Positions 1 through 64,000 of a stretch of 64,000 bases of DNA are shown piece after piece; the first letter of the stretch is position 1; each line of letters begins with the position of its first letter. The translations under genes and the position numbers were made by a program. The notes under the pieces were generated by a model that was not told the DNA's origin, did no database searches, and saw only the letters and a list, made by a program, of their open reading frames with translations. The stretch spans positions 2,294,001 through 2,358,000 of the forward strand of contig NC_019943.1 of assembly GCF_000327485.1 (NCBI RefSeq), in the 5' to 3' direction. The DNA comes from Methanoregula formicica SMSP (GTDB taxonomy: Archaea > Halobacteriota > Methanomicrobia > Methanomicrobiales > Methanospirillaceae).

Positions 1-423
1 TCCCCGTCCTGGTACCTGCTGGATACGGTCGTTTCAAAGGCCTGCATCAGGGAGCTGCCCTGCCGGAACCTCTGTTCCGGAACCGGGGTCTTCGCCGACC
101 CGATGCTGGAGAAGGTCTTTTTTAACCTCTTTGACAATGCCTGCCGCCACGGGGAGCATGCAACGGAGGTGGTTGTCCGCTGCGAGAGAAAAGGGGATGA
201 ACTCACCATCGTCGTGGAGGACAACGGGATTGGGATCCCGGATAACGAGAAGGAGAAGATCTTCGGGAAGGGGTTTGGGAAGAACACGGGGTTTGGTCTC
301 TTTTTAGTCCGGGAGATCCTCTCGATCACGGGGATCACGATACGGGAGACAGGGACACCCGGTAAGGGAGCACGCTTCGAGATCCTCGTTCCCCGCGAAT
401 GCTGGCGGAAGAACGGGGCGTAA
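1..423 (+). CDS. Sensor histidine kinase, C-terminal part (cut by window edge)
   Basis: The reading frame is open from the first base, so the 5' end lies outside the window. The visible 140 residues are an HATPase_c ATP-binding domain: N box (NLFDNACRHGEH), G1 box (DNGIGIP) and G2 region (GKNTGFGLFLV). It should phosphorylate a histidine on the missing part and signal to a receiver. The C-terminus closely resembles that of the kinase at 59501-61666 (RHGEH, NTGFG, GKGARFEI), so the two are paralogues of the PAS-rich cytosolic kinases common in Methanomicrobiales. A 100 bp gap with a strong TATA box separates it from the next gene. Confidence 0.9.
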   Translation, partial: SPSWYLLDTVVSKACIRELPCRNLCSGTGVFADPMLEKVFFNLFDNACRHGEHATEVVVRCERKGDELTIVVEDNGIGIPDNEKEKIFGKGFGKNTGFGLFLVREILSITGITIRETGTPGKGARFEILVPRECWRKNGA

Positions 424-490
424 GAGGCAGATGCCGGTCGTTTGTCCGTCGCTGCTGCCCGCCATTACGAAAACGGCCCGACAGAAACTG

Positions 491-506
491 TTATTATATA
501 TAAATT
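491..506 (+). promoter_or_regulatory. TATA-box promoter of the 524 kinase operon
   Basis: An AT-rich stretch (TTATTATATATAAATT) lies about 25 nt before the ATG at 524, in an otherwise GC-rich region. This is the archaeal TATA spacing expected for a leaderless or near-leaderless transcript, and no Shine-Dalgarno sequence precedes the ATG. Confidence 0.6.
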
Positions 507-523
507 AGTATTCCCTCATATCC

Positions 524-2437
524 ATGAGCCTCCAGTCCCGCGTCCTGATCCTCTACCTCTGCATCGCTGTACTGGTACTCATCCTCATTGGCGGGGTGCT
601 CCCGGCAACCCTGCACAAGCAGAACCTTGACACGGTCTCCGCCGATTCGATCAGCCAGCTCCGGCACATCGATTTTGCCCTTACCACCTTCATCGATGAG
701 GCAAAGCACGACGTTGCCGAGCTCGCGCTCAACGAGGACGTCCGTACCAGGGAGGACGCGGGATTCACGCAGTTTTTGAATGCCTCCGAGGAGACCTTCC
801 GGTATTCCTACAGTGACAGGGAACTCGCGATCATCGCTGTCCTGAAGGGTTACCAGGTCTCCCACCCGTACGTCAGCTCGGTGTACATGGGCCGGGAGAA
901 CGGGGCCTTCGTGCGGTCCTTCCCCCGGCGGCCCACGGCCTACGATCCCCGCGAACGCCCGTGGTACATCCTTGCAAAGGAGCACCCCGGAGAGGTCTCG
1001 GTGACGGAGCCCTACAAGGCCGTCACGACAGATGACGTGAACATCGGGATCGTAAGCCCGCTCCAGCACCCGGACGGGACCGTCTATGGCGTCGTGGGAG
1101 TGGACATCACGCTCGTCAACCTGACCAGTTACATCACCTCGGTCGGCCGGGTGGGAGGCAGGGAGATGATCCTCACCGATGGGAAAGGGACGATCCTTGC
1201 CGCACAGGACCCGGCGCTGCTCTACCATCCGGTGAGCGATGTCCTCGGCGACAAGACTCCCGCGTTCCTCTCCTCGCAGGACGGTGTGCTTGTCCTCGAC
1301 GGATCCTACCTGATGTATTACACGTCCCCGGAGCTGGGCTGGAAGATCGGGACGTTCGTCCCGTTCACCGCGATCGAGGAGGAGATCAATGCATCCATCC
1401 AGCGGATCCTCCTCTTCGTGCTCCTGGCTCTCGTCCTGCTCAGCGTCATCACGATCCTTGCCCTCCGCTACACCGTGATCCGGCCGCTTACCGCCCTGAC
1501 CGAAGTGAGCCGGAGGATCGCCGAGACCGGCGACCCGGAGCAGGAGATCGAGGTCACCGGCACCGGCGAGATCGCGACCCTGTCCCGGTCGTTCCGGGCA
1601 ATGGTGGAGAAGATCCACAGCGAGAAGACGGGACGGGAGCGGGCCCTCCTCCAGCTGGAGGCCTACCGCGATCACCTCGAAGAGATCGTTGCGGAACGGA
1701 CCCGCGAGCTGGCACAGGCCAAGGAGGCCGCCGAGTCGGCCGACCGTCTCAAGTCCGCGTTCCTTGCCACGATGTCCCACGAGCTCCGGACACCCCTCAA
1801 CTCGATCATCGGCTTCTCGGGCGTGCTCGGGCAGGAGCTGGCCGGGCCCCTCAATGACGAACAGAAGAAGCAGCTTGGCATGATCTCCGACAGCGCAGAG
1901 CACCTGCTTGCCCTGATCAACGATGTCCTGGACATCTCGAAGATCGAGGCCGGCCAGCTGAAGGTCGAAGCCGGGGCCGTGGAGGCCCGCCCGCTGCTTG
2001 AGAAGGCCGTCCGCACGGTGAAGCCGCTTGCCGAAGGAAAAAACCTCGCGCTGGACCTGGAGATCGACCCGGGGGCGGGGACGGTGATCGCGGACAGCCG
2101 GCGCTTCGAGCAGGTGCTCCTGAATCTCCTCTCGAATGCCATCAAGTTCACCGACAAGGGCTCGGTCCGCGTCCGCTGTACGGCTGAGGGGGCCATGGTC
2201 CGCATCAGTGTCACGGATACGGGGAGAGGGATTCAGAAAGAATACCTGGAGCGGCTGTTCAGGCCGTTCACGCAGATCGAGACCGGCCTTTCACGGAAGT
2301 ACGAGGGCACCGGCCTCGGGCTTTCGATCTCAGAGCGGCTTGTCGCCCTGATGGGAGGAGAGATCACGGTGGAGAGTGAACCGGGCAGGGGGAGCACCTT
2401 CTCCTTCACCCTTCCCCGAAAGCGGAGTGCATCATGA
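524..2437 (+). CDS. Membrane sensor histidine kinase (dCACHE-HAMP-HisKA-HATPase)
   Basis: 637 residues. An N-terminal membrane helix (about 7-29), an extracellular dCACHE-type ligand domain (about 35-290, with RPWY and GVVGVDITL typical of the fold), a second helix (about 291-313), a HAMP linker, a coiled coil, HisKA with the phospho-acceptor in SHELRTPLN (His419), and HATPase_c with [15 protein letters not shown] and GTGLGLSI. It should sense an external small molecule and autophosphorylate. The stop overlaps the next start (ATGA), so the receiver at 2434 is very probably co-translated and its partner. Start choice is supported by the TATA box 25 nt upstream. Confidence 0.93.
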
Positions 2438-2826
2438 CGGTACGCGTGCTGTATATCGAGGACAATGACCAGAACTTCTATCTTGTGAACTTCATCCTCT
2501 CTGCAAAGGGCTGGACGGTGATCCGGGCAAACAACGGCAGGGAAGGAATCGACCTGGCAGTAAAGGAGGTGCCGGACGTAATCCTGCTCGACATCCTGCT
2601 CCCCGTGATGGACGGGTACGCCACCGCACGGGAACTGCGAAAACTTCCCGGGCTTTCCATGACGCCCATTATCGCCGTCACCTCCTATGCCATGGCAGGC
2701 GACCGCGAGAAGGCGCTTGCTGCCGGGTGCACCGCGTATATCGAGAAGCCCATCAACCCGAAGACCTTCACCGACCAGGTCAGCCGGTACCTGTCCCCCG
2801 GAAGCCCATGGGGTGAGGGGCCATGA
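2434..2826 (+). CDS. Single-domain response regulator (CheY-like receiver)
   Basis: 130 residues, one receiver domain and no output domain. The acidic pocket is E9-D10, the phospho-acceptor is Asp53 ([11 protein letters not shown]), followed by a conserved Thr/Ser (VTSY) and the Lys of EKPI. Overlaps the kinase upstream and the receiver-kinase downstream by 4 bp each, so three proteins form one translationally coupled phosphorelay. It most likely carries phosphate from the dCACHE kinase, perhaps to or through the next protein. Confidence 0.92.
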
Positions 2827-4079
2827 GACGGGTCCTCATTGCAGACGACAACCCGCGGAACAACTACCTGCTCGAGGCCATCCTGAAAGGGAACGGGTAC
2901 GAGGTGGTGCCGGCACAAAACGGCGCCGAGGCCCTTGACCGTGCACGGGAGGCACCCCCGGACCTGATCGTCACCGATATCCTGATGCCGGTGATGGACG
3001 GATTCGAGCTCTGCCGGCAGTGGAAAGCGGATGCGGTCCTGAAGACCATCCCGTTCATCTTCTATACGGCCACCTACACCGATCCAAAGGACGAGAAGTT
3101 CGCATTGAGCCTGGGAGCGGACCGGTTCCTGACAAAGCCGCAGAAGCCGGATGCCCTGCTCCGGGCGATCCAGGAAGTCCTTGCCGGGACCGGGGGCAAA
3201 ACGCCCGGCGCCCAAGGGCCGCTGGAAGGCGACGAAATGGAGGTGCTGCGGCAGTACAACGAGGTGCTCTTCCGCAAGCTGGAGAAGAAGATCCAGGAGC
3301 TCGAGACCGAGATCGCCGAGCGGAAGACTGCCGAGCAGCAGCGCGAACTGGTGATCCGGGCGCTCGAACACAAGAACGACGAGCTTGCCCGGTTCACGTA
3401 CACCGTCTCCCACGAGCTCAAAAACCCCCTCATCACCATCCAGGGCTTTGCCGGGCTGATCGAGGACGAGCTTGCCCGGGGCGCCCCGGAACCCGCCAAG
3501 CTCCTCGAGCATACGAGACGGATCTCCGCTGCCGTGAAGACGCTGGCATCGCTCCTCTCCGACCTTCTCAAGCTCTCCCGGGCGGGACAGAGCGCCTGGC
3601 AGCCGGTGCCTGTTGCGCTCGCCACGGTCATTGACGAAGCAACCGCCCTCCTGTTCAGGCCCCTCGCTGAGAACCGCGTCCGGCTCGAGATCGCGCCCGA
3701 CCTCCCTGTCGTCACGGCCGATCCCGCCCGCCTGCGGGAGGTCTACCTCAACCTGATCGAGAACGCGGTCAAGTTCCGCGGAAGCCAGGAGAATTTGGTC
3801 ATCACCATCGGCGTGGACCGGGACGGGGGTGACCCGGTCTTCTTTGTCCGGGACAACGGGGCGGGCATCGACCGCGCCTACCTGGACCGGATCTTCAACC
3901 TCTTCGAGAAACTGGACGCAGAGACACCGGGCACCGGGGTCGGCCTTGCCATCGTGAAGCGTATCATCGAGGTGCATGGCGGAACGATCCGGGCGGAGTC
4001 GGAAGGGCCCGGGGAAGGGACTACGTTCCGGTTCACCCTCCCGGGGCGGTACCCGGGCACGCTTCCGGAGGTCCCGTAA
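2823..4079 (+). CDS. Receiver-histidine kinase hybrid (REC-HisKA-HATPase)
   Basis: 418 residues, soluble. Receiver domain at 1-120 with D8-D9 and phospho-acceptor Asp52 (TDILMPVMDG), a coiled coil (about 140-185), HisKA with SHELKNPL (His197) and HATPase_c with NLIENAVKF, DNGAGI and TGVGLAIV. The receiver-first order suggests the kinase is controlled by phosphorylation of its own N-terminus, probably by the dCACHE kinase two genes upstream. Last gene of the operon. An unusual sensor-less kinase, but the architecture is frequent in methanogens. Confidence 0.92.
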   Translation: MRRVLIADDNPRNNYLLEAILKGNGYEVVPAQNGAEALDRAREAPPDLIVTDILMPVMDGFELCRQWKADAVLKTIPFIFYTATYTDPKDEKFALSLGADRFLTKPQKPDALLRAIQEVLAGTGGKTPGAQGPLEGDEMEVLRQYNEVLFRKLEKKIQELETEIAERKTAEQQRELVIRALEHKNDELARFTYTVSHELKNPLITIQGFAGLIEDELARGAPEPAKLLEHTRRISAAVKTLASLLSDLLKLSRAGQSAWQPVPVALATVIDEATALLFRPLAENRVRLEIAPDLPVVTADPARLREVYLNLIENAVKFRGSQENLVITIGVDRDGGDPVFFVRDNGAGIDRAYLDRIFNLFEKLDAETPGTGVGLAIVKRIIEVHGGTIRAESEGPGEGTTFRFTLPGRYPGTLPEVP

Positions 4080-4107
4080 AGGATCGCTTTTTCCGGCTGG
4101 AAAAGGT

Positions 4108-4353
4108 TCACCGCTTTTTTTCCATCTTCTTTTCCCTTAAATCCCCGCTGGCAAGGATATCCCCGTCAATAAATTTCTGGAATTCCTTTGGTTTTCGTTC
4201 CCGCAGATATATTACCCCGAGCGTATGCAGGGCGAAATCGGTAACATGCAAAGACGAGAGATCGGCCCGTTTAAAAAATGCCTTGTCTTCCTCCACACGC
4301 GAGCGGCGGAGTATGTATCCGAGGAAAATATTGGTATCCAGAAGATACATCAT
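4108..4353 (-). pseudogene. Truncated PIN-domain toxin
   Basis: 81 residues starting MMYLLDTNIFLGYILRR, the first beta strand and first catalytic aspartate of a PIN ribonuclease (VapC-like). PIN toxins run to about 130 residues; this one stops after ~60 recognisable residues and then has a lysine-rich tail, so the later acidic active-site residues are missing. It starts directly after the antitoxin stop (TGA then ATG), the usual toxin-antitoxin layout. Probably inactive; the 3' half was lost next to the kinase operon, which ends only 28 bp away. Confidence 0.65.
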
Positions 4354-4581
4354 TCAATCCCGCCATTCATTGGCCTTGTGCCGGAGATCGACCGATGAAT
4401 ACTGGGATCCAAGCTCCTCAAGCGAGCCTTCGGCAACACACATGAATTGTGTCGGGGATTGTGTCGGGGAACGTTTTTTTGAACGCTTTACCAGCTCGTC
4501 GATATAGTGCTCCGCTTCTTCCTTCAGGTCAGGAGGCAGGGTGCGGATTTTATCTTCAACGGAACCGGATGAGGAGGACAT
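4354..4581 (-). CDS. DUF2281-like antitoxin
   Basis: 75 residues. The N-terminal half (IRTLPPDLKEEAEHYIDELVKR) matches the helical start of DUF2281-type antitoxins, which pair with PIN toxins. The C-terminal half is polar and probably wraps the toxin. Its stop abuts the start of the truncated PIN gene. An ATAAAATAG box about 12-20 nt before the ATG suggests a near-leaderless transcript. With the toxin truncated, the antitoxin may be a relic or may act in trans on another PIN protein such as that at 29930-30451. Confidence 0.6.
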   Translation of the reverse strand: MSSSSGSVEDKIRTLPPDLKEEAEHYIDELVKRSKKRSPTQSPTQFMCVAEGSLEELGSQYSSVDLRHKANEWRD

Positions 4582-4686
4582 TGTCGTACTATTTTATTGA
4601 TGCTGGTGAATACAATCCATTCGTTATACCAGATAACAACACGCAGGAAACGGTCTCCTGCCGGTTGTACGGGTAAAAAAGGGGAA

Positions 4687-4917
4687 TTATCCCCCGGTCT
4701 TTCTCACCAGGTGCTTCAGGAAGAGTACCTGGCCCATACCAGGGAATTCCCGCCAGGATCCCAACGATCCTCTCCGCTGTCCCGGGTCCACGATCTCCTC
4801 CAGCACGAGGCCGGCAATAGCAAGGAAGAGGGTCCAGAAGACCTTTTTTACCTGTTCTTTCTTTCCCAGCGTTTCTGCGATCACTTCCGTGTCGGTCCTG
4901 GTGGCAAGCCGGATCAT
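4687..4917 (-). CDS. Small protein with one membrane segment, unknown
   Basis: 76 residues; not recognised. One hydrophobic stretch (VFWTLFLAIAGLVLEEIV), a charged N-terminus and a basic C-terminus. Its ATG overlaps the stop of the upstream small membrane gene (ATGA), so they form a coupled pair. A GGGGAATTATCCCC hairpin lies at its 3' end and may terminate the unit. Last gene of the small-gene cluster running leftward from 6953. Confidence 0.45.
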   Translation of the reverse strand: MIRLATRTDTEVIAETLGKKEQVKKVFWTLFLAIAGLVLEEIVDPGQRRGSLGSWREFPGMGQVLFLKHLVRKTGG

Positions 4918-5201
4918 CTTCGGGATGACTCGAAGAACGCTAACGCGTTCTTCTCAACCTTCGGGTTCTGATGATCCCTCTGGAAGGCAAAAAGCGGCAG
5001 GAAGAGGAGGACGGCGCCGATCACCGCGAGCGGGGCAGCAGTCTTCTGTGCGAAGAAGACCCCGGCCGGCACCGCGATAGTCGCAGCCATCATGCCGGCC
5101 ATGAACGCCTCGCTGAAAAAGAACCAGCTCTTCTTCTCAGTGATTATGGCCTGCTCTTCCCCGTTGAGTTCGTTCGCGTCAAACCCGCCGATCGCGTGCA
5201 A
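4914..5201 (-). CDS. Small two-helix membrane protein with repeat-encoded tail
   Basis: 95 residues, not recognised. Two hydrophobic helices (about 36-53 and 55-73) after a polar N-terminus. The last ~21 residues (from QRDHQNP onward) are encoded by hairpin-repeat copy 1 (4932-4978), so the natural C-terminus has probably been replaced by the repeat. Coupled to the following gene by a 4 bp overlap. A holin-like or scaffold role is conceivable from size and topology only. Confidence 0.45.
   Translation of the reverse strand: MHAIGGFDANELNGEEQAIITEKKSWFFFSEAFMAGMMAATIAVPAGVFFAQKTAAPLAVIGAVLLFLPLFAFQRDHQNPKVEKNALAFFESSRR
4932..4978 (+). repeat. Two-hairpin repeat, copy 1
   Basis: Stem 1 GAAGAACGC / GCGTTCTTC with loop TAAC, then TC, then a 7-nt spacer (AACCTTC), then stem 2 GGGTTC / GATCCC with loop TGAT (one mismatch). 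It encodes the tail of the 4914-5201 protein on the other strand. Same architecture as copies 2-6. Confidence 0.75.
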
Positions 5202-5315
5202 GGACCCCGCACCGGAACGCGGCGATGGATGAGGCGACGGGGGGGCCCGGTTGTTCTGGTGCGCCGGTGTCGCTCATTCCCTCTCGCTGCTCCCGTCCGC
5301 CATGATAGCAAACGC

Positions 5316-5355
5316 GAAGAACTTCGTTCTTCTCGTGGTCAGGGCCTGACGGCCC
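5316..5355 (+). repeat. Two-hairpin repeat, copy 2
   Basis: Stem 1 GAAGAAC / GTTCTTC with loop TTC, then TC, 7-nt spacer GTGGTCA, stem 2 GGGCC / GGCCC with loop TGAC. Lies in tandem with copy 3, 10 bp apart, between the genes at 4914 and 5410. Confidence 0.8.
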
Positions 5356-5365
5356 TTATCGAGTC

Positions 5366-5409
5366 GAAGATTACTTTGTAATCTTCTCCTGTTTCGGGTC
5401 TGATGACCC
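5366..5409 (+). repeat. Two-hairpin repeat, copy 3
   Basis: Stem 1 GAAGATTAC / GTAATCTTC with loop TTT, then TC, 7-nt spacer CTGTTTC, stem 2 GGGTC / GACCC with loop TGAT. It directly abuts the stop codon of the minus-strand gene 5410-5883. Confidence 0.8.
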
Positions 5410-5883
5410 TCAACAGAAATCATCGCTTCGCTCGCCTCCGATGACCATCTCAAACGCCGGGCTCACGTACCCGCCATTTGCCGGGCTGAAGTCCCGGGCA
5501 AGACCGGGCCGCTTTCGTTTCGCGGTCCGGAACCGGACCGTGTGGGTGCCCATGGCCCGGGGATACACCCGGCGCCCGGTCACGTCCCGCATCTCCCGGT
5601 ACGGCGGGACCTCGAACCAGTCCGGCCAGAACCGGACGCCGCGGGGGATGTCGGTTCCCCGCATGAGGTCCGGCAGGCGCTGCGGCTGCATGTTGTCGTA
5701 GATGACATCCACGATCAGGTCCGCTTCGCCCGGGGTGTCGCCCAGGTCGAGCTCGTAGAAGACCGGGTTTCTCCGCACTTCTTCGAGCGTGAGCGGCGTC
5801 TCTTTGGTGAGCGGCTCAAGACCGGAGAACGTGCCGCGGTACAGGCCCGTCACGGTTGCGGCCGGCCCTGTCTCACCGGGCAT
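5410..5883 (-). CDS. Conserved-looking hypothetical protein of the small-gene cluster
   Basis: 157 residues from the ATG at 5883, chosen because it overlaps the stop of the 54-residue gene upstream by 11 bp; codons further 5' read as the out-of-frame shadow of that gene. No family recognised. The body is rich in Pro, Arg and aromatic residues, has no membrane helix, and reads as a compact beta-rich domain (GLYRGTFSG, FYELDLGD, GVRFWPDWFEV, THTVRFR). It ends exactly where repeat copy 3 begins. Function unknown; position between a structural-like protein and small membrane proteins recalls virus or element morphogenesis genes, which is only inference. Confidence 0.5.
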   Translation of the reverse strand: MPGETGPAATVTGLYRGTFSGLEPLTKETPLTLEEVRRNPVFYELDLGDTPGEADLIVDVIYDNMQPQRLPDLMRGTDIPRGVRFWPDWFEVPPYREMRDVTGRRVYPRAMGTHTVRFRTAKRKRPGLARDFSPANGGYVSPAFEMVIGGERSDDFC

Positions 5884-6037
5884 GCTGTGCCCCCGTGAAT
5901 TCTTCATGCTCGGCGCGGAGGGCCTTGAACTCCTCCACGATCTCGTCGTACCTGCCGATCTTCTGGTGGATGGCAAAGAGCAGCGGGTAGAGGGGGAGGA
6001 CGGCGCCGAGGGTTATGGTGATGATTTCTGTGTTCAT
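5873..6037 (-). CDS. 54-residue single-helix membrane protein
   Basis: Too short for most gene finders. ATG at 6037, stop at 5873-5875. One N-terminal membrane helix (about residues 4-23, hydrophobic) followed by a charged amphipathic helix (KIGRYDEIVEEFKALRAEHE), probably a coiled coil. Its end overlaps the next gene start, which supports it being real. The architecture is like the tiny YvrJ proteins of Firmicutes that also sit in clusters of small orphan genes, but no homology is claimed. Confidence 0.55.
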   Translation of the reverse strand: MNTEIITITLGAVLPLYPLLFAIHQKIGRYDEIVEEFKALRAEHEEFTGAQHAR

Positions 6038-6149
6038 GATGTGTAGCCTCAAATATGATGAGAGGAGATTTTGCCTCCTCCTTTTTTCCCTTCACTCCTC
6101 TGATGTTCCTTCCGCGAAATGGACTCCCCCCTTACGCCAGCCCTGACTC

Positions 6150-6193
6150 GAAGAACCTTGCAGGTTCTTCTCGTGTCTCGGGTCTGAAGACCC
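6150..6193 (+). repeat. Two-hairpin repeat, copy 4
   Basis: Stem 1 GAAGAACC / GGTTCTTC with loop TTGCA, then TC, 7-nt spacer GTGTCTC, stem 2 GGGTC / GACCC with loop TGAA. Lies between the minus-strand genes 6450-6953 and 5873-6037. Confidence 0.82.
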
Positions 6194-6297
6194 TCAACAC
6201 CCCCCAAGGGGACGGGGGCGTTTGTGATTCCTCCGCATTTCCTTAACGCAATACACTTACGAATTTACTCAGGTAATGCCGAGGCATCGCAACCGGG

Positions 6298-6331
6298 GGT
6301 GCCCACGCGGCGGGGCGGAGCCCCGAGAGCG
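6298..6331 (-). repeat. TGACGCTC-type intergenic repeat
   Basis: Read on the minus strand: TGACGCTCTCGGGGCTCC then GCCCCG and a GTGGGC end. It is followed leftward by other degenerate hairpins. The same element occurs after the gene at 49085 and in variant forms at 23.8, 29.9, 31.6, 35.0 and 36.2 kb. The GGGGCTCCGCCCC core is a strong hairpin and may act as a 3' processing or termination element. Confidence 0.55.
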
Positions 6332-6449
6332 TCAGAGATCTTCAGCTCTGATGACTCCCGGGCATTCGAAGATTGGTTGCTGTTGTCCTTGTTACTAAGA
6401 GGATTCTTGAAACCTCTCCGACTCTCCGCCATCAGATTCTGAAGAATGT

Positions 6450-6953
6450 TCAGGCTAACGCCGGGACGGTGTCCGCCCAGGTCTCGACACGGGTCCGGAT
6501 TGCATCATCCGAGTACGAGGTGATGCTGACCGATTCGCGGCCGAACGTAACCATGTAAATCTCTCCGCTGGCATCGTGGCACTTCAGGGTAGCCGAGTAG
6601 GTCTCTTTGTTCGTGTCCCGGACCGGTGTTCCCCCATGAGCGGTTGCGAGGGTAGTGTTGTCGAGGAGTGCGGTTGCGCCGGCATTGAACCCGGCAACCG
6701 TGTTGAATTTTGCCGAGTCGCTTCCTACGGACTTGGCATCGTTGTCCTGGTACACGACCTTTGCCACGTAATTCTCTTTGGTCTTCTCCACCGGCGCGTG
6801 GTTGACACCAGCGCTCTCGTAGGCTGTGCAGGCAAACGGGTTGTCGGTGACGACCGACAAGACGATCGTGTTGAACGCTGTCACATTCTCGATCGGGGCC
6901 GCGAGCTTGCGGACCGCCGACTTTACTACGGTTTTCTGTACGAAATCTGCCAT
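6450..6953 (-). CDS. Hypothetical protein heading the small-gene cluster
   Basis: 167 residues from the ATG at 6953, chosen because a strong ribosome site (AAAGGAGGAAAC) sits 7 nt upstream. Not recognised. No signal peptide or membrane helix; rich in Ala, Thr, Val, Asp and Ser, with an N-terminal basic segment and alternating beta-like stretches, ending in an acidic helix (RTRVETWADTVPALA). The strong ribosome site, composition and lead position suggest an abundant structural protein, possibly of a provirus or plasmid-derived element. That role is inference. Confidence 0.55.
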   Translation of the reverse strand: MADFVQKTVVKSAVRKLAAPIENVTAFNTIVLSVVTDNPFACTAYESAGVNHAPVEKTKENYVAKVVYQDNDAKSVGSDSAKFNTVAGFNAGATALLDNTTLATAHGGTPVRDTNKETYSATLKCHDASGEIYMVTFGRESVSITSYSDDAIRTRVETWADTVPALA

Positions 6954-7070
6954 TTTATGTTTCCTCCTTTCGTTGTTTTTTTCAGCAGGGGCAAGCCCCC
7001 GGCTCGTCCCCTTCAATTTCCCGGGAGATCTGCGCAAACCTCCCGGACCGGAAGAATGTTCTCCCGGGTC

Positions 7071-7119
7071 GAAGGGCAGTTTGCACTGCCCTTCTCATCC
7101 TCCAGGTTTTGTGAAACCT
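7071..7119 (+). repeat. Two-hairpin repeat, copy 5
   Basis: Stem 1 GAAGGGCAG / CTGCCCTTC with loop TTTGCA, then TC, 7-nt spacer ATCCTCC, stem 2 AGGTTT / AAACCT with loop TGTG. The stem sequences differ from the other copies on both arms, so pairing is kept by compensating changes. It lies in the upstream region of the 6953 gene. Confidence 0.75.
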
Positions 7120-7150
7120 GTCGGAGGTCTCGGGTTCCTTTGACATACAG

Positions 7151-7165
7151 TTATACGTCGTATAA
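7151..7165. promoter_or_regulatory. Perfect palindrome in the promoter of the 6953 gene
   Basis: TTATACGTCGTATAA is a perfect 7+1+7 palindrome, AT-rich, about 200 bp upstream of the minus-strand ATG at 6953 and just beyond repeat copy 5. It could be a repressor operator overlapping a TATA box. Only the symmetry and position support this. Confidence 0.4.
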
Positions 7166-7752
7166 TCACATGGGCTTTGATTATGGAGAGGTTTTTTTTA
7201 GAAACAGAGGGAAAATTCGGCGATTCTTACGAAACGGAAGATAATTTTCAGGAATTTTCAAGGAACAAAAATGTTCCTTTCATCATGTGAAGAGCCGGTT
7301 GAAGGACGGAATACCGCCAGACGGGGACTCAGGGAATACACATTCCCCGGGTTCCGGTATCCGGAACAGGATCCTGGCCGGTCCAGGCAGATCCATTCCC
7401 GTTTTAGGGGATACTATCACCCTCATACCTCCTCGTTTGCCCGTCCAAAGAGACATAAAGAGACACGTATCCGGGTTCAGAATGCCCGGGAATATACCAA
7501 TCCGGGCCTTAATTTCCGGATTCCGGAAAAAAGAGACATGCGATTTTGCGAATGAGACACGTAAAACCTCCCACAACGACCAAACGGAGCCCTTACAGGG
7601 GAGATTTGGGAAGACCCCCGGAATTCCCCTCCGGAGAGGGATCTTCAGAAGTGAGATCCCCCTTCGGGATGTTTGAGAGGAAGATCGCCGGGGGATGTTT
7701 TTTCAGACCCCCTGTGAACATGACTCTCGCAGTGCGGGATGAGATCTCTGGA
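7166..7752. other. Gene-free stretch
   Basis: No convincing gene. It holds a small hairpin (AAGGAAC / GTTCCTT, 7260-7279) and a GC-rich stretch with CCGGGTTCCGG-like short palindromes, plus a GGGATCT / AGATCCC stem near 7638-7660. Overlapping open frames on both strands have no protein-like composition. Confidence 0.5.
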
Positions 7753-8106
7753 TTACCCTGTCGGCCTCCCGTGCCGGTCAAGCTCTATGAGACACTTGTT
7801 TTCCAGCCGGAAGAACCGCATCGATCCAAACGGGCACCAGAGCCATAGTTCCCGGAGGATCTCCGAAACCAGGTCTGCTGAGCGGAGCAGCGCGAGTGTT
7901 TCCCTCTGCTGGATCTCGACTGCGGTAAGCGGTACACGGAGCTGCCGTGTCCGCTTTACCCGGACAACGATGATCCCGCCAGGGCCGATGATTATGAAAT
8001 CCCCGGGTGCCAGAGCATCCTGCCGGAAGAAGATCACCTGTCCCCGCACCTGTGCAAGCGGGAGAGCAGCTTCAAGCGCTTTTTTCGATGGCAGTCCCCG
8101 GCTCAT
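7753..8106 (-). CDS. Hypothetical protein, possible nuclease-fold
   Basis: 117 residues. The core GDFIIIGPGGIIVVRVKR has the strand-turn-strand pattern of PD-(D/E)XK nucleases with D then (R)VK; the usual Glu of the ExK pair reads Arg, so a degenerate or inactive version is possible. Starts with an ATGA overlap on the upstream gene, third and last in the 8679-7753 operon headed by leader L1. No membrane segment. Confidence 0.55.
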   Translation of the reverse strand: MSRGLPSKKALEAALPLAQVRGQVIFFRQDALAPGDFIIIGPGGIIVVRVKRTRQLRVPLTAVEIQQRETLALLRSADLVSEILRELWLWCPFGSMRFFRLENKCLIELDRHGRPTG

Positions 8107-8342
8107 TCGGGATCCCTCATGCCCTTCGATCGCTGGGCGGGATACTTCGCATGCGGGATTGCCGGCCGCAGTTCACGCTTTATGCTCCGCGTCCGGATGC
8201 TCATGGTGTATACATGCATGAAGGTCTTCTTGATCGTTACCCGTTCCAGTTCTTCGCCAAGTATCCGGATCGCGTTCTGGATCACGTGCGGGATGATAAA
8301 GAGAGGAACATCGGGCGTAACGATCGCAGCCCTGCGGGGCAT
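8103..8342 (-). CDS. Small hypothetical protein
   Basis: 79 residues from the ATG at 8342 (MPRRAAIVTPDVPLF), one base from the end of the upstream gene and overlapping the next by 4 bp. Upstream in-frame codons read as a shadow of the preceding gene. The first half is hydrophobic/alpha-beta (FIIPHVIQNAIRILGEELERV), the rest basic. Not recognised. The tight spacing on both sides implies a three-protein complex or pathway. Confidence 0.5.
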   Translation of the reverse strand: MPRRAAIVTPDVPLFIIPHVIQNAIRILGEELERVTIKKTFMHVYTMSIRTRSIKRELRPAIPHAKYPAQRSKGMRDPE

Positions 8343-8343
8343 G

Positions 8344-8679
8344 TTATTTCCTTTGCTCACCTTCAAGCCGGCATATCCTCTGCTCCAGCCGGTTGAGCTT
8401 ACGGTTGATGTACGATGCATCCCGCTGCAGGTTATCGCTGAACCAGGCAAGCAGTTCTCCGAGATTCTTCTCGGCAAGAACCGATGCTGCCAGGATGTCG
8501 GCAGTGTCGGTCCGGCACCCGGATCTTTCGCGTGCAGCAGGCATCCCCCGGTCCGCGATGAAATGATTTTTTGAATAGTCGTTTCTTTTCCTGCCGGAAA
8601 TACCGGCTTCGTTTCCTGAGTATGCTGATTCTATGCTAACACTTCCCTTCTTATCAGCCCGGGCATGGATAATTCCCAT
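8344..8679 (-). CDS. Hypothetical protein with C-terminal coiled coil
   Basis: 111 residues. The N-terminal ~45 residues are low in structure; from about 50 on it is helical and ends in a coiled coil (INRKLNRLEQRICRLEGEQ). First gene of a three-gene unit. AT-rich sequence (ATAATTATCGTATATTG) lies directly upstream. Leader copy L1 begins about 85 bp further upstream. The true start could be the internal ATG at residue 46. Function unknown. Confidence 0.45.
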   Translation of the reverse strand: MGIIHARADKKGSVSIESAYSGNEAGISGRKRNDYSKNHFIADRGMPAARERSGCRTDTADILAASVLAEKNLGELLAWFSDNLQRDASYINRKLNRLEQRICRLEGEQRK

Positions 8680-8764
8680 AACAATATACGATAATTATCC
8701 CATGCCGGAAGGCGGACCGGGCAAAAGCAGGGTTCGTCGCCTGCTTAAAGCCCGCTATTTCCTT

Positions 8765-8878
8765 CGGGACAGCCCCCGGCTGTCCACACTGTGCATTGGC
8801 CATGTCGGAATAAACGATTTCTGTCCACGGCCTCTACACGTCCGGGCGCCAGGAAATGCGTACAGCTGGTGTGGACAA
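8765..8878 (-). repeat. Leader element copy L1
   Basis: Core of the leader family: GGACAGCC-CCC-GGCTGTCC hairpin, TGTCCAC box, TAAACGATTTCTGTCCAC, then TACACGTCC and the returning GTGTGGACA. It lacks the downstream GGGTTC/GAACCC hairpin of other copies. It precedes the 8679-7753 operon, whose products are not secreted. A further ~70 bp on its right is shared only with L3. Confidence 0.8.
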
Positions 8879-8972
8879 AAAAGGTAAGTGCCGGATCGTA
8901 AAACCGCCCCTGCGATACGTTAACGGTTTTCAACACGGATTCTCGCTTGGGAAAAATGAGTGTACCGTAACC

Positions 8973-10034
8973 TCACTGCACATTAAGACCGACCCGTATA
9001 CTTGGTTCAGACCAGGGCCACTGGTGATGTTGCGCAACATTCCGTGCATCGTCATCAATGGAATGATACGGCAGGGGTATCCAGAGCACCATGAGTTCAT
9101 GAATGCCCGCATCCTTTGGGATGACAACATTTGCAGGAATCGATAATTTCTCTCCGGCATTGAGAGTGAAGAAAGCCGTACGGTCATTCGTATTTTTCGC
9201 AAGGGGGACCTGGTAAAAATCAAGCAGGGGGACAACAGCGACAGAGACCGGGTAATTGTTATCCGCTCCGATATTGATGGAATAATCAAACAAACTGTCA
9301 GGTATGACGTTGGCCGACAGCAATGCTTTAGTGTCACAGGGTTTTGTCGTGACAAGTAACCCGTCATTGAGAACGTAATCGGAACCGCAGGATATCGCTG
9401 GGCCGTCATACTCCTTCAGGGAGGGTGCAAAAAACGATTGCGCATTTCCCACGATGATATTCACCCGGCGGCTTCCGAGAAGTGCCTGGTCTGTGCTGAA
9501 CCTGAATGAATCGTTGAGGGAATGCATATCAGGCTTCATGACAAGGAAAATTTCAAAATCATGGCTTCCCTCCGTCATGGGAGGAATACTGAAGGGATAG
9601 GCTGACTCCTCAAACGGGGCCATATGAATCGTGTGGTGAATTCCCCTGCCCGAATTATTGAATTCAAAGGGGATCTGCTGGTAATCGAGAAGGCCGAAAA
9701 CAAGAAAATCATTTTCCTGTGCCATCTGGTTGCTTACCCACAGGTACCCCTCGAACGGCTTTCCCGCACCAATCCTTCGCAGGGCAGTCTGGCTGGTCTC
9801 ATCCTGTTTCGTTGGGCCAGTAAGGATTGTGACGCCAAAACTTTCCGATACCTTGTTTTTGTCATAGGTCGTCGAATAGACCGTGCTGTTGCCCGAGGTG
9901 TTTGCTGACATCGACCAGAGTGGCGAGCCTTCGATATGGGGGAGACCCGAGATCCCTAGTGCAATAAGTGTGAAGGAGAATCCAAAAAGAGCTAAAAAGA
10001 AAAAAAGGTTCGTTGAATTCATTGTTTTACTCAT
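8973..10034 (-). CDS. Membrane-anchored extracellular protein
   Basis: 353 residues. One N-terminal membrane helix (about 9-30), then a long extracellular region with repeated Ig-like beta-sandwich features (GYLWVSNQ, ISIPANVVIPKDAGIHELMVLW) and N-glycosylation sequons. Two cysteines (about 217 and 234) could form a disulphide. Probably the second gene of the L2-headed unit, 22 bp behind 10057-10617. Not assigned to a family; resembles in style the lipoprotein at 18446-19468. Could be a surface adhesion or scaffold protein. Confidence 0.6.
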   Translation of the reverse strand: MSKTMNSTNLFFFLALFGFSFTLIALGISGLPHIEGSPLWSMSANTSGNSTVYSTTYDKNKVSESFGVTILTGPTKQDETSQTALRRIGAGKPFEGYLWVSNQMAQENDFLVFGLLDYQQIPFEFNNSGRGIHHTIHMAPFEESAYPFSIPPMTEGSHDFEIFLVMKPDMHSLNDSFRFSTDQALLGSRRVNIIVGNAQSFFAPSLKEYDGPAISCGSDYVLNDGLLVTTKPCDTKALLSANVIPDSLFDYSINIGADNNYPVSVAVVPLLDFYQVPLAKNTNDRTAFFTLNAGEKLSIPANVVIPKDAGIHELMVLWIPLPYHSIDDDARNVAQHHQWPWSEPSIRVGLNVQ

Positions 10035-10056
10035 ATATTTACACCATAAAAAAAGG

Positions 10057-10617
10057 TCAGGTTAGGGTATCGGTGGTAACCGGATACCAGGAAGTATACC
10101 CTGAAAGTTCGAACGTGTGATCAGACTGGGCAGTCCATGTGCCACCGGTATATACAGCCGAATACTGGTAATTCACAACGGCATCGGCAGAATTATACCG
10201 GGTATCCGTCTGGTCATTGTAGAGTGCACCGTCCCTCCAGACACGTTCCCGAAGGGCTATCTTGTTGATGTCATATGCTGAACCCGAACTGGTTCTTGAC
10301 CGGGAATATGCATCGCAGTATACGGGGCTTGCTGACCACCAGTTTCTCCAGAGATCCGTATATGCGCTCCACTGAGGGGCATCTGCAGTAGCTGCAAACG
10401 CTGATTTCACAGGCTGAGCTGCGATCCTCGTCTTCAGCATCCCACCAACGCCAATGTCTTTGTCCGGGTTAGCACCGGTGAATTTTGCTCCCTCTTGCGG
10501 GGGAAGATATTGCGTGGTTACTCCGGCTTCGCTGCTTTCGGCGCTCGTTATCGGTACGATCGCCATCCCTGCCAGCAGAAGAGCCAGCAGGACAAAAAAG
10601 GTCTTGTGCAGGTTCAT
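10057..10617 (-). CDS. Secreted protein with the shared signal peptide (L2)
   Basis: 186 residues from the ATG at 10617, preceded by GGAGGAAAC. Signal peptide MNLHKTFFVLLALLLAGMAI with cleavage near TSA, nearly the same as in the genes at 15407, 20619, 22793 and 25597. The mature part has no recognised domain: an N-terminal linker, then a Tyr/Ser/Thr/Trp-rich beta domain (YSAVYTGGTWTAQSDHTFELSG), as in short secreted beta-sandwich proteins. Headed by leader L2. Confidence 0.65.
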   Translation of the reverse strand: MNLHKTFFVLLALLLAGMAIVPITSAESSEAGVTTQYLPPQEGAKFTGANPDKDIGVGGMLKTRIAAQPVKSAFAATADAPQWSAYTDLWRNWWSASPVYCDAYSRSRTSSGSAYDINKIALRERVWRDGALYNDQTDTRYNSADAVVNYQYSAVYTGGTWTAQSDHTFELSGYTSWYPVTTDTLT

Positions 10618-10693
10618 AGGTTTCCTCCATTTTTCACTTCTCCCATGGAGGCACAATCCAAATCTTCATCATCTTATGAAGAACACTGTCTCA

Positions 10694-10870
10694 TGCCTAC
10701 GGGCGGGACCGGGTTCCACCGCAATTCGAACTGGGGTGAACCCGTCCTTCACTTTTCGGGACAGCCCCCGGCTGTCCACACTGTGCAATAGACTATCCCC
10801 TCATAAACGATTTCTGTCCAAAGTATCTACATGTCCTGGCGCCGGGGAATACGTGTAGCTGGTGTGGACA
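10694..10870 (-). repeat. Leader element copy L2
   Basis: Full-length copy: GGGTTC/GAACCC hairpin, GGACAGCC/GGCTGTCC hairpin, TGTCCACACTGTGCAATAGA, ATAAACGATTTCTGTCCA, then TACATGTCC and ACGTGTAGCTGGTGTGGACA. Upstream of the minus-strand gene 10057-10617. Confidence 0.85.
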
Positions 10871-10876
10871 GAACAG

Positions 10877-11164
10877 GTACAAGGTTATGACGGCAGTGGA
10901 TATCAGAGGGGCAAGACGAGAATTACAATCCGGGACCGCTGATATCCGGAAAAAAGGGGGGGGGACAGGTCACGACCAGAACACCCTCCCGGCACATACC
11001 AGGAAAACTAAATCGGGCGAAATCAAATTTTTGTACTGTTTTATCTCGAAAAATTTCATACATCAATCACTTTTTTCCTGTCAGTCATTACAGCTCATAA
11101 AGGGTCAGGAAAATTTGGAAACGATCATTGTTTGTCACTTTCACATCAGCTCAATGAGAAAAAA
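10877..11164. other. Gene-free stretch
   Basis: Between leader L2 and the end of the 11165 gene. It has an oligo-G run near 10956 and an AT-rich part around 11030-11110. No gene or repeat recognised. Confidence 0.5.
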
Positions 11165-11668
11165 TCAGCCCTTGAACAGCAAATCGATCATGGTAAAGAA
11201 AATATTCCGGATGAAAATGCAATACATCACGATTCCCACAAGGAGGATTCCCATGGATAGAGCTCTCCTCTGAGTATAAAGAGACACTCCTACTGAAATG
11301 ACACTCAGGAGAACGCTGTACAATAAGATAGATATCAGATAGCCGGGAGTTGTTACCAGAATGAAAGGTACTGGTGAGAGGATTATATCGGCAATTACTC
11401 TGAAAAAACCCGTGGCAAGGACAATAACGATGATTCCTGTAACCGGGGGAATGTTCCGAAAACTACAGGCAATGATAATCAGGGGAAGAATGTTCGTGCA
11501 GGATATTACAAGAAAGTATACAAAAACAAATGGGATCTTCCATGAATTGAGAAGGGTTCCTAAAAGAGGTGAGATAACAAAACAGCAGAATAATGCAAAA
11601 CCCGAAATAAGCAATAACCTGGACTGATCATAGGGGAAAATTTTTTTCAAGTCAGTCATTTTTTTCAC
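11165..11668 (-). CDS. Polytopic membrane protein, unknown
   Basis: 167 residues, very hydrophobic, about five membrane helices (near 18-36, 44-66, 72-95, 105-128, 136-158). Start at a GTG (11668) or the ATG at 11659; an AGGAGA ribosome site sits 3 and 12 nt before them. No family recognised. It resembles small permease-like or DUF membrane proteins. Neighbouring secreted proteins suggest an envelope role. Confidence 0.55.
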   Translation of the reverse strand: MKKMTDLKKIFPYDQSRLLLISGFALFCCFVISPLLGTLLNSWKIPFVFVYFLVISCTNILPLIIIACSFRNIPPVTGIIVIVLATGFFRVIADIILSPVPFILVTTPGYLISILLYSVLLSVISVGVSLYTQRRALSMGILLVGIVMYCIFIRNIFFTMIDLLFKG

Positions 11669-11691
11669 TTTCTCCTAAAAAAAAGATTTGG

Positions 11692-11898
11692 TTAAATATA
11701 ATAAACATGTCCGTCTCCGTTAAAGTATCCACTCATGGCATTGCTGAAGTTCGTGGAATATGCGGTCATTGCACCGGACAAGGTTGAATAGAGCTCACTT
11801 TCTCCAGAGTCAAAACCATTGCTCAGGATAATGTGATCATTTCCATTCCAGTACTCATAATGGCACTCTCCCCGCTGGTATGAATTGGTATCGATCAC
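11692..11898 (-). pseudogene. C-terminal remnant of a secreted protein beside the IS element
   Basis: Up to 68 residues rich in Gly, Ser, Asn and Tyr (FSNAMSGYFNGDGHVYYI), typical of the ends of the extracellular proteins here. No proper start: in frame upstream there is a TGA at 11911 and then the IS481 element at 11944. Most likely the 3' end of a gene whose 5' part was lost during or after the IS insertion. Confidence 0.5.
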
Positions 11899-11943
11899 CT
11901 CTTTAGAGATTCATCGATATTAACTGTAGCGTGCCAGAGTTTC

Positions 11944-12930
11944 TGTCCTAAAATAGTGACATAATTTATGTCCGCTTTCAAGAGCACCGTGCAGGTGCTT
12001 GCGGGTGAAAGCGACAATGGAGATCAGGACAAAGGCAGTAGTATTTTACGAAGAGAAGATACACAGTGCCAAAGAGATTGGAGAGACGTACAACATCTCC
12101 GAAAGAACCGTGAGACGATGGGCACAAAACCATCGCAACGATCCCGAGAACGGGTTGAAACCGAAGAAGACCGGACCGCGGAGACGGACCCGTTGGGCAA
12201 TTCCGAAATCGTTGGAACAACGGATCATCCGGCTCAAGGGAAAGTATCCGGCTTGGGGAGCCCGACGGATCAAACACCAGTTCGAACTCTCGTGTTCCTG
12301 GAGAACGGTTCACCGGATCCTCAAGAAACATGGTCTCCTCATCCGGATCAAAGCTAAACCCCAACCGTCCGGGAAACGGTTCCAGCGTCGTCATGTCGAC
12401 AGTATGTGGCAGGGGGATACCTTCCAGTTCCGGATCCGTGGCGTTGGTAAAGTCTACGTCACCGGATTCACTGATGATTGTTCTCGCTATCGTGTGAAAA
12501 GCAAAGTATACCTGCACAAGGATGCTGCCTCAGCGGTTAATGCCCTTCAATGGGCACTTCGGGCCGGCAGGATTCCCTGGGAGATCTATCTCGATAACGG
12601 GAAACAATTCGTCTCAAAACTGTTCAAAGCGGAAGCCCAAAAACATAACATCAAACTGATCTTCGGCAGACCTTATCACCCCCGTGGCCGTGGGAAGATC
12701 GAACGGTACCACAAGACTCTCTACCGGGAACTCATCGCTTTAAAGCAATTCCGTTCGCTGGGCCATTTCAGGAAAGAACTCTGGAGGTTTGACCAGCTCT
12801 ACAACAACTGGCGTAAACAGGAGATCCTGAACTGGATGACGCCTTCTTCCGTTTACAACAACAAAACCAATTTCAATAAAAACAGAAAATGTCTATCCAG
12901 CGGACATAAACTCTGTCAACAAAACGGACA
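11944..12930 (+). mobile_element. IS481-family insertion sequence
   Basis: 987 bp element with one transposase gene. Left end TGTCCTAAAATAGTGACATA, right end (reverse) TGTCCGTTTTGTTGACAGAG; both continue with TTTATGTCCGCT, giving imperfect ~33 bp terminal inverted repeats starting TGTCC. No clear target duplication is visible in the flanks. It lies between a gene remnant (11692) and an intact gene end (12935). Confidence 0.88.
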
Positions 12931-12934
12931 GTAA
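12017..12934 (+). CDS. IS481-family transposase
   Basis: 305 residues from the ATG at 12017 (a TTG at 11999 is also in frame). N-terminal helix-turn-helix (AKEIGETYNISERTVRRWAQ), a second HTH_29-like unit, then the rve/DDE integrase core: DTF near 133, DDCSRYR, the YLDNGKQFVS aspartate and the glutamate of GKIERYHKTL. Typical IS481 length. The element ends at 12930, so the last base of the final Gln codon and the stop TAA (12932-12934) lie in flanking DNA: the stop codon is borrowed from the target. Confidence 0.92.
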   Translation: MEIRTKAVVFYEEKIHSAKEIGETYNISERTVRRWAQNHRNDPENGLKPKKTGPRRRTRWAIPKSLEQRIIRLKGKYPAWGARRIKHQFELSCSWRTVHRILKKHGLLIRIKAKPQPSGKRFQRRHVDSMWQGDTFQFRIRGVGKVYVTGFTDDCSRYRVKSKVYLHKDAASAVNALQWALRAGRIPWEIYLDNGKQFVSKLFKAEAQKHNIKLIFGRPYHPRGRGKIERYHKTLYRELIALKQFRSLGHFRKELWRFDQLYNNWRKQEILNWMTPSSVYNNKTNFNKNRKCLSSGHKLCQQNGQ

Positions 12935-13387
12935 TTATGGCACTCTACAATTAACAACAGATCTGGTATCCAGATCCACATACATATTTACAATCCCTGA
13001 TTGCGTTTCAATCATAACATTCGGTGTACGAAAAGTCACATATTTTCCATCACGGAGAACGGGTGATGCCGCATCGAGATTGACCTTTTTGATTGTCCAC
13101 CGTTCCGTTAAAGAAGCCATGACCGCAGAGTCATTGAGAGCAATACCAATTGCACGTTCTGTTTCATTTACCGGGAGATTCCCCGCAGGAGATCCTTGCA
13201 TCTGGATGCATTCACTGAGTACCGCAAAGAATACAAGCAGGGCAATCCGCGATTTACTCCTGCAAATTGAATCCAGGGGCCAGTGATTGTAATCACTCAA
13301 GTTTGCCCGGAATCTGGCAATAATACGAGACCGGCCACTATCTGCCAGTCGTGGATCATCCCTTACACCCACCATTGTTCTCTTCAA
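12935..13387 (-). CDS. Small exported protein, start uncertain
   Basis: The convincing part starts near residue 50: a hydrophobic stretch ending in LSEC, a possible lipobox, then ~80 mature residues (ETERAIGIALNDSAVMASL, KYVTFRTPNVMIETQSG, VNMYVDLDTRSVVNCRVP) that look like a small alpha-beta PepSY-type fold. The first ~45 residues do not look like protein; an AGGAG with no ATG in range makes the start doubtful. The stop lies only 5 bp from the IS element. Third gene of the L3-headed unit. Confidence 0.45.
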   Translation of the reverse strand: MKRTMVGVRDDPRLADSGRSRIIARFRANLSDYNHWPLDSICRSKSRIALLVFFAVLSECIQMQGSPAGNLPVNETERAIGIALNDSAVMASLTERWTIKKVNLDAASPVLRDGKYVTFRTPNVMIETQSGIVNMYVDLDTRSVVNCRVP

Positions 13388-13468
13388 TTCCGGATAATCT
13401 CTAAAATCCTCATCGGAAACGTGGATTATTGTGATGTCTCGCTTATACCGGTCAGGAATACTAATGTT

Positions 13469-14146
13469 CTATTCATTGATTATAACCTCGGCATCCATGA
13501 GTTTTTGGTCCTGGGGCTGGAGAACATCGGATCGATCCGGCGTCAGATGAGGGGTCACGGACACCAGATAGCCCGACGTTTCCGAAGGTGACAGTGAGGT
13601 AAGGAGGATCTCGCCATTCCCGGAAGATGTCCCGGCACCATTGCTGATGGTGTCATTTATGGGGATGAAAAAAATCTTCCGATCCCCGTATCGCGGATCA
13701 TTTTGTTCCGGCCATGCATTCATGACATATCCACCTCTGTCCCAGGAGCCCATGTCCATGGTTACCGACCAGACTGCAGATCCGTTTTGTTGATAACAGG
13801 TTGTTTTTCCGGCGGAACCCATGATTTCACTCGCGGTTTTTTTCCGCATAGATATATTGGCAGGCCAAATCTCGTACAAGATTGCTGAACCGGTCGTAAG
13901 ATTTGCCTGGCCTGAAAGACGGATAATCCTGCCGTCAGGTTGTTGGGACACGGATACAATTGACACTTTTTGCAGTATCCCGGTCTTGTTTTGTGATTGT
14001 GAGGAATCTGAATTCTTTCCGGATGGTAGTGTGATGAGAGAATCTGCTGAGTATGACTGTAGTGCGATAATGGTGATAATAACTACGAATATCAGGATTG
14101 CTGAAAAAAAAGAAACGGTTTTTTTGGGAATTTCTTTCACTTCCAT
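13469..14146 (-). CDS. Membrane-anchored extracellular protein
   Basis: 225 residues: short basic N-terminus, one membrane helix (about 11-31), then an extracellular beta-sandwich (IVSVSQQPDGRIIRLSGQAN, SVTMDMGSWDRGGYVMNAW) with several Asn-X-Ser/Thr sequons. The motif RLSGQANLTTGSAILYEIWP followed later by a G-Y-V-x-N-A-W strand is seen in archaeal surface proteins of unknown function. It starts 4 bp after the preceding frame at 14151, so it is in the same operon as the L3 gene. Confidence 0.6.
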   Translation of the reverse strand: MEVKEIPKKTVSFFSAILIFVVIITIIALQSYSADSLITLPSGKNSDSSQSQNKTGILQKVSIVSVSQQPDGRIIRLSGQANLTTGSAILYEIWPANISMRKKTASEIMGSAGKTTCYQQNGSAVWSVTMDMGSWDRGGYVMNAWPEQNDPRYGDRKIFFIPINDTISNGAGTSSGNGEILLTSLSPSETSGYLVSVTPHLTPDRSDVLQPQDQKLMDAEVIINE

Positions 14147-14150
14147 CTCT

Positions 14151-15407
14151 TTATGGTGTGGTACCCTGAATACTCGAACTGGTTACAAGTTGCCCATTAC
14201 TGTTGAAAGATCCGGAAGTGTATACATAAAGCATTTGCCCGGGGTGGTTCTCGATCACTCGCGGGGTACTACCGAAAGCATAGGATGGAGCGTGCCAGCT
14301 GGAATCGCCAGCTACCTTGATCCACTCATCGGTAATCGGGTTTGTCTGGATATTGAACGTGCTTGCTGAATTGACTGTCGTGAACTCAGCGGAAACTCGC
14401 AAATCGCGGATGTAACTGCTGGGATTCACACTGTCAGTGTACGTGTAGTGGGCGAGTCATGACTGGGACGAAGTATCCTGGATCCAGATGTCATAAGTCG
14501 TTGAGCTTCCCGAAGGACTGAGCTGGACATAATAGTTGTAACTGTGAGGGAGTGATGATGTCGAAACAGGGATGTATCCAAGATAAATGGGATCGCCGTT
14601 GATATCTCCATTATAGATAACCGGGTAGAGATTCAGGTTGCTCGTTGATCCTGAGGGATATGTCGGCGTGTATGCGCCAACTACCAGTTCAATAACATCA
14701 ATACCATCATTATCGGAATCATACCGGTTCATGTGGAACTCACGTTCTTCGCAAAAGATGGTCCCGGAACCTGTCCGCGAAAATACTGACGGGTTGATCT
14801 TACCGGTAACATATCGTGGCGAGTACGACGACGAATCCGCGGAAAAGACCTGCCATCGCTGGTACCTTGTATAGGGGGCACGTGTACCGGCTCCGACGCT
14901 GACGATGGTGGGTTGAGTATTTGTATAATTCCCCTGATAGCTTCTTTCAATCTTTTCCCGGTTTTCATTACTGGTTCTTTTGAATACAGAAATACTCGGG
15001 TATGTGGCTGCAAATTCTCTTGGGACGAGTACGATGCCGTCAGTGCTGTCCCGCAGGAGGTTTTCATACATTTTTCGTGGCAGCTGAATCACGACAACTT
15101 GTTCCGTACCAGAAATATTTCCCAGAATACAATACTCGGAGTTCTGAATTGCGGAATCGCGTTTCTGGTTCACAATATCTGTCGGTATCCTGATGAACGA
15201 ATTGTCTTTTGTTGCGGATTGAGATGAGAACTCCTTTTGAGAGTATATGATCGTTAACAGATCTTTTTCCTCAACGGGTTTTGTTGGAGCGACTTTACTC
15301 CAGTCCACAGCGTTTGCAGGATGTTCAGTGGCGCTCACGATCGGTGCGATCACCATCGCTGCCAGCAGCAGTGCCAGCAGGACGGCAATTGTTTTTCGTA
15401 GGTTCAT
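14151..15407 (-). pseudogene. L3 secreted protein interrupted by an in-frame TGA
   Basis: ATG at 15407 with GGAGGAAAAAG before it; shared signal peptide (MNLRKTIAVLLALLLAAMVI). The frame runs 316 residues to a TGA at 14457-14459, then stays open in the same frame for 102 more codons (LAHYTYTDSVNPSSYI onward) to 14151. Both parts have the same Ser/Thr/Tyr-rich beta composition, so this was one ~419-residue protein. A Trp TGG to TGA change would explain it. The upstream part alone may still be made and secreted. Mature sequence not recognised. Confidence 0.6.
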
Positions 15408-15485
15408 TCTTTTTCCTCCATTTTTCCATACGCTCTGCTCGAAAGGCACGGGAAAATCTTCATAAGATCGGAAGATGAAATCCTC

Positions 15486-15672
15486 ATGCCTGCGGGCGGG
15501 ACCGGGTTCTACACAGATTCGTCGCTTGGTGAACCCGTCCTTTCTTTTGGTTTTCTCCTGGGACAGCCCCCGGCTGTCCACACTGTGCAATAGACCATAT
15601 CCCCATAAACGATTTCTGTCCACGGTCTCTACACGTCCGGATGGTTGGCGGGAACGTGTAGCTGGTTTGGAC
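15486..15672 (-). repeat. Leader element copy L3
   Basis: Full-length: GGGTTC/GAACCC hairpin, GGACAGCC/GGCTGTCC hairpin (15561-15579), CACTGTGCAATAGACCATAT, ATAAACGATTTCTGTCCACG, and CTACACGT ... ACGTGTAG closing with TTTGGACA. About 70 bp beyond its right end (to ~15750) are shared with L1 only. Upstream of the 15407 gene. Confidence 0.88.
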
Positions 15673-15928
15673 AAAAAAGATACGTGAACAGGTCGTAAAA
15701 TCGCCCTTGTGATACTTTAACGGAATTCAACACGGATTCTCGTTCGGGAAAAATGCCTGAGAGAAAAACACTACCCCCCCCACACAGGTGCCATTTATTG
15801 CTCCCTGCCCTCTCTCGGCAAAGATCGGTATCAGTTATAGGATTACCATGGCGGCTGATATCCATGGGGTTGACAAATAATTGTGGGGATTTTATGGATT
15901 TGGGTCTTCTGAAGATATCAGTCACAGA

Positions 15929-16738
15929 TCAAGGGTGCGGTGTACTGGTGGGGAGTGGACAATTCTTACAAGGTGTTGCCGCCTTGGTGTATCCCGCAGC
16001 TTTGTCCAGCTCCTCCGCGTAGAGCCCTTGTGCCGGTTGGTTCTTGACCGCAATCCCGGCAGGGGGAGTGAACATGAATGTCTCATCGGGAAATCCCTGG
16101 TTGATCGTGATGTTTGAGAACCGGATAATCCCGGTATTCGTTGCATTTGCCGGGATCATTTCAGCCCGGAGAACCATGCCGGTTTTTTCATCGACCCACA
16201 ACCGGACGGTATTGTAATCATATCTCAGGTGATAGGGATTTTCCCGGGGAGGCGTTGTCTCCAGAATCCATGCGCTTGTGCCATCCATCGTATCATTTCC
16301 TGCCATGGTTACCGGACCTGCACCCAGCATCCATGTGAACATCTGTTGGTAGTCCACATCTGCGATAAAACCCCGGACAGAGGGATCGCTAAACGCCCGC
16401 AGGTTGTCAGATTCATTACAATATGACCAGAGCACACACCCATTCGAGAGCGAGTAGCAATTTGTGGCTTCTTTTATCCTGTACATGGAGGGCCGTTTGA
16501 TGAGGATCTCCCTTTTTATCGTGGGTCCGCCATTCTGCAGTTGTTCTTCAATCGTAACGGAATAATCGGAAATCCCCTCCTGAAGATGAATTGCTTTTTG
16601 CGAATACATCTCTCCGGGAGTTCGGGGTTCTTCAGGCTGTAAGTACGCGATATAAATGATAAGACACCCGGCAAATACGATGAATACAAGCGCGAGAGAG
16701 AGAGCGATTTTGTGTTGTTTTATATCGGAGAAATTCAT
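15929..16738 (-). CDS. LolA/RseB-like outer lipoprotein-sorting type protein, membrane-anchored
   Basis: 269 residues. N-terminal membrane helix (about 11-32), then an extracellular domain with the LolA/MucB-RseB pattern: repeated strands (ISDYSVTIEEQL, IKREILIKRPSMYRI), a LWSYCN strand, TSAWILETTP, then VRLWVDEKTGMVLRAEM and TINQGFPDETFMFTPPAG. In archaea such domains probably bind lipid or polypeptide at the cell surface. The last ~30 residues (GLYAEELDKAAGY, ATPCKNCPLP) match the end of the 18446-19468 lipoprotein. Confidence 0.65.
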   Translation of the reverse strand: MNFSDIKQHKIALSLALVFIVFAGCLIIYIAYLQPEEPRTPGEMYSQKAIHLQEGISDYSVTIEEQLQNGGPTIKREILIKRPSMYRIKEATNCYSLSNGCVLWSYCNESDNLRAFSDPSVRGFIADVDYQQMFTWMLGAGPVTMAGNDTMDGTSAWILETTPPRENPYHLRYDYNTVRLWVDEKTGMVLRAEMIPANATNTGIIRFSNITINQGFPDETFMFTPPAGIAVKNQPAQGLYAEELDKAAGYTKAATPCKNCPLPTSTPHP

Positions 16739-16787
16739 GCATCAATCACACACGAACGAATTTTTCAGATAGTAATTATCAGATCCA

Positions 16788-17426
16788 CTAAACACGCTGA
16801 GGTGTTGTTGCTATAGGGGGAACCGGTGGAGATCTGTTGTAACCCGACAGGTTTCCTGTCCTGTTCACAGAGAACGAAGAATTGGATAATCCGTTATCCA
16901 TGGCCCCGTCGTCTGTCGGAGTAGAAAGAGTCGTGATCCCGACGAGGGTGCGTCTTAACGTGCCGTACTCCCTGCCGCTCACTTGATAGAATTGATCGTG
17001 ATATTCGATGAGTGTGCCACGGTTGCATTCAAAGATTGTTTTCCCCCGGCAGATCTTTTTTACTAAAGCATTATACCTGCTCATGTTGCCCTCGAACGAG
17101 TTCACGTACCTCCAGCCACTGTGCCAGACACCCGGGTCATTGTTCACGCCATGCAGGTAGCTCTCAAGTTCCGGGTACATCTGGAGATCTTCGTACGTCA
17201 CCCGGGTGCTGTTGATGTACTTGACTATCCGCACATCCGCTTCCTGGATGTCAAAACTTGCATCAGTTTTCAGCAGTGCCAGAGGGGCCAGGTTCCCCGG
17301 TTTCGTACTATTTTCCAGTTGTGACTGAAAAACTGATCCGGGAATCAGGGAATATAGAATGATGCCGGCAACAATGAACAGGCCGATTAGAATTAAAATT
17401 GTGAAATTTTCTTTCAGTAATTTCAT
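16788..17426 (-). CDS. Membrane-anchored extracellular protein
   Basis: 212 residues: one N-terminal helix (about 9-27), then a domain with conserved-looking YPELESYLHGVNND and VKKICRGKTIFECNRGTLIEY (two Cys, possible disulphide), and a low-complexity Asn/Ser/Pro tail. The helical YPELxxxLxxVN and GTLIEYxxxFYQV patterns are typical of small archaeal hypothetical surface proteins. No family assigned. Lies between the LolA-like and chagasin-like genes on the same strand. Confidence 0.55.
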   Translation of the reverse strand: MKLLKENFTILILIGLFIVAGIILYSLIPGSVFQSQLENSTKPGNLAPLALLKTDASFDIQEADVRIVKYINSTRVTYEDLQMYPELESYLHGVNNDPGVWHSGWRYVNSFEGNMSRYNALVKKICRGKTIFECNRGTLIEYHDQFYQVSGREYGTLRRTLVGITTLSTPTDDGAMDNGLSNSSFSVNRTGNLSGYNRSPPVPPIATTPQRV

Positions 17427-17535
17427 GTAACCTCACTTAACAAGATTGATATCTGATTGATCTTTTTCATCTGATGAATATTATTGTTAATCCAGAATAT
17501 CTTTTCAAATGGTATCCCTTCTTTGTAAAAAAAAT

Positions 17536-17733
17536 TTAGGGATAGTAAGCATAGGATACTGTTATCAGTCTCCCATTGCTATCCCATGAGGGAACAACGC
17601 TGACATATGGCTGTGCAGCGGCCGGGACCAAGACTGGTTCCTGCCACGCAATAATGGGATAGTTACAGCCATCATCTGCCATTCCCTGTCGATGCCCGTA
17701 GATTTTTCTGAATATTGTCGTGTTCTGCCGGGT
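17536..17733 (-). pseudogene. 65-codon open extension behind the chagasin-like gene
   Basis: In the same frame as 17734-18396 and directly after its TAG stop, 65 sense codons run to a TAA at 17536-17538 (IFRKIYGHRQGMADDGCNYP then a beta-rich end ITVSYAYYP). Codon use is protein-like. Either the remnant of another secreted protein, or a C-terminal extension lost by an amber change. An internal ATG at 17682 would give 48 residues. The chagasin domain itself ends naturally at the TAG, which favours a remnant. Confidence 0.4.
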
Positions 17734-18396
17734 CTACTTCACGATCACGGTAAGATTGAACCCGAGATCCCCTTTTCCTTCGTGACTGAGGATAAACTTT
17801 CCATCAATGATCGATGTCCCGGGGCTGACCGCCCGGTACCTGACCCGGTAATGGCCGGTGTTGTTCCAGAAATCGCCACCATCGGAAAAGGTGCCGGCAT
17901 TCACCAGTTCAAGCCCACACCCGGAGACTGGGATAACCCAGTGGAAGCCAAGCCCCGGGATCCACCGGAGGTTGATCTCAACAATATCCCCCTTCCCAAG
18001 AATAATCGTCTTGCCGGAATCGTTCTCGCCAAGGGAATACCGGATGCCGGGCACCGTGTCCCGGATCGCGACGGAAATATCAGCCGGAACAGGGACTCGG
18101 GAATCGGTAAACAGGGGATTGCATTGGGATGCGGGACTCTCCCCAGGCCCGGGGCCTGTTTGTGTCTGGTTCCATGATTCAATGTTTGTTTTATTTTCAC
18201 GGATACTTCTGGAACTATTACCTGTCGCAGCCAGATCTCCCGGGACACTGGCATCATGGAATGAGCTGAATGTTCCGACCGGAATAAGATAAAGGTTTGA
18301 AACGGATCCGTCATGTATTCCGGGCAGGATAACAATGGAGATAATAACGACGATGACAATGACTGTCACTCCCAGCAGCCAGTACATTTTTTTCAC
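17734..18396 (-). CDS. Membrane-anchored chagasin-like (I42) protease inhibitor
   Basis: 220 residues: N-terminal membrane helix (about 5-25), a polar linker, then from about 120 a chagasin-type inhibitor domain: ILGKGDIVEINLRWIPGLG, FHW in place of the NPTTGYxW loop, GHYRVRYRAVSPGTS, and the final strand FNLTVIVK. Chagasin-family proteins block papain-type cysteine proteases. Anchored outside the cell, it may protect this cell from foreign or own proteases. The reactive loop NPTTG is not well conserved, so activity is uncertain. Start GTG 18396 or ATG 18387. Confidence 0.65.
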   Translation of the reverse strand: MKKMYWLLGVTVIVIVVIISIVILPGIHDGSVSNLYLIPVGTFSSFHDASVPGDLAATGNSSRSIRENKTNIESWNQTQTGPGPGESPASQCNPLFTDSRVPVPADISVAIRDTVPGIRYSLGENDSGKTIILGKGDIVEINLRWIPGLGFHWVIPVSGCGLELVNAGTFSDGGDFWNNTGHYRVRYRAVSPGTSIIDGKFILSHEGKGDLGFNLTVIVK

Positions 18397-18445
18397 GGTT
18401 CACTCTTCCTCACAAATCAGTATCGGGATACCTTCCTGCTGTATA

Positions 18446-19468
18446 TTATGGAGTTGGTGTGGCAAGGGGGAGGGGACAGTCTGGGCACGGGGTTGCCTCT
18501 GCTGAATACCCTGCTGCCTTCTCCAGGCCTTCCTTGTACAATCCACCATGGAACTGACGGGGACTGTCAGCTTCAACACGGATATGCAGTTGTGCCAATG
18601 ATTTACTATGGACCGTAATCGTGAACAGATACGTTCCGGATGGCAGACTGTCGCTGGCATTGACCTTCAGTGTAGAGCTGTATTGCCGGAATGATCGTGT
18701 TGAAAACGCTGGAGGATCGAGACTTACCTGAAGCAGACCCTTTTGTAAAACATCAGCCGAGCGTGCATCCTCCGCAAGGATCCCGAGACGGAGGGAGTCC
18801 AGGCCCTGGCCCTGCGTGTTAACGATAAGGGATGTCTTATTTCCGGATCCCGGATGGACAACGAGATCTGCCTGTTCAACCGATGCCTGCAAACGGGGAC
18901 GGAGGAGTGTACGATAATCGTTATTTTCCTGGATACAAAGCCAGTCTCCGGCATCGGTATGGACCGGGGAATTGGTTGCCGGTTTCAGATAAAAGAAGGC
19001 GGTCCGGCTTGCGGGAAGTGATGACGCGGAAGTACCAGTTGCATTCCGGGTCAACCCTATACGAACTGTTGAAGTTCCATTCCTGCAGGGGGGTATGATC
19101 TGGGATGGTGGTTCGACAGATACATTCACCCAGTCGGGCAGGACAACAGGATCTTTTTCACCCCAGTTACTGACCGGAATGAGGGTATAGACGACTTCTG
19201 CCGGCGTTGCCAGCGTATTGGAAAACGTATACTGTGTTGTTGTTTGTGTCTCGCCCGGAAGGAATTCGATATACGTGTCCTCAAGACCGCTTGCCTCTTC
19301 AGGAAAACACTGTTCAAAACCGGGACTGCTCTCTGCGGTTACGGCAGGATGTGGCGTAAGATTGTGGGATTTTTCATCAGTCCCATGGTTGCCATACGCA
19401 TAATCAGAAACACATCCTGAACAGAGGGCCAGGCAAAAAAGAATGATAAAGAATGAATTTCTTTTCAT
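18446..19468 (-). CDS. Lipoprotein with Ig-like domains
   Basis: 340 residues. Signal peptide with lipobox LCSGC (Cys19). Two beta-sandwich domains: about 60-180 (FLPGETQTTTQYTFSNTLA, a conserved 'quasi-Ig' start) and about 200-305 (LVVHPGSGNKTSLIVNTQGQ, YLFTITVHSKS). C-terminal tail GLYKEGLEKAAGY ... ATPCPDCPLP is nearly identical to that of the LolA-like protein at 15929. Lies 8 bp after the L4 gene, so in its operon. Probably displayed on the cell surface as an accessory of the L4 product. Confidence 0.65.
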   Translation of the reverse strand: MKRNSFFIILFCLALCSGCVSDYAYGNHGTDEKSHNLTPHPAVTAESSPGFEQCFPEEASGLEDTYIEFLPGETQTTTQYTFSNTLATPAEVVYTLIPVSNWGEKDPVVLPDWVNVSVEPPSQIIPPCRNGTSTVRIGLTRNATGTSASSLPASRTAFFYLKPATNSPVHTDAGDWLCIQENNDYRTLLRPRLQASVEQADLVVHPGSGNKTSLIVNTQGQGLDSLRLGILAEDARSADVLQKGLLQVSLDPPAFSTRSFRQYSSTLKVNASDSLPSGTYLFTITVHSKSLAQLHIRVEADSPRQFHGGLYKEGLEKAAGYSAEATPCPDCPLPLATPTP

Positions 19469-19476
19469 GAATGCCC

Positions 19477-20619
19477 TCAGTTGGCTGTATTCAGGACGAC
19501 CCTCCCAGGGCTTGACGACAGATCAACAGACAGACCCAGCGGAGTGATGGCACTTGACGAATCGTAGTAATCGTCGTAGCTTATTGCTACATTATTATTA
19601 TATTGATCCTTATAAGCCATGTTATAGAATGTTGTGTCTCCCGGAATATCATTGGCCGAATTGATCAGCCATCCTTCGAATACGGTCTGGACATTGACGC
19701 TTGAATCAGGTACGTATCCGGTACCGCTGTAAATACTGGTGACCTGTGCTGTTGTCGTATCCTCCGTCCTTACATACCACTTGCTTTGTCCGGCATTATA
19801 TTCCAGAGTACCGCGGATAACATGGTTCGGGCTCGCGCTTATTGCCGGACTTATCATGTCGTCCCTCCCAGTTCGCAATGCAAATGAGACAATAGACCAT
19901 TGACCCGTATAGGGTGCCCTGTTCCATGCCAGGACCGGCTGAACAATGCCATTACCATCCGTTGTTGAAATTGCATTAAATAAATAATCCACAACACCTG
20001 ATCCCGGGGATGGCGGTTGAGAAGGAATTCTCCAGTAAGCATCAAAGTACCGGATATTTCCCGGAACATATGCTTCAGAGTATTCAAACCAGTAATGGTT
20101 CCAGGTTGCCAGAGGGGCGAATGGCGCTTTCGTTCCGGCATTAACATTTTCATCAACGATTGTCAGAATTACATTCCCGTCTTTCGTTGCATACATCCTG
20201 TCACCAATAATATCAACAGTTGAACCAGATGGAAGTTCGTGAACCCATGTCGCGGGTTTTACCCCATTCGGATCCTTGATTTGTGCAGATTTTTTATCTT
20301 CTGCAACGAGAATTTGTTTCCCTGTTGAATCAAATACCCTTGTTATTCCATCCTGAGAATGATAGATAATGGATCCTTTGGGAATTGATTGGACATGCTT
20401 TCCTTCTACCGGGCTTAATTCGGCTGAAACAAAGGTATATTCCTGCGAATTATCGAACTTCAGATCTGGCAACTGATATTCAGCCAGATTTGCTCTTACA
20501 CTTTCCATTTCACTGGAAAATGCATTATTCTGTTCAGTTTCCGCACATACGTACGGTACCATCGCCATCGCTGCCAGCAACAGTGCCAGCAGGATGACGT
20601 TAACTTTGCGTAGTCGCAT
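19477..20619 (-). CDS. Secreted beta-sandwich protein with shared signal peptide (L4)
   Basis: 380 residues; signal peptide MRLRKVNVILLALLLAAMAM. A domain of ~100 residues (SIIYHSQDGITRVFDSTGKQ, WVHELPSGSTVDI) is shared with the gene at 21702-22793. The C-terminal ~200 residues are a jelly-roll domain with QPVLAWN, WSIVSFALRTG, ISPAISASPNHVIRGTLEY, WYVRTEDTTT and a Glu in VFEGW. This pattern recalls concanavalin-like glutamic peptidases (family G1), with candidate Gln and Glu in equivalent places, but this is a weak inference. Leader L4 is upstream; the lipoprotein at 18446 follows. Confidence 0.65.
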   Translation of the reverse strand: MRLRKVNVILLALLLAAMAMVPYVCAETEQNNAFSSEMESVRANLAEYQLPDLKFDNSQEYTFVSAELSPVEGKHVQSIPKGSIIYHSQDGITRVFDSTGKQILVAEDKKSAQIKDPNGVKPATWVHELPSGSTVDIIGDRMYATKDGNVILTIVDENVNAGTKAPFAPLATWNHYWFEYSEAYVPGNIRYFDAYWRIPSQPPSPGSGVVDYLFNAISTTDGNGIVQPVLAWNRAPYTGQWSIVSFALRTGRDDMISPAISASPNHVIRGTLEYNAGQSKWYVRTEDTTTAQVTSIYSGTGYVPDSSVNVQTVFEGWLINSANDIPGDTTFYNMAYKDQYNNNVAISYDDYYDSSSAITPLGLSVDLSSSPGRVVLNTAN

Positions 20620-20698
20620 TTTTCTTCATCTCCGTTCGTTTTTTACTATGCTCGGGGGCACGAAGCCAACCTTCATAAGATCGGAAGATGAAATCCTC

Positions 20699-20882
20699 AT
20701 GCCTGCGGGCGGGACCGGGTTCAACACAGGTTCGTCGCTTGGTGAACCCGTCCTTTCTTTTGGTTTTCTCCTGGGACGGCCCCCGGCTGTCCACACTGTG
20801 CAATAGACCATACCCCCATAAACGATTTCTGTCCAAAGTCTCTACACGTCCGGACATTTAGTGAGAACGTGTAGCTGGTGCG
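20699..20882 (-). repeat. Leader element copy L4
   Basis: As L3/L5 through CTACACGTCCGG and ACGTGTAGCTGGTG, but the last GTGTGGACA box is lost (reads GTGCGGGTG). The hairpin arm has one substitution (GGACGGCC). Upstream of the gene 19477-20619. Confidence 0.85.
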
Positions 20883-20920
20883 GGTGCCCTACCATGAGGG
20901 GATCATTATCGCGACCGGGT

Positions 20921-21571
20921 TTATTCTTGCTTTCGTAAAAGCAGGGAAATGCCGATGAGCAATGCGGTAACGGGAATCGTTACCGGAATTGGTGCCGGTG
21001 TTGTTCGCGGAGACATCGGAGGATTATCCGTGTGATCGGAGCTGACAGGGACGGAAACTGCCACGGGGGATGCATTTTTTTCAACAAGGGTGAATGGATA
21101 CATGACCATACCGGATGGTCCGATGGACAAGGTGTACTCTCCTGAAAGGGCAGCAGATTGTATTGTTGTACCATTCTTCAGGATTTTCCTGAACTGGGTT
21201 GTATTGACAAAAAACGACCACTTGTTTTCCCCGCTCAATCCATCAGTAACAAGCGTTGATCCGGAATAGGTGGGCGGAAGAAGATCCGGACTGCCCGGGA
21301 GATACTGGGATTGATATGCCCAAAAATCTATCTCATAACCTGAAGGAAAACTGGTCTTTCCCGAGACGATAAAAGAATCTCCGGTGGAATGCGTGCCAAC
21401 CGGGAGAGTGTCAACGGTGATCCAGTACGGTGTCTGAACCGGCGACCCCCGGATATCTGATGGCCCGGAGGATTCGGGTGTAGTGTTTCCCGTCACCGCC
21501 GCTTCTGCGGGAGCTATGATGAGAAGAAGTGCGAGGAGGATGAATATCCCGGGTTTTTTCCATGGTGTCAT
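20921..21571 (-). CDS. Exported protein with C-terminal membrane anchor
   Basis: 216 residues: signal peptide (about 1-24), an extracellular domain of ~150 residues (YWITVDTLPVGTHSTGDSF, ISGKTSFPSGYEIDFWAY, GEYTLSIGPSGMVMYPFTLV) seen in many methanogen surface proteins, a Pro/Thr-rich linker and a C-terminal helix ending LLLRKQE. No PGF-CTERM motif. Second gene of the L5-headed unit, 130 bp behind 21702. Confidence 0.65.
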   Translation of the reverse strand: MTPWKKPGIFILLALLLIIAPAEAAVTGNTTPESSGPSDIRGSPVQTPYWITVDTLPVGTHSTGDSFIVSGKTSFPSGYEIDFWAYQSQYLPGSPDLLPPTYSGSTLVTDGLSGENKWSFFVNTTQFRKILKNGTTIQSAALSGEYTLSIGPSGMVMYPFTLVEKNASPVAVSVPVSSDHTDNPPMSPRTTPAPIPVTIPVTALLIGISLLLRKQE

Positions 21572-21701
21572 GCAATAAGGCCCTCGATACGGTTATTTAA
21601 TTATTCCTTCCTGTCCTGCCATATCTGAATACTATTTTTCACATAAAAAGGATGGAAGGTTATCCTTTCGGATCACCTTATCCTTCTCCGGCTCTGGACT
21701 C

Positions 21702-22793
21702 CTACGGAGTGTCCAAGGTAACCTGTGTCGGATTCGGGGTGAACCAGACGTTGAACAGTCCGCTCCATCCCGATGCAGATATTGATCCGGAATTCAGAGT
21801 TACCGACGGGATATTAACATTATTGAATGTAATATCCCCGCACATATGATACGGATTTGAATTCAGTCCCTGGGCCTGTTCCAGTGTGTTTACGATTTCC
21901 AGGTTGGTGTTTGAGGGAATTGCGTTCGAGAAGTAATAGGTGGATGTTCCCGCAGTGAGATCACTTGTTGTGACCTGCCATCCCGTTACACCGCCAACCG
22001 TTGTGTACTGAAGTGTCCCTTCAATCTGGTCTCCCTGGGTCACACTTAACATCGGGCTGTAATAATAATTGCTCGGGCTTGTGTATCTCCAGGATGAGAT
22101 CTTCCAAACCGGGTTGTTCAGCCCATAATTCCACTGTAACACGGGTTGCATAATGGTGGCAGAATTTTCAAGACCATTGAAAATGGCCAGCGCAAAACCC
22201 GGAGTCCCTCCACTGGTTGACGGAGGGGTCGGAGTGTACCATCGGGAACGTAAATAGCTGATCTGACTGACTGTTGCATCAGCCCATGCAAGCCACCTAC
22301 TTCCAGAAATTGTTGATGCCCGAACGACTGAAGATTCTATCTTTGAAGAATCATCAATGACAGTCAGTATAAGGTCTCCGTCTTCAGTAAGGATATATGT
22401 CTTGCTTTCATCAAGGGGCGAATCAAGAATACGTGCCCCTTGAGGGACCGCGTGAACATGAGTCGCTGGCTGGAGTCCGTTTGGCGTTGATACTTTTTCC
22501 GCAGATTCATCTGATGCAATGAGAATTTGTTTACCATTCGAATCGAAGATCCTTGTTATCCCGTCATCTGAATGGTAAATAATTGAGCCCTCGGGAATTG
22601 TATAGACATCTTTCATCGGTTGGGTACTCAATGGTCCGGTAATAACAGTATTCTTCTGAGAATCATCAAATTGAAAAGACGGTGTCTCAATTTTGTTCAA
22701 ATCTATTTTCTCTTCGGCGCTCACTACCGGTGTGATCGCCATCCCCGCCAGCAACAATGCCAGCAGGACCAGCCATGTTTTAGGTATGTTCAT
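21702..22793 (-). CDS. Secreted beta-sandwich protein with shared signal peptide (L5)
   Basis: 363 residues. Start ATG 22793 chosen because GAGGAG sits 9 nt upstream; an ATG at 22802 overlaps that site. Signal peptide MNIPKTWLVLLALLLAGMAI. Paralogue of 19477-20619: shares SIIYHSDDGITRIFDSNGKQ and the jelly-roll half with IMQPVLQWN, ISSWRYTSP, SPMLSVTQGDQIEGTLQY, WQVTTSDLTAG and a Glu in NTLEQAQ. Same weak similarity to glutamic-peptidase folds. Headed by leader L5. Confidence 0.65.
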   Translation of the reverse strand: MNIPKTWLVLLALLLAGMAITPVVSAEEKIDLNKIETPSFQFDDSQKNTVITGPLSTQPMKDVYTIPEGSIIYHSDDGITRIFDSNGKQILIASDESAEKVSTPNGLQPATHVHAVPQGARILDSPLDESKTYILTEDGDLILTVIDDSSKIESSVVRASTISGSRWLAWADATVSQISYLRSRWYTPTPPSTSGGTPGFALAIFNGLENSATIMQPVLQWNYGLNNPVWKISSWRYTSPSNYYYSPMLSVTQGDQIEGTLQYTTVGGVTGWQVTTSDLTAGTSTYYFSNAIPSNTNLEIVNTLEQAQGLNSNPYHMCGDITFNNVNIPSVTLNSGSISASGWSGLFNVWFTPNPTQVTLDTP

Positions 22794-22874
22794 TTTTTTC
22801 ATCTCCTCGCATTTTCCATGCGCTTCGCTCGCCGGCACGGGAAAACCTTCATAGGATCGGAAGATAACAATCTC

Positions 22875-23062
22875 ATGCCTGCGGGCGGGACCGGGTTCAA
22901 CACAGGTTCGTCGCTTGGTGAACCCGTCCTTTCTTTTGGTTTTCTCCTGGGACAGCCCCCGGCTGTCCACACTGTGCAATAGACCATATCCCCATAAACG
23001 ATTTCTGTCCACGGTCTCTACACGTCCGGACACAGGTGAATTCGTGTAGCTGGTGTGGACTA
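22875..23062 (-). repeat. Leader element copy L5
   Basis: Full-length copy with all hairpins and boxes: GGGTTC/GAACCC, GGACAGCC/GGCTGTCC, TGTCCACACTGTGCAATAGA, ATAAACGATTTCTGTCCACG, CTACACGTCCGG, CGTGTAGCTGGTGTGGAC. Upstream of the gene 21702-22793. Confidence 0.88.
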
Positions 23063-23065
23063 TTG

Positions 23066-23348
23066 ACAGAAAACGTAACGCACCTTGTACTCATTACCAA
23101 TCCGGTGGATACACGGGTTTACAAACCGACTATCAATTACCGGAAAAGATCTGCACATATCAGAGCAGGATCATGAGCTCACAGGCTCTCACGCCATCCG
23201 ATCACGGGGATTTTGGTTGAAGGAAACCATCCCGGAAGTTCCGTCCCGGTTTTTCTGCGGTGTTTTCAATCCTGATCCTCATTAGTCCTGCAACAAATTT
23301 TTTTATCGAATGGTAATTGAAAAAAGATACTCTGGGAAAATTTTGTTT
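23066..23348. other. Gene-free stretch
   Basis: Between leader L5 and the small gene at 23349. No convincing gene on either strand and no repeat recognised. Confidence 0.45.
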
Positions 23349-23561
23349 CTATTGTTTTCTCTCAAGAGCCTCCACCCGGTTCTCGATCTTTTTGAGGTCC
23401 GATTTGTTTGATTCGCGCCACTCCTTAAAATCCGAATAGAGAAACGCACAGAGAATGAGCGCAATAATAATCAGCGTGAGGAGGTACTGGGCAAGGAAAA
23501 ATCCGATGATGCTGACGATACAACCCAGGACGAATAACAGTATCATTTCATTTCGTTTCAT
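23349..23561 (-). CDS. 70-residue membrane protein with cytoplasmic coiled coil
   Basis: Two closely spaced hydrophobic helices (about 5-22 and 24-44) and a charged C-terminal coiled coil (WRESNKSDLKKIENRVEALE). An AT-rich box and GAGAGG lie before the ATG. Not recognised; such small helix-plus-coil proteins are often partners of larger membrane proteins. It follows the remnant at 23623 and the Yip1-like gene. Confidence 0.55.
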   Translation of the reverse strand: MKRNEMILLFVLGCIVSIIGFFLAQYLLTLIIIALILCAFLYSDFKEWRESNKSDLKKIENRVEALERKQ

Positions 23562-23622
23562 GTTTACCTCTCATTTTTATTTGAGTGTTTTCAGATTTAA
23601 CTCTTTATAAAAAATAAAAGAA

Positions 23623-23880
23623 TTATCCTGTACAACCATTTCCGTAGAGAGAGACCCACTGGTTGGTTGAGCCCGCGTCACTTCCGTTCAGCCAGGCGTC
23701 AACACCTACCCAGATATCCATCTGGAACCTGAGATAGAGCGTGCCGAACTTGTAATTGTTATACAGATGCCCGGATGTAGTGCCAACACCGGATATCTGG
23801 TATGTGTAGAAACAGGGAGAGTACCCGGGGAAGAGGGGGTATTGACGCTCAGGCGCCAGAGTGGGCTAAGGGCCCGGATT
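23623..23880 (-). pseudogene. C-terminal remnant of a secreted protein
   Basis: An open frame without start ends at TAA 23623-23625. The last ~65 codons (CFYTYQISGVGTTSGHLYNN, LYLRFQMDIWVGVDAWLNGS) have the composition of the secreted beta proteins of this array. The 5' side runs into the GACGCTCAGGCGCC repeat, so the front of the gene has been replaced. Confidence 0.45.
23841..23872 (+). repeat. TGACGCTC-type intergenic repeat
   Basis: TTGACGCTCAGGCGCC then AGAGTGGGCT, preceded by GGGGAAGAGGGGGTA. Same family as the elements at 29838, 35005 and 36219. Confidence 0.6.
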
Positions 23881-24133
23881 ACTTTCCTGACAATTTTTTT
23901 GAAATGAATGAAACAGGAATCCTTGTACTGTGTTGAGATAGAATTGAATCATTACGATTATCATTCCGGCAAAATACCACATACAAAACACAGAGCGATT
24001 ATTTGACAGAGTGCAATCCAAGTACCGGCAATTGAAAGTGGTTTATAAACAACGGTATCCTCAATAACCTCTCAAAAATAATAGCGTCTCTGGTTCTCAT
24101 CGAGGAATTCTACCGATCCTGATTTTTGGCATT
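23881..24133. other. Gene-free stretch
   Basis: AT-rich, no gene recognised; lies between the remnant at 23623 and the end of the Yip1-like gene. Confidence 0.4.
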
Positions 24134-24679
24134 TCACAATAAATTCACGTTGCCGAAATAGAGCAAGATGAGAATACAGCCCGTAGTGAAAATTGCAACA
24201 AAAGCTGCCCGGTCGACGGTAACTCCATGAAATATTCGAATCCCATAGAATGTGATAATCGTATATGCACCGACGAGAACCAATGCAGAACAGGGAATAT
24301 GAAACACCGATGGAATCCAGAGGAACAACACCGGTAAGAAGGATGCATAGATGACCGATTTCATGGTTTTTTCAAAGTCCGGTTTATCGGAGATAAATAA
24401 CACAAAAAAGTGCTCTGCGAGACTGATGGCGAGGAGGAAAATTATTCCATTATATATGAACAAGAAGACCGTCATCAGTGTCAGGACTATCATACTCCCT
24501 GGATTCAGAACATCCACCGGGGAGGTATGCACCTTTTGGATAAGATATGAGACGTGATACAATAGTGAACCGACGAGAAGGATGGCGGTAAATAAATAAA
24601 AATCTGCCCTTATTGATTGTTTCGTTATTTTTTCCAAATAGCCGGAAAAATTTGAAACGAACCATGCTTTTGTTTTCAT
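24134..24679 (-). CDS. Yip1-like polytopic membrane protein
   Basis: 181 residues from the ATG at 24679 (an ATG at 24688 is also in frame; the decayed paralogue at 27581 supports 24679). About five helices (near 28-45, 60-83, 85-100, 113-130, 135-180). The pattern FEKTMKSVIYASFLPVLFLW followed by VGAYTIITFYGIRIFHGVT and RAAFVAIFTTG matches the Yip1 membrane family. Follows the L6 secreted gene by 27 bp and is likely in its operon. Confidence 0.6.
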   Translation of the reverse strand: MKTKAWFVSNFSGYLEKITKQSIRADFYLFTAILLVGSLLYHVSYLIQKVHTSPVDVLNPGSMIVLTLMTVFLFIYNGIIFLLAISLAEHFFVLFISDKPDFEKTMKSVIYASFLPVLFLWIPSVFHIPCSALVLVGAYTIITFYGIRIFHGVTVDRAAFVAIFTTGCILILLYFGNVNLL

Positions 24680-24706
24680 GAGACTCACGTAAACACTAAA
24701 AAAATT

Positions 24707-25597
24707 TTAGGGGGTTCCAAAACAACCAAAACCGGATGAAACCCACTCCGATACTTGAGAGCCACCCCCGGGGACTCCCGTTACACTGCAGCTGATCCAC
24801 GCATCTACCGAATGCTTTGGTGGATTGAACAGCAGGAGTGCCCAGATAACATGGGAATCAATATATCCCCGGAGAGAGGTTGTTCGGGGTGAATGGGTAA
24901 ACTCACAGCGATCTATCCCGAAATCCTGAATTGAATTTGTGATATCTTCAATGTCGAGGATCTGGCTTCCATCGTACGTAAAAGTTCCCTCCGTAAAAAG
25001 ATCTGCCCGTTTGTTCGGATCAAAAGCTGATACCCAGCTGTCTGTCCTCCGGATTTGCGTTTCATAGATCGTTTTCATATCAAATTCGGACGATGATATC
25101 TTGCGAAGCTCGTAACGGGTGGTTGGAGTGATTTTATCAATTGCATTGACTGCATTATCCGACGAAACTACGTTAATATCCTTTTTTTCAATTGAGCCGA
25201 GAACCGTCACTTTCACAGACTTCGTTACGATCGTTCCGTCTTTTTCCAGCAGAACATAATGGTTTCCATCAGGTCCTTTGTACAGAACGATGTTTTCCGC
25301 ATTCCCTTTCAGATAACCGATAACTCTCTTGACATCATTTTGTTTTCCGGATTTACTGATAATCCCGTCAACAACTTGTTTCGAGGATTCATACGTCTGC
25401 CATGTTGGTCCGTCCGAGGGCATGGGTTTTTCAACACCCAACTCAGCGAATAAATCAAATTCTGGAGTCTGGTAAGATTGCGATGATCTATTGGATTCGC
25501 ATCCAGCGGATCCGTCACACGCGCTCACCATTGGTATCACCGCCATTCCCGCCAGCAGCAGTGCCAGCAGGACGACAACTGTTTTGTGTATGTTCAT
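24707..25597 (-). CDS. Secreted protein with shared signal peptide (L6)
   Basis: 296 residues from the ATG at 25597 (AAAGGAGGAAAAG upstream). Signal peptide MNIHKTVVVLLALLLAGMAV, cleavage near VSA, then a Cys. The mature part is mixed: a helical segment (60-110), a beta part (VLYKGPDGNHYVLLEKDGTI), a region with THSPRTTSLRGYID, and a Gly/Ser-rich end SSGFGCFGTP with cysteines. Not recognised. A copy of its last ~18 codons survives at 27707. Leader L6 is upstream. Confidence 0.65.
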   Translation of the reverse strand: MNIHKTVVVLLALLLAGMAVIPMVSACDGSAGCESNRSSQSYQTPEFDLFAELGVEKPMPSDGPTWQTYESSKQVVDGIISKSGKQNDVKRVIGYLKGNAENIVLYKGPDGNHYVLLEKDGTIVTKSVKVTVLGSIEKKDINVVSSDNAVNAIDKITPTTRYELRKISSSEFDMKTIYETQIRRTDSWVSAFDPNKRADLFTEGTFTYDGSQILDIEDITNSIQDFGIDRCEFTHSPRTTSLRGYIDSHVIWALLLFNPPKHSVDAWISCSVTGVPGGGSQVSEWVSSGFGCFGTP

Positions 25598-25676
25598 TCT
25601 TTTCCTCCTTTTTTCCATACGCTTTGCTCGGAGGCACGAACAAAACCTTCTTGCGTTTAGAATCCAATCTGTTTCA

Positions 25677-25856
25677 TGCCTGCGGGCGGGACCGGGTTCC
25701 ACCGCAATTCGAACTGGGGTGAACCCGTCCTTCACTTTTCGGGACAGCCCCCGGCTGTCCACACTGTGCAATAGACTATCCCCTCATAAACGATTTCTGT
25801 CCAAAGTCTCTACACGTCCGGACATTTAGTGAGAACGTGTAGATGGTTTGGACAGA
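25677..25856 (-). repeat. Leader element copy L6
   Basis: Full-length copy, closest to L2 in its first half (GGGTTCCACCGCAATTCGAA) and to L4 in its second (ACATTTAGTGAGAACGTGTA). It sits between the divergent genes 25597 (minus) and 25900 (plus), so it may serve both directions. Confidence 0.87.
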
Positions 25857-25899
25857 ACAGGTAAATAATCCCGGGCTTAATGCAAATCCGGTGAATACC

Positions 25900-26349
25900 A
25901 TGTCGGTATACCGGAACGCATTATTAATCCTCATCGGTGCCGCGCTCTTGCTTGCACCGGTAGTATCTGCACAGCAGGTCGATTTGGACCAGACAATCAT
26001 CGTTGTACCCGGCGATAGCAGCAAATCCATGGGCTTTGCTCCCCGCGCTTATGACACGATAACCCAGGGTGAGACGGATTACTTCACAAAATCTGTATCA
26101 TCGGGAACATCCCAGCTTACTCTCGATCTCAACTGGGGGACTCCATCAAATTCACTGACTCTCTGGGTCAATACCCCGGTTGGATTGTACGGCCCCTATT
26201 ACGATTCATCGGATGGGATATCCTCCAACGGCAGGATCGCGCTCGTGATGTCAGGATCCGGGGGGTCACTGCCAGCAGGAACATGGGAGTTCAGGGTTTA
26301 TGGCGACAGCGTCAGCGGGGTTGAAGACTACACATTTGTTGCATATTAG
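25900..26349 (+). CDS. Secreted PPC-like beta-sandwich protein
   Basis: 149 residues from the ATG at 25900. Signal peptide (MSVYRNALLILIGAALLLAP, cut near VSA), different from the shared one. The mature domain resembles bacterial pre-peptidase C-terminal (PPC) domains: ITQGETDYFTKSVSSGTSQL, LTLDLNWGTPSNSLTLWV, GSLPAGTWEFRVYG. Such domains are usually appendages of secreted enzymes but here stand alone. Divergent from L6; followed by a regulator gene. Confidence 0.65.
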   Translation: MSVYRNALLILIGAALLLAPVVSAQQVDLDQTIIVVPGDSSKSMGFAPRAYDTITQGETDYFTKSVSSGTSQLTLDLNWGTPSNSLTLWVNTPVGLYGPYYDSSDGISSNGRIALVMSGSGGSLPAGTWEFRVYGDSVSGVEDYTFVAY

Positions 26350-26394
26350 ATAACTGATAAAATTATTCATGTGACGATACAATAATCTTAATAA

Positions 26395-27222
26395 ATGGAA
26401 AATCATACCCACCGGTCACGGGTTATTCTCATCGTCACCCTTTTTTTTCTCATGCCGGTTGCAGCATCTGCGCTTCCCGGCCATGAGATTATTGTCAGAC
26501 CCGGGTATGGTTTTTTGCAGGTTAATCCCCCGGATGATGTTGTCAAGATCTCGTTCTGGGAACTTTCGCCAGGGTCCATGATACTATTTTCCCTTCTGGT
26601 CATTTCGCCCATCCTCGTGTATCCCGCCGAGCTGCTCTTCACTATCAGGATCTATTACCTGCTTGGCATACGAAGGCTGACAAAGAAGCACCTGCTCGAT
26701 CATAAAAGCCGCAAGATAATTTATGGGCTTATCCGGAAAAACCCGGGGATCCAGCTCCCTCTTCTCATGGAAGCTTCCCGCCTGAACCGGGGCACGGCCC
26801 GGTATCACCTGGCCCGGCTTGAGATCGCCGGGAAAATTACCTATGTCGTAGTATCCGGCAAAATAATGTATTATGAAAACAACGAGCACTTTTCAAAACT
26901 GGAGATAAAGGTTATCGGGCACATGAAAAGCGATTGCCGATCGAAAATTCTTTTCAGCCTCCTGGGATCAACGGCCCGTTCGCGCCTTGAGATCTCGGAT
27001 GCGCTGGGTGTTACCGGCCCCACCGTATCGTGGCATATGTACCGCCTTATCCACGATGAGATCACTTCCCGGCAGAAGGAGGGCAGGTTCATGCGCTATA
27101 CATTGAAACCGGAAGCCGTTCCGATTGTCCGGAAATACCTGCCGCCCGACCATACCATCCACCCGGGAATAGGAGAGGGGTGCCCGGGGAGACTGTGGGG
27201 GGTTGACGTGCACCGGGGGTGA
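26395..27222 (+). CDS. Membrane-anchored regulator with two winged-helix domains
   Basis: 275 residues. Signal-like helix (about 9-27), short extracellular part, second helix (about 57-84), then two cytoplasmic winged-helix domains: about 98-165 (IYGLIRKNPGIQLPLLMEAS, TARYHLARLEIAGKI) and 175-240 (ILFSLLGSTARSRLEISDAL, TVSWHMYRLI). This is a common methanogen type in which an envelope signal controls DNA binding. It lies at the end of the exported-protein array, divergent from L6, and is the best candidate to control the leader elements. That link is inference. Confidence 0.75.
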   Translation: MENHTHRSRVILIVTLFFLMPVAASALPGHEIIVRPGYGFLQVNPPDDVVKISFWELSPGSMILFSLLVISPILVYPAELLFTIRIYYLLGIRRLTKKHLLDHKSRKIIYGLIRKNPGIQLPLLMEASRLNRGTARYHLARLEIAGKITYVVVSGKIMYYENNEHFSKLEIKVIGHMKSDCRSKILFSLLGSTARSRLEISDALGVTGPTVSWHMYRLIHDEITSRQKEGRFMRYTLKPEAVPIVRKYLPPDHTIHPGIGEGCPGRLWGVDVHRG

Positions 27223-27322
27223 CGCTGCCCGGCGGGATTAAGCCCAGGGTTTTTCTGGAACAATTCAAAAAACGCGATATCATTAACGATTATTCCTTCA
27301 CTGAGGGATAATCCAAAAAAAT

Positions 27323-27532
27323 TTATTCACGGGTCTTTTTCTTCCCGTGAGCAAGAACTGCGGCCAGATATTTATCAGGATCGTTTTGCAGCCACTGTTT
27401 TCGTTCTTTGGTATAATCACCGCTTCCCGAATCATAGATCTGAAGGAACCTGACCGCATCGACGGGTCCGAGCTCTTTCACGAGTGCATCGATACCCTGT
27501 TTGTGGATTTCATTCAGTGTCTTTGCTTCCAT
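27323..27532 (-). CDS. Small protein of a toxin-antitoxin-like family
   Basis: 69 residues (IHKQGIDALVKELGPVDAVR, FLQIYDSGSGDYTKERKQWL). The sequence GLDALxxxLGPVxxxRFLQQFxxGxGDYTxERxxW is known from short proteins of cyanobacteria and archaea that usually sit next to a second small protein; role unknown. The likely partner upstream (in frame up to ~27620) is truncated: its end VEVKNPVEWLMEVNE overlaps this start by 23 bp. Confidence 0.55.
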   Translation of the reverse strand: MEAKTLNEIHKQGIDALVKELGPVDAVRFLQIYDSGSGDYTKERKQWLQNDPDKYLAAVLAHGKKKTRE

Positions 27533-27580
27533 GTTCGTTCACCTCCATAAGCCATTCAACGGGATTCTTTACTTCAACAG

Positions 27581-27682
27581 TTATCTGATTACGGTATCTC
27601 TTAAGTCTGCCTTTACCGGCTGGTCCTTTATTTTTTCCAGGCAACCTGAAAAATGTGATGCGAATAATGTTGCTATTTTCAT
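27581..27682 (-). pseudogene. Truncated copy of the Yip1-like gene start
   Basis: 33 codons from the ATG at 27682 (MKIATLFASHFSGCLEKIKD) align with the start of the 24679 protein (MKTKAWFVSNFSGYLEKITK), then the frame diverges and stops. Remnant of a duplicated L6-type gene pair. Confidence 0.55.
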
Positions 27683-27706
27683 GAGACACACCAAAACCAA
27701 AAAAAA

Positions 27707-27760
27707 TTAGGGGGTTCCAAAGCATCCAAAGCCGGATGAACCCCATTCAGATATTGCCTG
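27707..27760 (-). pseudogene. Copy of the 3' end of the L6 secreted gene
   Basis: The last codons (AISEWGSSGFGCFGTP and TAA) match the end of 24707-25597 (QVSEWVSSGFGCFGTP). With 27581 it shows that the two-gene unit was once duplicated here in the same order and strand. Confidence 0.6.
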
Positions 27761-27920
27761 ACAATTCACCCGGAGAGGTTCCAATGCGGGGGATATAACG
27801 GTTCTGACCAAGTCATCTACCGGATCCCTGACTGGCAGACTACCACATCAGAGAGGTCACGTGCCGGATACCGGAATCCGCTCACCGGGATTCTCCGGAT
27901 GCAACCCGTGTTGATCGGGA

Positions 27921-28003
27921 ATTCCAATTATCACTGATACCTTTATCTTCCTATCATCAAAATGCGATAATTGGAGAAATTCCAATTATCACTGATATCT
28001 TTA
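27921..28003 (+). promoter_or_regulatory. Duplicated promoter/operator segment of the AbiE-like operon
   Basis: ATTCCAATTATCACTGATAC (27921) recurs as ATTCCAATTATCACTGATAT (27979), each followed by CTTTAT, 58 bp apart. Between them CGATAATTGG is the inverse of CCAATTATC. The second copy ends 35 bp before the ATG at 28038 with AT-rich TATA-like sequence. Probable binding sites for the AbiEi-like autorepressor encoded downstream. Confidence 0.6.
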
Positions 28004-28037
28004 TTAAGGTATCGCATTATAGAGATATAGTAATATC

Positions 28038-29042
28038 ATGATAACCGGTGAAGGGAATTTGATCCTTGAGCACATAAAACGTGAGCTGGATATCAGTGAC
28101 AATGCTTCCGTTTCATGGGGAGTGCCGGTCATGGAGGGGCAACCCTTCATGGCCGATCTGGTTATCGAAGATTATACAAAAAAATACATCATCGAGATCA
28201 AGTCACGGTTGACCATCGATACTATCGGGCGGCAGCTGGTCTTAAAAAAACTCATGCAGAGTTCCGGATCCAGGAACCGGTACGCGGAATTCGTTATAGC
28301 AAGCAAACTCATCTCGCCCGAAACGGAGAAGATCGCACATTCCTGCGATATCCGGATCATCCCGTTACCGTACCGGTCAGATATACCGGACAGCGGGAAA
28401 GTCGATGTGCGCCGCATCGAAAAGATCAGTTCCGCAAAATCATGGAAGATCGTGATTGCGCTCCTCACCGAGAAAGAGAGTTCAATCCGGCACATCGCCA
28501 TGAAAGCGAACGTTTCGTACGGCTGGACCCACGCAACCGTAAAAAGCCTGCTGGCGAAAGGGATCGTTGCTGAAGTCAGGAATTATGTCACGCTCCAGGA
28601 TATCCCCAAACTGCTGAACGGGATTGCATGGGAGCGTCCCTTCGAGAAATTGTTTTATAACGAAGTGACCCTCCCGGAGAATGATGCATTGTCTGCGGCC
28701 CGGACCATAACACGGATGTGCGACCGCCAGAATATCGATTGCGGATTTACGAGTTTTACTGCCGGGGCCATGTATACCAAATACGCGTTCCGTCATGATG
28801 CGATATACGTGTATATCCGCAAGGACAATCTCGACCCATTCGTCAGGTCCTTTGATTCAGCGGATGCTCATGGCATAAAAGTCCGGGTGTACAAACCGGA
28901 CCGCGATGTGTTCTCCGATGCGCAGCTTGCCGAAGAGATCCGGCTGGTATCTCCGGCCCAGGCACTTCTCGATCTGGCGGGACTCGGGTACAGTGGCCGC
29001 GACCTGACCCTGAAGCTTGTGGAGGATTATGCCCGATTATGA
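28038..29042 (+). CDS. AbiEi-like antitoxin with N-terminal PD-(D/E)XK-type domain
   Basis: 334 residues. Residues 1-125 look like a PD-(D/E)XK nuclease fold (Asp40 in ADLVIE, Glu53-x-Lys55 in YIIEIKS). Then a winged helix (about 138-190: IRHIAMKANVSYGWTHATVK) and a C-terminal domain ending VSPAQALLDLAGLGYSGR, the pattern of AbiEi type IV antitoxins (SPAxAxxDL). Overlaps the nucleotidyltransferase gene by 14 bp. It likely represses the operon through the upstream repeats. The nuclease-like front end is unusual for AbiEi. Confidence 0.7.
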   Translation: MITGEGNLILEHIKRELDISDNASVSWGVPVMEGQPFMADLVIEDYTKKYIIEIKSRLTIDTIGRQLVLKKLMQSSGSRNRYAEFVIASKLISPETEKIAHSCDIRIIPLPYRSDIPDSGKVDVRRIEKISSAKSWKIVIALLTEKESSIRHIAMKANVSYGWTHATVKSLLAKGIVAEVRNYVTLQDIPKLLNGIAWERPFEKLFYNEVTLPENDALSAARTITRMCDRQNIDCGFTSFTAGAMYTKYAFRHDAIYVYIRKDNLDPFVRSFDSADAHGIKVRVYKPDRDVFSDAQLAEEIRLVSPAQALLDLAGLGYSGRDLTLKLVEDYARL

Positions 29043-29781
29043 AGTCCCGCATTCCGTGATCGAGGCATCGCTGGCAGAGCTGGCAGCACTATCCCGCTGG
29101 ATTGGCGACCGGGAAAAACAGGAGGATCCGGTCGCGGTCCTGATCGGGGGATGGGCAGTGTACTGCTATAATCCGTGGTACGGTTCCATCGATATCGATC
29201 TGGTGACCAATGCCGGAGTGAGACAACATCTCATGCGACATATGGTTTCTGCCCGCGGTTTCATCCGGCGGCGCAACCCCCCATTCAGGAACAGTGTAGT
29301 GAAGATCGTTTTGCCAAACGGCGAGATCATCATCGATTTCATCCCCAGAAATGAGAGGAACTGTTTCGAGGGCTCGGATGCAACCTGCCCCATGAGCCTC
29401 CTGAACGGAAGAACAGTATCACGAGAGATTTCGCCGGGATTTTTTGTCACTATTCCAAAACGATCACTCCTCCTGCTCATGAAGCTGAAAGCAGCATGGG
29501 ATCGTGCATACCGGATCCAGGAACATACTTCCGAAAATGAAGATTGGGAAAAGGGGAAGCTCAGGAAAGACCGGGCGGATATCCTGTCGCTGATTGATCC
29601 AAGGGCCGGCGGAACAGACCTCGATCTGATGTTTCTTGGGGAAATGATGCACCGTTATCCTTTCCTTCCAGAAACCCTCGCAATGATCCCCGATGACCGG
29701 GATGCCGTTCAGATGTATGGCCGGATGGACCGGGATGCCGCACGAATCGCGATAGCGGATGTGCTCCGGCTGATCGGGTAA
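29029..29781 (+). CDS. AbiEii-like nucleotidyltransferase toxin
   Basis: 250 residues from the ATG at 29029 (GGAGGA just upstream). Motif LIGGWAVYCYNPWYGSIDID is the hG[GS]x...DxD nucleotidyltransferase signature, with the third acidic residue in IIIDFIPR. C-terminal part helical, with KLKAAWDRAYR typical of AbiEii/DUF1814-like toxins that transfer nucleotides to RNA or protein. Paired with the AbiEi-like gene, it forms a probable type IV toxin-antitoxin or phage-abortive module. Confidence 0.72.
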   Translation: MPDYEVPHSVIEASLAELAALSRWIGDREKQEDPVAVLIGGWAVYCYNPWYGSIDIDLVTNAGVRQHLMRHMVSARGFIRRRNPPFRNSVVKIVLPNGEIIIDFIPRNERNCFEGSDATCPMSLLNGRTVSREISPGFFVTIPKRSLLLLMKLKAAWDRAYRIQEHTSENEDWEKGKLRKDRADILSLIDPRAGGTDLDLMFLGEMMHRYPFLPETLAMIPDDRDAVQMYGRMDRDAARIAIADVLRLIG

Positions 29782-29837
29782 CATCACTTGATGGAAAGGG
29801 GATGGACCGGTGGCAAACGGGGGGGATACGGGGAGTT

Positions 29838-29885
29838 GTGCCGGGGAAGAGGGGGTATCGACGCCCGGGCGCCTGAGTCAGGCTG
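29838..29885 (+). repeat. TGACGCTC-type repeat preceded by a HIT-tail-like sequence
   Basis: TTGTGCCGGGGAAGAGGGGG then TATCGACGCCCGGGCGCCTG and AGTCAGGC. The left half reads V-V-P-G-K-R-G-Y in one frame, like the end of the HIT gene at 36301 (GVVPRRRGY). No gene otherwise in 29782-29929. Confidence 0.55.
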
Positions 29886-29929
29886 ACCCCCGGAATGCAG
29901 AAAATTTTCCCTGTCGTTGACAGGGAACA

Positions 29930-30451
29930 TCATTCCAGTTTCTGTCGTTGTTTCCATCCGGCAAGGAGAGCTTTGCATTCATCGGATGGTGGATTTCGCC
30001 GGTTTTTTCGTATGAGGTCGTACGCTGTAATTGCTTTGGAAAAAGAAATCAGGGATTGGTTTGCGAGATAATCGATCAGCCAGCAGGTCCCATGACAATC
30101 CACGCTGTTATCAGCCGCCGCACGGCGCAAGGCATCATCTCCCGTGATCAACACCGTATTCCTGGCTTTGGCGAGAACCAGTACCGAGATGTCTTCATAG
30201 GACGGACCTTCGTATTTTGCCATCATCGCTTGTATTTCGCTGACCCCCGCCGAATTGAGTTTTTCAACAAGTAATCCCATGGAAGACAATGCATGGAACG
30301 GGGGATCCCGCAATTCATGAATGATGAAGTTGGTTATGAGAAATTTACAGGGTAAACGGAAGGTAATCTGGAGCAGCTTTCCATAGTGCAGGTCAAAAAT
30401 GGTATTTGTGTCAACCACATAGCATTGCGGATTGCTCAAAATCAGATTCAC
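29930..30451 (-). CDS. PIN-domain toxin of an XRE-ImmA/PIN pair
   Basis: 173 residues. PIN fold with YVVDTNTIFDL (first Asp), a Glu in IIHELRDPP, and TVLITGDDALRRAAADN (third and fourth acidic sites), complete unlike the PIN gene at 4108. Overlaps the end of the XRE-ImmA gene by 41 bp. Pairs of an XRE-ImmA protein with a PIN (DUF4411-like) ribonuclease are known toxin-antitoxin modules. A basic C-terminus (LLAGWKQRQK) may bind RNA. Confidence 0.75.
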   Translation of the reverse strand: MNLILSNPQCYVVDTNTIFDLHYGKLLQITFRLPCKFLITNFIIHELRDPPFHALSSMGLLVEKLNSAGVSEIQAMMAKYEGPSYEDISVLVLAKARNTVLITGDDALRRAAADNSVDCHGTCWLIDYLANQSLISFSKAITAYDLIRKNRRNPPSDECKALLAGWKQRQKLE

Positions 30452-31472
30452 CTTCGAACGAACAGAACGTGCTGATATTCTGGTTTAAGAGTTCGGCAGC
30501 CTTTGAAGTGGAAATGAGTCCTTCTGCATGGGATTTGAATACGAGTGTCGACATGAATACTGGCACTTCACCGCTGACGGTATCCCCGGGCTCTTCCTTC
30601 TTCCAGCCCTGCCGGGAAAATATTTTCTGGACTTCGACATACAATGCCGGGGAAATTATCCCGAGATCCTTTGCACGGTAGACCCATGCAGCCATCGACA
30701 GGCCGTATTTTTCTTTCAACAGCATAAGTTCCTTAAGAGAGAGCTTATGCCGCTTTTCGCCCAATTCAAAAATCACTTTTTCTGAGGGGACTAAAAAGGC
30801 GCCGGCAAACCGGTGCATTGCCTTCTCCTCATCGAGCCCGCCTTCAACGTCAAGCAGGCAGTGCCCGAGTTCATGGGCAAGGGAAAAACGCTGGCGTGCC
30901 CGGGGCAAATCCTTTTTTAAGACGATGATAGGATTATCATCGCATTCGGTGAACAGGGCATCGAATTTCGTGATACCGCTGATGATCCCGATTTTGATTC
31001 CCTTGTCCTCCAGCAGGGTTGTCAGGTTCTCGATCGGATCGCTCCCCAAATCCCATACTTTCCGGAGATCCTTTGCAGCTTTCTCTGCTTCATCGAACGA
31101 TGCGATTTTTCTCCTGAATCCTTTGGGCATCACAAAGGTGCGATGACTGCCGGATAATCTCTCGATCTGGAGATACCGGGCAAGCCACTCCTTTGTCTTG
31201 GCAGTGATCTGCTTCTCTTCCCGTTTTTTCAGTTTTTTGGAGCGGAAGGCCACCGGGTTTAACCGGATCTGATCATTTTGCGGCCGGATCAGGGAGGATA
31301 TGGGAATCTGCAGGATATCGCTCAACCGTATCAGGCATTCTGAATCCGGGATAAGAATATTTTTTTCATATTTGTTCACTGTTGTGTGAGAGACCCCGAT
31401 CCTGTCGGCGAGATCCCGTAAGGAAATTCCCAGAACGTCACGTCTCAGCTTTATGCTCTCTCCCAGGCTCAT
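30411..31472 (-). CDS. XRE-family HTH and ImmA/IrrE metallopeptidase
   Basis: 353 residues from the ATG at 31472; upstream codons do not look like protein. XRE helix-turn-helix (about 1-60: LRDLADRIGVSHTTVNKYEK), a linker, then a zinc peptidase domain with LAHELGHCLLD (HExxH) and a downstream Glu in EEKAMHRFAGAFLVP. Such proteins are antitoxin and repressor together, and can be cleaved or cleave under stress. Translationally coupled to the PIN toxin. Confidence 0.85.
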   Translation of the reverse strand: MSLGESIKLRRDVLGISLRDLADRIGVSHTTVNKYEKNILIPDSECLIRLSDILQIPISSLIRPQNDQIRLNPVAFRSKKLKKREEKQITAKTKEWLARYLQIERLSGSHRTFVMPKGFRRKIASFDEAEKAAKDLRKVWDLGSDPIENLTTLLEDKGIKIGIISGITKFDALFTECDDNPIIVLKKDLPRARQRFSLAHELGHCLLDVEGGLDEEKAMHRFAGAFLVPSEKVIFELGEKRHKLSLKELMLLKEKYGLSMAAWVYRAKDLGIISPALYVEVQKIFSRQGWKKEEPGDTVSGEVPVFMSTLVFKSHAEGLISTSKAAELLNQNISTFCSFEGESDFEQSAMLCG

Positions 31473-31636
31473 TTCGCACACCACAATCGTTAGTTTACAA
31501 ATCGAGTAACTACAATACAATTTGTAACCCAAGTGTTATAATGATATCATTTGTTGTTTCTCCCTGATTGCACGGGGATTTGTGCAGGCAGCACTTGCAT
31601 AATTGAAGGATCAGGCCCCGGCAGAGATGGGAGGTC

Positions 31637-31712
31637 TGACGCTCATTGGGGCTGCCGCCGGTAACCCGGCGGATCACCGGCAATATTCGGGGAGGCACTT
31701 CCGGCGCCTGAG
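31637..31712 (+). repeat. TGACGCTC-type repeat with internal insertion
   Basis: Starts TGACGCT (31637) and ends TCCGGCGCCTGAGTGGGC, the two halves seen directly joined at 36219; here ~57 bp lie between them, including CCGCCGG/CCGGCGG palindromes. It overlaps and supplies the last ~30 codons of the minus-strand gene 31643-32101. Confidence 0.5.
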
Positions 31713-32101
31713 TGGGCGATCCCCCCTAACGCAATAAACGTCCGCATTTTCCGGATACAGGAGATCTGGTTTTCAATCTCGGCTATCTTCCCGTCCGCGA
31801 TGATCTCCAAAATGTTTCCTGCCGGAAGAGCAAGCGAGAAATTTTTTAACACCCGGCCTTTTCCTTCCGGGGATTTTCCGGTAACCCTTACCCATCCCTG
31901 TTCTTCCAGATATTTTAGTGCCTTGCTCACCTCGGATTCGTAGAGGCCGGTGCTGACTTCGATCTCCTGCATCGTGCCTTCTTTGATATTCAGAAGGTAG
32001 ACAAGCGTCCGTGCGACCGGGCGCGTCATGCCGAAACAAACCAATATGCTGATACACTCGTCGTCCTCCTCGCAAAAAACCGGAATGGTCTTCACTCTCA
32101 T
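31643..32101 (-). CDS. Winged-helix regulator (paralogue A)
   Basis: 152 residues. Core ARTLVYLLNIKEGTMQEIEV then a recognition helix (SEVSKALKYLEEQGWVRVTG) and a wing GKGRVLKNFSL, ending in a helix at ~125. TrmB/MarR-type winged helix, paralogous to 34562 and 58507. The last ~30 residues (GGIAHSGAGSASPNIAG...) are encoded by the intergenic repeat, so the tail is probably not native. An inverted repeat over its TATA region suggests autorepression. Confidence 0.75.
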   Translation of the reverse strand: MRVKTIPVFCEEDDECISILVCFGMTRPVARTLVYLLNIKEGTMQEIEVSTGLYESEVSKALKYLEEQGWVRVTGKSPEGKGRVLKNFSLALPAGNILEIIADGKIAEIENQISCIRKMRTFIALGGIAHSGAGSASPNIAGDPPGYRRQPQ

Positions 32102-32126
32102 TGTGGTCCTCCACGGACTGAGTAGG

Positions 32127-32157
32127 AAATGTTATTTTTATATTGATAAAAACATTT
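32127..32157 (-). promoter_or_regulatory. Operator/TATA of regulator A
   Basis: AAATGTT ... AACATTT flanks an AT-rich core (ATTTTTATATTGATAAA) 26-56 nt before the ATG at 32101. Position matches the palindromes before the paralogues at 34935 and 58881. Confidence 0.5.
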
Positions 32158-32300
32158 TGAGAGGGGATTGGAAATGTGGGTGAGGGGGCCCGGATAGTGT
32201 TGCAGGAGAACCTTAAAACTCTATATATCCCGGATACAGTTCATACAGAATTGTCGTGCAGGCCGGAATACACCTTCGGTTTTCCTGGATCATTTCTGTT

Positions 32301-32984
32301 TTACGCAGGTACCCTGTTTGAATGTTCAATGATATCCTGTACATTCCGGTCGAGACCCTCCAGGAGTGCAGCATTCTCTTCTCCAGGACTCCAGATTCCG
32401 CCCTCTGTATGATTCTGGTAAGTAAAGATGGATCCGGTCTCCGCGCATCCGGTACCTGTGCTGTTCCCGGCCTTTTTCTTCAGCAGCACCGTGATCTCAT
32501 CCGAAGTAATATTCCTGCACCGGGCTGATTCGTTGTTATAGCAATACCGGGCAGAAAGGGAGCCGGGGGATACAACAGAAATAAAGAGATAATCTGTTTT
32601 CATTGCCTGAAATTCCTGGTAGGGGAGCGAACATTTTGCCTGGAACCTGATAGCATGGAATACTGCCGTGAGGTTATCCAGCAGGGGATCGTAGCCGACC
32701 TGATCCGGGTATATCCGGTATGTTGTGCCGGTGTCCGGTTCAAAAATTTCCAGGTGGGTCTCATAAGGCATGTGGCTGCCGGGAGACGGGACAGGAGATC
32801 CGGTTTGTGTCTGGTTGTCCGGAACGGGTTCCTGAACACTTGACGATGATTCCGGGATCCCGGGAAATGTGACTAAAACAATTAATAGGCCGGCACAGAC
32901 AACAACGGCCAGTATGATCTTAACCAAATCCTGCGTATGCACTAAAAATCTCTCCTCAGGAAAAAGTATTGTTGTATTTTTCAA
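32301..32984 (-). CDS. Membrane-anchored extracellular protein
   Basis: 227 residues: N-terminal ~18 cytoplasmic residues, one helix (about 21-42), a Pro/Ser linker (50-75), then an extracellular domain with five Cys and sequons (CSLPYQEFQAMKTDYLFISV, YCYNNESARCRNITSDEITV). Unrecognised. Stands alone rather than behind a leader copy. Possibly a small sensor or adhesion protein. Confidence 0.55.
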   Translation of the reverse strand: MKNTTILFPEERFLVHTQDLVKIILAVVVCAGLLIVLVTFPGIPESSSSVQEPVPDNQTQTGSPVPSPGSHMPYETHLEIFEPDTGTTYRIYPDQVGYDPLLDNLTAVFHAIRFQAKCSLPYQEFQAMKTDYLFISVVSPGSLSARYCYNNESARCRNITSDEITVLLKKKAGNSTGTGCAETGSIFTYQNHTEGGIWSPGEENAALLEGLDRNVQDIIEHSNRVPA

Positions 32985-33144
32985 TAATTATTTGGTTGAG
33001 GGTGGATTGCCGCCCCATGCACGGGATAAAACCGGGATTAAGACGAAACGCCGAAAGACGCTGTCCGGCCGCGGAGTGATTGAGAGGAGGAGCCTCCCCG
33101 GCGAGCTGTTTTCCCTTGCCGGAACCCCATGATGCACAAGGAAT

Positions 33145-33388
33145 TTACCTGAGCAGGACCAGGACTTCAAGGAGTGTCTGGATATCTATTCCCGCCTGTT
33201 TCAGGATCGATTTCAATGTTTTCCGGTCAATTTCCGGATGGTCGGGGACAACAATTGTTTTGGTGTCCTCTGTATTTTTCAGGACAATATGGCTCCCTTT
33301 CTGGTGATCGATAAAGAAGCCGAGCCTTAATAAGGCGTTAATTGAGTTTCCGGGCCGGAAGAAGCGGGACCTTTTTGTTCCCGGTCAT
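33145..33388 (-). pseudogene. hicA: HicA-like toxin with a single-base frameshift
   Basis: ATG at 33388 overlaps the hicB stop (ATGA). After MTGNKKVPLLPARKL the sequence CTCAATTAACGCC puts TAA in frame; removing one A restores KLINALLRLGF and then the rest of HicA: HQKGSHIVLKN with the catalytic His, IVVPDHPEID, LKSILKQAGI. The stop is at 33145-33147. So the toxin is disabled by one inserted base, or the insertion is an assembly error. Confidence 0.7.
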
Positions 33389-33633
33389 ACTTCGACAGCG
33401 ATTTTTCGGATACTGACATGGTCCTGGTCGGGCACCTTTTTGTTATGCCGGATAAAGGATTCCAGGTATGCTTCAATCGCTTCCTTTGCGTTCGACTCCG
33501 CTTCCTCGACCGTTTTTCCCTGCGTGATGCAGCCGGGCAGCGCCGGGACGGTAACTACGTACCAGCCGTCTTCACCGGGTTCGATGACAATATTATATTT
33601 TTTCCGCATATGCCGGTGTTCCTGTACCTTCAT
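33385..33633 (-). CDS. hicB: HicB-like antitoxin
   Basis: 82 residues from the ATG at 33633 (an ATG at 33609 is also possible). The core YNIVIEPGEDGWYVVTVPAL then PGCITQGKTVEEAESNAKEA is the HicB/DUF1902 fold. No DNA-binding domain on the C-terminus, so autoregulation would need HicA. A TTTAATACC box lies ~15-25 nt before the ATG. Paired with the frameshifted hicA. Confidence 0.82.
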   Translation of the reverse strand: MKVQEHRHMRKKYNIVIEPGEDGWYVVTVPALPGCITQGKTVEEAESNAKEAIEAYLESFIRHNKKVPDQDHVSIRKIAVEV

Positions 33634-33801
33634 TGGGCGGTTGCAGGTATTAAAGGTTGATTCGGATGCGGGGGAGTGAGGGGGAATCAGGAGGGATGTA
33701 TTAACAAAATACACGATTGCATGGTTATCAGGACATAACTGTCGATGCTGAGCATTCCGCAAGAAGGATGGGCGGCCCCACACGGGATGACCGGGACGAT
33801 T

Positions 33802-34188
33802 TCAGGACTTTTGGATCTCTTCGATGACCGCTCTGAACTGCGGGAGGATCTCCGTGATAGTCTTCCACACAAGCTCGTAATCAACGGAGAAGTAGACATG
33901 TGTGAGTTTATCCCGCATGCCGGCTATCTGCCGCCATGGGATCTCCGGGTATGCACGGGTAAGGGATTCCGGGAGCATCTTGACGGCTTCGCCGATGATC
34001 AGGAAATTGTAGGTGACTGCATTCATGGTTTTTTCATCGGCAAAGAAGGATTCACCCGAAGAATCCTTACAGATTCTTCTCGTATCTCATCTCATTCGAG
34101 ATTTGATAAAGGACATTCCTTTGGTAAAAGAATCGATCCGGTCAAGGGCACCGATAATATCTTTCAGGAGCAGGCGTTCGTCCCTCAT
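33802..34188 (-). pseudogene. HEPN (DUF86) toxin interrupted by a two-hairpin repeat
   Basis: ATG at 34188 overlaps the MNT stop at 34185. The first 27 codons (LLKDIIGALDRIDSFTKGMS) and the part from ~34047 down (FFADEKTMNAVTYNFLIIGE, then RDKLTHVYF with the catalytic R-x4-6-H) are one DUF86 HEPN ribonuclease. Between them ~60 bp of repeat copy 6 keep the frame but carry a TGA at 34087-34089. An internal ATG at 34026 could restart a 74-residue fragment that has the active-site motif but lacks helix 1. Confidence 0.75.
34058..34102 (+). repeat. Two-hairpin repeat, copy 6 (inside the HEPN gene)
   Basis: Stem 1 GAAGAATC / GATTCTTC with loop CTTACA, then TC, 7-nt spacer GTATCTC, stem 2 ATCTC / GAGAT with loop ATTC. 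Both stems differ from other copies on both arms. Within a coding gene, which shows that the repeat moves or is inserted. Confidence 0.82.
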
Positions 34189-34478
34189 ACATACACGACA
34201 TCCTGCATGACTGCGTCGCGCATCTCGCTCCGGAGGCCGCCTTTGGAAACCAGGTCGATCTTCATCCCGAAACTGTCTTCGAGATATTGCCAGAGGCCGA
34301 TGTAGGTCAGGAGGTCTGCACGGGACCCGAATTCGACAAGGAGATCGATGTCACTGCCGGGATCGTTTTCGCCGCGTGCAACGGATCCGAAGATGCCGAT
34401 CTCCCGTACATCATAGCGGGCCGCAAGTTCTCCCTTGAGACTTTTCAGCCGCACCATGACTTCCTGTCGTGTTATCAT
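34185..34478 (-). CDS. MNT nucleotidyltransferase antitoxin
   Basis: 97 residues, minimal nucleotidyltransferase: IGIFGSVARGENDPGSDIDL (GSxxRGxxxxxSDxD) and a third acidic residue in KIDLVSKGG. MNT antitoxins neutralise HEPN toxins by adding AMP to a tyrosine near the HEPN active site. Here the following HEPN gene is interrupted, so the antitoxin may now be without a target. Operon order antitoxin then toxin with a 4 bp overlap. Confidence 0.88.
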   Translation of the reverse strand: MITRQEVMVRLKSLKGELAARYDVREIGIFGSVARGENDPGSDIDLLVEFGSRADLLTYIGLWQYLEDSFGMKIDLVSKGGLRSEMRDAVMQDVVYV

Positions 34479-34561
34479 ATTCTCTTATCACTCGGTAGAG
34501 CGGGATGGGGGATAAGTGTTTTGTTAAAAAAAGTACCGGATACTATTCGATACAGAGCGTA

Positions 34562-34935
34562 TCACACCGCAAACACCCGGGCTTTCCGGACACGGGCGAG
34601 GTAGTCCTCCCTCTCAATCTTTTTCCCTTTCCCGATTATCTCAAGGTCATTCCTGACCGATTTGACAAGCGAGATGATTTTCTTCGGCCGGCCTTTTCCT
34701 TCATGCTGTGCTGCCGAAACCAAAACCCATCGCTGTTCTTCCATATATTTCAGGGCCGTACTCACCTGCGGCTGCGAGAGCCCGGTGCCGAGTTCAATTG
34801 CCTGCATCGTGCCTTCTTTAATATTCAGGAGATATACAAGGGTCCGTGCGACCGGTTTCTTTGTGCCGAAATGGATCAATACGTTCACGAACTCTTCGTC
34901 CTTTTTGGAAAAACCTGGACTGCTTTCATTTTCAT
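34562..34935 (-). pseudogene. Winged-helix regulator (paralogue B), frameshifted near the start
   Basis: From a GTG at 34888 there are 108 residues (MNVLIHFGTKKPVARTLVYL, PQVSTALKYMEEQRW, GKGRPKKI), a winged helix paralogous to 31643 and 58507. Codons further upstream (SKKDEEF) match the paralogue at 58881 but lead to a stop; the natural ATG at 34935 (MKMKAVQVF) is in another frame, with the shift in the run CCAAAAAGG at about 34900-34907. Either frameshifted or started at the GTG. Palindromic TATA region at 34954. Confidence 0.6.
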
Positions 34936-34953
34936 TGTATTACCTTTAATTTA

Positions 34954-34969
34954 TCATATTTTTATATGA
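34954..34969 (-). promoter_or_regulatory. Palindromic operator/TATA of regulator B
   Basis: TCATATTTTTATATGA: perfect 6 bp arms around TTTT, 19-34 nt before the ATG at 34935, the same motif and spacing as at 58902. It should be both TATA box and autoregulatory operator. Confidence 0.6.
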
Positions 34970-35004
34970 ATAAATAGATTTTGTGGGGGCGGAAGTGGGG
35001 GGTG

Positions 35005-35040
35005 TTGACGCTCAGGCGCCGCGTGGGGCTGGCAAGCCCG
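35005..35040 (+). repeat. TGACGCTC-type intergenic repeat
   Basis: TTGACGCTCAGGCGCCGCGT then GGGGCTGGC, preceded by GGAAGTGGGGGGTG. Directly abuts the stop of the minus-strand gene 35041-36132. Confidence 0.6.
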
Positions 35041-36132
35041 TTAATCGACTGTTGACATAAGGATAATTTCCTTCAAACGGTCCGCATCCGGCAATTGATC
35101 CTGGAATCCCGGGGGAAGTGGTTGTCCAAGCTGGTACGTTGAAACGGCCATCGGCTTTGTCATATCCCGTAGTGCATACTCCGCGATGACCCGGTTCTTT
35201 TCCCGGCACAGGAGAATTCCGATGCTCGGCTGATCTATCGAGGGATCACGGAGAAGGTCATCAGCGGCTGAGAGGTAGAAGTTCAGTTTACCGGCAAACT
35301 CCGGCACGAATGTTCCGACCTTCAGCTCGATTATGATGTAACAGTGCAGCCGGGTATGGTAGAATAGCAGATCAAGATAAAAATCCTGGCCCCCGATCTC
35401 AAGGTGATACTCGCTCCCGAGAAATGCAAATCCGATCCCGAGTTCGACAAGGAAGTTGCGGAGTTTTTCAAGAAGAGAGATGTGGAGTTCACGCTCGGAT
35501 ATTTCCGCACTCCGTCCCAAAAAATCGAAAATATACGGATCCCTGACAATTTCACGGGCAAGATCTGACTGCGGTGCCGGAAGGGTTGCAGAGAAGTTGG
35601 TGACCGAGGTCCCGACCCGGTGCACGAGTCCGCTCTCAATCTGGTGAACAAGCACGTTCCGGCTCCATCCGTGACAGAGTATGTTCCGGGCATACCATTC
35701 CCGCTGTATTGGATCTTTCATTTTCTCGACAAGGATCACAATGTGACCCCACGGAATATTCAGAATTGGCTCTGGCACCGGGCAGATACTTTGTCCCACA
35801 GCCTGTGGGACAATTTCCAAAGGAATGGAATATGCAGAATAAAAAGCCCGCATACGGTACAGGTTGGTACGGGAAAAACCTCCCGTTCCGGGAAATTCCT
35901 TCTGGAGATCCCGGGCAAGCGTGTCGATGACTTTCGCACCCCAGCCCCCGAAGTCCTGTTTCTCTACCAAATCCCTGCCAATCTGCCAATAAAGGATGAT
36001 CAGTTCCCGGTTTACTGACAGGGCGGCTTTCAGTTGCGCCGATCGAATCCGGTTTTTCAAAATTGCGATAAACTCAGGATAATCTGCCGGGAGGTCCCGC
36101 CCGGGAGAGGTAATTTCTGTTTTGTGTTTCAT
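35041..36132 (-). CDS. DUF1016 (YhcG-type) PD-(D/E)XK nuclease
   Basis: 363 residues from the ATG at 36132. N-terminal helical DUF1016_N (AALSVNRELIILYWQIGRDL, WGAKVIDTLARDLQKEFPG, FSRTNLYRMRAFYSAY), then a C-terminal nuclease: FLGSEYHLEIGGQDFYLDLL and CYIIIELKVG (D and ExK). Family members are stand-alone nucleases of unclear role, often in defence or mobile regions. Here among toxin-antitoxin genes. Confidence 0.88.
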   Translation of the reverse strand: MKHKTEITSPGRDLPADYPEFIAILKNRIRSAQLKAALSVNRELIILYWQIGRDLVEKQDFGGWGAKVIDTLARDLQKEFPGTGGFSRTNLYRMRAFYSAYSIPLEIVPQAVGQSICPVPEPILNIPWGHIVILVEKMKDPIQREWYARNILCHGWSRNVLVHQIESGLVHRVGTSVTNFSATLPAPQSDLAREIVRDPYIFDFLGRSAEISERELHISLLEKLRNFLVELGIGFAFLGSEYHLEIGGQDFYLDLLFYHTRLHCYIIIELKVGTFVPEFAGKLNFYLSAADDLLRDPSIDQPSIGILLCREKNRVIAEYALRDMTKPMAVSTYQLGQPLPPGFQDQLPDADRLKEIILMSTVD

Positions 36133-36218
36133 TGATGTATCTCGTATCCGGGAATTGGAATGCCCGGGGATAAGGAGACCGGTTGGCGGGGTGAAAGTGG
36201 ATGAGGGACCGTGTGGGT

Positions 36219-36250
36219 CTGACGCTTCCGGCGCCTGAGTGGGCCGGAGC
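36219..36250 (+). repeat. TGACGCTC-type intergenic repeat
   Basis: CTGACGCTTCCGGCGCCTGA then GTGGGCCGG. Between the divergent DUF1016 and HIT genes; the right part may overlap the HIT promoter. Confidence 0.55.
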
Positions 36251-36300
36251 CTGTACACAAACACGAATCCTTAAGACCGTTCAGACGGATAATCCGCGCT

Positions 36301-36672
36301 ATGGATGTGTGCCCGTTCTGCCATCCCATTAATGAGGATGTAATTGCCCGCAATAATCTCTGCTTTGCCCTCTGGGACAATTTTCCGGTCAACAAGGGCC
36401 ACGCCCTCGTCATCCCGTTTAGGCATACGCCGGATTTCTTTTCTTTGACTCCGGAAGAGCGGGCGGCCGTGTGCGATCTTGTGGTTGTCTGTCGTGGCCT
36501 GATTGAGGAGAACTTTTCACCGGATGGGTACAATGTCGGTTTTAATGTTGGCGAGGCCGGGGGGCAGACGGTGTTTCATTGTCACTGCCACGTAATTCCG
36601 CGATATGCCGGGGATGTGCCGGTACCGAGAGGCGGGGTGCGGGGGGTTGTGCCGAGGAGGAGGGGGTATTGA
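36301..36672 (+). CDS. HIT-family nucleotide hydrolase/transferase
   Basis: 123 residues. N-terminal C-x2-C (CPFC), substrate loop KGHALVIPFRH, and the HIT triad FHCHCHVIPRY (H-x-H-x-H). Hydrolyses phosphoramidate or dinucleoside polyphosphate bonds, normal length. Its end (RGGVRGVVPRRRGY) is encoded by G-rich DNA that resembles the left half of the dispersed repeats at 23826 and 29838. It is the last GC-rich gene before the AT-rich island. Confidence 0.9.
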   Translation: MDVCPFCHPINEDVIARNNLCFALWDNFPVNKGHALVIPFRHTPDFFSLTPEERAAVCDLVVVCRGLIEENFSPDGYNVGFNVGEAGGQTVFHCHCHVIPRYAGDVPVPRGGVRGVVPRRRGY

Positions 36673-36738
36673 AAATATTTATTCACTAAAAGTTAAAACA
36701 AATAATATAATACTGTTTGGCAGTTAAAACAAAAATCT

Positions 36739-37479
36739 ATGGATCGAGATTACAGATTCAAACTTAGCGGGATTATATTCTATATTCTCGTATTTGGTAT
36801 TTTATTATCAACTCCTGAAGGATGTAGCCTAATTTTTCATCCGGTGGATGATCAGACACGAACGATAATAATTGCATTATCAGGGTTTTTAGCTGTGTAT
36901 ATCTCATCTGAAGGATTTGGATACATTTTTAACTCATTTTTCTTTGCCCTCTGGAGTCGAACCCGTCCTCGTTATTATCAAAAAAGTGATGAACGAGGAT
37001 ATTCTGCAGAGCAAGAAAAGCACTTTAATTCAACACATATGCGAAAAAGAGTTGTCGATTTTGGGCTTAATAACAATCGAGAAGTACAACCTGAAATTGC
37101 ACAGTATTCATTAGAGACATACTATTGGTATTTTTTCCAAAATTTCGCTTCAAAAAATTTGAACGCATGGATAGAGCGAAGATGGACACATTTCGCAGCA
37201 GGGATGACTGAGATTGTTGCGATTTTTTTTGCATGGATTCTTACAATAATCGTAATGTATTGTCAGAAATGGAATTGGTCACATTACACGAGTATAATTT
37301 TATTATTCTCAATTATGTTTGGAGTGATTTGTTTCTATAATGCTATTCTCTCAAGAAATGATGCATTAAAGATGATGGACTTATGGATTTATGCGAATTG
37401 TGATGAGAATGGGCGAAAAAATTTTCAACATTTTGAAAACTTATTTAAAGAGAAATTAACGATCGACAGTGAAAATTAA
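36739..37479 (+). CDS. Membrane protein at the edge of the AT-rich island
   Basis: 246 residues, four likely helices (near 11-28, 40-70, 150-175, 186-206) with a cytoplasmic segment of ~75 residues between the pairs. First gene of marked low GC, with codon use unlike the genes to its left. No family recognised. Could be a membrane effector of the defence-like set, as many such systems use two-to-four-helix proteins; this is inference. No partner in its operon. Confidence 0.5.
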   Translation: MDRDYRFKLSGIIFYILVFGILLSTPEGCSLIFHPVDDQTRTIIIALSGFLAVYISSEGFGYIFNSFFFALWSRTRPRYYQKSDERGYSAEQEKHFNSTHMRKRVVDFGLNNNREVQPEIAQYSLETYYWYFFQNFASKNLNAWIERRWTHFAAGMTEIVAIFFAWILTIIVMYCQKWNWSHYTSIILLFSIMFGVICFYNAILSRNDALKMMDLWIYANCDENGRKNFQHFENLFKEKLTIDSEN

Positions 37480-37498
37480 AGATATCATTTTTGTCCTT

Positions 37499-38941
37499 TC
37501 ATTCTTTTTGAATTAAGATTCGTGCCCTTGAATTTCCTTTTTCACTAAGTTGTTTTAATAATACTTCATGGGCTTTCCTCACACCTTTCCCCCCACCTAA
37601 AAATGCAAAAGGCGAAGTATTTTTATCCCAATCAAAATCCTGGAGGGGCTCGATGAATTTTTTTACAGATTCAACATCGAATGGATCGATACCATCCTCA
37701 AGACACCAGGAATAAACATCTCTGGCGAGGTAATTAAAAGCATAAATCGAGGTTGTTCGGAGCATCAGGTATTGTTTCCATGTCTGTTGATCAAATGTTT
37801 CAGGAAACATTTCTCTAATGCATCCCCAATAATTGACTAAGAAGGTCGTCTTTTGATCAAAACTCAATTCTTTGAACTGGGTATTATCGAATAATGGTTT
37901 TAATGATGATACAAAGGAGAATAAAGGAACCGGATGACCATTGTTCAGGATTCCACCGAGATTGATTAGTCCCTTAAACGGCGATGACTCTTTATTTAAT
38001 TCATTCACAACGGGAACAATTTCTGTCCGCCATTTTTCTTTTTCGATAATTGGTATGCCAGTTATTCCGGCCTTTATCGTTTTATATGCTAATTCATCTT
38101 TTAATGATGAACTGACGGGTTTTTGGGTTTTATTGATAATGAAAAAGAAGGCACCTTCAAGGTCGGATTGTTTTATTTTCAAAGCTCCTTTCGATTCTCT
38201 TTTCAATTTTTCAACTATTGCTTTTGTATCGACAAAAACGATCGGAACTTCGAATGATAAGAGCTCTGTGTATTTTTTTATCTGTTCATCACGATCGATC
38301 ATCGAATGCCTTGATTGAAGGCGTTTTATCTCTTTGTAAATCTCTTCGAAACCACCGGTTCTTTGCTGACCATCCAAAATTGTAATTGATCCTGGTTTCA
38401 ATGGCAACTCCAATAATTCGATATCATCACTAATTGGGGTAACTATTGCTTCACTAAAACTGGCAAAAAGTGCCGGCACTATTGATATCGAACATCCTTC
38501 GAGATATTTACGAATTTCATTGGTTTTATCCCGAAATTTTTCTCTCTGATAACCTTCCAATGTTTCATCTCGCCAGAGATTTGATGTAGCGAGTAATAAC
38601 AGGTCTTTTGCCTCGATCTTCCCAATATATAGAGGCATACCTTTTTGCACAATTTTCATTACTTTAATTTTTACTGATACCTGTGAGATTTTCTTCCAAA
38701 CATCTTCGAGATGTTTTGATTGAATTTTAGGGTAATTCCGGTAAATATCTATGATTTCAACAATACTGAGTTTGTTAAAGTCTTTTGAAATTTCATGGTG
38801 AGCAATTTTTTCAAGAGTGTCATTCATTTTATCCGGGAAAAAAAGTGCCGGATTATTCCAACAAGTGTCACAGACATATCGACCATCATAGGGGCCGTGG
38901 CGTTCCCCATTAATCTCAAAACCACAGGAAGAACAAATCAT
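37499..38941 (-). CDS. DGQHR-domain (DndB-like) protein with N-terminal zinc ribbon
   Basis: 480 residues. Starts with a zinc ribbon (CSSC ... CDTC, residues 3-32). The middle has the DGQHR-family signature as ILDGQQRTGGFEEI with a following long alpha-beta region (VPIVFVDTK, FFIINKTQKPV). DGQHR proteins include DndB, the regulator of DNA phosphorothioation, and ParB-like DpdB of 7-deazaguanine DNA modification. Its ATG overlaps the stop of the radical SAM gene (ATGA). Convergent with 36739-37479. A DNA-modification role is likely by family and context. Confidence 0.78.
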   Translation of the reverse strand: MICSSCGFEINGERHGPYDGRYVCDTCWNNPALFFPDKMNDTLEKIAHHEISKDFNKLSIVEIIDIYRNYPKIQSKHLEDVWKKISQVSVKIKVMKIVQKGMPLYIGKIEAKDLLLLATSNLWRDETLEGYQREKFRDKTNEIRKYLEGCSISIVPALFASFSEAIVTPISDDIELLELPLKPGSITILDGQQRTGGFEEIYKEIKRLQSRHSMIDRDEQIKKYTELLSFEVPIVFVDTKAIVEKLKRESKGALKIKQSDLEGAFFFIINKTQKPVSSSLKDELAYKTIKAGITGIPIIEKEKWRTEIVPVVNELNKESSPFKGLINLGGILNNGHPVPLFSFVSSLKPLFDNTQFKELSFDQKTTFLVNYWGCIREMFPETFDQQTWKQYLMLRTTSIYAFNYLARDVYSWCLEDGIDPFDVESVKKFIEPLQDFDWDKNTSPFAFLGGGKGVRKAHEVLLKQLSEKGNSRARILIQKE

Positions 38942-40023
38942 TTTTTTGCTCCATTTTTCTTTTCTTCATATAACTCAAAAGCTTCTTGAAATCCCGATGC
39001 ATTATTGAATTTATCTACTAATCCCTGATATGCAGGAAAAGCTCCACCATATCCGATTACACGTCGTGCACGTTGGACTAATTCAATTTTCTGCGCATCC
39101 CAATTCGGGGAGACATACGAATTTTTCTCAATGGTAAAAAGAGACTCATATCTCATCGGATAACAAACAGTTCCCCAATTAAGAATTTCACGTACTCGAT
39201 TAAGAAATTCATCTGGTGTCTCTCTGTAATTGAAAAGAGTATAGACAAAAATATCCCGTTTTTTAATACCGACGGCGAGTAAACGCTCAACTGCTCTTTT
39301 TACAAATTTTTGTTGATCATGAGAATCATATGCAAGTCGAATAGTAGAATCAAGTTTTAATGATGCAATCATTTTTGCAACGGGTTCAGTGATGAGTTTT
39401 GCATCAATACCTTGATTAAAATCTACTTTTTTATCGAAATCGATAAGTTCCTTGAATATATCCATTCGATATTTATTCGCGAGGAAATTGTTATCAAAGA
39501 AAATAATTTTTGAATGCCGATCCAGTACAAAGGGCTGGATGCTTTTTTTCAGAGAATTCATTTTACCTTCGAGTCGAGGAACCGCACAAAAATCGCATTT
39601 ATTGCAGCAACCTCTTGACGAGAAAATTATACTTCCGTCCCATTCTGGTACTAAATCATAATCTGGTAAAATGTTCTCTGCGTGAGAACAGAGACCTTGA
39701 TATATCCTATCCGCACCGGAAAGATTTGCATGATCGGGAAGAAGGGATGAATATATACCGCCAAGCCAAACTTCCGACTTTGGAAATTCTTTTTTGTAAA
39801 ATGAAACAGCCTCCCAAACGGGTTTCCATGCCCATGAAAAAAGACTCGTGACGTATATTTTTTGAGGAGTCTTTTTTGGTATTCTTTGATCCTTTTTTTC
39901 AAAAGCAATTAATTCAGTAGTATCGCCTTTTGTCTTATGATATGCAGAGAGCTTTAAGAGACCAATTGGAGGGAATTTGGAATAATACGCAGGTTCAACG
40001 AGAAGAATATGATTGGTCATCAC
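38938..40023 (-). CDS. B12-binding-like radical SAM enzyme
   Basis: 361 residues. N-terminal Rossmann-like region (LLVEPAYYSKFPPIGLLKLS) like cobalamin-binding domains but lacking an obvious DxHxxG. Radical SAM cluster motif C139-x3-C143-x2-C146 (SSRGCCNKCDFCAVPR), later IIFFDNNFLANKYR and VDFNQGIDAKL typical of B12-radical SAM and MiaB-like barrels. First gene of a two-gene unit with the DGQHR protein; divergent from the helicase. Should do a radical methylation or sulphur insertion; its substrate may be DNA. Confidence 0.8.
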   Translation of the reverse strand: MMTNHILLVEPAYYSKFPPIGLLKLSAYHKTKGDTTELIAFEKKDQRIPKKTPQKIYVTSLFSWAWKPVWEAVSFYKKEFPKSEVWLGGIYSSLLPDHANLSGADRIYQGLCSHAENILPDYDLVPEWDGSIIFSSRGCCNKCDFCAVPRLEGKMNSLKKSIQPFVLDRHSKIIFFDNNFLANKYRMDIFKELIDFDKKVDFNQGIDAKLITEPVAKMIASLKLDSTIRLAYDSHDQQKFVKRAVERLLAVGIKKRDIFVYTLFNYRETPDEFLNRVREILNWGTVCYPMRYESLFTIEKNSYVSPNWDAQKIELVQRARRVIGYGGAFPAYQGLVDKFNNASGFQEAFELYEEKKNGAKK

Positions 40024-40150
40024 TGATAGTTTAGTGATCTCCCTTATTTAAGATCTTTTATTTGAAGGATCCTATCATTTGATTTTGAATATCGTTATCT
40101 ACAGCAGGGATCAAAATTCAGTTAATATCAAAAGTGATATTTGGTGTTTT

Positions 40151-42268
40151 ATGGCTTTTATCGATTTAAATTTAAAAAAAACATATTCATCTGATGTAGA
40201 TGATATCTTACGTACCTTTTTTATCCCAGTACTAAAAGAATCGAAGGATTACAAAAGATTAACCGGCTTTTTTTCCTCTTCCAGTTTGGCAGCTGCTGCT
40301 GAAGGTTTTGGAGGACTAATTGAAAATGACGGCTTTATCAAAATGGTAATGTCTCCAAAAATTAGTTATAAAGATTTTGAAATCATGAAAGCCGTCAATA
40401 ACGATCCACAAAAATTTGCCGAAGCTAAAATGTTACCATACTTAGAAAATATTGAGGACGAATTTACACGCGACCATTTTTTTGCACTTGGATGGATGTT
40501 AGCTAATGAGAAAATAGAAATCCGAGTGGCAATTCCTTTTGATAAAAGTACTCAAGAAATGATTTCTAAGGATGATGACCCTTCAAGTATTTTTCATCAG
40601 AAAGTAGCAATTTTTACTGATGCGGAAGGAAATCGAATTTCATTTAGTGGATCAGTTAACGAATCAGCGAGTGGATGGCAAAATAATATTGAGGAAGGAA
40701 AAGTTTTTCGAAGTTGGGAACCAGGTCAGATTGATTATTTAAAATCAGATATTGAAAAATTTGATCGCTTTTGGAATGATCAATCTCCTCGTACAATTAT
40801 CTTTGAATTACCTCAGGCAATTAAAAAGGGATTCATAGATATTGCACCAAAGAAAAAAACCGAGATATCAAAAATATTAGAACGGTGGGAAAGTCCTAAA
40901 AAGTCCTCAATAAACCTTTTTGATTACCAAACTGTCGCGATTAAAAATTGGATAAAGAATGATTATAAAGGCATTTTTGAAATGGCCACAGGAACGGGTA
41001 AGACTTTTACAGCATTGGGGTGTGCGAAATATGTTATTGAAGAAAATGAATATATTTTTGTCGTAATTGCATGCCCATATAAGCATTTGATTCAACAATG
41101 GAGTCATGAAATTCAAAAATTTGGATTACGATATGATAAGTTGATTATTTCGGATAGTAGCAATAGTCATTGGAAAGATGAATTAACAAATGCACTTATA
41201 GAACAGAAATTAAAACGATTGAAAATAATAATTGTTTTAACAACTCATCGAACTTTCGCATCTGATTCTTTTCGCAATATCGTACAATTGGAGTCAGATA
41301 CAAATGTAATTTCTTTTCTTATTGCTGATGAAGTCCATGGGATAGGGTCTGATTTTCAAAAAAGAGGCCTAGATGAATACTACAAATATCGTCTTGGATT
41401 AAGTGCAACCCCAGAACGATTTTTCGATGACGATGGAACAAATTTATTACTTGACTATTTCGGGCCAACAGTATATGAATTCACATTGAAAGATGCATTA
41501 ACTAAGATCAACCCGGCAACAAATGATTTTTATTTAACTCAATACCGCTATTTTCCAATATTTGTTAGACTTTCGAGAGAAAACTTAGAAGATTACATAT
41601 CTCAGACAAAAAAAATTGCACTAGTATATTCAAAAACCAAAGATCCTGCTGAGGAAAAACATATACTTACTCAACTCTTGAATAAGCGCGCAAATATCGT
41701 AAAAAATGCAGATGAGAAATTAGGGCAATTAAGAAAAATTCTTGATGGTTTTTCACAATCTCAAAAATGGACGATAATTTACTGTACACCACAACAAATT
41801 GACTCGATAATGAAAATTTTATCTCAATACTCATTTATCACCCATAGATTCACAATGGAGGAAAAAACGAGTGTGAACAAGGATTATGGTGGAATTAGTG
41901 AGAGAGAGTATATTTTAAGGGAATTCGCGAACGGAACGTATCAAATTCTAGTGGCGATGAAGATTTTAGATGAAGGAGTTGATGTGCCTCCTGCACGAGT
42001 TGCAATTCTTATGGCTAGCAGCGGAAATCCTAGAGAATACATCCAACGAATTGGCCGAGTTATTAGAAAATTTCCGGGGAAACAGGAAGCTGTAATTTAT
42101 GATCTAATTGTTGTTCCCACAAACAAGGATATGCCTCCAGAGCTTCAAGTTATCGAGAGAAAAATCTTCGATAAACAATTAAGACGGTGCGAATATATCT
42201 CGAAATTAGCACTAAATAGTAGTCAGGCTTTAAGCGAAATTTATTCATTTAATCCGTCACACGACTAA
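40151..42268 (+). CDS. PLD-nuclease/SF2 helicase fusion
   Basis: 705 residues from the ATG at 40151 (MAFIDLNLKKTYSS). N-terminal phospholipase-D domain with one HKD-type motif: FHQKVAIFTDAEGNRISFSG, SVNESASGW. From ~260 an SF2 helicase: Walker A ATGTGKT, LIADEVHGIG, GLSATPERFFDD, and motif VI QRIGRVIRKFPGK. Resembles the restriction helicases reported in archaeal dnd loci and other DNA-modification systems. Separated from the divergent radical SAM gene by an AT-rich promoter region. Very low GC. Confidence 0.82.
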   Translation: MAFIDLNLKKTYSSDVDDILRTFFIPVLKESKDYKRLTGFFSSSSLAAAAEGFGGLIENDGFIKMVMSPKISYKDFEIMKAVNNDPQKFAEAKMLPYLENIEDEFTRDHFFALGWMLANEKIEIRVAIPFDKSTQEMISKDDDPSSIFHQKVAIFTDAEGNRISFSGSVNESASGWQNNIEEGKVFRSWEPGQIDYLKSDIEKFDRFWNDQSPRTIIFELPQAIKKGFIDIAPKKKTEISKILERWESPKKSSINLFDYQTVAIKNWIKNDYKGIFEMATGTGKTFTALGCAKYVIEENEYIFVVIACPYKHLIQQWSHEIQKFGLRYDKLIISDSSNSHWKDELTNALIEQKLKRLKIIIVLTTHRTFASDSFRNIVQLESDTNVISFLIADEVHGIGSDFQKRGLDEYYKYRLGLSATPERFFDDDGTNLLLDYFGPTVYEFTLKDALTKINPATNDFYLTQYRYFPIFVRLSRENLEDYISQTKKIALVYSKTKDPAEEKHILTQLLNKRANIVKNADEKLGQLRKILDGFSQSQKWTIIYCTPQQIDSIMKILSQYSFITHRFTMEEKTSVNKDYGGISEREYILREFANGTYQILVAMKILDEGVDVPPARVAILMASSGNPREYIQRIGRVIRKFPGKQEAVIYDLIVVPTNKDMPPELQVIERKIFDKQLRRCEYISKLALNSSQALSEIYSFNPSHD

Positions 42269-42323
42269 ATAAACATAAATAGAGAATAATCTAACCAAGA
42301 GAATAGTCCTGGAAAGTGTTAAA

Positions 42324-42491
42324 ATGGAACAAGGTCTTGAACGAATTAAAAAGTTAATTAAATCAAATTGTAAGAATGACGATGAGATGTTTCGTTTTTT
42401 CGATGACTTCATCGAAAAAGAATTGTATGTTGGATATTTTTCTGACGATCTGAAAAAATTAATTGAAAAATATGCTCCAAAAACCAGATGA
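42324..42491 (+). CDS. 55-residue helical protein between helicase and DndD-like gene
   Basis: ATG at 42324, TGA at 42489-42491. Highly charged, two helices (LERIKKLIKSNCKNDDEMFR, DDFIEKELYVGYFSDDLKKL). 5 bp before the next start, so translationally coupled. Unknown; short helical partners are common in such systems. Confidence 0.5.
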   Translation: MEQGLERIKKLIKSNCKNDDEMFRFFDDFIEKELYVGYFSDDLKKLIEKYAPKTR

Positions 42492-42495
42492 TATC

Positions 42496-44457
42496 ATGCG
42501 CATCCAAAGTCTCAAAATAAAAAATTATAGGCAATATCGTGACGTTACTATTGATTTTTCAAAAAAGGATAAATCAGATTTACAGGTTTTTTTGGGAAAA
42601 AATGGGATCGGAAAAACTAACATATTGAATGCAATAAATTGGTGCCTATACGGAGATGAACCGCATTTATCCGATGAATCGACATCATTACCAATCTTGA
42701 ATACTATTGCATTTCAAAATGCAAAAGAAAATATTCCTGAAGAAGTTGAAGTCCAGCTAACTGTACTCACTGATAAAGGAAATCCAACAATCTTTTCTCG
42801 AATTGAGCCTTTTTTAGTAAGAAAAAATACCATACAATCACAAAAACAACAATTCAAAGTAATAATCCAGGATAAGAAATTGAATAACAAAATCCTCGAT
42901 AAAGAAAAATCTGAAAGAGCTATTGAAAACTTTGTTCCAAAAACGATCAGGGAGTACTTTTTTTTCGACGGGGAGCGATTAGACAATTATTTCAAAGTAC
43001 CTGGTGAAAATATCCAAAATGCAATTAAACAAATATCAAAAATTGATGTCTTGTTCCAGATGCGAGAGCGGATAGAGACAATCTCAAAGAGTTATAAGAA
43101 AGAAGCAGGAAAAGTCAGCACCGAAATTAATACTCTTCAATCTCAACTTGAAGAGGAGAATAGTTCTCTCAAACTTATTTCTTATCAATTAACAGAAACG
43201 AACACTCAATACGAAATATCAAAAAAGGAAAAACAAAAAATTAGCGAAGGTCTTCTTAAATTTCCGAATGTAAGAGACTTAGAAACAAATAAAATTTCAT
43301 TAGATCAGAAAATTGAAGAAAATTCAAGAAAACTTGAAGAGAAAAAAAGTAAAAAGACGTCAATTCTTCATAAACAATTTGTTTTAGTCACCAGTTTGAC
43401 TGCGCTAAATTCGACAATACAGATGATTAATGAAAAACGGAAAAAAGGTGAAATACCCCCGTTCACGGATAAAGAGAAATTGAACTATATTCTAAAAGAA
43501 AATTTTTGTGGGATTTGCGGCAGAGAACTAGATTTCAATTCAAAAAAACATATTGAAGAAATTATTGAAAAGTTGCCATTTTCTACAAAAATAGCAACCA
43601 CATTGTCAAATCTTGAACAGCCAATTAATATGCTCATTTCACGTATCAGCGAGAACAAAGAAGAATTAAATGAAATTTCACAAGAAATTGAAGAATTTGA
43701 AGTTTCAATCGAAAATGACGATGAGATATTAAATGATATTAAATCAAAATTAGCCAATTATGACACGGAAAAAATTAGAGATTTAGAACGAAAACGAGCA
43801 GCTTTTGAAGAAGCAAGTCTCGCACAAAAAGAACGAATCGGTCGTTTAACCGCCAAAATTGATAAAATACAAGAAGAAGTTAAAAATTTAAATGATAAGA
43901 TTGCTGTTGAAGGGAAAAAAAATACAAAAGCAAAAATATTCATGCAAAAGGTCGAATTTTGCGATAAAGCAAAAGAAATCCTTACAACAACAATCAATCA
44001 GAGGTTAAATGAAATTCGGGAAAAAATTCAGGAAGAAACTAACACAATTTTTTTCAAGTTAGTTTGGAAGAAAGAAACTTTCAACCAAATCACAATCGAT
44101 GATAATTACAACGTTCAGATAACAAGTTGTGATACTAATTTACCTATGAGAGGATCTTTAAGCAAAGCTGAAAATGAATTGTTAGCTCTCTCTTTTACAT
44201 TAGCACTCCACAAAGTATCAGGTTTTGATGCTCCAATTTTAATTGATACTCCTGTTGCTCGAGTATCCGACGATCAAAGAGTAAATTTTGGGGACGTTTT
44301 AGCAAAAATTAGTCAGGATAAACAAATTATTCTTTTATTCACACCTGCAGAATATTCTCCAGACATTATGGAAGTCCTTGAACCGGAGGTAAGTACAAAA
44401 TTTATCTTTGAGATGACCTCTGATGAAAAACAGACCCTGATAACGGTGGTAGAATGA
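42496..44457 (+). CDS. DndD-like AAA/SMC-type ATPase
   Basis: 653 residues from the ATG at 42496 (MRIQSLKIKNYRQY). Walker A GKNGIGKTNILNAINWCLYG, the DndD-like EYFFFDGERLDNYF, long coiled coils (about 195-300 and 390-500), a central zinc-hook-like CGIC and, at the end, an ABC signature region (GSLSKAENELLALSF) and Walker B ILIDTP. DndD provides ATPase/DNA-nicking activity in DNA phosphorothioation. Overlaps the next gene by 4 bp. Confidence 0.82.
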   Translation: MRIQSLKIKNYRQYRDVTIDFSKKDKSDLQVFLGKNGIGKTNILNAINWCLYGDEPHLSDESTSLPILNTIAFQNAKENIPEEVEVQLTVLTDKGNPTIFSRIEPFLVRKNTIQSQKQQFKVIIQDKKLNNKILDKEKSERAIENFVPKTIREYFFFDGERLDNYFKVPGENIQNAIKQISKIDVLFQMRERIETISKSYKKEAGKVSTEINTLQSQLEEENSSLKLISYQLTETNTQYEISKKEKQKISEGLLKFPNVRDLETNKISLDQKIEENSRKLEEKKSKKTSILHKQFVLVTSLTALNSTIQMINEKRKKGEIPPFTDKEKLNYILKENFCGICGRELDFNSKKHIEEIIEKLPFSTKIATTLSNLEQPINMLISRISENKEELNEISQEIEEFEVSIENDDEILNDIKSKLANYDTEKIRDLERKRAAFEEASLAQKERIGRLTAKIDKIQEEVKNLNDKIAVEGKKNTKAKIFMQKVEFCDKAKEILTTTINQRLNEIREKIQEETNTIFFKLVWKKETFNQITIDDNYNVQITSCDTNLPMRGSLSKAENELLALSFTLALHKVSGFDAPILIDTPVARVSDDQRVNFGDVLAKISQDKQIILLFTPAEYSPDIMEVLEPEVSTKFIFEMTSDEKQTLITVVE

Positions 44458-44948
44458 CAATAGACGTTGAAAAAATATACATTGACAACGATGACCGAGT
44501 CATATATGATAACTTAGAGAAAGAACTCGAAATCAAAAAAATAAATAAAAAAGATCTCTTCATGTTTGCTCTTTCGACGGGATTTAAGAAAGGGATACAT
44601 CCACATATTGTAAAAAAACAGGAATTTTTTTGGACCAACAACTTACGAGATGAGGACGAGATAATAATCAAATCAATTGCATTAAACGTTACAAAAAATT
44701 TCGACGTCTTACAAAATCATGAGGAATTAGTGAAAATTGTGCAAGAATATGCTCACGGTGGAATCCAAATTATTAAAGAAAAACTTGCACGACCGGGTAG
44801 TTTCATCAAACAAATGGAGAAGGAAATTGAAGAAGAATATCAATTCTGTTTCGATCAACAAAATAAACGAGAAGATATCATACCTTCCGCGGGATCAGAC
44901 ATAGAAAAAATTGACCATCTGATATCAACTTTCAAACCAAATAAATAA
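44454..44948 (+). CDS. Small partner of the DndD-like ATPase
   Basis: 164 residues, helical, no catalytic motif. Pattern DLFMFALSTGFKKGIHPH and a later VKIVQEYAHGGIQIIKEKL resembles small proteins described as dnd-associated (about 150-170 residues), not DndE, which is shorter. This assignment is from memory of the pattern and is uncertain. Starts inside the DndD-like stop (ATGA), so the two are made in fixed ratio. Confidence 0.55.
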   Translation: MTIDVEKIYIDNDDRVIYDNLEKELEIKKINKKDLFMFALSTGFKKGIHPHIVKKQEFFWTNNLRDEDEIIIKSIALNVTKNFDVLQNHEELVKIVQEYAHGGIQIIKEKLARPGSFIKQMEKEIEEEYQFCFDQQNKREDIIPSAGSDIEKIDHLISTFKPNK

Positions 44949-45012
44949 CAATTGAACGATGCTTAACACTTATACAATCGATGGATATCAAGAATATTTA
45001 TAATATGAAAAA

Positions 45013-45081
45013 ATGGAAAATGCAATTGGTAACAGTATAATCTTAAAAACTCTTTGGGAAAAGGCCCAGGAGGAAAACTAA
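45013..45081 (+). CDS. Possible 22-residue peptide before the cyclase
   Basis: ATG at 45013 to TAA at 45079-45081, then directly the cyclase ATG. The cyclase ribosome site GGAGGAAA lies within it, so it may be a coupling or leader peptide. Could be chance. Confidence 0.25.
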   Translation: MENAIGNSIILKTLWEKAQEEN

Positions 45082-45966
45082 ATGACGGTAGAAGAAAAGT
45101 TTGGAATTGTTGTCATGCTCGATGCTCTCGGCGTTTCAAATTTTACTATTGAAGAATGTAAACAATTCATACAAAATTTCGATGAAAATATTTCAGACCT
45201 CCAGAAAATAAATAAAAGCATTTTTTCAATGGTTGAGACACATAAAAATAAAGAAAAGGCTAGGGTAGTTTCAAATTCTCTAAAAAATGTAGGGTTCTCA
45301 CAATTTGGGGATACACTAGTCATGGCATGGCCGATTGACAGAAAAGAGGACATCCATAATTCCTCATTAATGCTTTCAATCGTAATGATGTTGAGTTCTT
45401 TGATAGGTAATAGTTTAGATCGCAAAATTCCACTCCGTGGTTGTATTTCGGTTGGAGAATACGTATGGGCTGAGAATAATAGGACTATCCTCGGTCCTGC
45501 TATATTCGATGCAAGTAGCTGGTATAATTCTGCTGATTGGTTCGGAATTATCTTCTCCCCAAAAACACACTTTTGGCTTGGTGCATTATCAGAAGGGATG
45601 AAGAAATCCATCGATGATGCATTATTAATTCCAATGTGGAAGGTCCATATTTTTGAGTATCCTGTGCCTTTGACGAGACATGCCGGTTCCAATAGTACTA
45701 ATCAAATTTTTTCTGTAGTAGGCTGGCCTTATTTTTTTTATTACCATCAAGACAAGAATACATCTCCCCGAAAGAAATTATGTCAATTTTTATTTAGTAT
45801 GCCTATGCCTAAAGGGACCGAATCGAAATATAAGAACAGCGCGGATTTTTTTAATTGGTATGAAACGGAAATATATCAGAAAAATCCACGACGAATTGGT
45901 GAAATAAACCACCCAATTCTACACGAAGACAATAGTACGAAAAGAAAAAGTTCTCGTAAGGATTAA
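45082..45966 (+). CDS. Class III nucleotidyl cyclase-like protein
   Basis: 294 residues. GIVVMLDALGVSNF (first metal Asp), QFGDTLVMAW (the GDxxMA motif with the second Asp) and PLRGCISVGEYVW form the catalytic half of a class III cyclase; the family's later substrate Asp/Lys and Asn/Arg pairs are not obvious. No sensor or membrane domain. Stand-alone cyclases of this size act in phage defence (Pycsar PycC), where a neighbouring effector reads the cyclic nucleotide. No known effector type is adjacent; a trypsin-like protease is next, convergent. GGAGGA ribosome site. Confidence 0.65.
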   Translation: MTVEEKFGIVVMLDALGVSNFTIEECKQFIQNFDENISDLQKINKSIFSMVETHKNKEKARVVSNSLKNVGFSQFGDTLVMAWPIDRKEDIHNSSLMLSIVMMLSSLIGNSLDRKIPLRGCISVGEYVWAENNRTILGPAIFDASSWYNSADWFGIIFSPKTHFWLGALSEGMKKSIDDALLIPMWKVHIFEYPVPLTRHAGSNSTNQIFSVVGWPYFFYYHQDKNTSPRKKLCQFLFSMPMPKGTESKYKNSADFFNWYETEIYQKNPRRIGEINHPILHEDNSTKRKSSRKD

Positions 45967-45993
45967 CGAAAAATGATATTTTATCTTGCAATA

Positions 45994-46824
45994 CTATTTT
46001 TTTTGTGAATAACAGTGTAAGCATTCTCCAAATTTTGGGAGATTTGGAAACTTTTGACAAGCTCGATTTAATTCTGAAACATACGTCGCATGAGAAAAAG
46101 TTGTTGTATTTTGTAATTGCGGGAAATTTGGAATTGGTTCGGTCCGGACAGAAGTTACGATTCCAATGACCTGTCCCGTCCGAAGACTAAATAATGGCCC
46201 ACCAGAATTACCTGGGCCAACATAATTATCGAATTCCATAATGAGGGTTTCATTGCTCTCAACCCATATCGAACTTAAATGAGCACTTGTTAATCGGTTT
46301 ACAAAATGATAATTGGGTAATCCATTTTGATAAGTTCCCTCAAATCCGATGAATGGATATCCCATTGTAAATACAGGGTCTCCGATTAAAAAATCTAAAC
46401 CCAGAGGAATTGGTTTGGGTTTTAAGTGAAAAAGAACCTCCGGAGTATCGATCTCAAAAACGCAAATATCCTGACGTGGAAGGCGTTTATAAGATCTCAA
46501 TCCGGAATAAATTTTTATTTCGCTCACTGGAAAAGGACGAAGATCAGCAGGTGTTTCTGCCTGAGGGATTAAAAAGAGAGCAATATCAATATTTTTCTCT
46601 ATCTCGGGAAATGCATGATTAGCTGTAACCAGCTGAGTTATATCTTTGTCAATTTTAAGAATAAACGCCGTTGCAGCTGGAAAAATGAATACCTTTTTTC
46701 CACGTCTGCACCAGGGAATAAGATATTTCGAATTAATTGGAATGTTTTCAGTTTTATTAAAAATATGACCAATTGGAATAACAGAATTGCTATATTTTAA
46801 AAAAAGTTCAGTTCGGTTTTTCAT
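45994..46824 (-). CDS. Trypsin-like serine protease, cytoplasmic
   Basis: 276 residues, no signal peptide. Triad regions: ITQLVTANHAFPEI (His), NIDIALFLI (Asp) and YVGPGNSGGPLFSLRTGQVI (Ser). A C-terminal region with CQKFPNLPKFGECLHC could bind a metal. Stand-alone trypsin-like proteases are frequent in archaeal and bacterial defence islands, some as effectors activated by a nucleotide or by phage proteins. It ends 27 bp from the convergent cyclase gene, so a functional link is possible but not shown. Confidence 0.78.
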   Translation of the reverse strand: MKNRTELFLKYSNSVIPIGHIFNKTENIPINSKYLIPWCRRGKKVFIFPAATAFILKIDKDITQLVTANHAFPEIEKNIDIALFLIPQAETPADLRPFPVSEIKIYSGLRSYKRLPRQDICVFEIDTPEVLFHLKPKPIPLGLDFLIGDPVFTMGYPFIGFEGTYQNGLPNYHFVNRLTSAHLSSIWVESNETLIMEFDNYVGPGNSGGPLFSLRTGQVIGIVTSVRTEPIPNFPQLQNTTTFSHATYVSELNRACQKFPNLPKFGECLHCYSQKK

Positions 46825-46942
46825 ATTGAATAATAAGTATCCTTTTATTAATACGGTATCTCAATGTCTCTGTCTAATTCTCGATTTTTTCATGTCATCA
46901 TTTATGTTAATGATTTTAATTCCCTCAACGAATTGATAATAT

Positions 46943-48964
46943 TTACACATCAATCATTACTTTCATGCCAAAACTTCCAACCGCATCAATTTCCATCACC
47001 CCCGCCCTCACCAATGCCTCATACGTCGTCTTCATCCCAACCTCATTAGGCACATAGATGAAGAACCCATCCCGACCTCGTGTCAATAACACCCGATAAC
47101 TATTCACCCGTAGCCGATGCGGATCCCGTGCCTTCGATCGTTTCGCCGGCGGACTCTTCCACTCCCCAGCCCACGTGAAATCATCACCCCAGCAAATGAT
47201 CGGGAAATCCAACTCTAAACCCTGACACGAGAATTCCGTTGCAACATCGCGAAGAGCACAACACGAAGAAAACGACGTTGGGGGATCATTATACCATGGA
47301 CCTTCTCGCATGTTTTTCGTGTAATTGAATTCATTGTGAATTCCCCAGCGAGGAAGATTCTTGGCTTTCGATGAGGCAAGCAATCCAAACCGTTTGTCCT
47401 CTTGGCCCCGGTATCGCTCCTTGACATAATTGGTTGCAACGTTGATGTCCTGCGTGATGTACACGTCAAATCCTTGTTTGATAACACGCTCCGCGAGATC
47501 CTTCGCGGTGACAAGATCGCCTTCGAGAATCGCGGAGACCCACGTGGCCACATCTTCGGCAATATGGGAACGCAGTGTGATTGTAAGATCGAGAACATCA
47601 TTCGTTACGATTTTTTTTGCTGCGGGAAATTTGTCAGCAATCTTCTTCGGGCAATGGACGATGCAGGACTTCTGCATCCATGCAAGAGCATCATTCCATT
47701 GCGGAAGGCCGGATTCTTCACCAAGATGGATCTCTTGGCCTTCACCGATGAGAGCAACCATCAAGGCCCATGAGTTCATCCGCTCTGCAAGACGAAGGAA
47801 ATCTTCCGGCTCACTCGTAGCATGACCCCGCTTCTCTGCTACACGTTCGGCATCCCAGGCTCGTTGTGCTTCATCGTACACCCAAATATGTTCATGCGGA
47901 ATCTTCGCTGTCGAACCACCATACTCTTTGAGAAAACCGTGGACATCCTGAACGAAGATTTTGTACTTCAGCGCATGTTGGAGTACCTTCACGAGAGGGC
48001 CGTTGCCGGAAAGAAAGACGGCTGTGTTCCGAAGATTATTCGATTGCTTTCTTTTCTGTTTACCATATACGAGGGAACCGGAATCAGCAACAGCAAGAGC
48101 CGGTCCGTTCTGTGATGGTGTAAGATATGAAGAATCAACAGATGTGGAAGCAGAACTGGAAGGTGATGAATCGATATGATTCTCATAGACTAATTGAATG
48201 CCAACAAGCGTCTTTCCCGCACCGGGAACTCCCGTCACCAGAGCGAGATGCAATTCATTGTTTGTCTGTGCCTGTTTTGCAATGGAAATTAGTTCGGCAA
48301 TTGTCTGAGGGATGCCAGCACTCTGGGCTCGTTTGATCTGAGGAAGCGGTTGTTTCTCCCAAATCGTACGAGCGGCTTGAATCAGGGAGGGTAAGGGAGC
48401 ATATTCCGCATGAATCCACGTAAGAGGATCGATCAGAGAACAGTTCACTCCAATCTCTTCAGTCTTGAAAATATCCGCAATATGATCCGGTGAGACCACT
48501 AAGACCTCTTCATCATGTCGAAGAAGATCCTTCGCACGAGCGAGAACAAGAATTGGATGAACGGGATAGTGTTGTGATGCTGCGTGATAGTGCTTGAGGT
48601 CACGGGCATATGCTGCAACCTGATCGCTGTGAGCTGCTAAGAGCGTTGCATAATCTTTGAATTCAAGAACAAAGATGCTCGGCCCTAAGATGATAACATC
48701 AGGCCTTCGGCCTCGCTCACGAGGCAACTCATACTCAAAGATGATCGAAAAATTTTCAATCGTAGGCTTTTGCTGAACAATGAGTTTGAGTTCTCTTTGG
48801 AGAATATCGAATGAGTGATCCCATGCAAGAATCTGGCTCTGATCAGCGGGGGAATTCATGCAGCGGAGGTGATGATTCTGAAGAGAGGTGAGCCAATCCT
48901 GTTTTGGTATACGAAGAAAATTTTGTATTGTACCTGACCAGCCACAAGGATTATTGAGATCCAT
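46943..48964 (-). CDS. PD-(D/E)XK nuclease-DUF2075 helicase
   Basis: 673 residues. N-terminal nuclease with ERGRRPDVIILGPSIFVLEF (Asp89, Glu101, Lys103), then from ~240 a P-loop of the DUF2075 type: VTGVPGAGKTLVGIQLVY, IWVYDEAQRAWD and a C-terminal VNSYRVLLTRGRDGFFIYVP. DUF2075 proteins are SF1-like ATPases commonly found in defence islands. GC content is intermediate, higher than in the genes to the left, so it may have been acquired separately. Confidence 0.85.
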   Translation of the reverse strand: MDLNNPCGWSGTIQNFLRIPKQDWLTSLQNHHLRCMNSPADQSQILAWDHSFDILQRELKLIVQQKPTIENFSIIFEYELPRERGRRPDVIILGPSIFVLEFKDYATLLAAHSDQVAAYARDLKHYHAASQHYPVHPILVLARAKDLLRHDEEVLVVSPDHIADIFKTEEIGVNCSLIDPLTWIHAEYAPLPSLIQAARTIWEKQPLPQIKRAQSAGIPQTIAELISIAKQAQTNNELHLALVTGVPGAGKTLVGIQLVYENHIDSSPSSSASTSVDSSYLTPSQNGPALAVADSGSLVYGKQKRKQSNNLRNTAVFLSGNGPLVKVLQHALKYKIFVQDVHGFLKEYGGSTAKIPHEHIWVYDEAQRAWDAERVAEKRGHATSEPEDFLRLAERMNSWALMVALIGEGQEIHLGEESGLPQWNDALAWMQKSCIVHCPKKIADKFPAAKKIVTNDVLDLTITLRSHIAEDVATWVSAILEGDLVTAKDLAERVIKQGFDVYITQDINVATNYVKERYRGQEDKRFGLLASSKAKNLPRWGIHNEFNYTKNMREGPWYNDPPTSFSSCCALRDVATEFSCQGLELDFPIICWGDDFTWAGEWKSPPAKRSKARDPHRLRVNSYRVLLTRGRDGFFIYVPNEVGMKTTYEALVRAGVMEIDAVGSFGMKVMIDV

Positions 48965-49035
48965 TAGTTACACACTACTCGTCTTACGATTGAATAGCCC
49001 AGGCTGATCGATAAAGATTGGGATTTAAAAATTGG

Positions 49036-49077
49036 GGCTAGCCCACGCGGCGAGGGGCGGAGCCCCGATGAGCGTCA
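49036..49077 (-). repeat. TGACGCTC-type repeat as 3' hairpin of the AbrB gene
   Basis: On the minus strand, right after the gene stop: TTTTGACGCTCATCGGGGCT, then CCGCCCC, GCCGCGTGGGC and AATTTTT. The GGGGCTCCGCCCC hairpin with a T run reads as a terminator. Closely matches 6298-6331. Confidence 0.65.
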
Positions 49078-49084
49078 AAACCTC

Positions 49085-49273
49085 TCACGCTTTCGTCTTA
49101 TACACTCGCTCGTATTGCAAAATCAGGTTGCCTTCTTCTTCCTTGACGATTAGACGAAATACATCACCGGGATTAATCTTCTTGGACTTAGCGATATCTG
49201 TGGGGATAGTAAGATCGAGAGAATTAGTACCGTAATGAAGCCGGGACTTGACGGTGTTTTCTTTCTCGGTCAT
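49085..49273 (-). CDS. SpoVT/AbrB-type DNA-binding protein
   Basis: 62 residues from the ATG at 49273. Swapped-hairpin AbrB fold: SLDLTIPTDIAKSKKINPGD then VFRLIVKEEEGNLILQYERV. Such proteins are antitoxins or global regulators; no toxin gene follows. A 485 bp repeat (R1) covers the region upstream. Confidence 0.8.
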   Translation of the reverse strand: MTEKENTVKSRLHYGTNSLDLTIPTDIAKSKKINPGDVFRLIVKEEEGNLILQYERVYKTKA

Positions 49274-49344
49274 TACATCCCAATATGGCTCATGCACATT
49301 TAGGCATTAACGCACATTATGTGCATAGATTTATTTTTTACGTC

Positions 49345-49831
49345 GACAAATATTCCACCGGTGCACTGGTGACCAAATGTTCGTTTCGTTCCGGATCAAA
49401 ATCACTTCCGCTTGGACGCCCCCGGCACCAATAGCCATGTCCGAATACGGATATTCCGGGAAATGTCACCAGTCACCAACTCTTATCAAAAGAAACATCC
49501 GCCGGAAAAAGTCCCGGTGAAAAATCCCCGGCAAATCAAAAAAATTACGGGGAGACCCCCCGGATACTGAATCCCCCCCGTGCACACCCCGGCTGGGGTC
49601 GTCACTTCGTCAGGTTATTTCTGTTCATGCCCTTTTGTTTATCAGGTTTAATGGTCTCAATGATTGGGGTCCGTGAAGGTAACTGATTGCTGAGAACAAC
49701 GACCCTGCCGATGATTCCGGTTCACGGGTTTAAGGCGGGATCTCAATTGTCCACACTATCGACAGGAAATTGCTCTATAAACGGTTTCTAACGCAAGTGT
49801 CTACCGGTCGGAAAAACCAATGGGGGTTACA
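49345..49831 (-). repeat. Long direct repeat R1 with diverged leader core; possible ncRNA
   Basis: About 485 bp, ~95% identical to R2 (50213-50698). Its right end holds TGTCCACACTATCGACAG and CTCTATAAACGGTTTCTA (49748-49790), a diverged form of the leader core. Leftward from that TATA-like box, ~240 nt without an open frame end in GGGGGGTCTCCCCGTAATTT with a T run (around 49540-49562), a terminator-like hairpin. This suggests a small RNA read leftward, or a long leader for the AbrB gene. Confidence 0.6.
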
Positions 49832-49849
49832 AAATGATTTTAAAAAACT

Positions 49850-49873
49850 CCGGGGCCCGCCCCGATGAGCGTA
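49850..49873 (-). terminator. Terminator hairpin of the XRE gene
   Basis: Minus strand: ACGCTCATCGGGGCGGGCCC CGG then AGTTTTTT, 6 bp after the stop at 49880. Same start as the TGACGCTC repeats, so those elements may act as 3' ends. Confidence 0.6.
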
Positions 49874-49879
49874 AAATCT

Positions 49880-50134
49880 CTATTGCTTCCCGCCTTTCCT
49901 TATCCGGTAATCCGGATCCTTCTTCTCGTAAATTGAGAACAGTTCCGATGGAGCAATATCAAGAGATGAACAGATCTTCAGAATAGTCGAAAATGTCGGG
50001 CTCCGCTTTCCATTTTCGATGAGACTGATAAACGTCCGGTCAAGGCCGGCGAGTTTTGCAAGCTTCTCCTGGGAAATATTTTTGGCTTTCCGCTCTTCCT
50101 GCAGCATTCTGCCAAAAATTTCTTCCTCGCGCAT
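49880..50134 (-). CDS. XRE-family HTH regulator
   Basis: 84 residues from the ATG at 50134. Full XRE fold: FGRMLQEERKAKNISQEKLA, KLAGLDRTFISLIENGKRSP, FSTILKICSSLDIAPSELF. Single-domain regulator, bacterial in style. Upstream lies repeat R2, as R1 lies upstream of the AbrB gene, so gene plus repeat form two parallel units. Confidence 0.9.
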   Translation of the reverse strand: MREEEIFGRMLQEERKAKNISQEKLAKLAGLDRTFISLIENGKRSPTFSTILKICSSLDIAPSELFSIYEKKDPDYRIRKGGKQ

Positions 50135-50212
50135 GTTCACTGAGTGTGATTCGGATGAAAAGAGGGTAATTTCTATCGCAGACTATAGTCGACATATTTT
50201 TCTCCCTGCCCG

Positions 50213-50698
50213 CAAATATCAATACCGGTGCACTGGTGACCAAATGTTCGTTTCGTTTCCGGATCAAAATCACTTCCGCTTGGACGCCCCCGGCACCAAT
50301 AGCCATGTCCGAATACGGATATTCCAGGAAATGTCACCAGTCACCAACTCTTGTCAAAAGAAACATCCGCCGGAAAAAGTCCCGGTGAAAAATCCCCGGC
50401 AAATTAAAAAAAATACGGGGAGACCCCCGGATATTGAATCCCTCCCCGTGCACCCACCGGCGGGGGGTCGTCACTTCGTCGGGTTATTTCTGTTCATGCC
50501 CTTTGGTTCGTCTGGTTTAATGGTTTCAATGAGTGGGGTCCGTGAAGGTAACTGATTGCTGAGAACAACGACCCCACTGATGATTCCGGTTCACGGGCTT
50601 AAGGCGGGATCTCAATTGTCCACACTATCGACAGGAAATTGCTCTATAAACGGTTTCTAACGCAAGTGTCTACCGGTCAGAAAAACCAATGGGGATTA
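50213..50698 (-). repeat. Long direct repeat R2 with diverged leader core; possible ncRNA
   Basis: Second copy of R1. TGTCCAC box at 50617-50623 and CTCTATAAACGGTTTCTA near 50642-50660; terminator-like CGGGGGTCTCCCCGTATTTT near 50408-50430. No shared open frame explains the conservation between R1 and R2. Confidence 0.6.
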
Positions 50699-50837
50699 CT
50701 GGATGATTTCTGAAAATCCATCGCTGGCTAAATGATGAGCTGCGTCCTGAATGTTACCGGTCATGAAAAATGAGAGGACCATATATGGTATAATAGCTGT
50801 CCCCAGACTTCGGTTATTTCCGGCATGACAAAGAGAT

Positions 50838-52280
50838 TTATGGGATCACATTATGCGTTATCATGGCTGCCGGGATACGCTTAATGAACTGAATCTTTTC
50901 CTTTCCTTTATCATCCCATCGCATCAGGAACAGCCCGTCGTGATCGATATACACGAACGTTTCCTTGAACGGGCATTCTTTCGTCAAAGGCATGGCCGGA
51001 TCCCGTTCCCAGTCTCCAGTATTGCAGAAGAACACCCGTTCCGGACCGGTATACTCTTGAGACTTCTTTCTGACAAAGTGCTTACTTTCGGGCATATTTG
51101 CACAATGTGTGTGACCGAACACAACGACGTCAGCGGTGAGAGAGTACTTTTCCGGGTTGAAATCACTCGCGCTCGATTTTTCCTTCGGGATGATCTTTTC
51201 AACGTCCGAGCCTTTGATACTGGTCGTTTTCTGCCAGAAGGAATAGAACTTCTTTTGTAAAGACACGACCAGTATCGGAACCGCGGTGAACGCTACAAGC
51301 AGGGAAAAGATAGCAAAGATGACCAGGAACAGGACATTATGGATCCAAGGGACAACAAAGCCCAGCAGGATTAATCCGGTAAGCAGAAGCGCGAAAAATG
51401 CAGCAACACCCTGGAGGATCTGTATCGGCCTGACCTGGAGTATTGAAATCTTTTTCTGGCATCCGCTCCCGAACAATACAACAGTATTCACGAGGCTTGC
51501 GACAATCACCCCACCGAGTATCAGCGTCAGCGCGCTGACAAGAGGGCCATTCTCCCGGTTGCCAAGCACTACGGCAAGAGCGATCCAGATCACCACAAGC
51601 GCACCTGCAATCACCGGTGTGACTTTTTTTGCCGCCTGGGTATTGGCAATATCGGCAATATAACTGATCGGATCGAACCGGGCCCCGATACACTCACCAA
51701 TGGAATAAGGCAACTGCTGCTGGTCAAACTGGTGGCCGTGAAGGAAGGCATAATGGACACCCCCGACCTCCAGACCCTCCCCGTTCCTGCCCGGAATATA
51801 GTGCTTCTTGTGGAGAGAGAACTTCTTAGTGTTCTGCGTGAACAGGTCGATTGAATCTTTCTCAGGAGAGGTCTTTTTTTTGTTCTCAAAATTCGCCGCA
51901 TCGATGATTTCCTCTACGTCTTCATCATGGTTTCCGGTGACGTAAACAACATCGCAGTCCATTTCCTGCAATTGTGCAAACGGCTTCAAGGCATCAAGCG
52001 TGACATAATCACGGTTCCGGCAGCGGCTGGCCCAGAATTCAAGGATGTCGCCGAGCAGGATGATCTTTTTCGGGGGCTTGAAAACCTTGTCGATACCGCC
52101 GATCCGGAACTGCTGCTCGCGGGAAAAGGGGGCTTTTCCCGAGAATCGTGAGACTGCCTCAAGGAAATTACAGAACCTGCCTGAGGTTTCGTGACCGAAT
52201 TCTCCCCCGAGATGGAGATCAGATACAACAATCACGCTTTCATCTTTGTCTATGCTGTCCGGACCGGATGCATCTGTCAT
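50838..52280 (-). CDS. Membrane metallophosphoesterase
   Basis: 480 residues. Calcineurin-like core split by membrane helices: VVSDLHLGGEFGH (Asp21, His23), ILLGDILEFW, VYVTGNHDED, FLHGHQFD and, after the helices, VVFGHTHCANMPE. About five helices in 215-345. The two halves of the active site must face the same side. Related in plan to UDP-diacylglucosamine hydrolase-like and Ser/Thr-phosphatase-like membrane enzymes of archaea; substrate unknown. 90 bp before the small membrane gene. Confidence 0.85.
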   Translation of the reverse strand: MTDASGPDSIDKDESVIVVSDLHLGGEFGHETSGRFCNFLEAVSRFSGKAPFSREQQFRIGGIDKVFKPPKKIILLGDILEFWASRCRNRDYVTLDALKPFAQLQEMDCDVVYVTGNHDEDVEEIIDAANFENKKKTSPEKDSIDLFTQNTKKFSLHKKHYIPGRNGEGLEVGGVHYAFLHGHQFDQQQLPYSIGECIGARFDPISYIADIANTQAAKKVTPVIAGALVVIWIALAVVLGNRENGPLVSALTLILGGVIVASLVNTVVLFGSGCQKKISILQVRPIQILQGVAAFFALLLTGLILLGFVVPWIHNVLFLVIFAIFSLLVAFTAVPILVVSLQKKFYSFWQKTTSIKGSDVEKIIPKEKSSASDFNPEKYSLTADVVVFGHTHCANMPESKHFVRKKSQEYTGPERVFFCNTGDWERDPAMPLTKECPFKETFVYIDHDGLFLMRWDDKGKEKIQFIKRIPAAMITHNVIP

Positions 52281-52371
52281 ATTTTATCTCCTTCATGGAT
52301 TGAATGCGATATTTCCCCCTGCGAAACGATGCATGCATCTCATCGTGCACTCGGGAAAAAATTTTTAAAAA

Positions 52372-52893
52372 TTATTTCCACCAGTTAGAGATTGCATATA
52401 TACCGAGCATGGCGAACACGGCAATTACCGTACCGTAGAATCCCACCCACGAGAATCCAGAGAGATAAGAGATATATGTAAAGGGCCCGCCGATTGCTGC
52501 AACATACCCGAAAAATGCCAGGGATTTGATAGTCCCCTGTTTTCCCCGTTTGGCATTTTTAGACCACTCCACCTTAAGATCATCGAACAATGTTTTTTCC
52601 GATCGGGAAATATCACCGGGTTTCACTGAAGCGACAATTCGTCGGAAATCTATACGCGAAATGGGGGGATTGCCTGCCGCGAAGTATCCCTCACAGAAAG
52701 CAAAGATCAACAATGCAATAAAAACACCAAACCACAGATAGACGAGGGATGTTGTTGGGCTTAATGATCTAAAACCGGTATCGAGTATGGTGTATGCTGA
52801 GATCATAAATGGGGGGATGATCCCCAGAAATGTATTGATCAGATCGCTGATACCATTTGATTCATTAGCCTTTGATACGGTTCCTTCAGCCAT
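52372..52893 (-). CDS. Membrane protein, unknown
   Basis: 173 residues from the ATG at 52893 (MAEGTVSK). Four likely helices (near 24-42, 52-70, 120-137, 145-166) and a central soluble segment with FRRIVASVKPGDISRSEKTL. Not recognised. Same strand as and upstream of the metallophosphoesterase; may be its partner. Confidence 0.55.
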   Translation of the reverse strand: MAEGTVSKANESNGISDLINTFLGIIPPFMISAYTILDTGFRSLSPTTSLVYLWFGVFIALLIFAFCEGYFAAGNPPISRIDFRRIVASVKPGDISRSEKTLFDDLKVEWSKNAKRGKQGTIKSLAFFGYVAAIGGPFTYISYLSGFSWVGFYGTVIAVFAMLGIYAISNWWK

Positions 52894-53059
52894 AATGCGC
52901 CACACCTCATGTATTACACGGGGGAATATATTGTATGAGATTATAAATTTTTGTCTTTGTTTCCGGAAAATAACCCAAAGTGACTGCTTTGGGCACAGGT
53001 CCGTACCGGGAATATACTGGCAGAATGGCGAAGAAATTCCCCCGTTCTGATAAATAAAA

Positions 53060-53707
53060 ATGGAAAAAATATATTTATTCCATGCGATGATACGTTCCCG
53101 TATGTCAGATCCAATGTTTGTCGAAGGGCCGTGGCCCTGTGTCCTGGGAATTGCAATCTATCCCAAAAAAAAGTGGGTTGAGGCATCGCATGGTGGCCCA
53201 AAAGATACGCCGCCTTTTGAGCACCTGCACTATTACAAAGACACCGTGAGACAAAAGATCACTCCGGAGATTACCCAAGACAACAGCTTCCGTATTTACT
53301 GCAAGATCTTCAACCCTGATCCGAAATATTATTCTTACACAAAAATTTCTGGCATAATCTTTCCTGGTCAGACATTGGGGATAGAAACCCGTCTTATGAA
53401 AATTGGAGACTATAAGGAAGCACTGATCTATCCCGAAGTATTGAGTGCCGACAAGCGACGCTGGTTCCATCATAAACATCTCGAACCCATCGAGTCAGAA
53501 TTTCCTTCCCCTTCCACAAGCGAGAGCAAGAAAAGCTTTTTCTTCTTCAAGTATTTCGATCTCGACTACCGTTATCCACAGTTCTTTGACACCGATGAGC
53601 CGTTTACCCTAGTCTTTCGTGTCTCGGGCTCTCCCCAGAGCAACGAAGTCGGGATGATCTTCCCGGAACAGCAGTTTACATGGATCCATGAATGGGATGA
53701 CAGGTAA
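53060..53707 (+). CDS. Hypothetical soluble protein
   Basis: 215 residues (ATG 53060; ATG 53102 also possible). No membrane helix or signal. Beta-rich with many aromatic residues (FEHLHYYKDTVRQKITPEIT, NSFRIYCKIFNPDPKYY, YKEALIYPEVLSADKRRWFH). No family recognised. Divergent from the membrane protein at 52372. Confidence 0.55.
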   Translation: MEKIYLFHAMIRSRMSDPMFVEGPWPCVLGIAIYPKKKWVEASHGGPKDTPPFEHLHYYKDTVRQKITPEITQDNSFRIYCKIFNPDPKYYSYTKISGIIFPGQTLGIETRLMKIGDYKEALIYPEVLSADKRRWFHHKHLEPIESEFPSPSTSESKKSFFFFKYFDLDYRYPQFFDTDEPFTLVFRVSGSPQSNEVGMIFPEQQFTWIHEWDDR

Positions 53708-53722
53708 GGGGTCAAAAAAGAT

Positions 53723-53857
53723 TCACTCCTTCTTCGCGTTGTCCCGGTAAAAATCGATCAGCCGGTTGAGAATGGTATCATAACTCTCTGACTTCTTTCC
53801 CAGATCCGCTAACTTATCCCGTGTCTCTGTCTGGATTTTGATTGTTGTAAGGCCCAT
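53723..53857 (-). CDS. VapB-type antitoxin, orphan
   Basis: 44 residues from the ATG at 53857: GLTTIKIQTETRDKLADLGK then ESYDTILNRLIDFYRDN, the archaeal VapB ribbon-helix-helix form. No VapC gene follows; the next sequence is the end of a convergent gene. It could act on a distant toxin. Confidence 0.65.
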   Translation of the reverse strand: MGLTTIKIQTETRDKLADLGKKSESYDTILNRLIDFYRDNAKKE

Positions 53858-53955
53858 CGCATACTTTTTCTGCCCAGATATACCAAGTATGTAATCATCA
53901 TACCAATGGATAAATATATCCAATAAAGAGATCAATATACAAGTTGATGGATGTA

Positions 53956-54435
53956 ATGCCGCGAGATGACCTCACTATGCCCGACACAACAACCCCTGAC
54001 AAAACCCCCGGCACCGACCCCGCGACCGGCATCCCCCTCTTCCGCTCGCGAAAGCTTTCACCGTACACCATGAAACGGATCTCGAAAGGAACGGACATTT
54101 ATCTGAAGGTTGACGAGCACAAAGAGACCAGCTTCTATATCCTGCACTGGACGGAAGAAGAAAAAGGGTGCACGAAAGGTTCAGAAGATTGCAGAAAGAT
54201 CCCGTATTCGTATTCCACCGTCACGATCAACGAAGAGTGTGCCATCCGGCTCCTTCGCGGCCTCGTCATCATGCCCGACACGAGGAGCGGTGTGGAGTTC
54301 GGAAATATCCTGAAGTACGTGCCGGGATATTTTCGCAGCGTCAAACGGTCGCTGGATGTTGTTTATGTGGTACAGGATGACAGTTGCGAGAAATATTTCG
54401 AGTACTTCCGGCAGGGGCCGGAGATTTCACAATGA
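53956..54435 (+). CDS. Hypothetical protein
   Basis: 159 residues if started at the ATG at 53956; ATG at 53947 or 53977 also fit. The first ~35 residues are Pro/Thr/Asp-rich and disordered, the rest a compact alpha-beta domain (TDIYLKVDEHKETSFYILHW, TINEECAIRLLRGLVIMPDT, VDVVYVVQDD-like end). It resembles small methanogen-specific hypothetical proteins. Unknown. Confidence 0.55.
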   Translation: MPRDDLTMPDTTTPDKTPGTDPATGIPLFRSRKLSPYTMKRISKGTDIYLKVDEHKETSFYILHWTEEEKGCTKGSEDCRKIPYSYSTVTINEECAIRLLRGLVIMPDTRSGVEFGNILKYVPGYFRSVKRSLDVVYVVQDDSCEKYFEYFRQGPEISQ

Positions 54436-55010
54436 TTTATACTCCGGGGCTGGCCCACCCGGCCCGGCTCCGGCCCGGGTTCCTGCCTGCGATCCTCCTG
54501 CTGAAATGATCCGGCAGCCGGGAAAAAGTACCGGCGGCCCTGCTTTTGTCGATGTGAACGGGTTCAATAGTATTACGACCTTGTTCGTTTTCTTCCGGGC
54601 AGTCACATCCATTCAACGGGGGTAATCCCGAACCCTCCTGCCCGGGCCGGTTTTTTTGTGCACGGCCGGCACGTTTTTTAGAGGCGGGAGAGCGTACGCT
54701 CAACCAGCGTAACGGTCCCGCACTGCTGTCGTCGCAGCCCCTTCAGCTGTTCCCCGGAAGATCCGGAGTTTTGCCAGGGGGCGTTTGTGGTTCCCACACG
54801 TGCGGGGAAGAAATGATTCGCCGCAGTTGTGATTAGCTATGGTTTCATTGAGTATGTTATATATCTTGTGCTTGATAATGCGCGAAACGCTGTTCGACAC
54901 GAATTTTACGGGCAGATTGCAGCCGGGTTGGCAGAACCGGGAAGTTAACTGATTGAGCCGCGGAGAATTGCTCGGTAATATATCTGCCGGGCAAACGAAA
55001 TCCGGGGCGT
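54436..55010. other. Gene-free stretch
   Basis: GC-rich first half with CCCGGGCCGGTTTTTTTGTG and GCACGTTTTTTAG near 54636-54681, which look like terminators for the plus-strand gene. No convincing gene in 54440-55010. Confidence 0.45.
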
Positions 55011-56462
55011 TCATAGTTTTTTTCGGATAAACTCCTTATCCAGCACGTGAATGACTTCCTGGCGGCTCCTGCGCATTTTGTCAACGTACCTGGCCAGCGT
55101 TTTTATCTCTAATGGAGTCATCGTGAGATCCAGGTTGCTTGAAGCAATCTGGTCCTGGTATTCCACGATGCTGGTATAGAATTTTTTCAGCAGCTCACTG
55201 CCATCGCCATGACGGGTTGTCTGCAGCCAGAACTGGTACGATTCGATCCGCCCACGTGCCTGTTCAAGCCGCAGGACATTGTGACGACGGTTTTTGTTCG
55301 CATTGATATGTATGGCACTTCTGACCGCAAGGTGCATCACAACCTCAATGCACTCCTGGATATTATCGCTGGTCTCGATAGCAGGGACAATGGTCAGTGC
55401 ATCGGAAAGGTGCCTCATCACGGCATCGAATCGTGCTTCGTCACGGTCTTTTCCCAGTGCATCCATGATCTGGTCGCGGAACAGTTCATTTTCCACATCG
55501 AGGAACTCGGAAAATGCCACCAGGTTCTGGGAATTCAGTTGGAGATCCAGTTGATACGAACAAGTTTTGATGAGGGTATGGATCGGAACATTAAATTCAC
55601 CATCCCAGAATGAGAAACGCCGCGGGTACTGTTTGTTCTTTCTGGGTTTGTTATAGGGGTACCCTGTACCTCCGAGAATCCTGAAATGGGACTGGATATT
55701 GTTATACGCGGAGACTACATCATTGTTCGGAGTATTCGGCCAGCAGTCATCATCGCTCCCCTCGATAGTGATGAGAGGAATGTCATCGCAGGGTTTGGCG
55801 ATATAGGGGCCAAAGACCAGCTTCTTCTTGTCAAAGATGTACATGCAGATCGATGGCATGAAATCATATTCCTTGATCTGGAAATTTCTGATGGGGATCG
55901 AAACATTCTGGTGATGTTCAAGGAGGAAGGTGAAGATCTCAAAGAGGTTCTGGTTCATTCCTCTGACCGACGCAGTGTTGCTGTATTCATCTGCCTGGCG
56001 CAGCCGGAGGTAACTCGTTTCTGAGTTTTTCCTTTTTCTCTTGACCATGTAGATCTCAACGACAAAATGGGAATCTTTCTGGAGTTTCCGGGTGAGTATC
56101 TCAAGGATAAAATCAAGCCGCTGCATGAATATAAAAACAAACTGGACACTCCTGTTTGCCTGCAGGATGCTTTTTTCCAGGTCGTGATCGGTAAAAAACG
56201 ATCGCCTGACTATCGGGATCTGGTTCGTGCGCCCATGATAAATCCACAAAGCCCCAATAAACATTATTACCACGGATATCACCAGGGCCAGGACGGACAG
56301 CACCGGGAAAGCCCCGGAAGAGACAACCGTGTTCAATGAGCCGAAGATGAACGTAATGATTGCCACGACACTTGCCACAAACCCGAACAAGACAAAAAAT
56401 ACATCAATCGTGATAAAATTAAAAAAATGCTTGAGTTTTACCCAAACCTGCTTATAATCCAT
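55011..56462 (-). CDS. Two-helix membrane protein with large cytoplasmic domain
   Basis: 483 residues. Two N-terminal helices (about 17-42 and 50-74) and then ~400 cytoplasmic residues. The first part (LEKSILQANRSVQFVFIFMQ, SHFVVEIYMVKRK, SICMYIFDKKKLVFGPYI) has the alternating strands of a PLD-like or nucleotide-binding fold without an HKD motif. The C-terminal ~200 residues are helical with a dispersed charged coiled coil. A sensor/effector is possible; not assigned. Confidence 0.55.
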   Translation of the reverse strand: MDYKQVWVKLKHFFNFITIDVFFVLFGFVASVVAIITFIFGSLNTVVSSGAFPVLSVLALVISVVIMFIGALWIYHGRTNQIPIVRRSFFTDHDLEKSILQANRSVQFVFIFMQRLDFILEILTRKLQKDSHFVVEIYMVKRKRKNSETSYLRLRQADEYSNTASVRGMNQNLFEIFTFLLEHHQNVSIPIRNFQIKEYDFMPSICMYIFDKKKLVFGPYIAKPCDDIPLITIEGSDDDCWPNTPNNDVVSAYNNIQSHFRILGGTGYPYNKPRKNKQYPRRFSFWDGEFNVPIHTLIKTCSYQLDLQLNSQNLVAFSEFLDVENELFRDQIMDALGKDRDEARFDAVMRHLSDALTIVPAIETSDNIQECIEVVMHLAVRSAIHINANKNRRHNVLRLEQARGRIESYQFWLQTTRHGDGSELLKKFYTSIVEYQDQIASSNLDLTMTPLEIKTLARYVDKMRRSRQEVIHVLDKEFIRKKL

Positions 56463-56789
56463 CAGGTACCACAGGAACGAGAATCGCTTTCTGAAATATA
56501 ATACCCTTTTGAAATATTTCCAGCAAGACTTTCCCCGCTAATCCGGGATAACAGACAATTTGAAATCAGGCATATTATTCAAGGAGATCGGTTTTCATTA
56601 TTGCGCAAAAGTAGACAGGGTCCGTACAGATAAAAAAACCAGTCCCTGCGTGACAGAAGCTCTGCAGGAACAGAACTTCCGGAAACGAAGAATCCGGCAA
56701 CAATGGTATCAGACAGGTTCCCTCCACCCCCCCATCCCATCCTCCCGGGAATCCCCCCAAGAAATATTCACAGGATTTTTATAACGAGA

Positions 56790-57320
56790 ATGACAATATC
56801 GCGTATGGATGACATGAGCGACTGGATTTGTTATCGCGACAGGATCTGTTATCCCGCAGAAACATTCCTCCTCAGGTTTCCCGTTGAGAATAAAGAGCGC
56901 CTGATCAGCGCGATCATCAGCAATGCATTCCTGAATGAAAAAATCCCGTTCGAACAACTCAAAACAATTCATGAAGAACACAGCCTCGCGACCCTTGGCG
57001 ACTTTGTCCTGGATTACGCAATCATCGCAAATTTCCCCGTCAATGAAACAGTCACCCCGCAAAAGATCAACGATTTCCGGGAGCAGTACGGCAATAACAC
57101 CACCCTCCACCGGTATGCCCGGGACTGCCTGCACCTGCAGGAATACATTCTCTGGGGATCGGACCAGCGGATGAAAAAAATCTGGAACCAGGAATCAACA
57201 GACATGCTCGCAGACCGTTTCGAGATGCTCATCGGGGCACTATATCTCGAAAAAGGCCTGAACGGGGTCCTGGAATTTTTACAAACGCACCAGTTTTTCA
57301 AAAAGATTGATGCTCTCTGA
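56790..57320 (+). CDS. RNase III-like domain protein
   Basis: 176 residues (ATG 56790; 56805 or 56814 also possible). RNase III signature LATLGDFVLDYAII (LxxLGDxVL, with Asp) and second signature MLADRFEMLIGALYLEKGLN (ADxFExxxGAxY, with Asp and Glu). No double-stranded RNA-binding domain. RNase III is rare in archaea and mostly seen in mini-III form; this looks like a stand-alone catalytic domain. The first-helix Glu is placed at LATLGDF rather than LExLGD, so activity is uncertain. Confidence 0.7.
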   Translation: MTISRMDDMSDWICYRDRICYPAETFLLRFPVENKERLISAIISNAFLNEKIPFEQLKTIHEEHSLATLGDFVLDYAIIANFPVNETVTPQKINDFREQYGNNTTLHRYARDCLHLQEYILWGSDQRMKKIWNQESTDMLADRFEMLIGALYLEKGLNGVLEFLQTHQFFKKIDAL

Positions 57321-57480
57321 AAAATTCACTGCATGGAGGGCCTGGCCCACAGCGGATTGAACCGAAGAGACGTTCAGGAACGTTCCGTTCCACGGGGAAC
57401 AAAATGAACCCACGGGAAAGCGATGAATACTTGCTGGAGAGAAATATCTCTTTTTATAATTTTATTGCATACTAGTATTC

Positions 57481-57780
57481 ATGCCCTGCGATCTGACCGG
57501 CATGGAGATCCAAATCCTTTACATCCTCTACCGTAACAAAAATTTCAAGGCAAGTGCCGGCTATCACAGCAAAAAACTAAAAAAAATTCTCCGGAAAAAA
57601 TACGATCAGGACTACAGCAACGCCATTGCAACCCTGAAAAACCGGGGATATGTCGCAACAATAAGAAAGGACGACCCGAAGTACTACATCTGCGATCTTG
57701 CCAAGACCTGGTCCGTCCTGAACGAACATGGCCTGAACGTGACACCCCTTGGGGGAGGGCGCACCCACCACCTGGACTGA
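57481..57780 (+). CDS. Small winged-helix regulator
   Basis: 99 residues: MEIQILYILYRNKNFKASAG, a helix KKLKKILRKKYDQDYSNAIA and a wing RGYVATIRKDDPKYYICD. Typical archaeal MarR/ArsR-like single domain. A TTTTTATAATTTTATTG box lies 14-30 nt before the ATG. Followed 70 bp later by another regulator. Confidence 0.7.
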   Translation: MPCDLTGMEIQILYILYRNKNFKASAGYHSKKLKKILRKKYDQDYSNAIATLKNRGYVATIRKDDPKYYICDLAKTWSVLNEHGLNVTPLGGGRTHHLD

Positions 57781-57850
57781 TCAATTCTGTTAACTTTTTT
57801 TAACAATAATTTTAACCCGGGAAAGCATATATTAAAAACGGAGTATCTAC

Positions 57851-58315
57851 ATGGACCAGCCATTCGGAGGATTACTCGGAGACACCTGCGAGACGCGGCT
57901 CCTCCAGTTCCTCCTGCCGATGTACGGGATTGAATTTGAGATGGCCGAACTCGTGGAAGAGAGCGGCCTGACTCGGCAATCGATTGCAAAGGCGATAAGG
58001 AAGTTCTCAGACCGGGACATGATACAGGTCCGGAAAAACGGCAGGACCCCGCTGTATTCCATCAATGAAGATTCACCGCTAGTAAAGCGCCTTGAGGCCT
58101 TTGACAATTCGCTTATCGAGTCGATGCTCGGGCCGGAAGAATTTTCAAAAATACGGAGTACGGAAAGAGAAAACTCCAAGAAGACCACTCTTCCGGTTGC
58201 CGACACGACCGGAAGCGGGATCCGTTACACCCACGATCACCCCGGGAAGGATGCTCCCTGCATTGCAAGCCGGCCTGGCAGGTACCCGGGCAAAAAAACG
58301 ATCGTCCGGCAGTAA
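57851..58315 (+). CDS. Winged-helix regulator
   Basis: 154 residues. Winged helix at 8-75 (TRLLQFLLPMYGIEFEMAEL, TRQSIAKAIRKFSDRDMIQV, GRTPLYSINEDSPL), then a helix and a polar, probably disordered tail. CATATATTAAAA 14-26 nt before the ATG is a TATA box. Regulators of this type in Methanomicrobiales usually control neighbouring genes. Confidence 0.72.
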   Translation: MDQPFGGLLGDTCETRLLQFLLPMYGIEFEMAELVEESGLTRQSIAKAIRKFSDRDMIQVRKNGRTPLYSINEDSPLVKRLEAFDNSLIESMLGPEEFSKIRSTERENSKKTTLPVADTTGSGIRYTHDHPGKDAPCIASRPGRYPGKKTIVRQ

Positions 58316-58382
58316 CCCTGAAACGGTGCGCCCATGGCCGGGAGCATGTAACCTGTTTCCTGCAGGGGCCGGGGAACTCAAT

Positions 58383-58442
58383 GCAGGTTCAGTTATTAAG
58401 CACTACGTAACAACTGCCGCTAATGGCAAATTATACCGGACA
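58383..58442 (+). repeat. Direct repeat, left copy (pair with 61765)
   Basis: GCAGGTTCAGTTATTAAGCA and the following ~40 bp match 61765-61824 (about 75%). In one frame both read similar peptides (AGSVIKHYVTTAANGK and TGASIKEYLTPAADGK). Probably remnants of a duplicated gene end; they flank the 3.3 kb with regulator C, the Fic remnant and the REC-PAS kinase. Confidence 0.5.
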
Positions 58443-58506
58443 AAAAACTACAACCCCGGCATGATCCCCGCCATCAGCTCCGGGTCCGCTCCCGCCGGCC
58501 ACCCGG

Positions 58507-58881
58507 TTACGCCACATACCCCTTTGCTTTTTTCAAGAGGGCAAGCCGGTTCTCTATTGCGCTCTTCTGCGCTTCCTCGATCATGTCCACGATCTCACGG
58601 ACCGGGATCTTCAGCGCCACTTTCTTGCTCGGCCGTCCCATCCCGGAACCCGCAACTGCCGAAACCGAGATCCAGTCGTGGTCCTCCATGTGTTTCAGCG
58701 CGATGCTCACCTGCGGCTCGTTCAAGTCGGTCCCGTGCTCGATCTCCCGCATCGTCCCCTCCGTGTTCTTGAAGAGATAGACCAAAACCCGGGCAACCGT
58801 CCGCGGGGTGCCGGTCGCCACCAGCGCACTGACGAATTCCTCGTCCTTTTTCGTGAAGGTCAAAAGGGCTTTTTTGTTCAT
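58507..58881 (-). CDS. Winged-helix regulator (paralogue C)
   Basis: 124 residues from the ATG at 58881 (MNKKALLTFTKKDEEF). Core TPRTVARVLVYLFKNTEGTM, PQVSIALKHMEDHDWISVSA, GRPSKKVALKI, then a C-terminal helix. Intact paralogue of 31643 and 34562. Palindromic TATA at 58902-58916 suggests autorepression. Confidence 0.82.
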   Translation of the reverse strand: MNKKALLTFTKKDEEFVSALVATGTPRTVARVLVYLFKNTEGTMREIEHGTDLNEPQVSIALKHMEDHDWISVSAVAGSGMGRPSKKVALKIPVREIVDMIEEAQKSAIENRLALLKKAKGYVA

Positions 58882-58901
58882 GGCGTCACCTGTTTCATGT
58901 A

Positions 58902-58916
58902 TCATATTTTATATGA
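58902..58916 (-). promoter_or_regulatory. Palindromic operator/TATA of regulator C
   Basis: TCATATTTTATATGA, 6 bp perfect arms around TTT, 21-35 nt before the ATG at 58881; almost the same as 34954-34969. Confidence 0.62.
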
Positions 58917-59108
58917 ATAAATACATTTTGGACGCGGGAGGAAAATGGGCGGGGGACCGGGCCGGGCACGGCCTGCATGAGGGGACGCAGAATGCAGCAC
59001 GTAGTTTCTGAAACAGTCCCTATTTTTATAGATACAGGATGGAGATATTCGGGTCCGGCTGTTGGCTTCGCTCACGGGCAATAATGCCCCGGTGAGGCCA
59101 GAACCATA

Positions 59109-59166
59109 TTCTGGTAAGCCAGACTTAATCGCCTCAAGCACACGGTCACTCTGGCTTGCCAGAATT
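59109..59166. repeat. Double palindrome at the Fic remnant
   Basis: ATTCTGGTAAGCCAGA (59109-59124) and TCTGGCTTGCCAGAAT (59151-59166) are inverted copies with one mismatch, 26 bp apart; each arm is also a small hairpin (TCTGG-CTTG-CCAGA). Could be a terminator or a protein-binding or mobile-element end. Confidence 0.55.
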
Positions 59167-59171
59167 ATTTT

Positions 59172-59447
59172 TCATGTTGCTTGTCGCGAGACCTTGAACA
59201 TCACTACAAGATCACGTGTTTTTACCGAACTGTTCGCATGGATGAACTCAATGATCTTCATCTGGCGACCAGACAGCGCAACCTGTCCCCCGGCGATCTT
59301 CCGGTGCTCGTCAGACGAAAGCAGCAGCACACGCTCTTTCACCCGGTGCAGCGAGACCTCAACCCCCACCAGGAAATATTCCAGCCAGGGGGTACAATCG
59401 GGATAGGTCCCGGTTTTCCCGCTATTCCCTGCAACCCTCACCCTCAT
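59172..59447 (-). pseudogene. C-terminal remnant of a Fic-family protein
   Basis: 91 residues. The part from YPDCTPWLEYFLVGVEVSLH through GQVALSGRQMKIIEFIHANS to VKTRDLVVMFKVSRQAT is the C-terminal winged-helix tail of Fic AMP-transferases with the usual LTxRQxxILxFIxxN pattern. The catalytic Fic core and its HPFxxGNGR motif are absent, and the frame ends before the usual end of the tail. The 5' part was lost next to the kinase at 59501. Confidence 0.65.
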
Positions 59448-59500
59448 CCCGGAAAAAAATTAACCGTGGAAAAAACCAGTTAAGTACAGGATTCTGCCCG

Positions 59501-61666
59501 ATGATCTCCGTACTCTACGTCGACGACGAGGCTCCGCTTCTCGACATTGCCAAGATCTACCTTGAGCGGACCGGGGACTTCTCTGTCGGGACCGCCACCT
59601 CGGCGCCGGAGGCTCTCGTTCTCTTGCAGGAACAGGCCTTTGACGCGATCGTCTCCGACTACCAGATGCCGGAGATGGATGGCATCGCGTTCTTACAACA
59701 GGTACGGAAATCGGGAGACACCATCCCCTTCATCCTCTTCACCGGTCGGGGCCGGGAGGAGGTGGTGATCCAGGCCTTAAACGAGGGCGCCGACTTCTAC
59801 CTCCAGAAAGGCGGGGAACCAAAGTCCCAGTTTGCCGAACTGGCCCACAAGGTGCGGCAGGCCGTCTCGCGGCGCCAGGCAGAAGTGGCCTTAAAGAAGA
59901 CCAGGCAGGACTACCGGAACCTCATCCGGAACGCCTCGGAAGCCATCTGCGTGGTTCAGGACGAATTCCTGCGGATGGCCAACCCGCAGCTGGCAGAACT
60001 CCTCGGGTATCGGGAAAAGGAACTCCCGTCCGTCTCCATCAGCACCCTGATCCACGAAGACGACCGGGCCGTGGTCATGGAGCAGTACAACCGCAGGCTC
60101 CGGGGCGAGGCCGACCCGCGGTACTCCTTCCGGCTTCGCCGCAAGGACAAGAGCACCTGCTGGGTGGACGCAAGCGGGATCCTCATCTCGTGGGAAGGAC
60201 GCCCGGCCGTCATGATATTCCTCACCGACATCACCGAACGGAAGCGGGCCGAAGAGTCCCTGCAGGAGAACGAGGAGAAATACCGGCTCGTGGTCGAGAA
60301 CAGCCGCGATGCCGTCTACATTCACAAGGACAACCGGCTCTGGTTCGTCAACCGGCGATCGGCTGAGGTGACCGGGTACACCATTGACGAGCTCATGCAG
60401 ATCAACCTCTGGGACCTGGTCCACCCGGATGACCGGGGCCGGCTGCAGGATGCAGCGCGGAGGCGGTTTGCCGGGGAGGCTGTGCCTCCGACCTTCACCG
60501 CCCGGCTGGTGACAAAGAGCGGCGAACTCCGGGAGGGGGACTTCATCGTGGACTTAATCGACTTCCACGGCAAGCCCGCCATCCTCGGCATCTACCGAGA
60601 CCTCACCGAGCAGCGCAAGGCGGAGATCTCGCTCCGCGAGAGCGAGGAGAAGTACCGCATCCTCCTCCACGAGTCCCCCGACCCCGTCTTCTCGTTCTAC
60701 CCGGACGGGACCTACCGGTACGTTAACAAGGCCTTTGCCGACGGCGTGCTAAAGACCGTGGACGAGATCATCGGGAAGAAGATCTGGGATGTCTTCGACA
60801 GGGATGAGGCGGACAAGCGCTTTGGCCCGCTCTCCCGCGTCTTTGCCACGGGCAGGGGCGATGTCATCGAGGTCCGGGTCCCGCATCCCGGCGGCGACCG
60901 GTACTACATCACCACCATCACGCCCATCAGGGACGAGACGGGCTCTGTTATCACCTGCATCTGTTCCTCAAAAGAGATCACCGACCGTAAGCGGGCGGAG
61001 GATGCACTCCGGCAGGCCAACCGGCACCTCGGCCTCCTCACCGATGTCACCCGGCACGATCTCACGAACCAGGTCTCGGCCCTGAAGGGCTGGCTGGAGC
61101 TCACAAAAGCGATGTTAAACGACCCACAGAAGATCCGGGAGTTCATCGCGAAGAAGGAGATCGCGATTGCCGCTATCGAACGCCAGATCGCATTCATGAA
61201 CGCGTACCAGGACCTCGGGACAAATGAACCATCCTGGCAGGACATGGAGGCAGTCGTCCTCCAGGCCCGGGCACTCCTGCCGGCCGAGGGGATCCGGTTC
61301 GTCACGGACATCGGGGGCATCGAGGTCTACGCTGACCCGCTCTTCGACAGGGTCTTCTCAAACCTCCTGGACAACTGCCTGCGTCACGGGGAGCACGTAA
61401 CGGAGATCCGGGTCTCTTCGCACCGGACGGGCGGGGGGCTTACGATCGTCTGGGAAGATAACGGCGTCGGTATCCCGCCGGGCGAGAAAGAGCGTATCTT
61501 CGACCGGGGCTTCGGGAGAAACACTGGCTTTGGGATGTTCCTCGCAAAGGAGATCCTCAGCCTGACGGGCATGGGAATCCGGGAGACCGGGGAGGCGGGG
61601 AAGGGTGCACGGTTCGAGATCGTGGTTCCCGCCGGCGCATACCGGGAGAAGCCGGGGATCTCCTGA
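59501..61666 (+). CDS. Receiver-PAS-PAS-PAS histidine kinase
   Basis: 721 residues, soluble. Receiver (about 1-120, D8-D9, phospho-acceptor Asp53 in VSDYQMPEMDG), three PAS domains (about 135-250, 260-375, 380-505; each ends in an ITERKRAE-type linker), a phospho-acceptor helix with TRHDLTNQ (His519) and HATPase_c (NLLDNCLRHGEH, EDNGVGIP, NTGFGMFL). Typical of Methanomicrobiales intracellular sensing, perhaps of redox or small ligands. Paralogue of the truncated kinase at 1-423. Stands alone. Confidence 0.93.
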   Translation: MISVLYVDDEAPLLDIAKIYLERTGDFSVGTATSAPEALVLLQEQAFDAIVSDYQMPEMDGIAFLQQVRKSGDTIPFILFTGRGREEVVIQALNEGADFYLQKGGEPKSQFAELAHKVRQAVSRRQAEVALKKTRQDYRNLIRNASEAICVVQDEFLRMANPQLAELLGYREKELPSVSISTLIHEDDRAVVMEQYNRRLRGEADPRYSFRLRRKDKSTCWVDASGILISWEGRPAVMIFLTDITERKRAEESLQENEEKYRLVVENSRDAVYIHKDNRLWFVNRRSAEVTGYTIDELMQINLWDLVHPDDRGRLQDAARRRFAGEAVPPTFTARLVTKSGELREGDFIVDLIDFHGKPAILGIYRDLTEQRKAEISLRESEEKYRILLHESPDPVFSFYPDGTYRYVNKAFADGVLKTVDEIIGKKIWDVFDRDEADKRFGPLSRVFATGRGDVIEVRVPHPGGDRYYITTITPIRDETGSVITCICSSKEITDRKRAEDALRQANRHLGLLTDVTRHDLTNQVSALKGWLELTKAMLNDPQKIREFIAKKEIAIAAIERQIAFMNAYQDLGTNEPSWQDMEAVVLQARALLPAEGIRFVTDIGGIEVYADPLFDRVFSNLLDNCLRHGEHVTEIRVSSHRTGGGLTIVWEDNGVGIPPGEKERIFDRGFGRNTGFGMFLAKEILSLTGMGIRETGEAGKGARFEIVVPAGAYREKPGIS

Positions 61667-61671
61667 ATTCT

Positions 61672-61831
61672 CTGGTCACCAGGTTTTTTGCTGTCGCACT
61701 TGATGTGCAGGATTTCCGGATTACGATAGACCATAAACCTATCGAATTCGGGAGTGAACTTGATACAGGTGCATCTATTAAGGAATACTTAACACCTGCC
61801 GCTGACGGTAAGCCATCCCGGACAGCTTCAT
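61672..61831 (+). pseudogene. Short remnant with the right copy of the direct repeat
   Basis: An open frame without start (RFFAVALDVQDFRITIDHKP then FGSELDTGASIKEYLTPAAD) ends at TAA 61831. It holds 61765-61824, the copy of 58383-58442. Reads like a lost gene's end. Confidence 0.35.
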
Positions 61832-61910
61832 AAAGCAAACAATTTCGGCTCCCCTCCACCCTGAAAGCATTCATCTGATCGCACGTCTACGAAATAACCA
61901 GAGAACGCGT

Positions 61911-62870
61911 ATGGATTTTTTGGAAGAGAACTGGCTCGAGCTTGACTGGTCGCCGTGGGTGCCCTTCAATGCACCGCGGGAATTCTGGTATATCCAGAAA
62001 GCGCCGGGGATCTATCGCATCCGCCCGAATAACCAGGACCTCCTGATGTACATCGGCGAGACCGGTCAGTCGCTCCACAAGAGACTCTCAGGGCTCCGGC
62101 AGACTCTCCGGCGGGGAGACCTCATGCCCTGGAGCGACCCGTATGCCGAAGCACCGGGACTCTGGAGCTGGTGGGTAGAGTGGGGCCTGGCTAAAGACAC
62201 CGGAACACCCGTGGCACCATCCAAAGGGAGTAACGCACCCCCTCGTCCATCTTCCGGTGGTGAAACTGACGATACGGAACCGGTCATGCTTGAAGTCTCC
62301 TCCGCCCCGCTCGATGCATCGGTGAGCGGACGGAAAGGAATGGAGAACTTCCTGCTCTACCGGTACCGGCAGGAGACCGGCGAATCCCCGCTCTGCAACT
62401 TCGGCCGGTTCCACCCGCGGTACCGGAAGTCCACGACCCGGAGTGAGGGGCGACGGGGCGGGAGGCTTGCCAATAACCAGAAGGACAATCCGGCAGGATT
62501 CCCCGGCATCACCCCGCTGGAACCCGTGGGGAACCCGGGCGATAGTGACTGGATGGGCATGGAATGGACAGAGCACAAACCCCTCCGCCCGGAACATGCC
62601 CGTGAAGCGGGTGAAGGTGCCGGCCTCTACCTGCTCGCGGACGCCAAATCAAGGGAGATCCTGTATATCGGCCAGTCAGGGGATATCGCGGGGCGCCTGC
62701 CCGAACTTTGCGGGAAAGACTGGCAGGGGCACGAGGTACAGTTCTCGTACCAGATCATCGGACAGAAAGTCCTCCCGCATAACCTCAGGGAACAGGAAGC
62801 CGATCTTTTGGGGAATTATTACGAGAATTTCCGGAAGGTGCCCGCGTTCCAGTTCCAGAAAAGCAGATAA
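61911..62870 (+). CDS. Protein with two GIY-YIG-like domains
   Basis: 319 residues. N-terminal half: GIYRIRPNNQDLLMYIGETG, then RLSGLRQTLRR. C-terminal half: GLYLLADAKSREILYIGQSG, then LREQEADLLGNYYENF with the family's Glu. The middle (PRPSSGGETDD...) is a linker with a second conserved-looking segment (KGMENFLLYRYRQETGESPL). GIY-YIG nucleases normally have one such domain; a tandem arrangement is unusual. May be a nuclease of a small stand-alone system; function unknown. Confidence 0.7.
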   Translation: MDFLEENWLELDWSPWVPFNAPREFWYIQKAPGIYRIRPNNQDLLMYIGETGQSLHKRLSGLRQTLRRGDLMPWSDPYAEAPGLWSWWVEWGLAKDTGTPVAPSKGSNAPPRPSSGGETDDTEPVMLEVSSAPLDASVSGRKGMENFLLYRYRQETGESPLCNFGRFHPRYRKSTTRSEGRRGGRLANNQKDNPAGFPGITPLEPVGNPGDSDWMGMEWTEHKPLRPEHAREAGEGAGLYLLADAKSREILYIGQSGDIAGRLPELCGKDWQGHEVQFSYQIIGQKVLPHNLREQEADLLGNYYENFRKVPAFQFQKSR

Positions 62871-62947
62871 TAAAACAAAATTTTCCCGAAACCCCGGGCC
62901 ACACAACAAGAGAACAAAAGAAAAAAGAGTTTTTCCGGCAAGCCCGG

Positions 62948-63235
62948 TCACCGTGCTGTCGCAACCGGTGTTGCACCAGCGGTAAACGTCCCAGCGCCTG
63001 CCACCTGTTCCGCTTCGAACGGCACTTCCGCCTCTTCAAAGGCTGCCATCACTTCCGCCCACGCTTCATGGATTTCTGCAAATTCACCAGCATTCATCTT
63101 CTCCACACTCATCCAGTCTCTTACTGGATATACTTGCATATCAGGGGTGAGATAATAGTAATTTGCCAAAGCATTCTGCATGGCAGAACCGGCAGGCAGG
63201 TCTGTTGGCAATGCCACGTTCCGGGGGAAACCCAT
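62948..63235 (-). CDS. Hypothetical protein
   Basis: 95 residues from the ATG at 63235 (MGFPRNVALPTDLPAGSAMQ). Helical with an acidic C-terminal half (EFAEIHEAWAEVMAAFEEAE). No membrane helix or family. The frame is open further upstream but that part has low coding quality. Composition (Ala/Glu-rich, Pro-poor end) is unlike its neighbours. Confidence 0.4.
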   Translation of the reverse strand: MGFPRNVALPTDLPAGSAMQNALANYYYLTPDMQVYPVRDWMSVEKMNAGEFAEIHEAWAEVMAAFEEAEVPFEAEQVAGAGTFTAGATPVATAR

Positions 63236-63673
63236 GCGTGTGAGGCCGTGGATAAAAAAGGGATCTTGTCGGGATACCCTGCAAAGCCCCGGGCCGGCGC
63301 AGTCCGCCCACTCACCCGCAGGTTTTATCGGACCGCCCGGTGACAAACCGCATCGTATGTGCACGAGCCCTCCCTGCCCGAACGGCTGCCGTACACAATC
63401 CGGCAGCAACCGGTGCCTGCACCTGTACCGGGCACACATCCGGGTTCGCGGGCCAGCCGGGAAGCTGAAGAATGTACCTGTCGGCTGGTGGTGCTCGGGC
63501 TGCCATGTCTTTGTCGATGACCTGCGGTGAAAAACCCTGCCGGAGCACTCCGGTTATGAGCCCGTCTGGCCGCTGCAGGCTGCCTGGATATCATCGCAAC
63601 CATACAGGCACGTGATGGATATATGGACCAACAAAGCCCCGACATAACACTGGCATGATGCTCTGCAGGCAGC
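63236..63673. other. Gene-free stretch
   Basis: GC-rich; several overlapping open frames on both strands but none with protein-like composition. No repeat recognised. Confidence 0.35.
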
Positions 63674-63847
63674 CTAGATCCTCTGGTATTCATCACTCAG
63701 GATGTTCTCCGGTGCCTGCACCGCATTCTGCTGCGGCAGGTCAACCGTGTAATAATGCAGCCCGGCAACGAATGCCCCGGCAACCGACAGGCAGACCATG
63801 AACAACACCAGCCGGGCAACCGGTGATTTCCCTTCCTGCGATCCCAT
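63674..63847 (-). CDS. 57-residue single-helix membrane protein
   Basis: ATG 63847, TAG 63674-63676. One membrane helix (about 12-33, from ARLVLFMVCLSVAGAFVAGL) and a polar tail (DLPQQNAVQAPENILSDEYQ) that should face outside. A TATA-like box lies 37-52 nt upstream. Not recognised; small anchored proteins of this kind are common in this genome. Confidence 0.6.
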   Translation of the reverse strand: MGSQEGKSPVARLVLFMVCLSVAGAFVAGLHYYTVDLPQQNAVQAPENILSDEYQRI

Positions 63848-63883
63848 GATGAGATCATTCTCTTTAACAATCCAATTGAGGCC

Positions 63884-63899
63884 GGAATTATATAAATAA
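63884..63899 (-). promoter_or_regulatory. TATA box of the 63847 gene
   Basis: ATTATATAAATAATAA (plus strand), read leftward as TTATTATTTATATAAT, about 37-52 nt before the ATG at 63847, in GC-rich surroundings. Confidence 0.5.
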
Positions 63900-64000
63900 T
63901 AATTATTTGTGCACAGGTGAATTCCTCAGTTATGAGGATGAATCCCTCCCTCCTGCTCCACCAGTGTCCAGGGAAATGTCAAACCTTTTTTAAGGTGAGA

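Follow-up and report, generated by a model that had tools for sequence, protein, structure and literature searches.

A DGQHR protein and radical SAM gene pair, probably a portable marking module, adjoins the PbeABCD restriction module of Methanoregula formicica

PbeABCD is a published restriction module, originally described together with DNA phosphorothioation (PMC6459918), and since reinterpreted as a CxC ABC-ATPase system (PMC10853773). Among 553 PbeAC pairs, 165 (about 30%) were solitary, with no modification partner, and whether these are dead or rely on some other mark was left open (PMC6459918). For proteins of the DGQHR superfamily, a precedent in DNA modification is given by DpdB, which together with DpdA inserts dPreQ0 into DNA (PMC12839542), and the modification reader SspE requires its DGQQR motif for NTP hydrolysis (PMC9646914). 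In the openly licensed literature, we found no description of a DGQHR/DndB protein with a radical SAM enzyme, of DISARM with a radical SAM enzyme, or of a radical SAM enzyme in anti-phage DNA modification.

The window analysed here is a stretch of 64,000 nucleotides from the chromosome of M. formicica SMSP. A first-pass annotation, made from the letters alone, had proposed that six of its genes form one new DNA modification defence system. All six ORFs were found at the positions proposed; they are arranged as two divergent modules rather than a single operon. On the minus strand lie a DGQHR/DndB-superfamily protein with an N-terminal zinc ribbon (37499-38941) and a radical SAM enzyme, hereafter rSAM (38938-40023, 360 aa from an ATG at 40020), whose ORFs overlap by 4 bp, as had been noted. 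The four other genes follow on the plus strand, beyond a divergent intergenic region (40024-40150). Comparison with the DNA of relatives in which the pair is linked to DISARM showed that some 50 bp directly upstream of rSAM are conserved, the similarity ending around 40074. An A+T box, CTTATTTAAG, lies inside this stretch, about 25 nt upstream of the rSAM start, and may be an archaeal promoter of the pair. The GC content of the 36.7-46.9 kb segment is 33.8%, compared to 51% in the flanks, which supports the earlier suggestion of a transferred block.

The four plus-strand genes correspond to the known PbeABCD module. PbeA (40151-42268, likely start ATG 40151 in an ORF open from 40079) combines a PLD domain (HxK) with an SF2 helicase, and was recognised by PADLOC with E=5e-223; its score against TIGR04095 was 419 bits, for a cut-off of 600. 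PbeC (42496-44457, likely start ATG 42496) is a DndD/CxC-type ABC ATPase (PADLOC E=6e-121, DndD E=5e-43) with a zinc hook whose cysteines are conserved, as CGIC in the window and CxC in relatives. The 55 aa protein encoded between them (42324-42491) is placed as PbeB by position and size only, and an ORF of 61-76 aa fills the PbeA-PbeC gap at each rSAM-linked Pbe locus examined. At the PbeD position (44454-44948), a protein of 164 aa, cognate to DndE by position, overlaps PbeC by 4 bp; it matched TIGR04062 (dnd_assoc_4) with E=6e-9, under the cut-off, and PbeD HMM matches were found in other Pbe loci. The absence of DndC, previously noted, extends to the complete host genome, where the best match reached 34 bits, the cut-off being 290. 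What is new at this locus is the DGQHR-rSAM pair, the PbeABCD half being already known.

Assignment of the first gene of the pair to the DGQHR superfamily stood, with matches over cut-off to TIGR03187 (E=4e-25) and PF14072 (DndB, E=4e-10), although the motif itself reads DGQQR (residues 190-194). The protein is neither a DpdB at the equivalog level (39.9 bits against NF041060, cut-off 300) nor an orthologue of DndB (21 bits against the Dnd-associated DGQHR model TIGR04172, cut-off 450). Its AlphaFold model was mediocre (pLDDT 77) and gave no significant Foldseek match, the top one being SspE (E=0.3); nor did a sequence search of the PDB with the DGQHR profile return a convincing match. We predict that it is an NTPase, or a modification-associated partner of rSAM.

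The radical SAM enzyme matched PF04055 weakly (E=0.03), and searches of the PDB with its profile gave no convincing match to any solved chain. Its CxxxCxxC motif for the [4Fe-4S] cluster and SAM is invariant in an alignment of 49 relatives (C139, C143, C146), as are G88, G89, L8, F62, D177, N178 and N179. The AF2 model (pLDDT 92.9) predicts an N-terminal Rossmann domain resembling cobalamin-binding ones, followed by the rSAM barrel. Foldseek matched the model to TsrM and CysS, and also to MtaB/MiaB and AprD4. For the Rossmann domain, PF02310 reached just E=0.004, in a relative, and the fold also matches AprD4 and MiaB. Identification as a methylthiotransferase of the MiaB/MtaB/RimO type was considered and rejected, since the three extra N-terminal cysteines that would bind a second cluster are not conserved. 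By fold and conserved residues, rSAM appears to resemble the cobalamin-dependent class B enzymes most, which makes methylation its likeliest reaction. Radical SAM enzymes that insert sulphur, such as MiaB, LipA and BioB, use an additional Fe-S cluster. No conserved cysteine was found outside CxxxCxxC in the 49 relatives. The two chemistries suggested earlier thus fare differently on the model: carbon methylation seems the likelier, and sulphur insertion is disfavoured because cysteines for a second cluster are not conserved.

The pair was recovered at six other loci (L029, L030, L031, L140, L154 and L157), with the identical 4-bp overlap in L029, L030, L140 and L154, and we consider it to be beyond chance because it recurs with this same overlap in other genomes. 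Its neighbour is DISARM (drmABC) in three other Methanomicrobiales genomes, two of them from close Methanoregula relatives. One relative (G036) is particularly informative. Its flanks match those of the window (at 5.4-8.8 kb and at 47.0-49.0 kb in the latter), and so does its DGQHR-rSAM pair, with 77% DNA identity, but the interval between rSAM and a Schlafen helicase is filled by drmX-C-B-A, where the window has PbeABCD. This Schlafen-group-3 helicase (46943-48964, minus strand; PF09848 E=2e-72) adjoins drmA in G036 and bounds the exchanged segment on the right, window positions 46989-48955 matching positions 1670-3510 of L118 at the DNA level. At the same chromosomal site, PbeABCD has therefore been exchanged for drmABC. 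At four more loci in bacteria and two more in archaea, rSAM was found with Pbe, and elsewhere with class-2 DISARM, NurA-HerA, or a helicase/ParB set. Several of these are tight operons: PbeA-C-D-rSAM (L062, L068 and L069), DrmA-B-C-E-rSAM (L071) and DrmA-B-C-X-rSAM (L158 and L160). In a tree of 102 rSAMs, the 7 rows linked to Pbe required 7 changes, and the link to DISARM required at least 6, which implies repeated exchange of partner modules; 40 of the 102 had no recognisable module nearby. The gene content of this locus was met again at one other archaeal locus (L140), where all genes lie on one strand with an operon rSAM-DGQHR-PbeA-C-D. The two halves also occur independently, which the first-pass annotation had named as grounds for refuting its proposal. 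The idea of six genes in one fixed system must thus be abandoned: the pair occurs with DISARM, rSAM with NurA-HerA or helicase-ParB, and Pbe with Dnd or a methyltransferase. Such independent occurrence is better explained by a swappable modification module than by unrelatedness of the two halves. We concluded that DGQHR-rSAM is a recurring mobile two-gene unit.

The DGQHR gene does not always accompany rSAM, being present at 30 of the 102 rSAM loci, with GHKL ATPases or ParB_N proteins in its place elsewhere. In the rhizobium Mesorhizobium sp. NZP2077, DGQHR, rSAM and GHKL occur together. The 395 and 565 aa genes beside a 604 aa rSAM, tried as DGQHR relatives, proved to be NurA/HerA-like, in agreement with the annotation of Marinitoga camini virus 1, and the genes of about 330 aa beside other rSAMs (A8) are not DGQHR either. 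A scan of viral stretches with a single rSAM sequence found no relatives, but an alignment-based scan showed it to be widespread in viruses, with rSAM in 324 of 600 candidate stretches. Among the best 80, few had the restriction sets described here, and 25 had a DNA methyltransferase gene nearby.

Adjacency alone gives weak support to a functional link, because defence genes cluster in islands. We surveyed 393 Halobacteriota genomes, which yielded 49 Pbe or DISARM loci (30 PbeA genomes and 19 DrmA loci), 12 of them with rSAM. DndC or a DNA methyltransferase was found at none of these 12 and at 27 of the 37 others (Fisher p=7e-6, a value which ignores phylogeny). Thirteen PbeA genomes had DndC, 9 more an N4/N6 or C5 methyltransferase, and 3 an adjacent rSAM (the window, L135 and L140); among DrmA loci, rSAM lay within the drm cluster or beside it at 9, and methyltransferases were present at 5. 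DrmM was not found at the rSAM-bearing drm loci L029, L030, L031 and L155-L161. Five Pbe and five DISARM loci had no recognised modification gene, so the slot can possibly be empty, and in one DISARM neighbourhood (L106, Methanobrevibacter) a C5 methyltransferase and rSAM coexist. These results agree with the earlier proposal of a modification-based defence locus that has no dndC and whose modification slot is taken by a radical SAM enzyme.

Our reading, to which we give a probability of roughly 0.6, is that two modules together make up an antiviral system of the restriction-modification type, in which DGQHR-rSAM marks self and replaces phosphorothioation or methylation. The DGQHR protein, a predicted NTPase of the DndB/DpdB superfamily, and rSAM would jointly mark the DNA of the host chemically, standing in for DndCDEA or a methyltransferase; the likeliest reaction, presuming that cobalamin is bound, would be methylation at an unreactive position of a base, sugar or phosphate. 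PbeABCD is the known effector, with a PLD-SF2 helicase and an ABC-ATPase/DndE-like DNA scanner; here it would read the mark, and attack or block DNA lacking it. The pair is probably a portable marking module, of a chemistry not yet described. Counting against this reading are the rSAM loci with no recognisable module or no DGQHR gene, the Pbe and DISARM loci devoid of a modification gene, the coexistence at L106, and the divergent orientation of the two modules here. A broader version is more tentative, and we rate it at somewhat less than an even chance: rSAM, with variable ATPase partners (DGQHR, GHKL or ParB_N), would use radical chemistry to give DNA a mark not known before (a methylated carbon, or an altered backbone as in P-methylation), which would serve as self-mark for at least 4-5 unrelated restriction modules (PbeABCD, DISARM, NurA-HerA, helicase-ParB and PIN-GHKL) in Archaea and Bacteria, and viruses would carry it as protection.

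Alternatively, the pair may itself be a separate defence system, for instance making a viperin-like modified nucleotide that stops viral polymerases, and a mere neighbour of the others in defence islands. The clustering of defence genes, the presence of at least five unrelated effector sets around rSAM, and of none at some loci, and locus L154, where the pair is accompanied by just a long DGQHR protein, are in line with this. A bystander would nevertheless not be expected inside drm and pbe operons, nor to exclude methyltransferases and DndC as observed, and no PADLOC defence model, prokaryotic viperin included, matched rSAM or the two relatives tried; we regard this alternative as unlikely. 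It is rather improbable, too, that rSAM acts on protein or RNA, maturing or regulating the restriction complex or altering tRNA. Peptides are frequent substrates of radical SAM enzymes, and among the closest folds are those of MiaB and MtaB, which act on RNA, and of small-molecule enzymes. However, rSAM shows no conserved cysteines for the second cluster of MiaB, what Pbe, DISARM, NurA-HerA and helicase-ParB have in common is DNA as target and not a protein, and in viruses rSAM often has a DNA methyltransferase gene in its vicinity.

That PbeABCD is solitary here, inactive or independent of any mark, with an irrelevant pair beside it, would fit the solitary pairs already reported and the five surveyed Pbe loci with no modification gene. 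We hold it to be very improbable, as rSAM lies beside Pbe in 3 of 30 archaeal cases and in at least 4 bacterial ones, for a chance expectation roughly estimated at 0.05 in 30. Least probable of all is a sulphur-based mark, by phosphorothioation or base thiolation without DndA and DndC: the description of Pbe with phosphorothioation (PMC6459918) and the grouping of DGQHR proteins with DndB speak for it, the cysteine pattern of rSAM and the lack of DndC in the genome against it.

DGQHR-rSAM is a concrete candidate partner for PbeAC pairs reported as solitary. The occurrence of rSAM in the methyltransferase slot of DISARM as well suggests that the marking unit is portable and is overlooked by the usual models for finding defence systems, PADLOC having none for this rSAM. 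A radical-made mark would join methylation, phosphorothioation and 7-deazaguanine as one more chemistry. Compared to TsrM and CysS, rSAM has the same predicted overall fold, the CxxxCxxC cluster and the GG of the putative cobalamin-type Rossmann domain; identity is just 12-14%, rSAM resides in defence loci, and its cobalamin binding is a prediction. With SspABCD-SspE, the locus shares the DGQQR motif of the SspE NTPase domain, whereas no SspABCD homologue was recognised there and the Foldseek match to SspE is not significant. Relative to class 2 DISARM (drmE, drmMII, drmA, drmB and drmC), the window has no drm genes, and it is the drm clusters of relatives that hold the pair or rSAM alone. DndCDEA-PbeABCD has in common with the window PbeA, PbeC, the small ORFs at the PbeB and PbeD positions and the order A-B-C-D, but a coupled dndCDEA is missing here and DGQHR-rSAM occupies the modification slot. 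No TGT was recognised adjoining the pair; the Dpd 7-deazaguanine system likewise combines a DGQHR protein (DpdB) with an enzyme that modifies DNA and with restriction genes that vary, the modifying enzyme being a TGT (DpdA) in Dpd and a radical SAM enzyme here.

All six genes that the first-pass annotation had grouped into a candidate new DNA-modification defence system are present in the window, as an ORF check showed, and a search of the complete 2.82 Mb host genome, whose nearest relatives include Methanoregula, found no DndC. The right half of the proposed system proved to be already known: it is PbeABCD, with the helicase as PbeA (40151-42268, PADLOC E=5e-223), the ATPase as PbeC (42496-44457, E=6e-121), and ORFs of 55 aa (42324-42491) and 164 aa (44454-44948) in the PbeB and PbeD positions, all on the plus strand. 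The PbeA-PbeC gap holds an ORF of 61-76 aa in 6 other Pbe loci linked to the radical SAM (rSAM) gene. PbeABCD is known from haloarchaea, where it was described as partnering DndCDEA in restriction (PMC6459918); a reinterpretation makes it a CxC ABC-ATPase/DndE system that includes an HKD-nuclease helicase (PMC10853773). The left half is new, and consists of a DGQHR-superfamily gene (37499-38941, minus strand) overlapping the rSAM gene (38938-40023, minus strand) by 4 bp.

An rSAM relative was present in 10 of 100 related genomes. The same pair, with proteins of about 480 and 360 aa, adjoins drmA-drmB-drmC in G036 and G005 (Methanoregula sp. UBA247), of the same genus, and in G073, of the same order; its neighbour there is DISARM, not Pbe. 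A fixed six-gene system is not supported; the same gene content recurs in L140, a locus where rSAM-DGQHR-PbeA-PbeC-PbeD form a tight operon on one strand. DNA alignment placed the window and G036 at the same chromosomal site: the left flank (5447-8787), the pair with some 50 bp of upstream region (37568-40071, 77% identity) and 46989-48955, in a Schlafen-group-3 helicase gene (46943-48964, PADLOC PDC-S41, E=5e-129), all align. The segment from rSAM to helicase holds PbeABCD and two further genes in the window, and drmX-drmC-drmB-drmA in G036. Both versions are AT-rich (32-37% GC versus 48-51% in the flanks). Either the restriction module was swapped while the pair stayed, or segments recombined. 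The helicase marks the edge of the exchanged segment. It may serve these systems as an accessory, since G036 and L163 have similar helicases directly adjoining drm genes and the L066 drm operon includes a NERD-helicase. Two further products of the AT-rich block, a 294-aa protein assigned to no family and a protease of the trypsin-like kind (PF13365; together 45082-46824), were not found at the matching G036 site; left of the block, at 33385-34888, short genes resemble by eye HicB, HEPN and nucleotidyltransferase toxin-antitoxin parts. The DISARM clusters of G036, G005 and G073 also have a gene of about 1,110 residues; in the drm cluster of Methanomicrobiales, a gene of this size occupies the drmE place (L029 10053-13382, L030 9335-12685, L157 14773-18102); the L030 copy had no Pfam or PADLOC match.

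The rSAM alignment, scanned against one genome per species (84,980 species), gave 80 loci, with more from plasmid and phage records; neighbourhoods were typed by ORF clustering. PbeABCD accompanies rSAM in L054, L062, L068, L069 and, found later, L135 and L140, with a tight one-strand PbeA-C-D-rSAM operon in L062, L068 and L069. DISARM accompanies it in L029-L031, L066, L070, L071 and L155-L161, L071 having a tight one-strand drmA-B-C-E-rSAM operon (DrmE by PF24957). In a quick tree of 102 rSAMs, with SH-aLRT support only, the 7 Pbe-linked rows required 7 changes and DISARM at least 6, and the window rSAM was nested between two DISARM-linked ones. The genome of L140 carries rSAM-DGQHR a second time (L154 9276-14300), there with a 780-aa DGQHR protein after the pair and no Pbe in the stretch examined. 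In a Chloroflexota locus (L177 7687-14375), a DGQHR protein without rSAM adjoins PbeA and PbeC.

Other rSAM branches have GHKL ATPases or ParB_N proteins in place of DGQHR. NurA-HerA-GHKL neighbours occur in L035-L037, L073, L086, L099, L110 and L115, and Marinitoga camini virus 1 has NurA-HerA without GHKL. L035-L037, L073, L086, L099 and L110 show a four-gene NurA-HerA-GHKL-rSAM operon, accompanied in L035-L037 by a large opposite-strand gene; this operon has the look of another uncharacterised defence system. Rhizobial and sphingomonad plasmids carry rSAM with PIN-GHKL, including a DGQHR-rSAM-GHKL operon. About 29 loci combine rSAM with a helicase, ParB_N proteins and a protein of about 140 aa. 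The set ParB_N, ~140 aa, SNF2-like helicase, ParB_N is conserved beside rSAM-GHKL (L021, L028, L067, L075-L077, L080, L085, L092, L094-L098, L109, L112) and widespread in Proteobacteria; the closest PADLOC models of its helicase are ZorD/DpdE, and no PADLOC system name fits. A family of about 330 aa between GHKL and rSAM (L045, L046, L053, L061) had no Pfam match, and profile comparison showed no relation to DGQHR.

Canonical DISARM includes the DrmM methyltransferase (PMC9142583). Among 393 Halobacteriota genomes, PbeA was found in 30 and DrmA in 19. DndC scored over the cut-off in 13 of the 30 Pbe genomes (on another contig in one, G145), N4/N6 or C5 methyltransferases lay nearby in 9 more, and rSAM was adjacent in 3; G262 has an rSAM fragment on a separate contig, and the remainder had no recognised modification gene. 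At the 19 DrmA loci, rSAM lay in or beside the drm cluster in 9 and methyltransferases were found in 5. No rSAM locus of this sample had DndC or a methyltransferase within the flanks examined. Fisher p values for exclusivity, uncorrected for shared ancestry, were 0.014 (Pbe), 0.033 (DISARM) and 7e-6 (together). The smaller sample of 10 Chloroflexota Pbe loci showed the same pattern (rSAM 1, DndC 2, methyltransferase at least 1, no overlap), and DndC did not pass the cut-off in any of 6 genomes, bacterial or archaeal, that carry rSAM-Pbe or rSAM-DISARM.

Viral contigs often carry rSAM (324 of 600 candidates). Among the best 80 viral stretches, none had PbeC or a DISARM gene beside it, 5 had the helicase-ParB set, and 25 had a DNA methyltransferase within 6 kb. 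This pattern, suggestive only, fits viruses disguising their own DNA with rSAM.

For the rSAM, sulphur insertion or methylation had been proposed. Its AlphaFold model is confident (pLDDT 92.9), with cobalamin-dependent TsrM, MtaB, MiaB, AprD4 and CysS as top Foldseek matches. Beyond the three cysteines of CxxxCxxC none is conserved, and this disfavours a MiaB-like second cluster. GG88-89 and a TSLF segment resemble SxL-GG, the signature of cobalamin domains, but, as AprD4 shows, cobalamin binding does not follow from such a fold. Our best single guess, held with moderate confidence, is methyl transfer.

We conclude that DGQHR-rSAM is a portable unit with the genetic behaviour of a DNA-modification module, with DNA as the predicted substrate and the rSAM chemistry likewise a prediction. 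Its DGQHR-superfamily protein may help either to write or to read the predicted mark. DpdB of the Dpd system is likewise a DGQHR protein working with a DNA-modifying enzyme, described as the ATPase that acts with DpdA to insert dPreQ0 into DNA (PMC12839542), and SspE, the reader of a DNA mark, requires for GTP hydrolysis a DGQQR motif (PMC9646914), the form also read in the window protein; both cases thus provide a precedent for finding a DGQHR protein next to an enzyme that modifies DNA.
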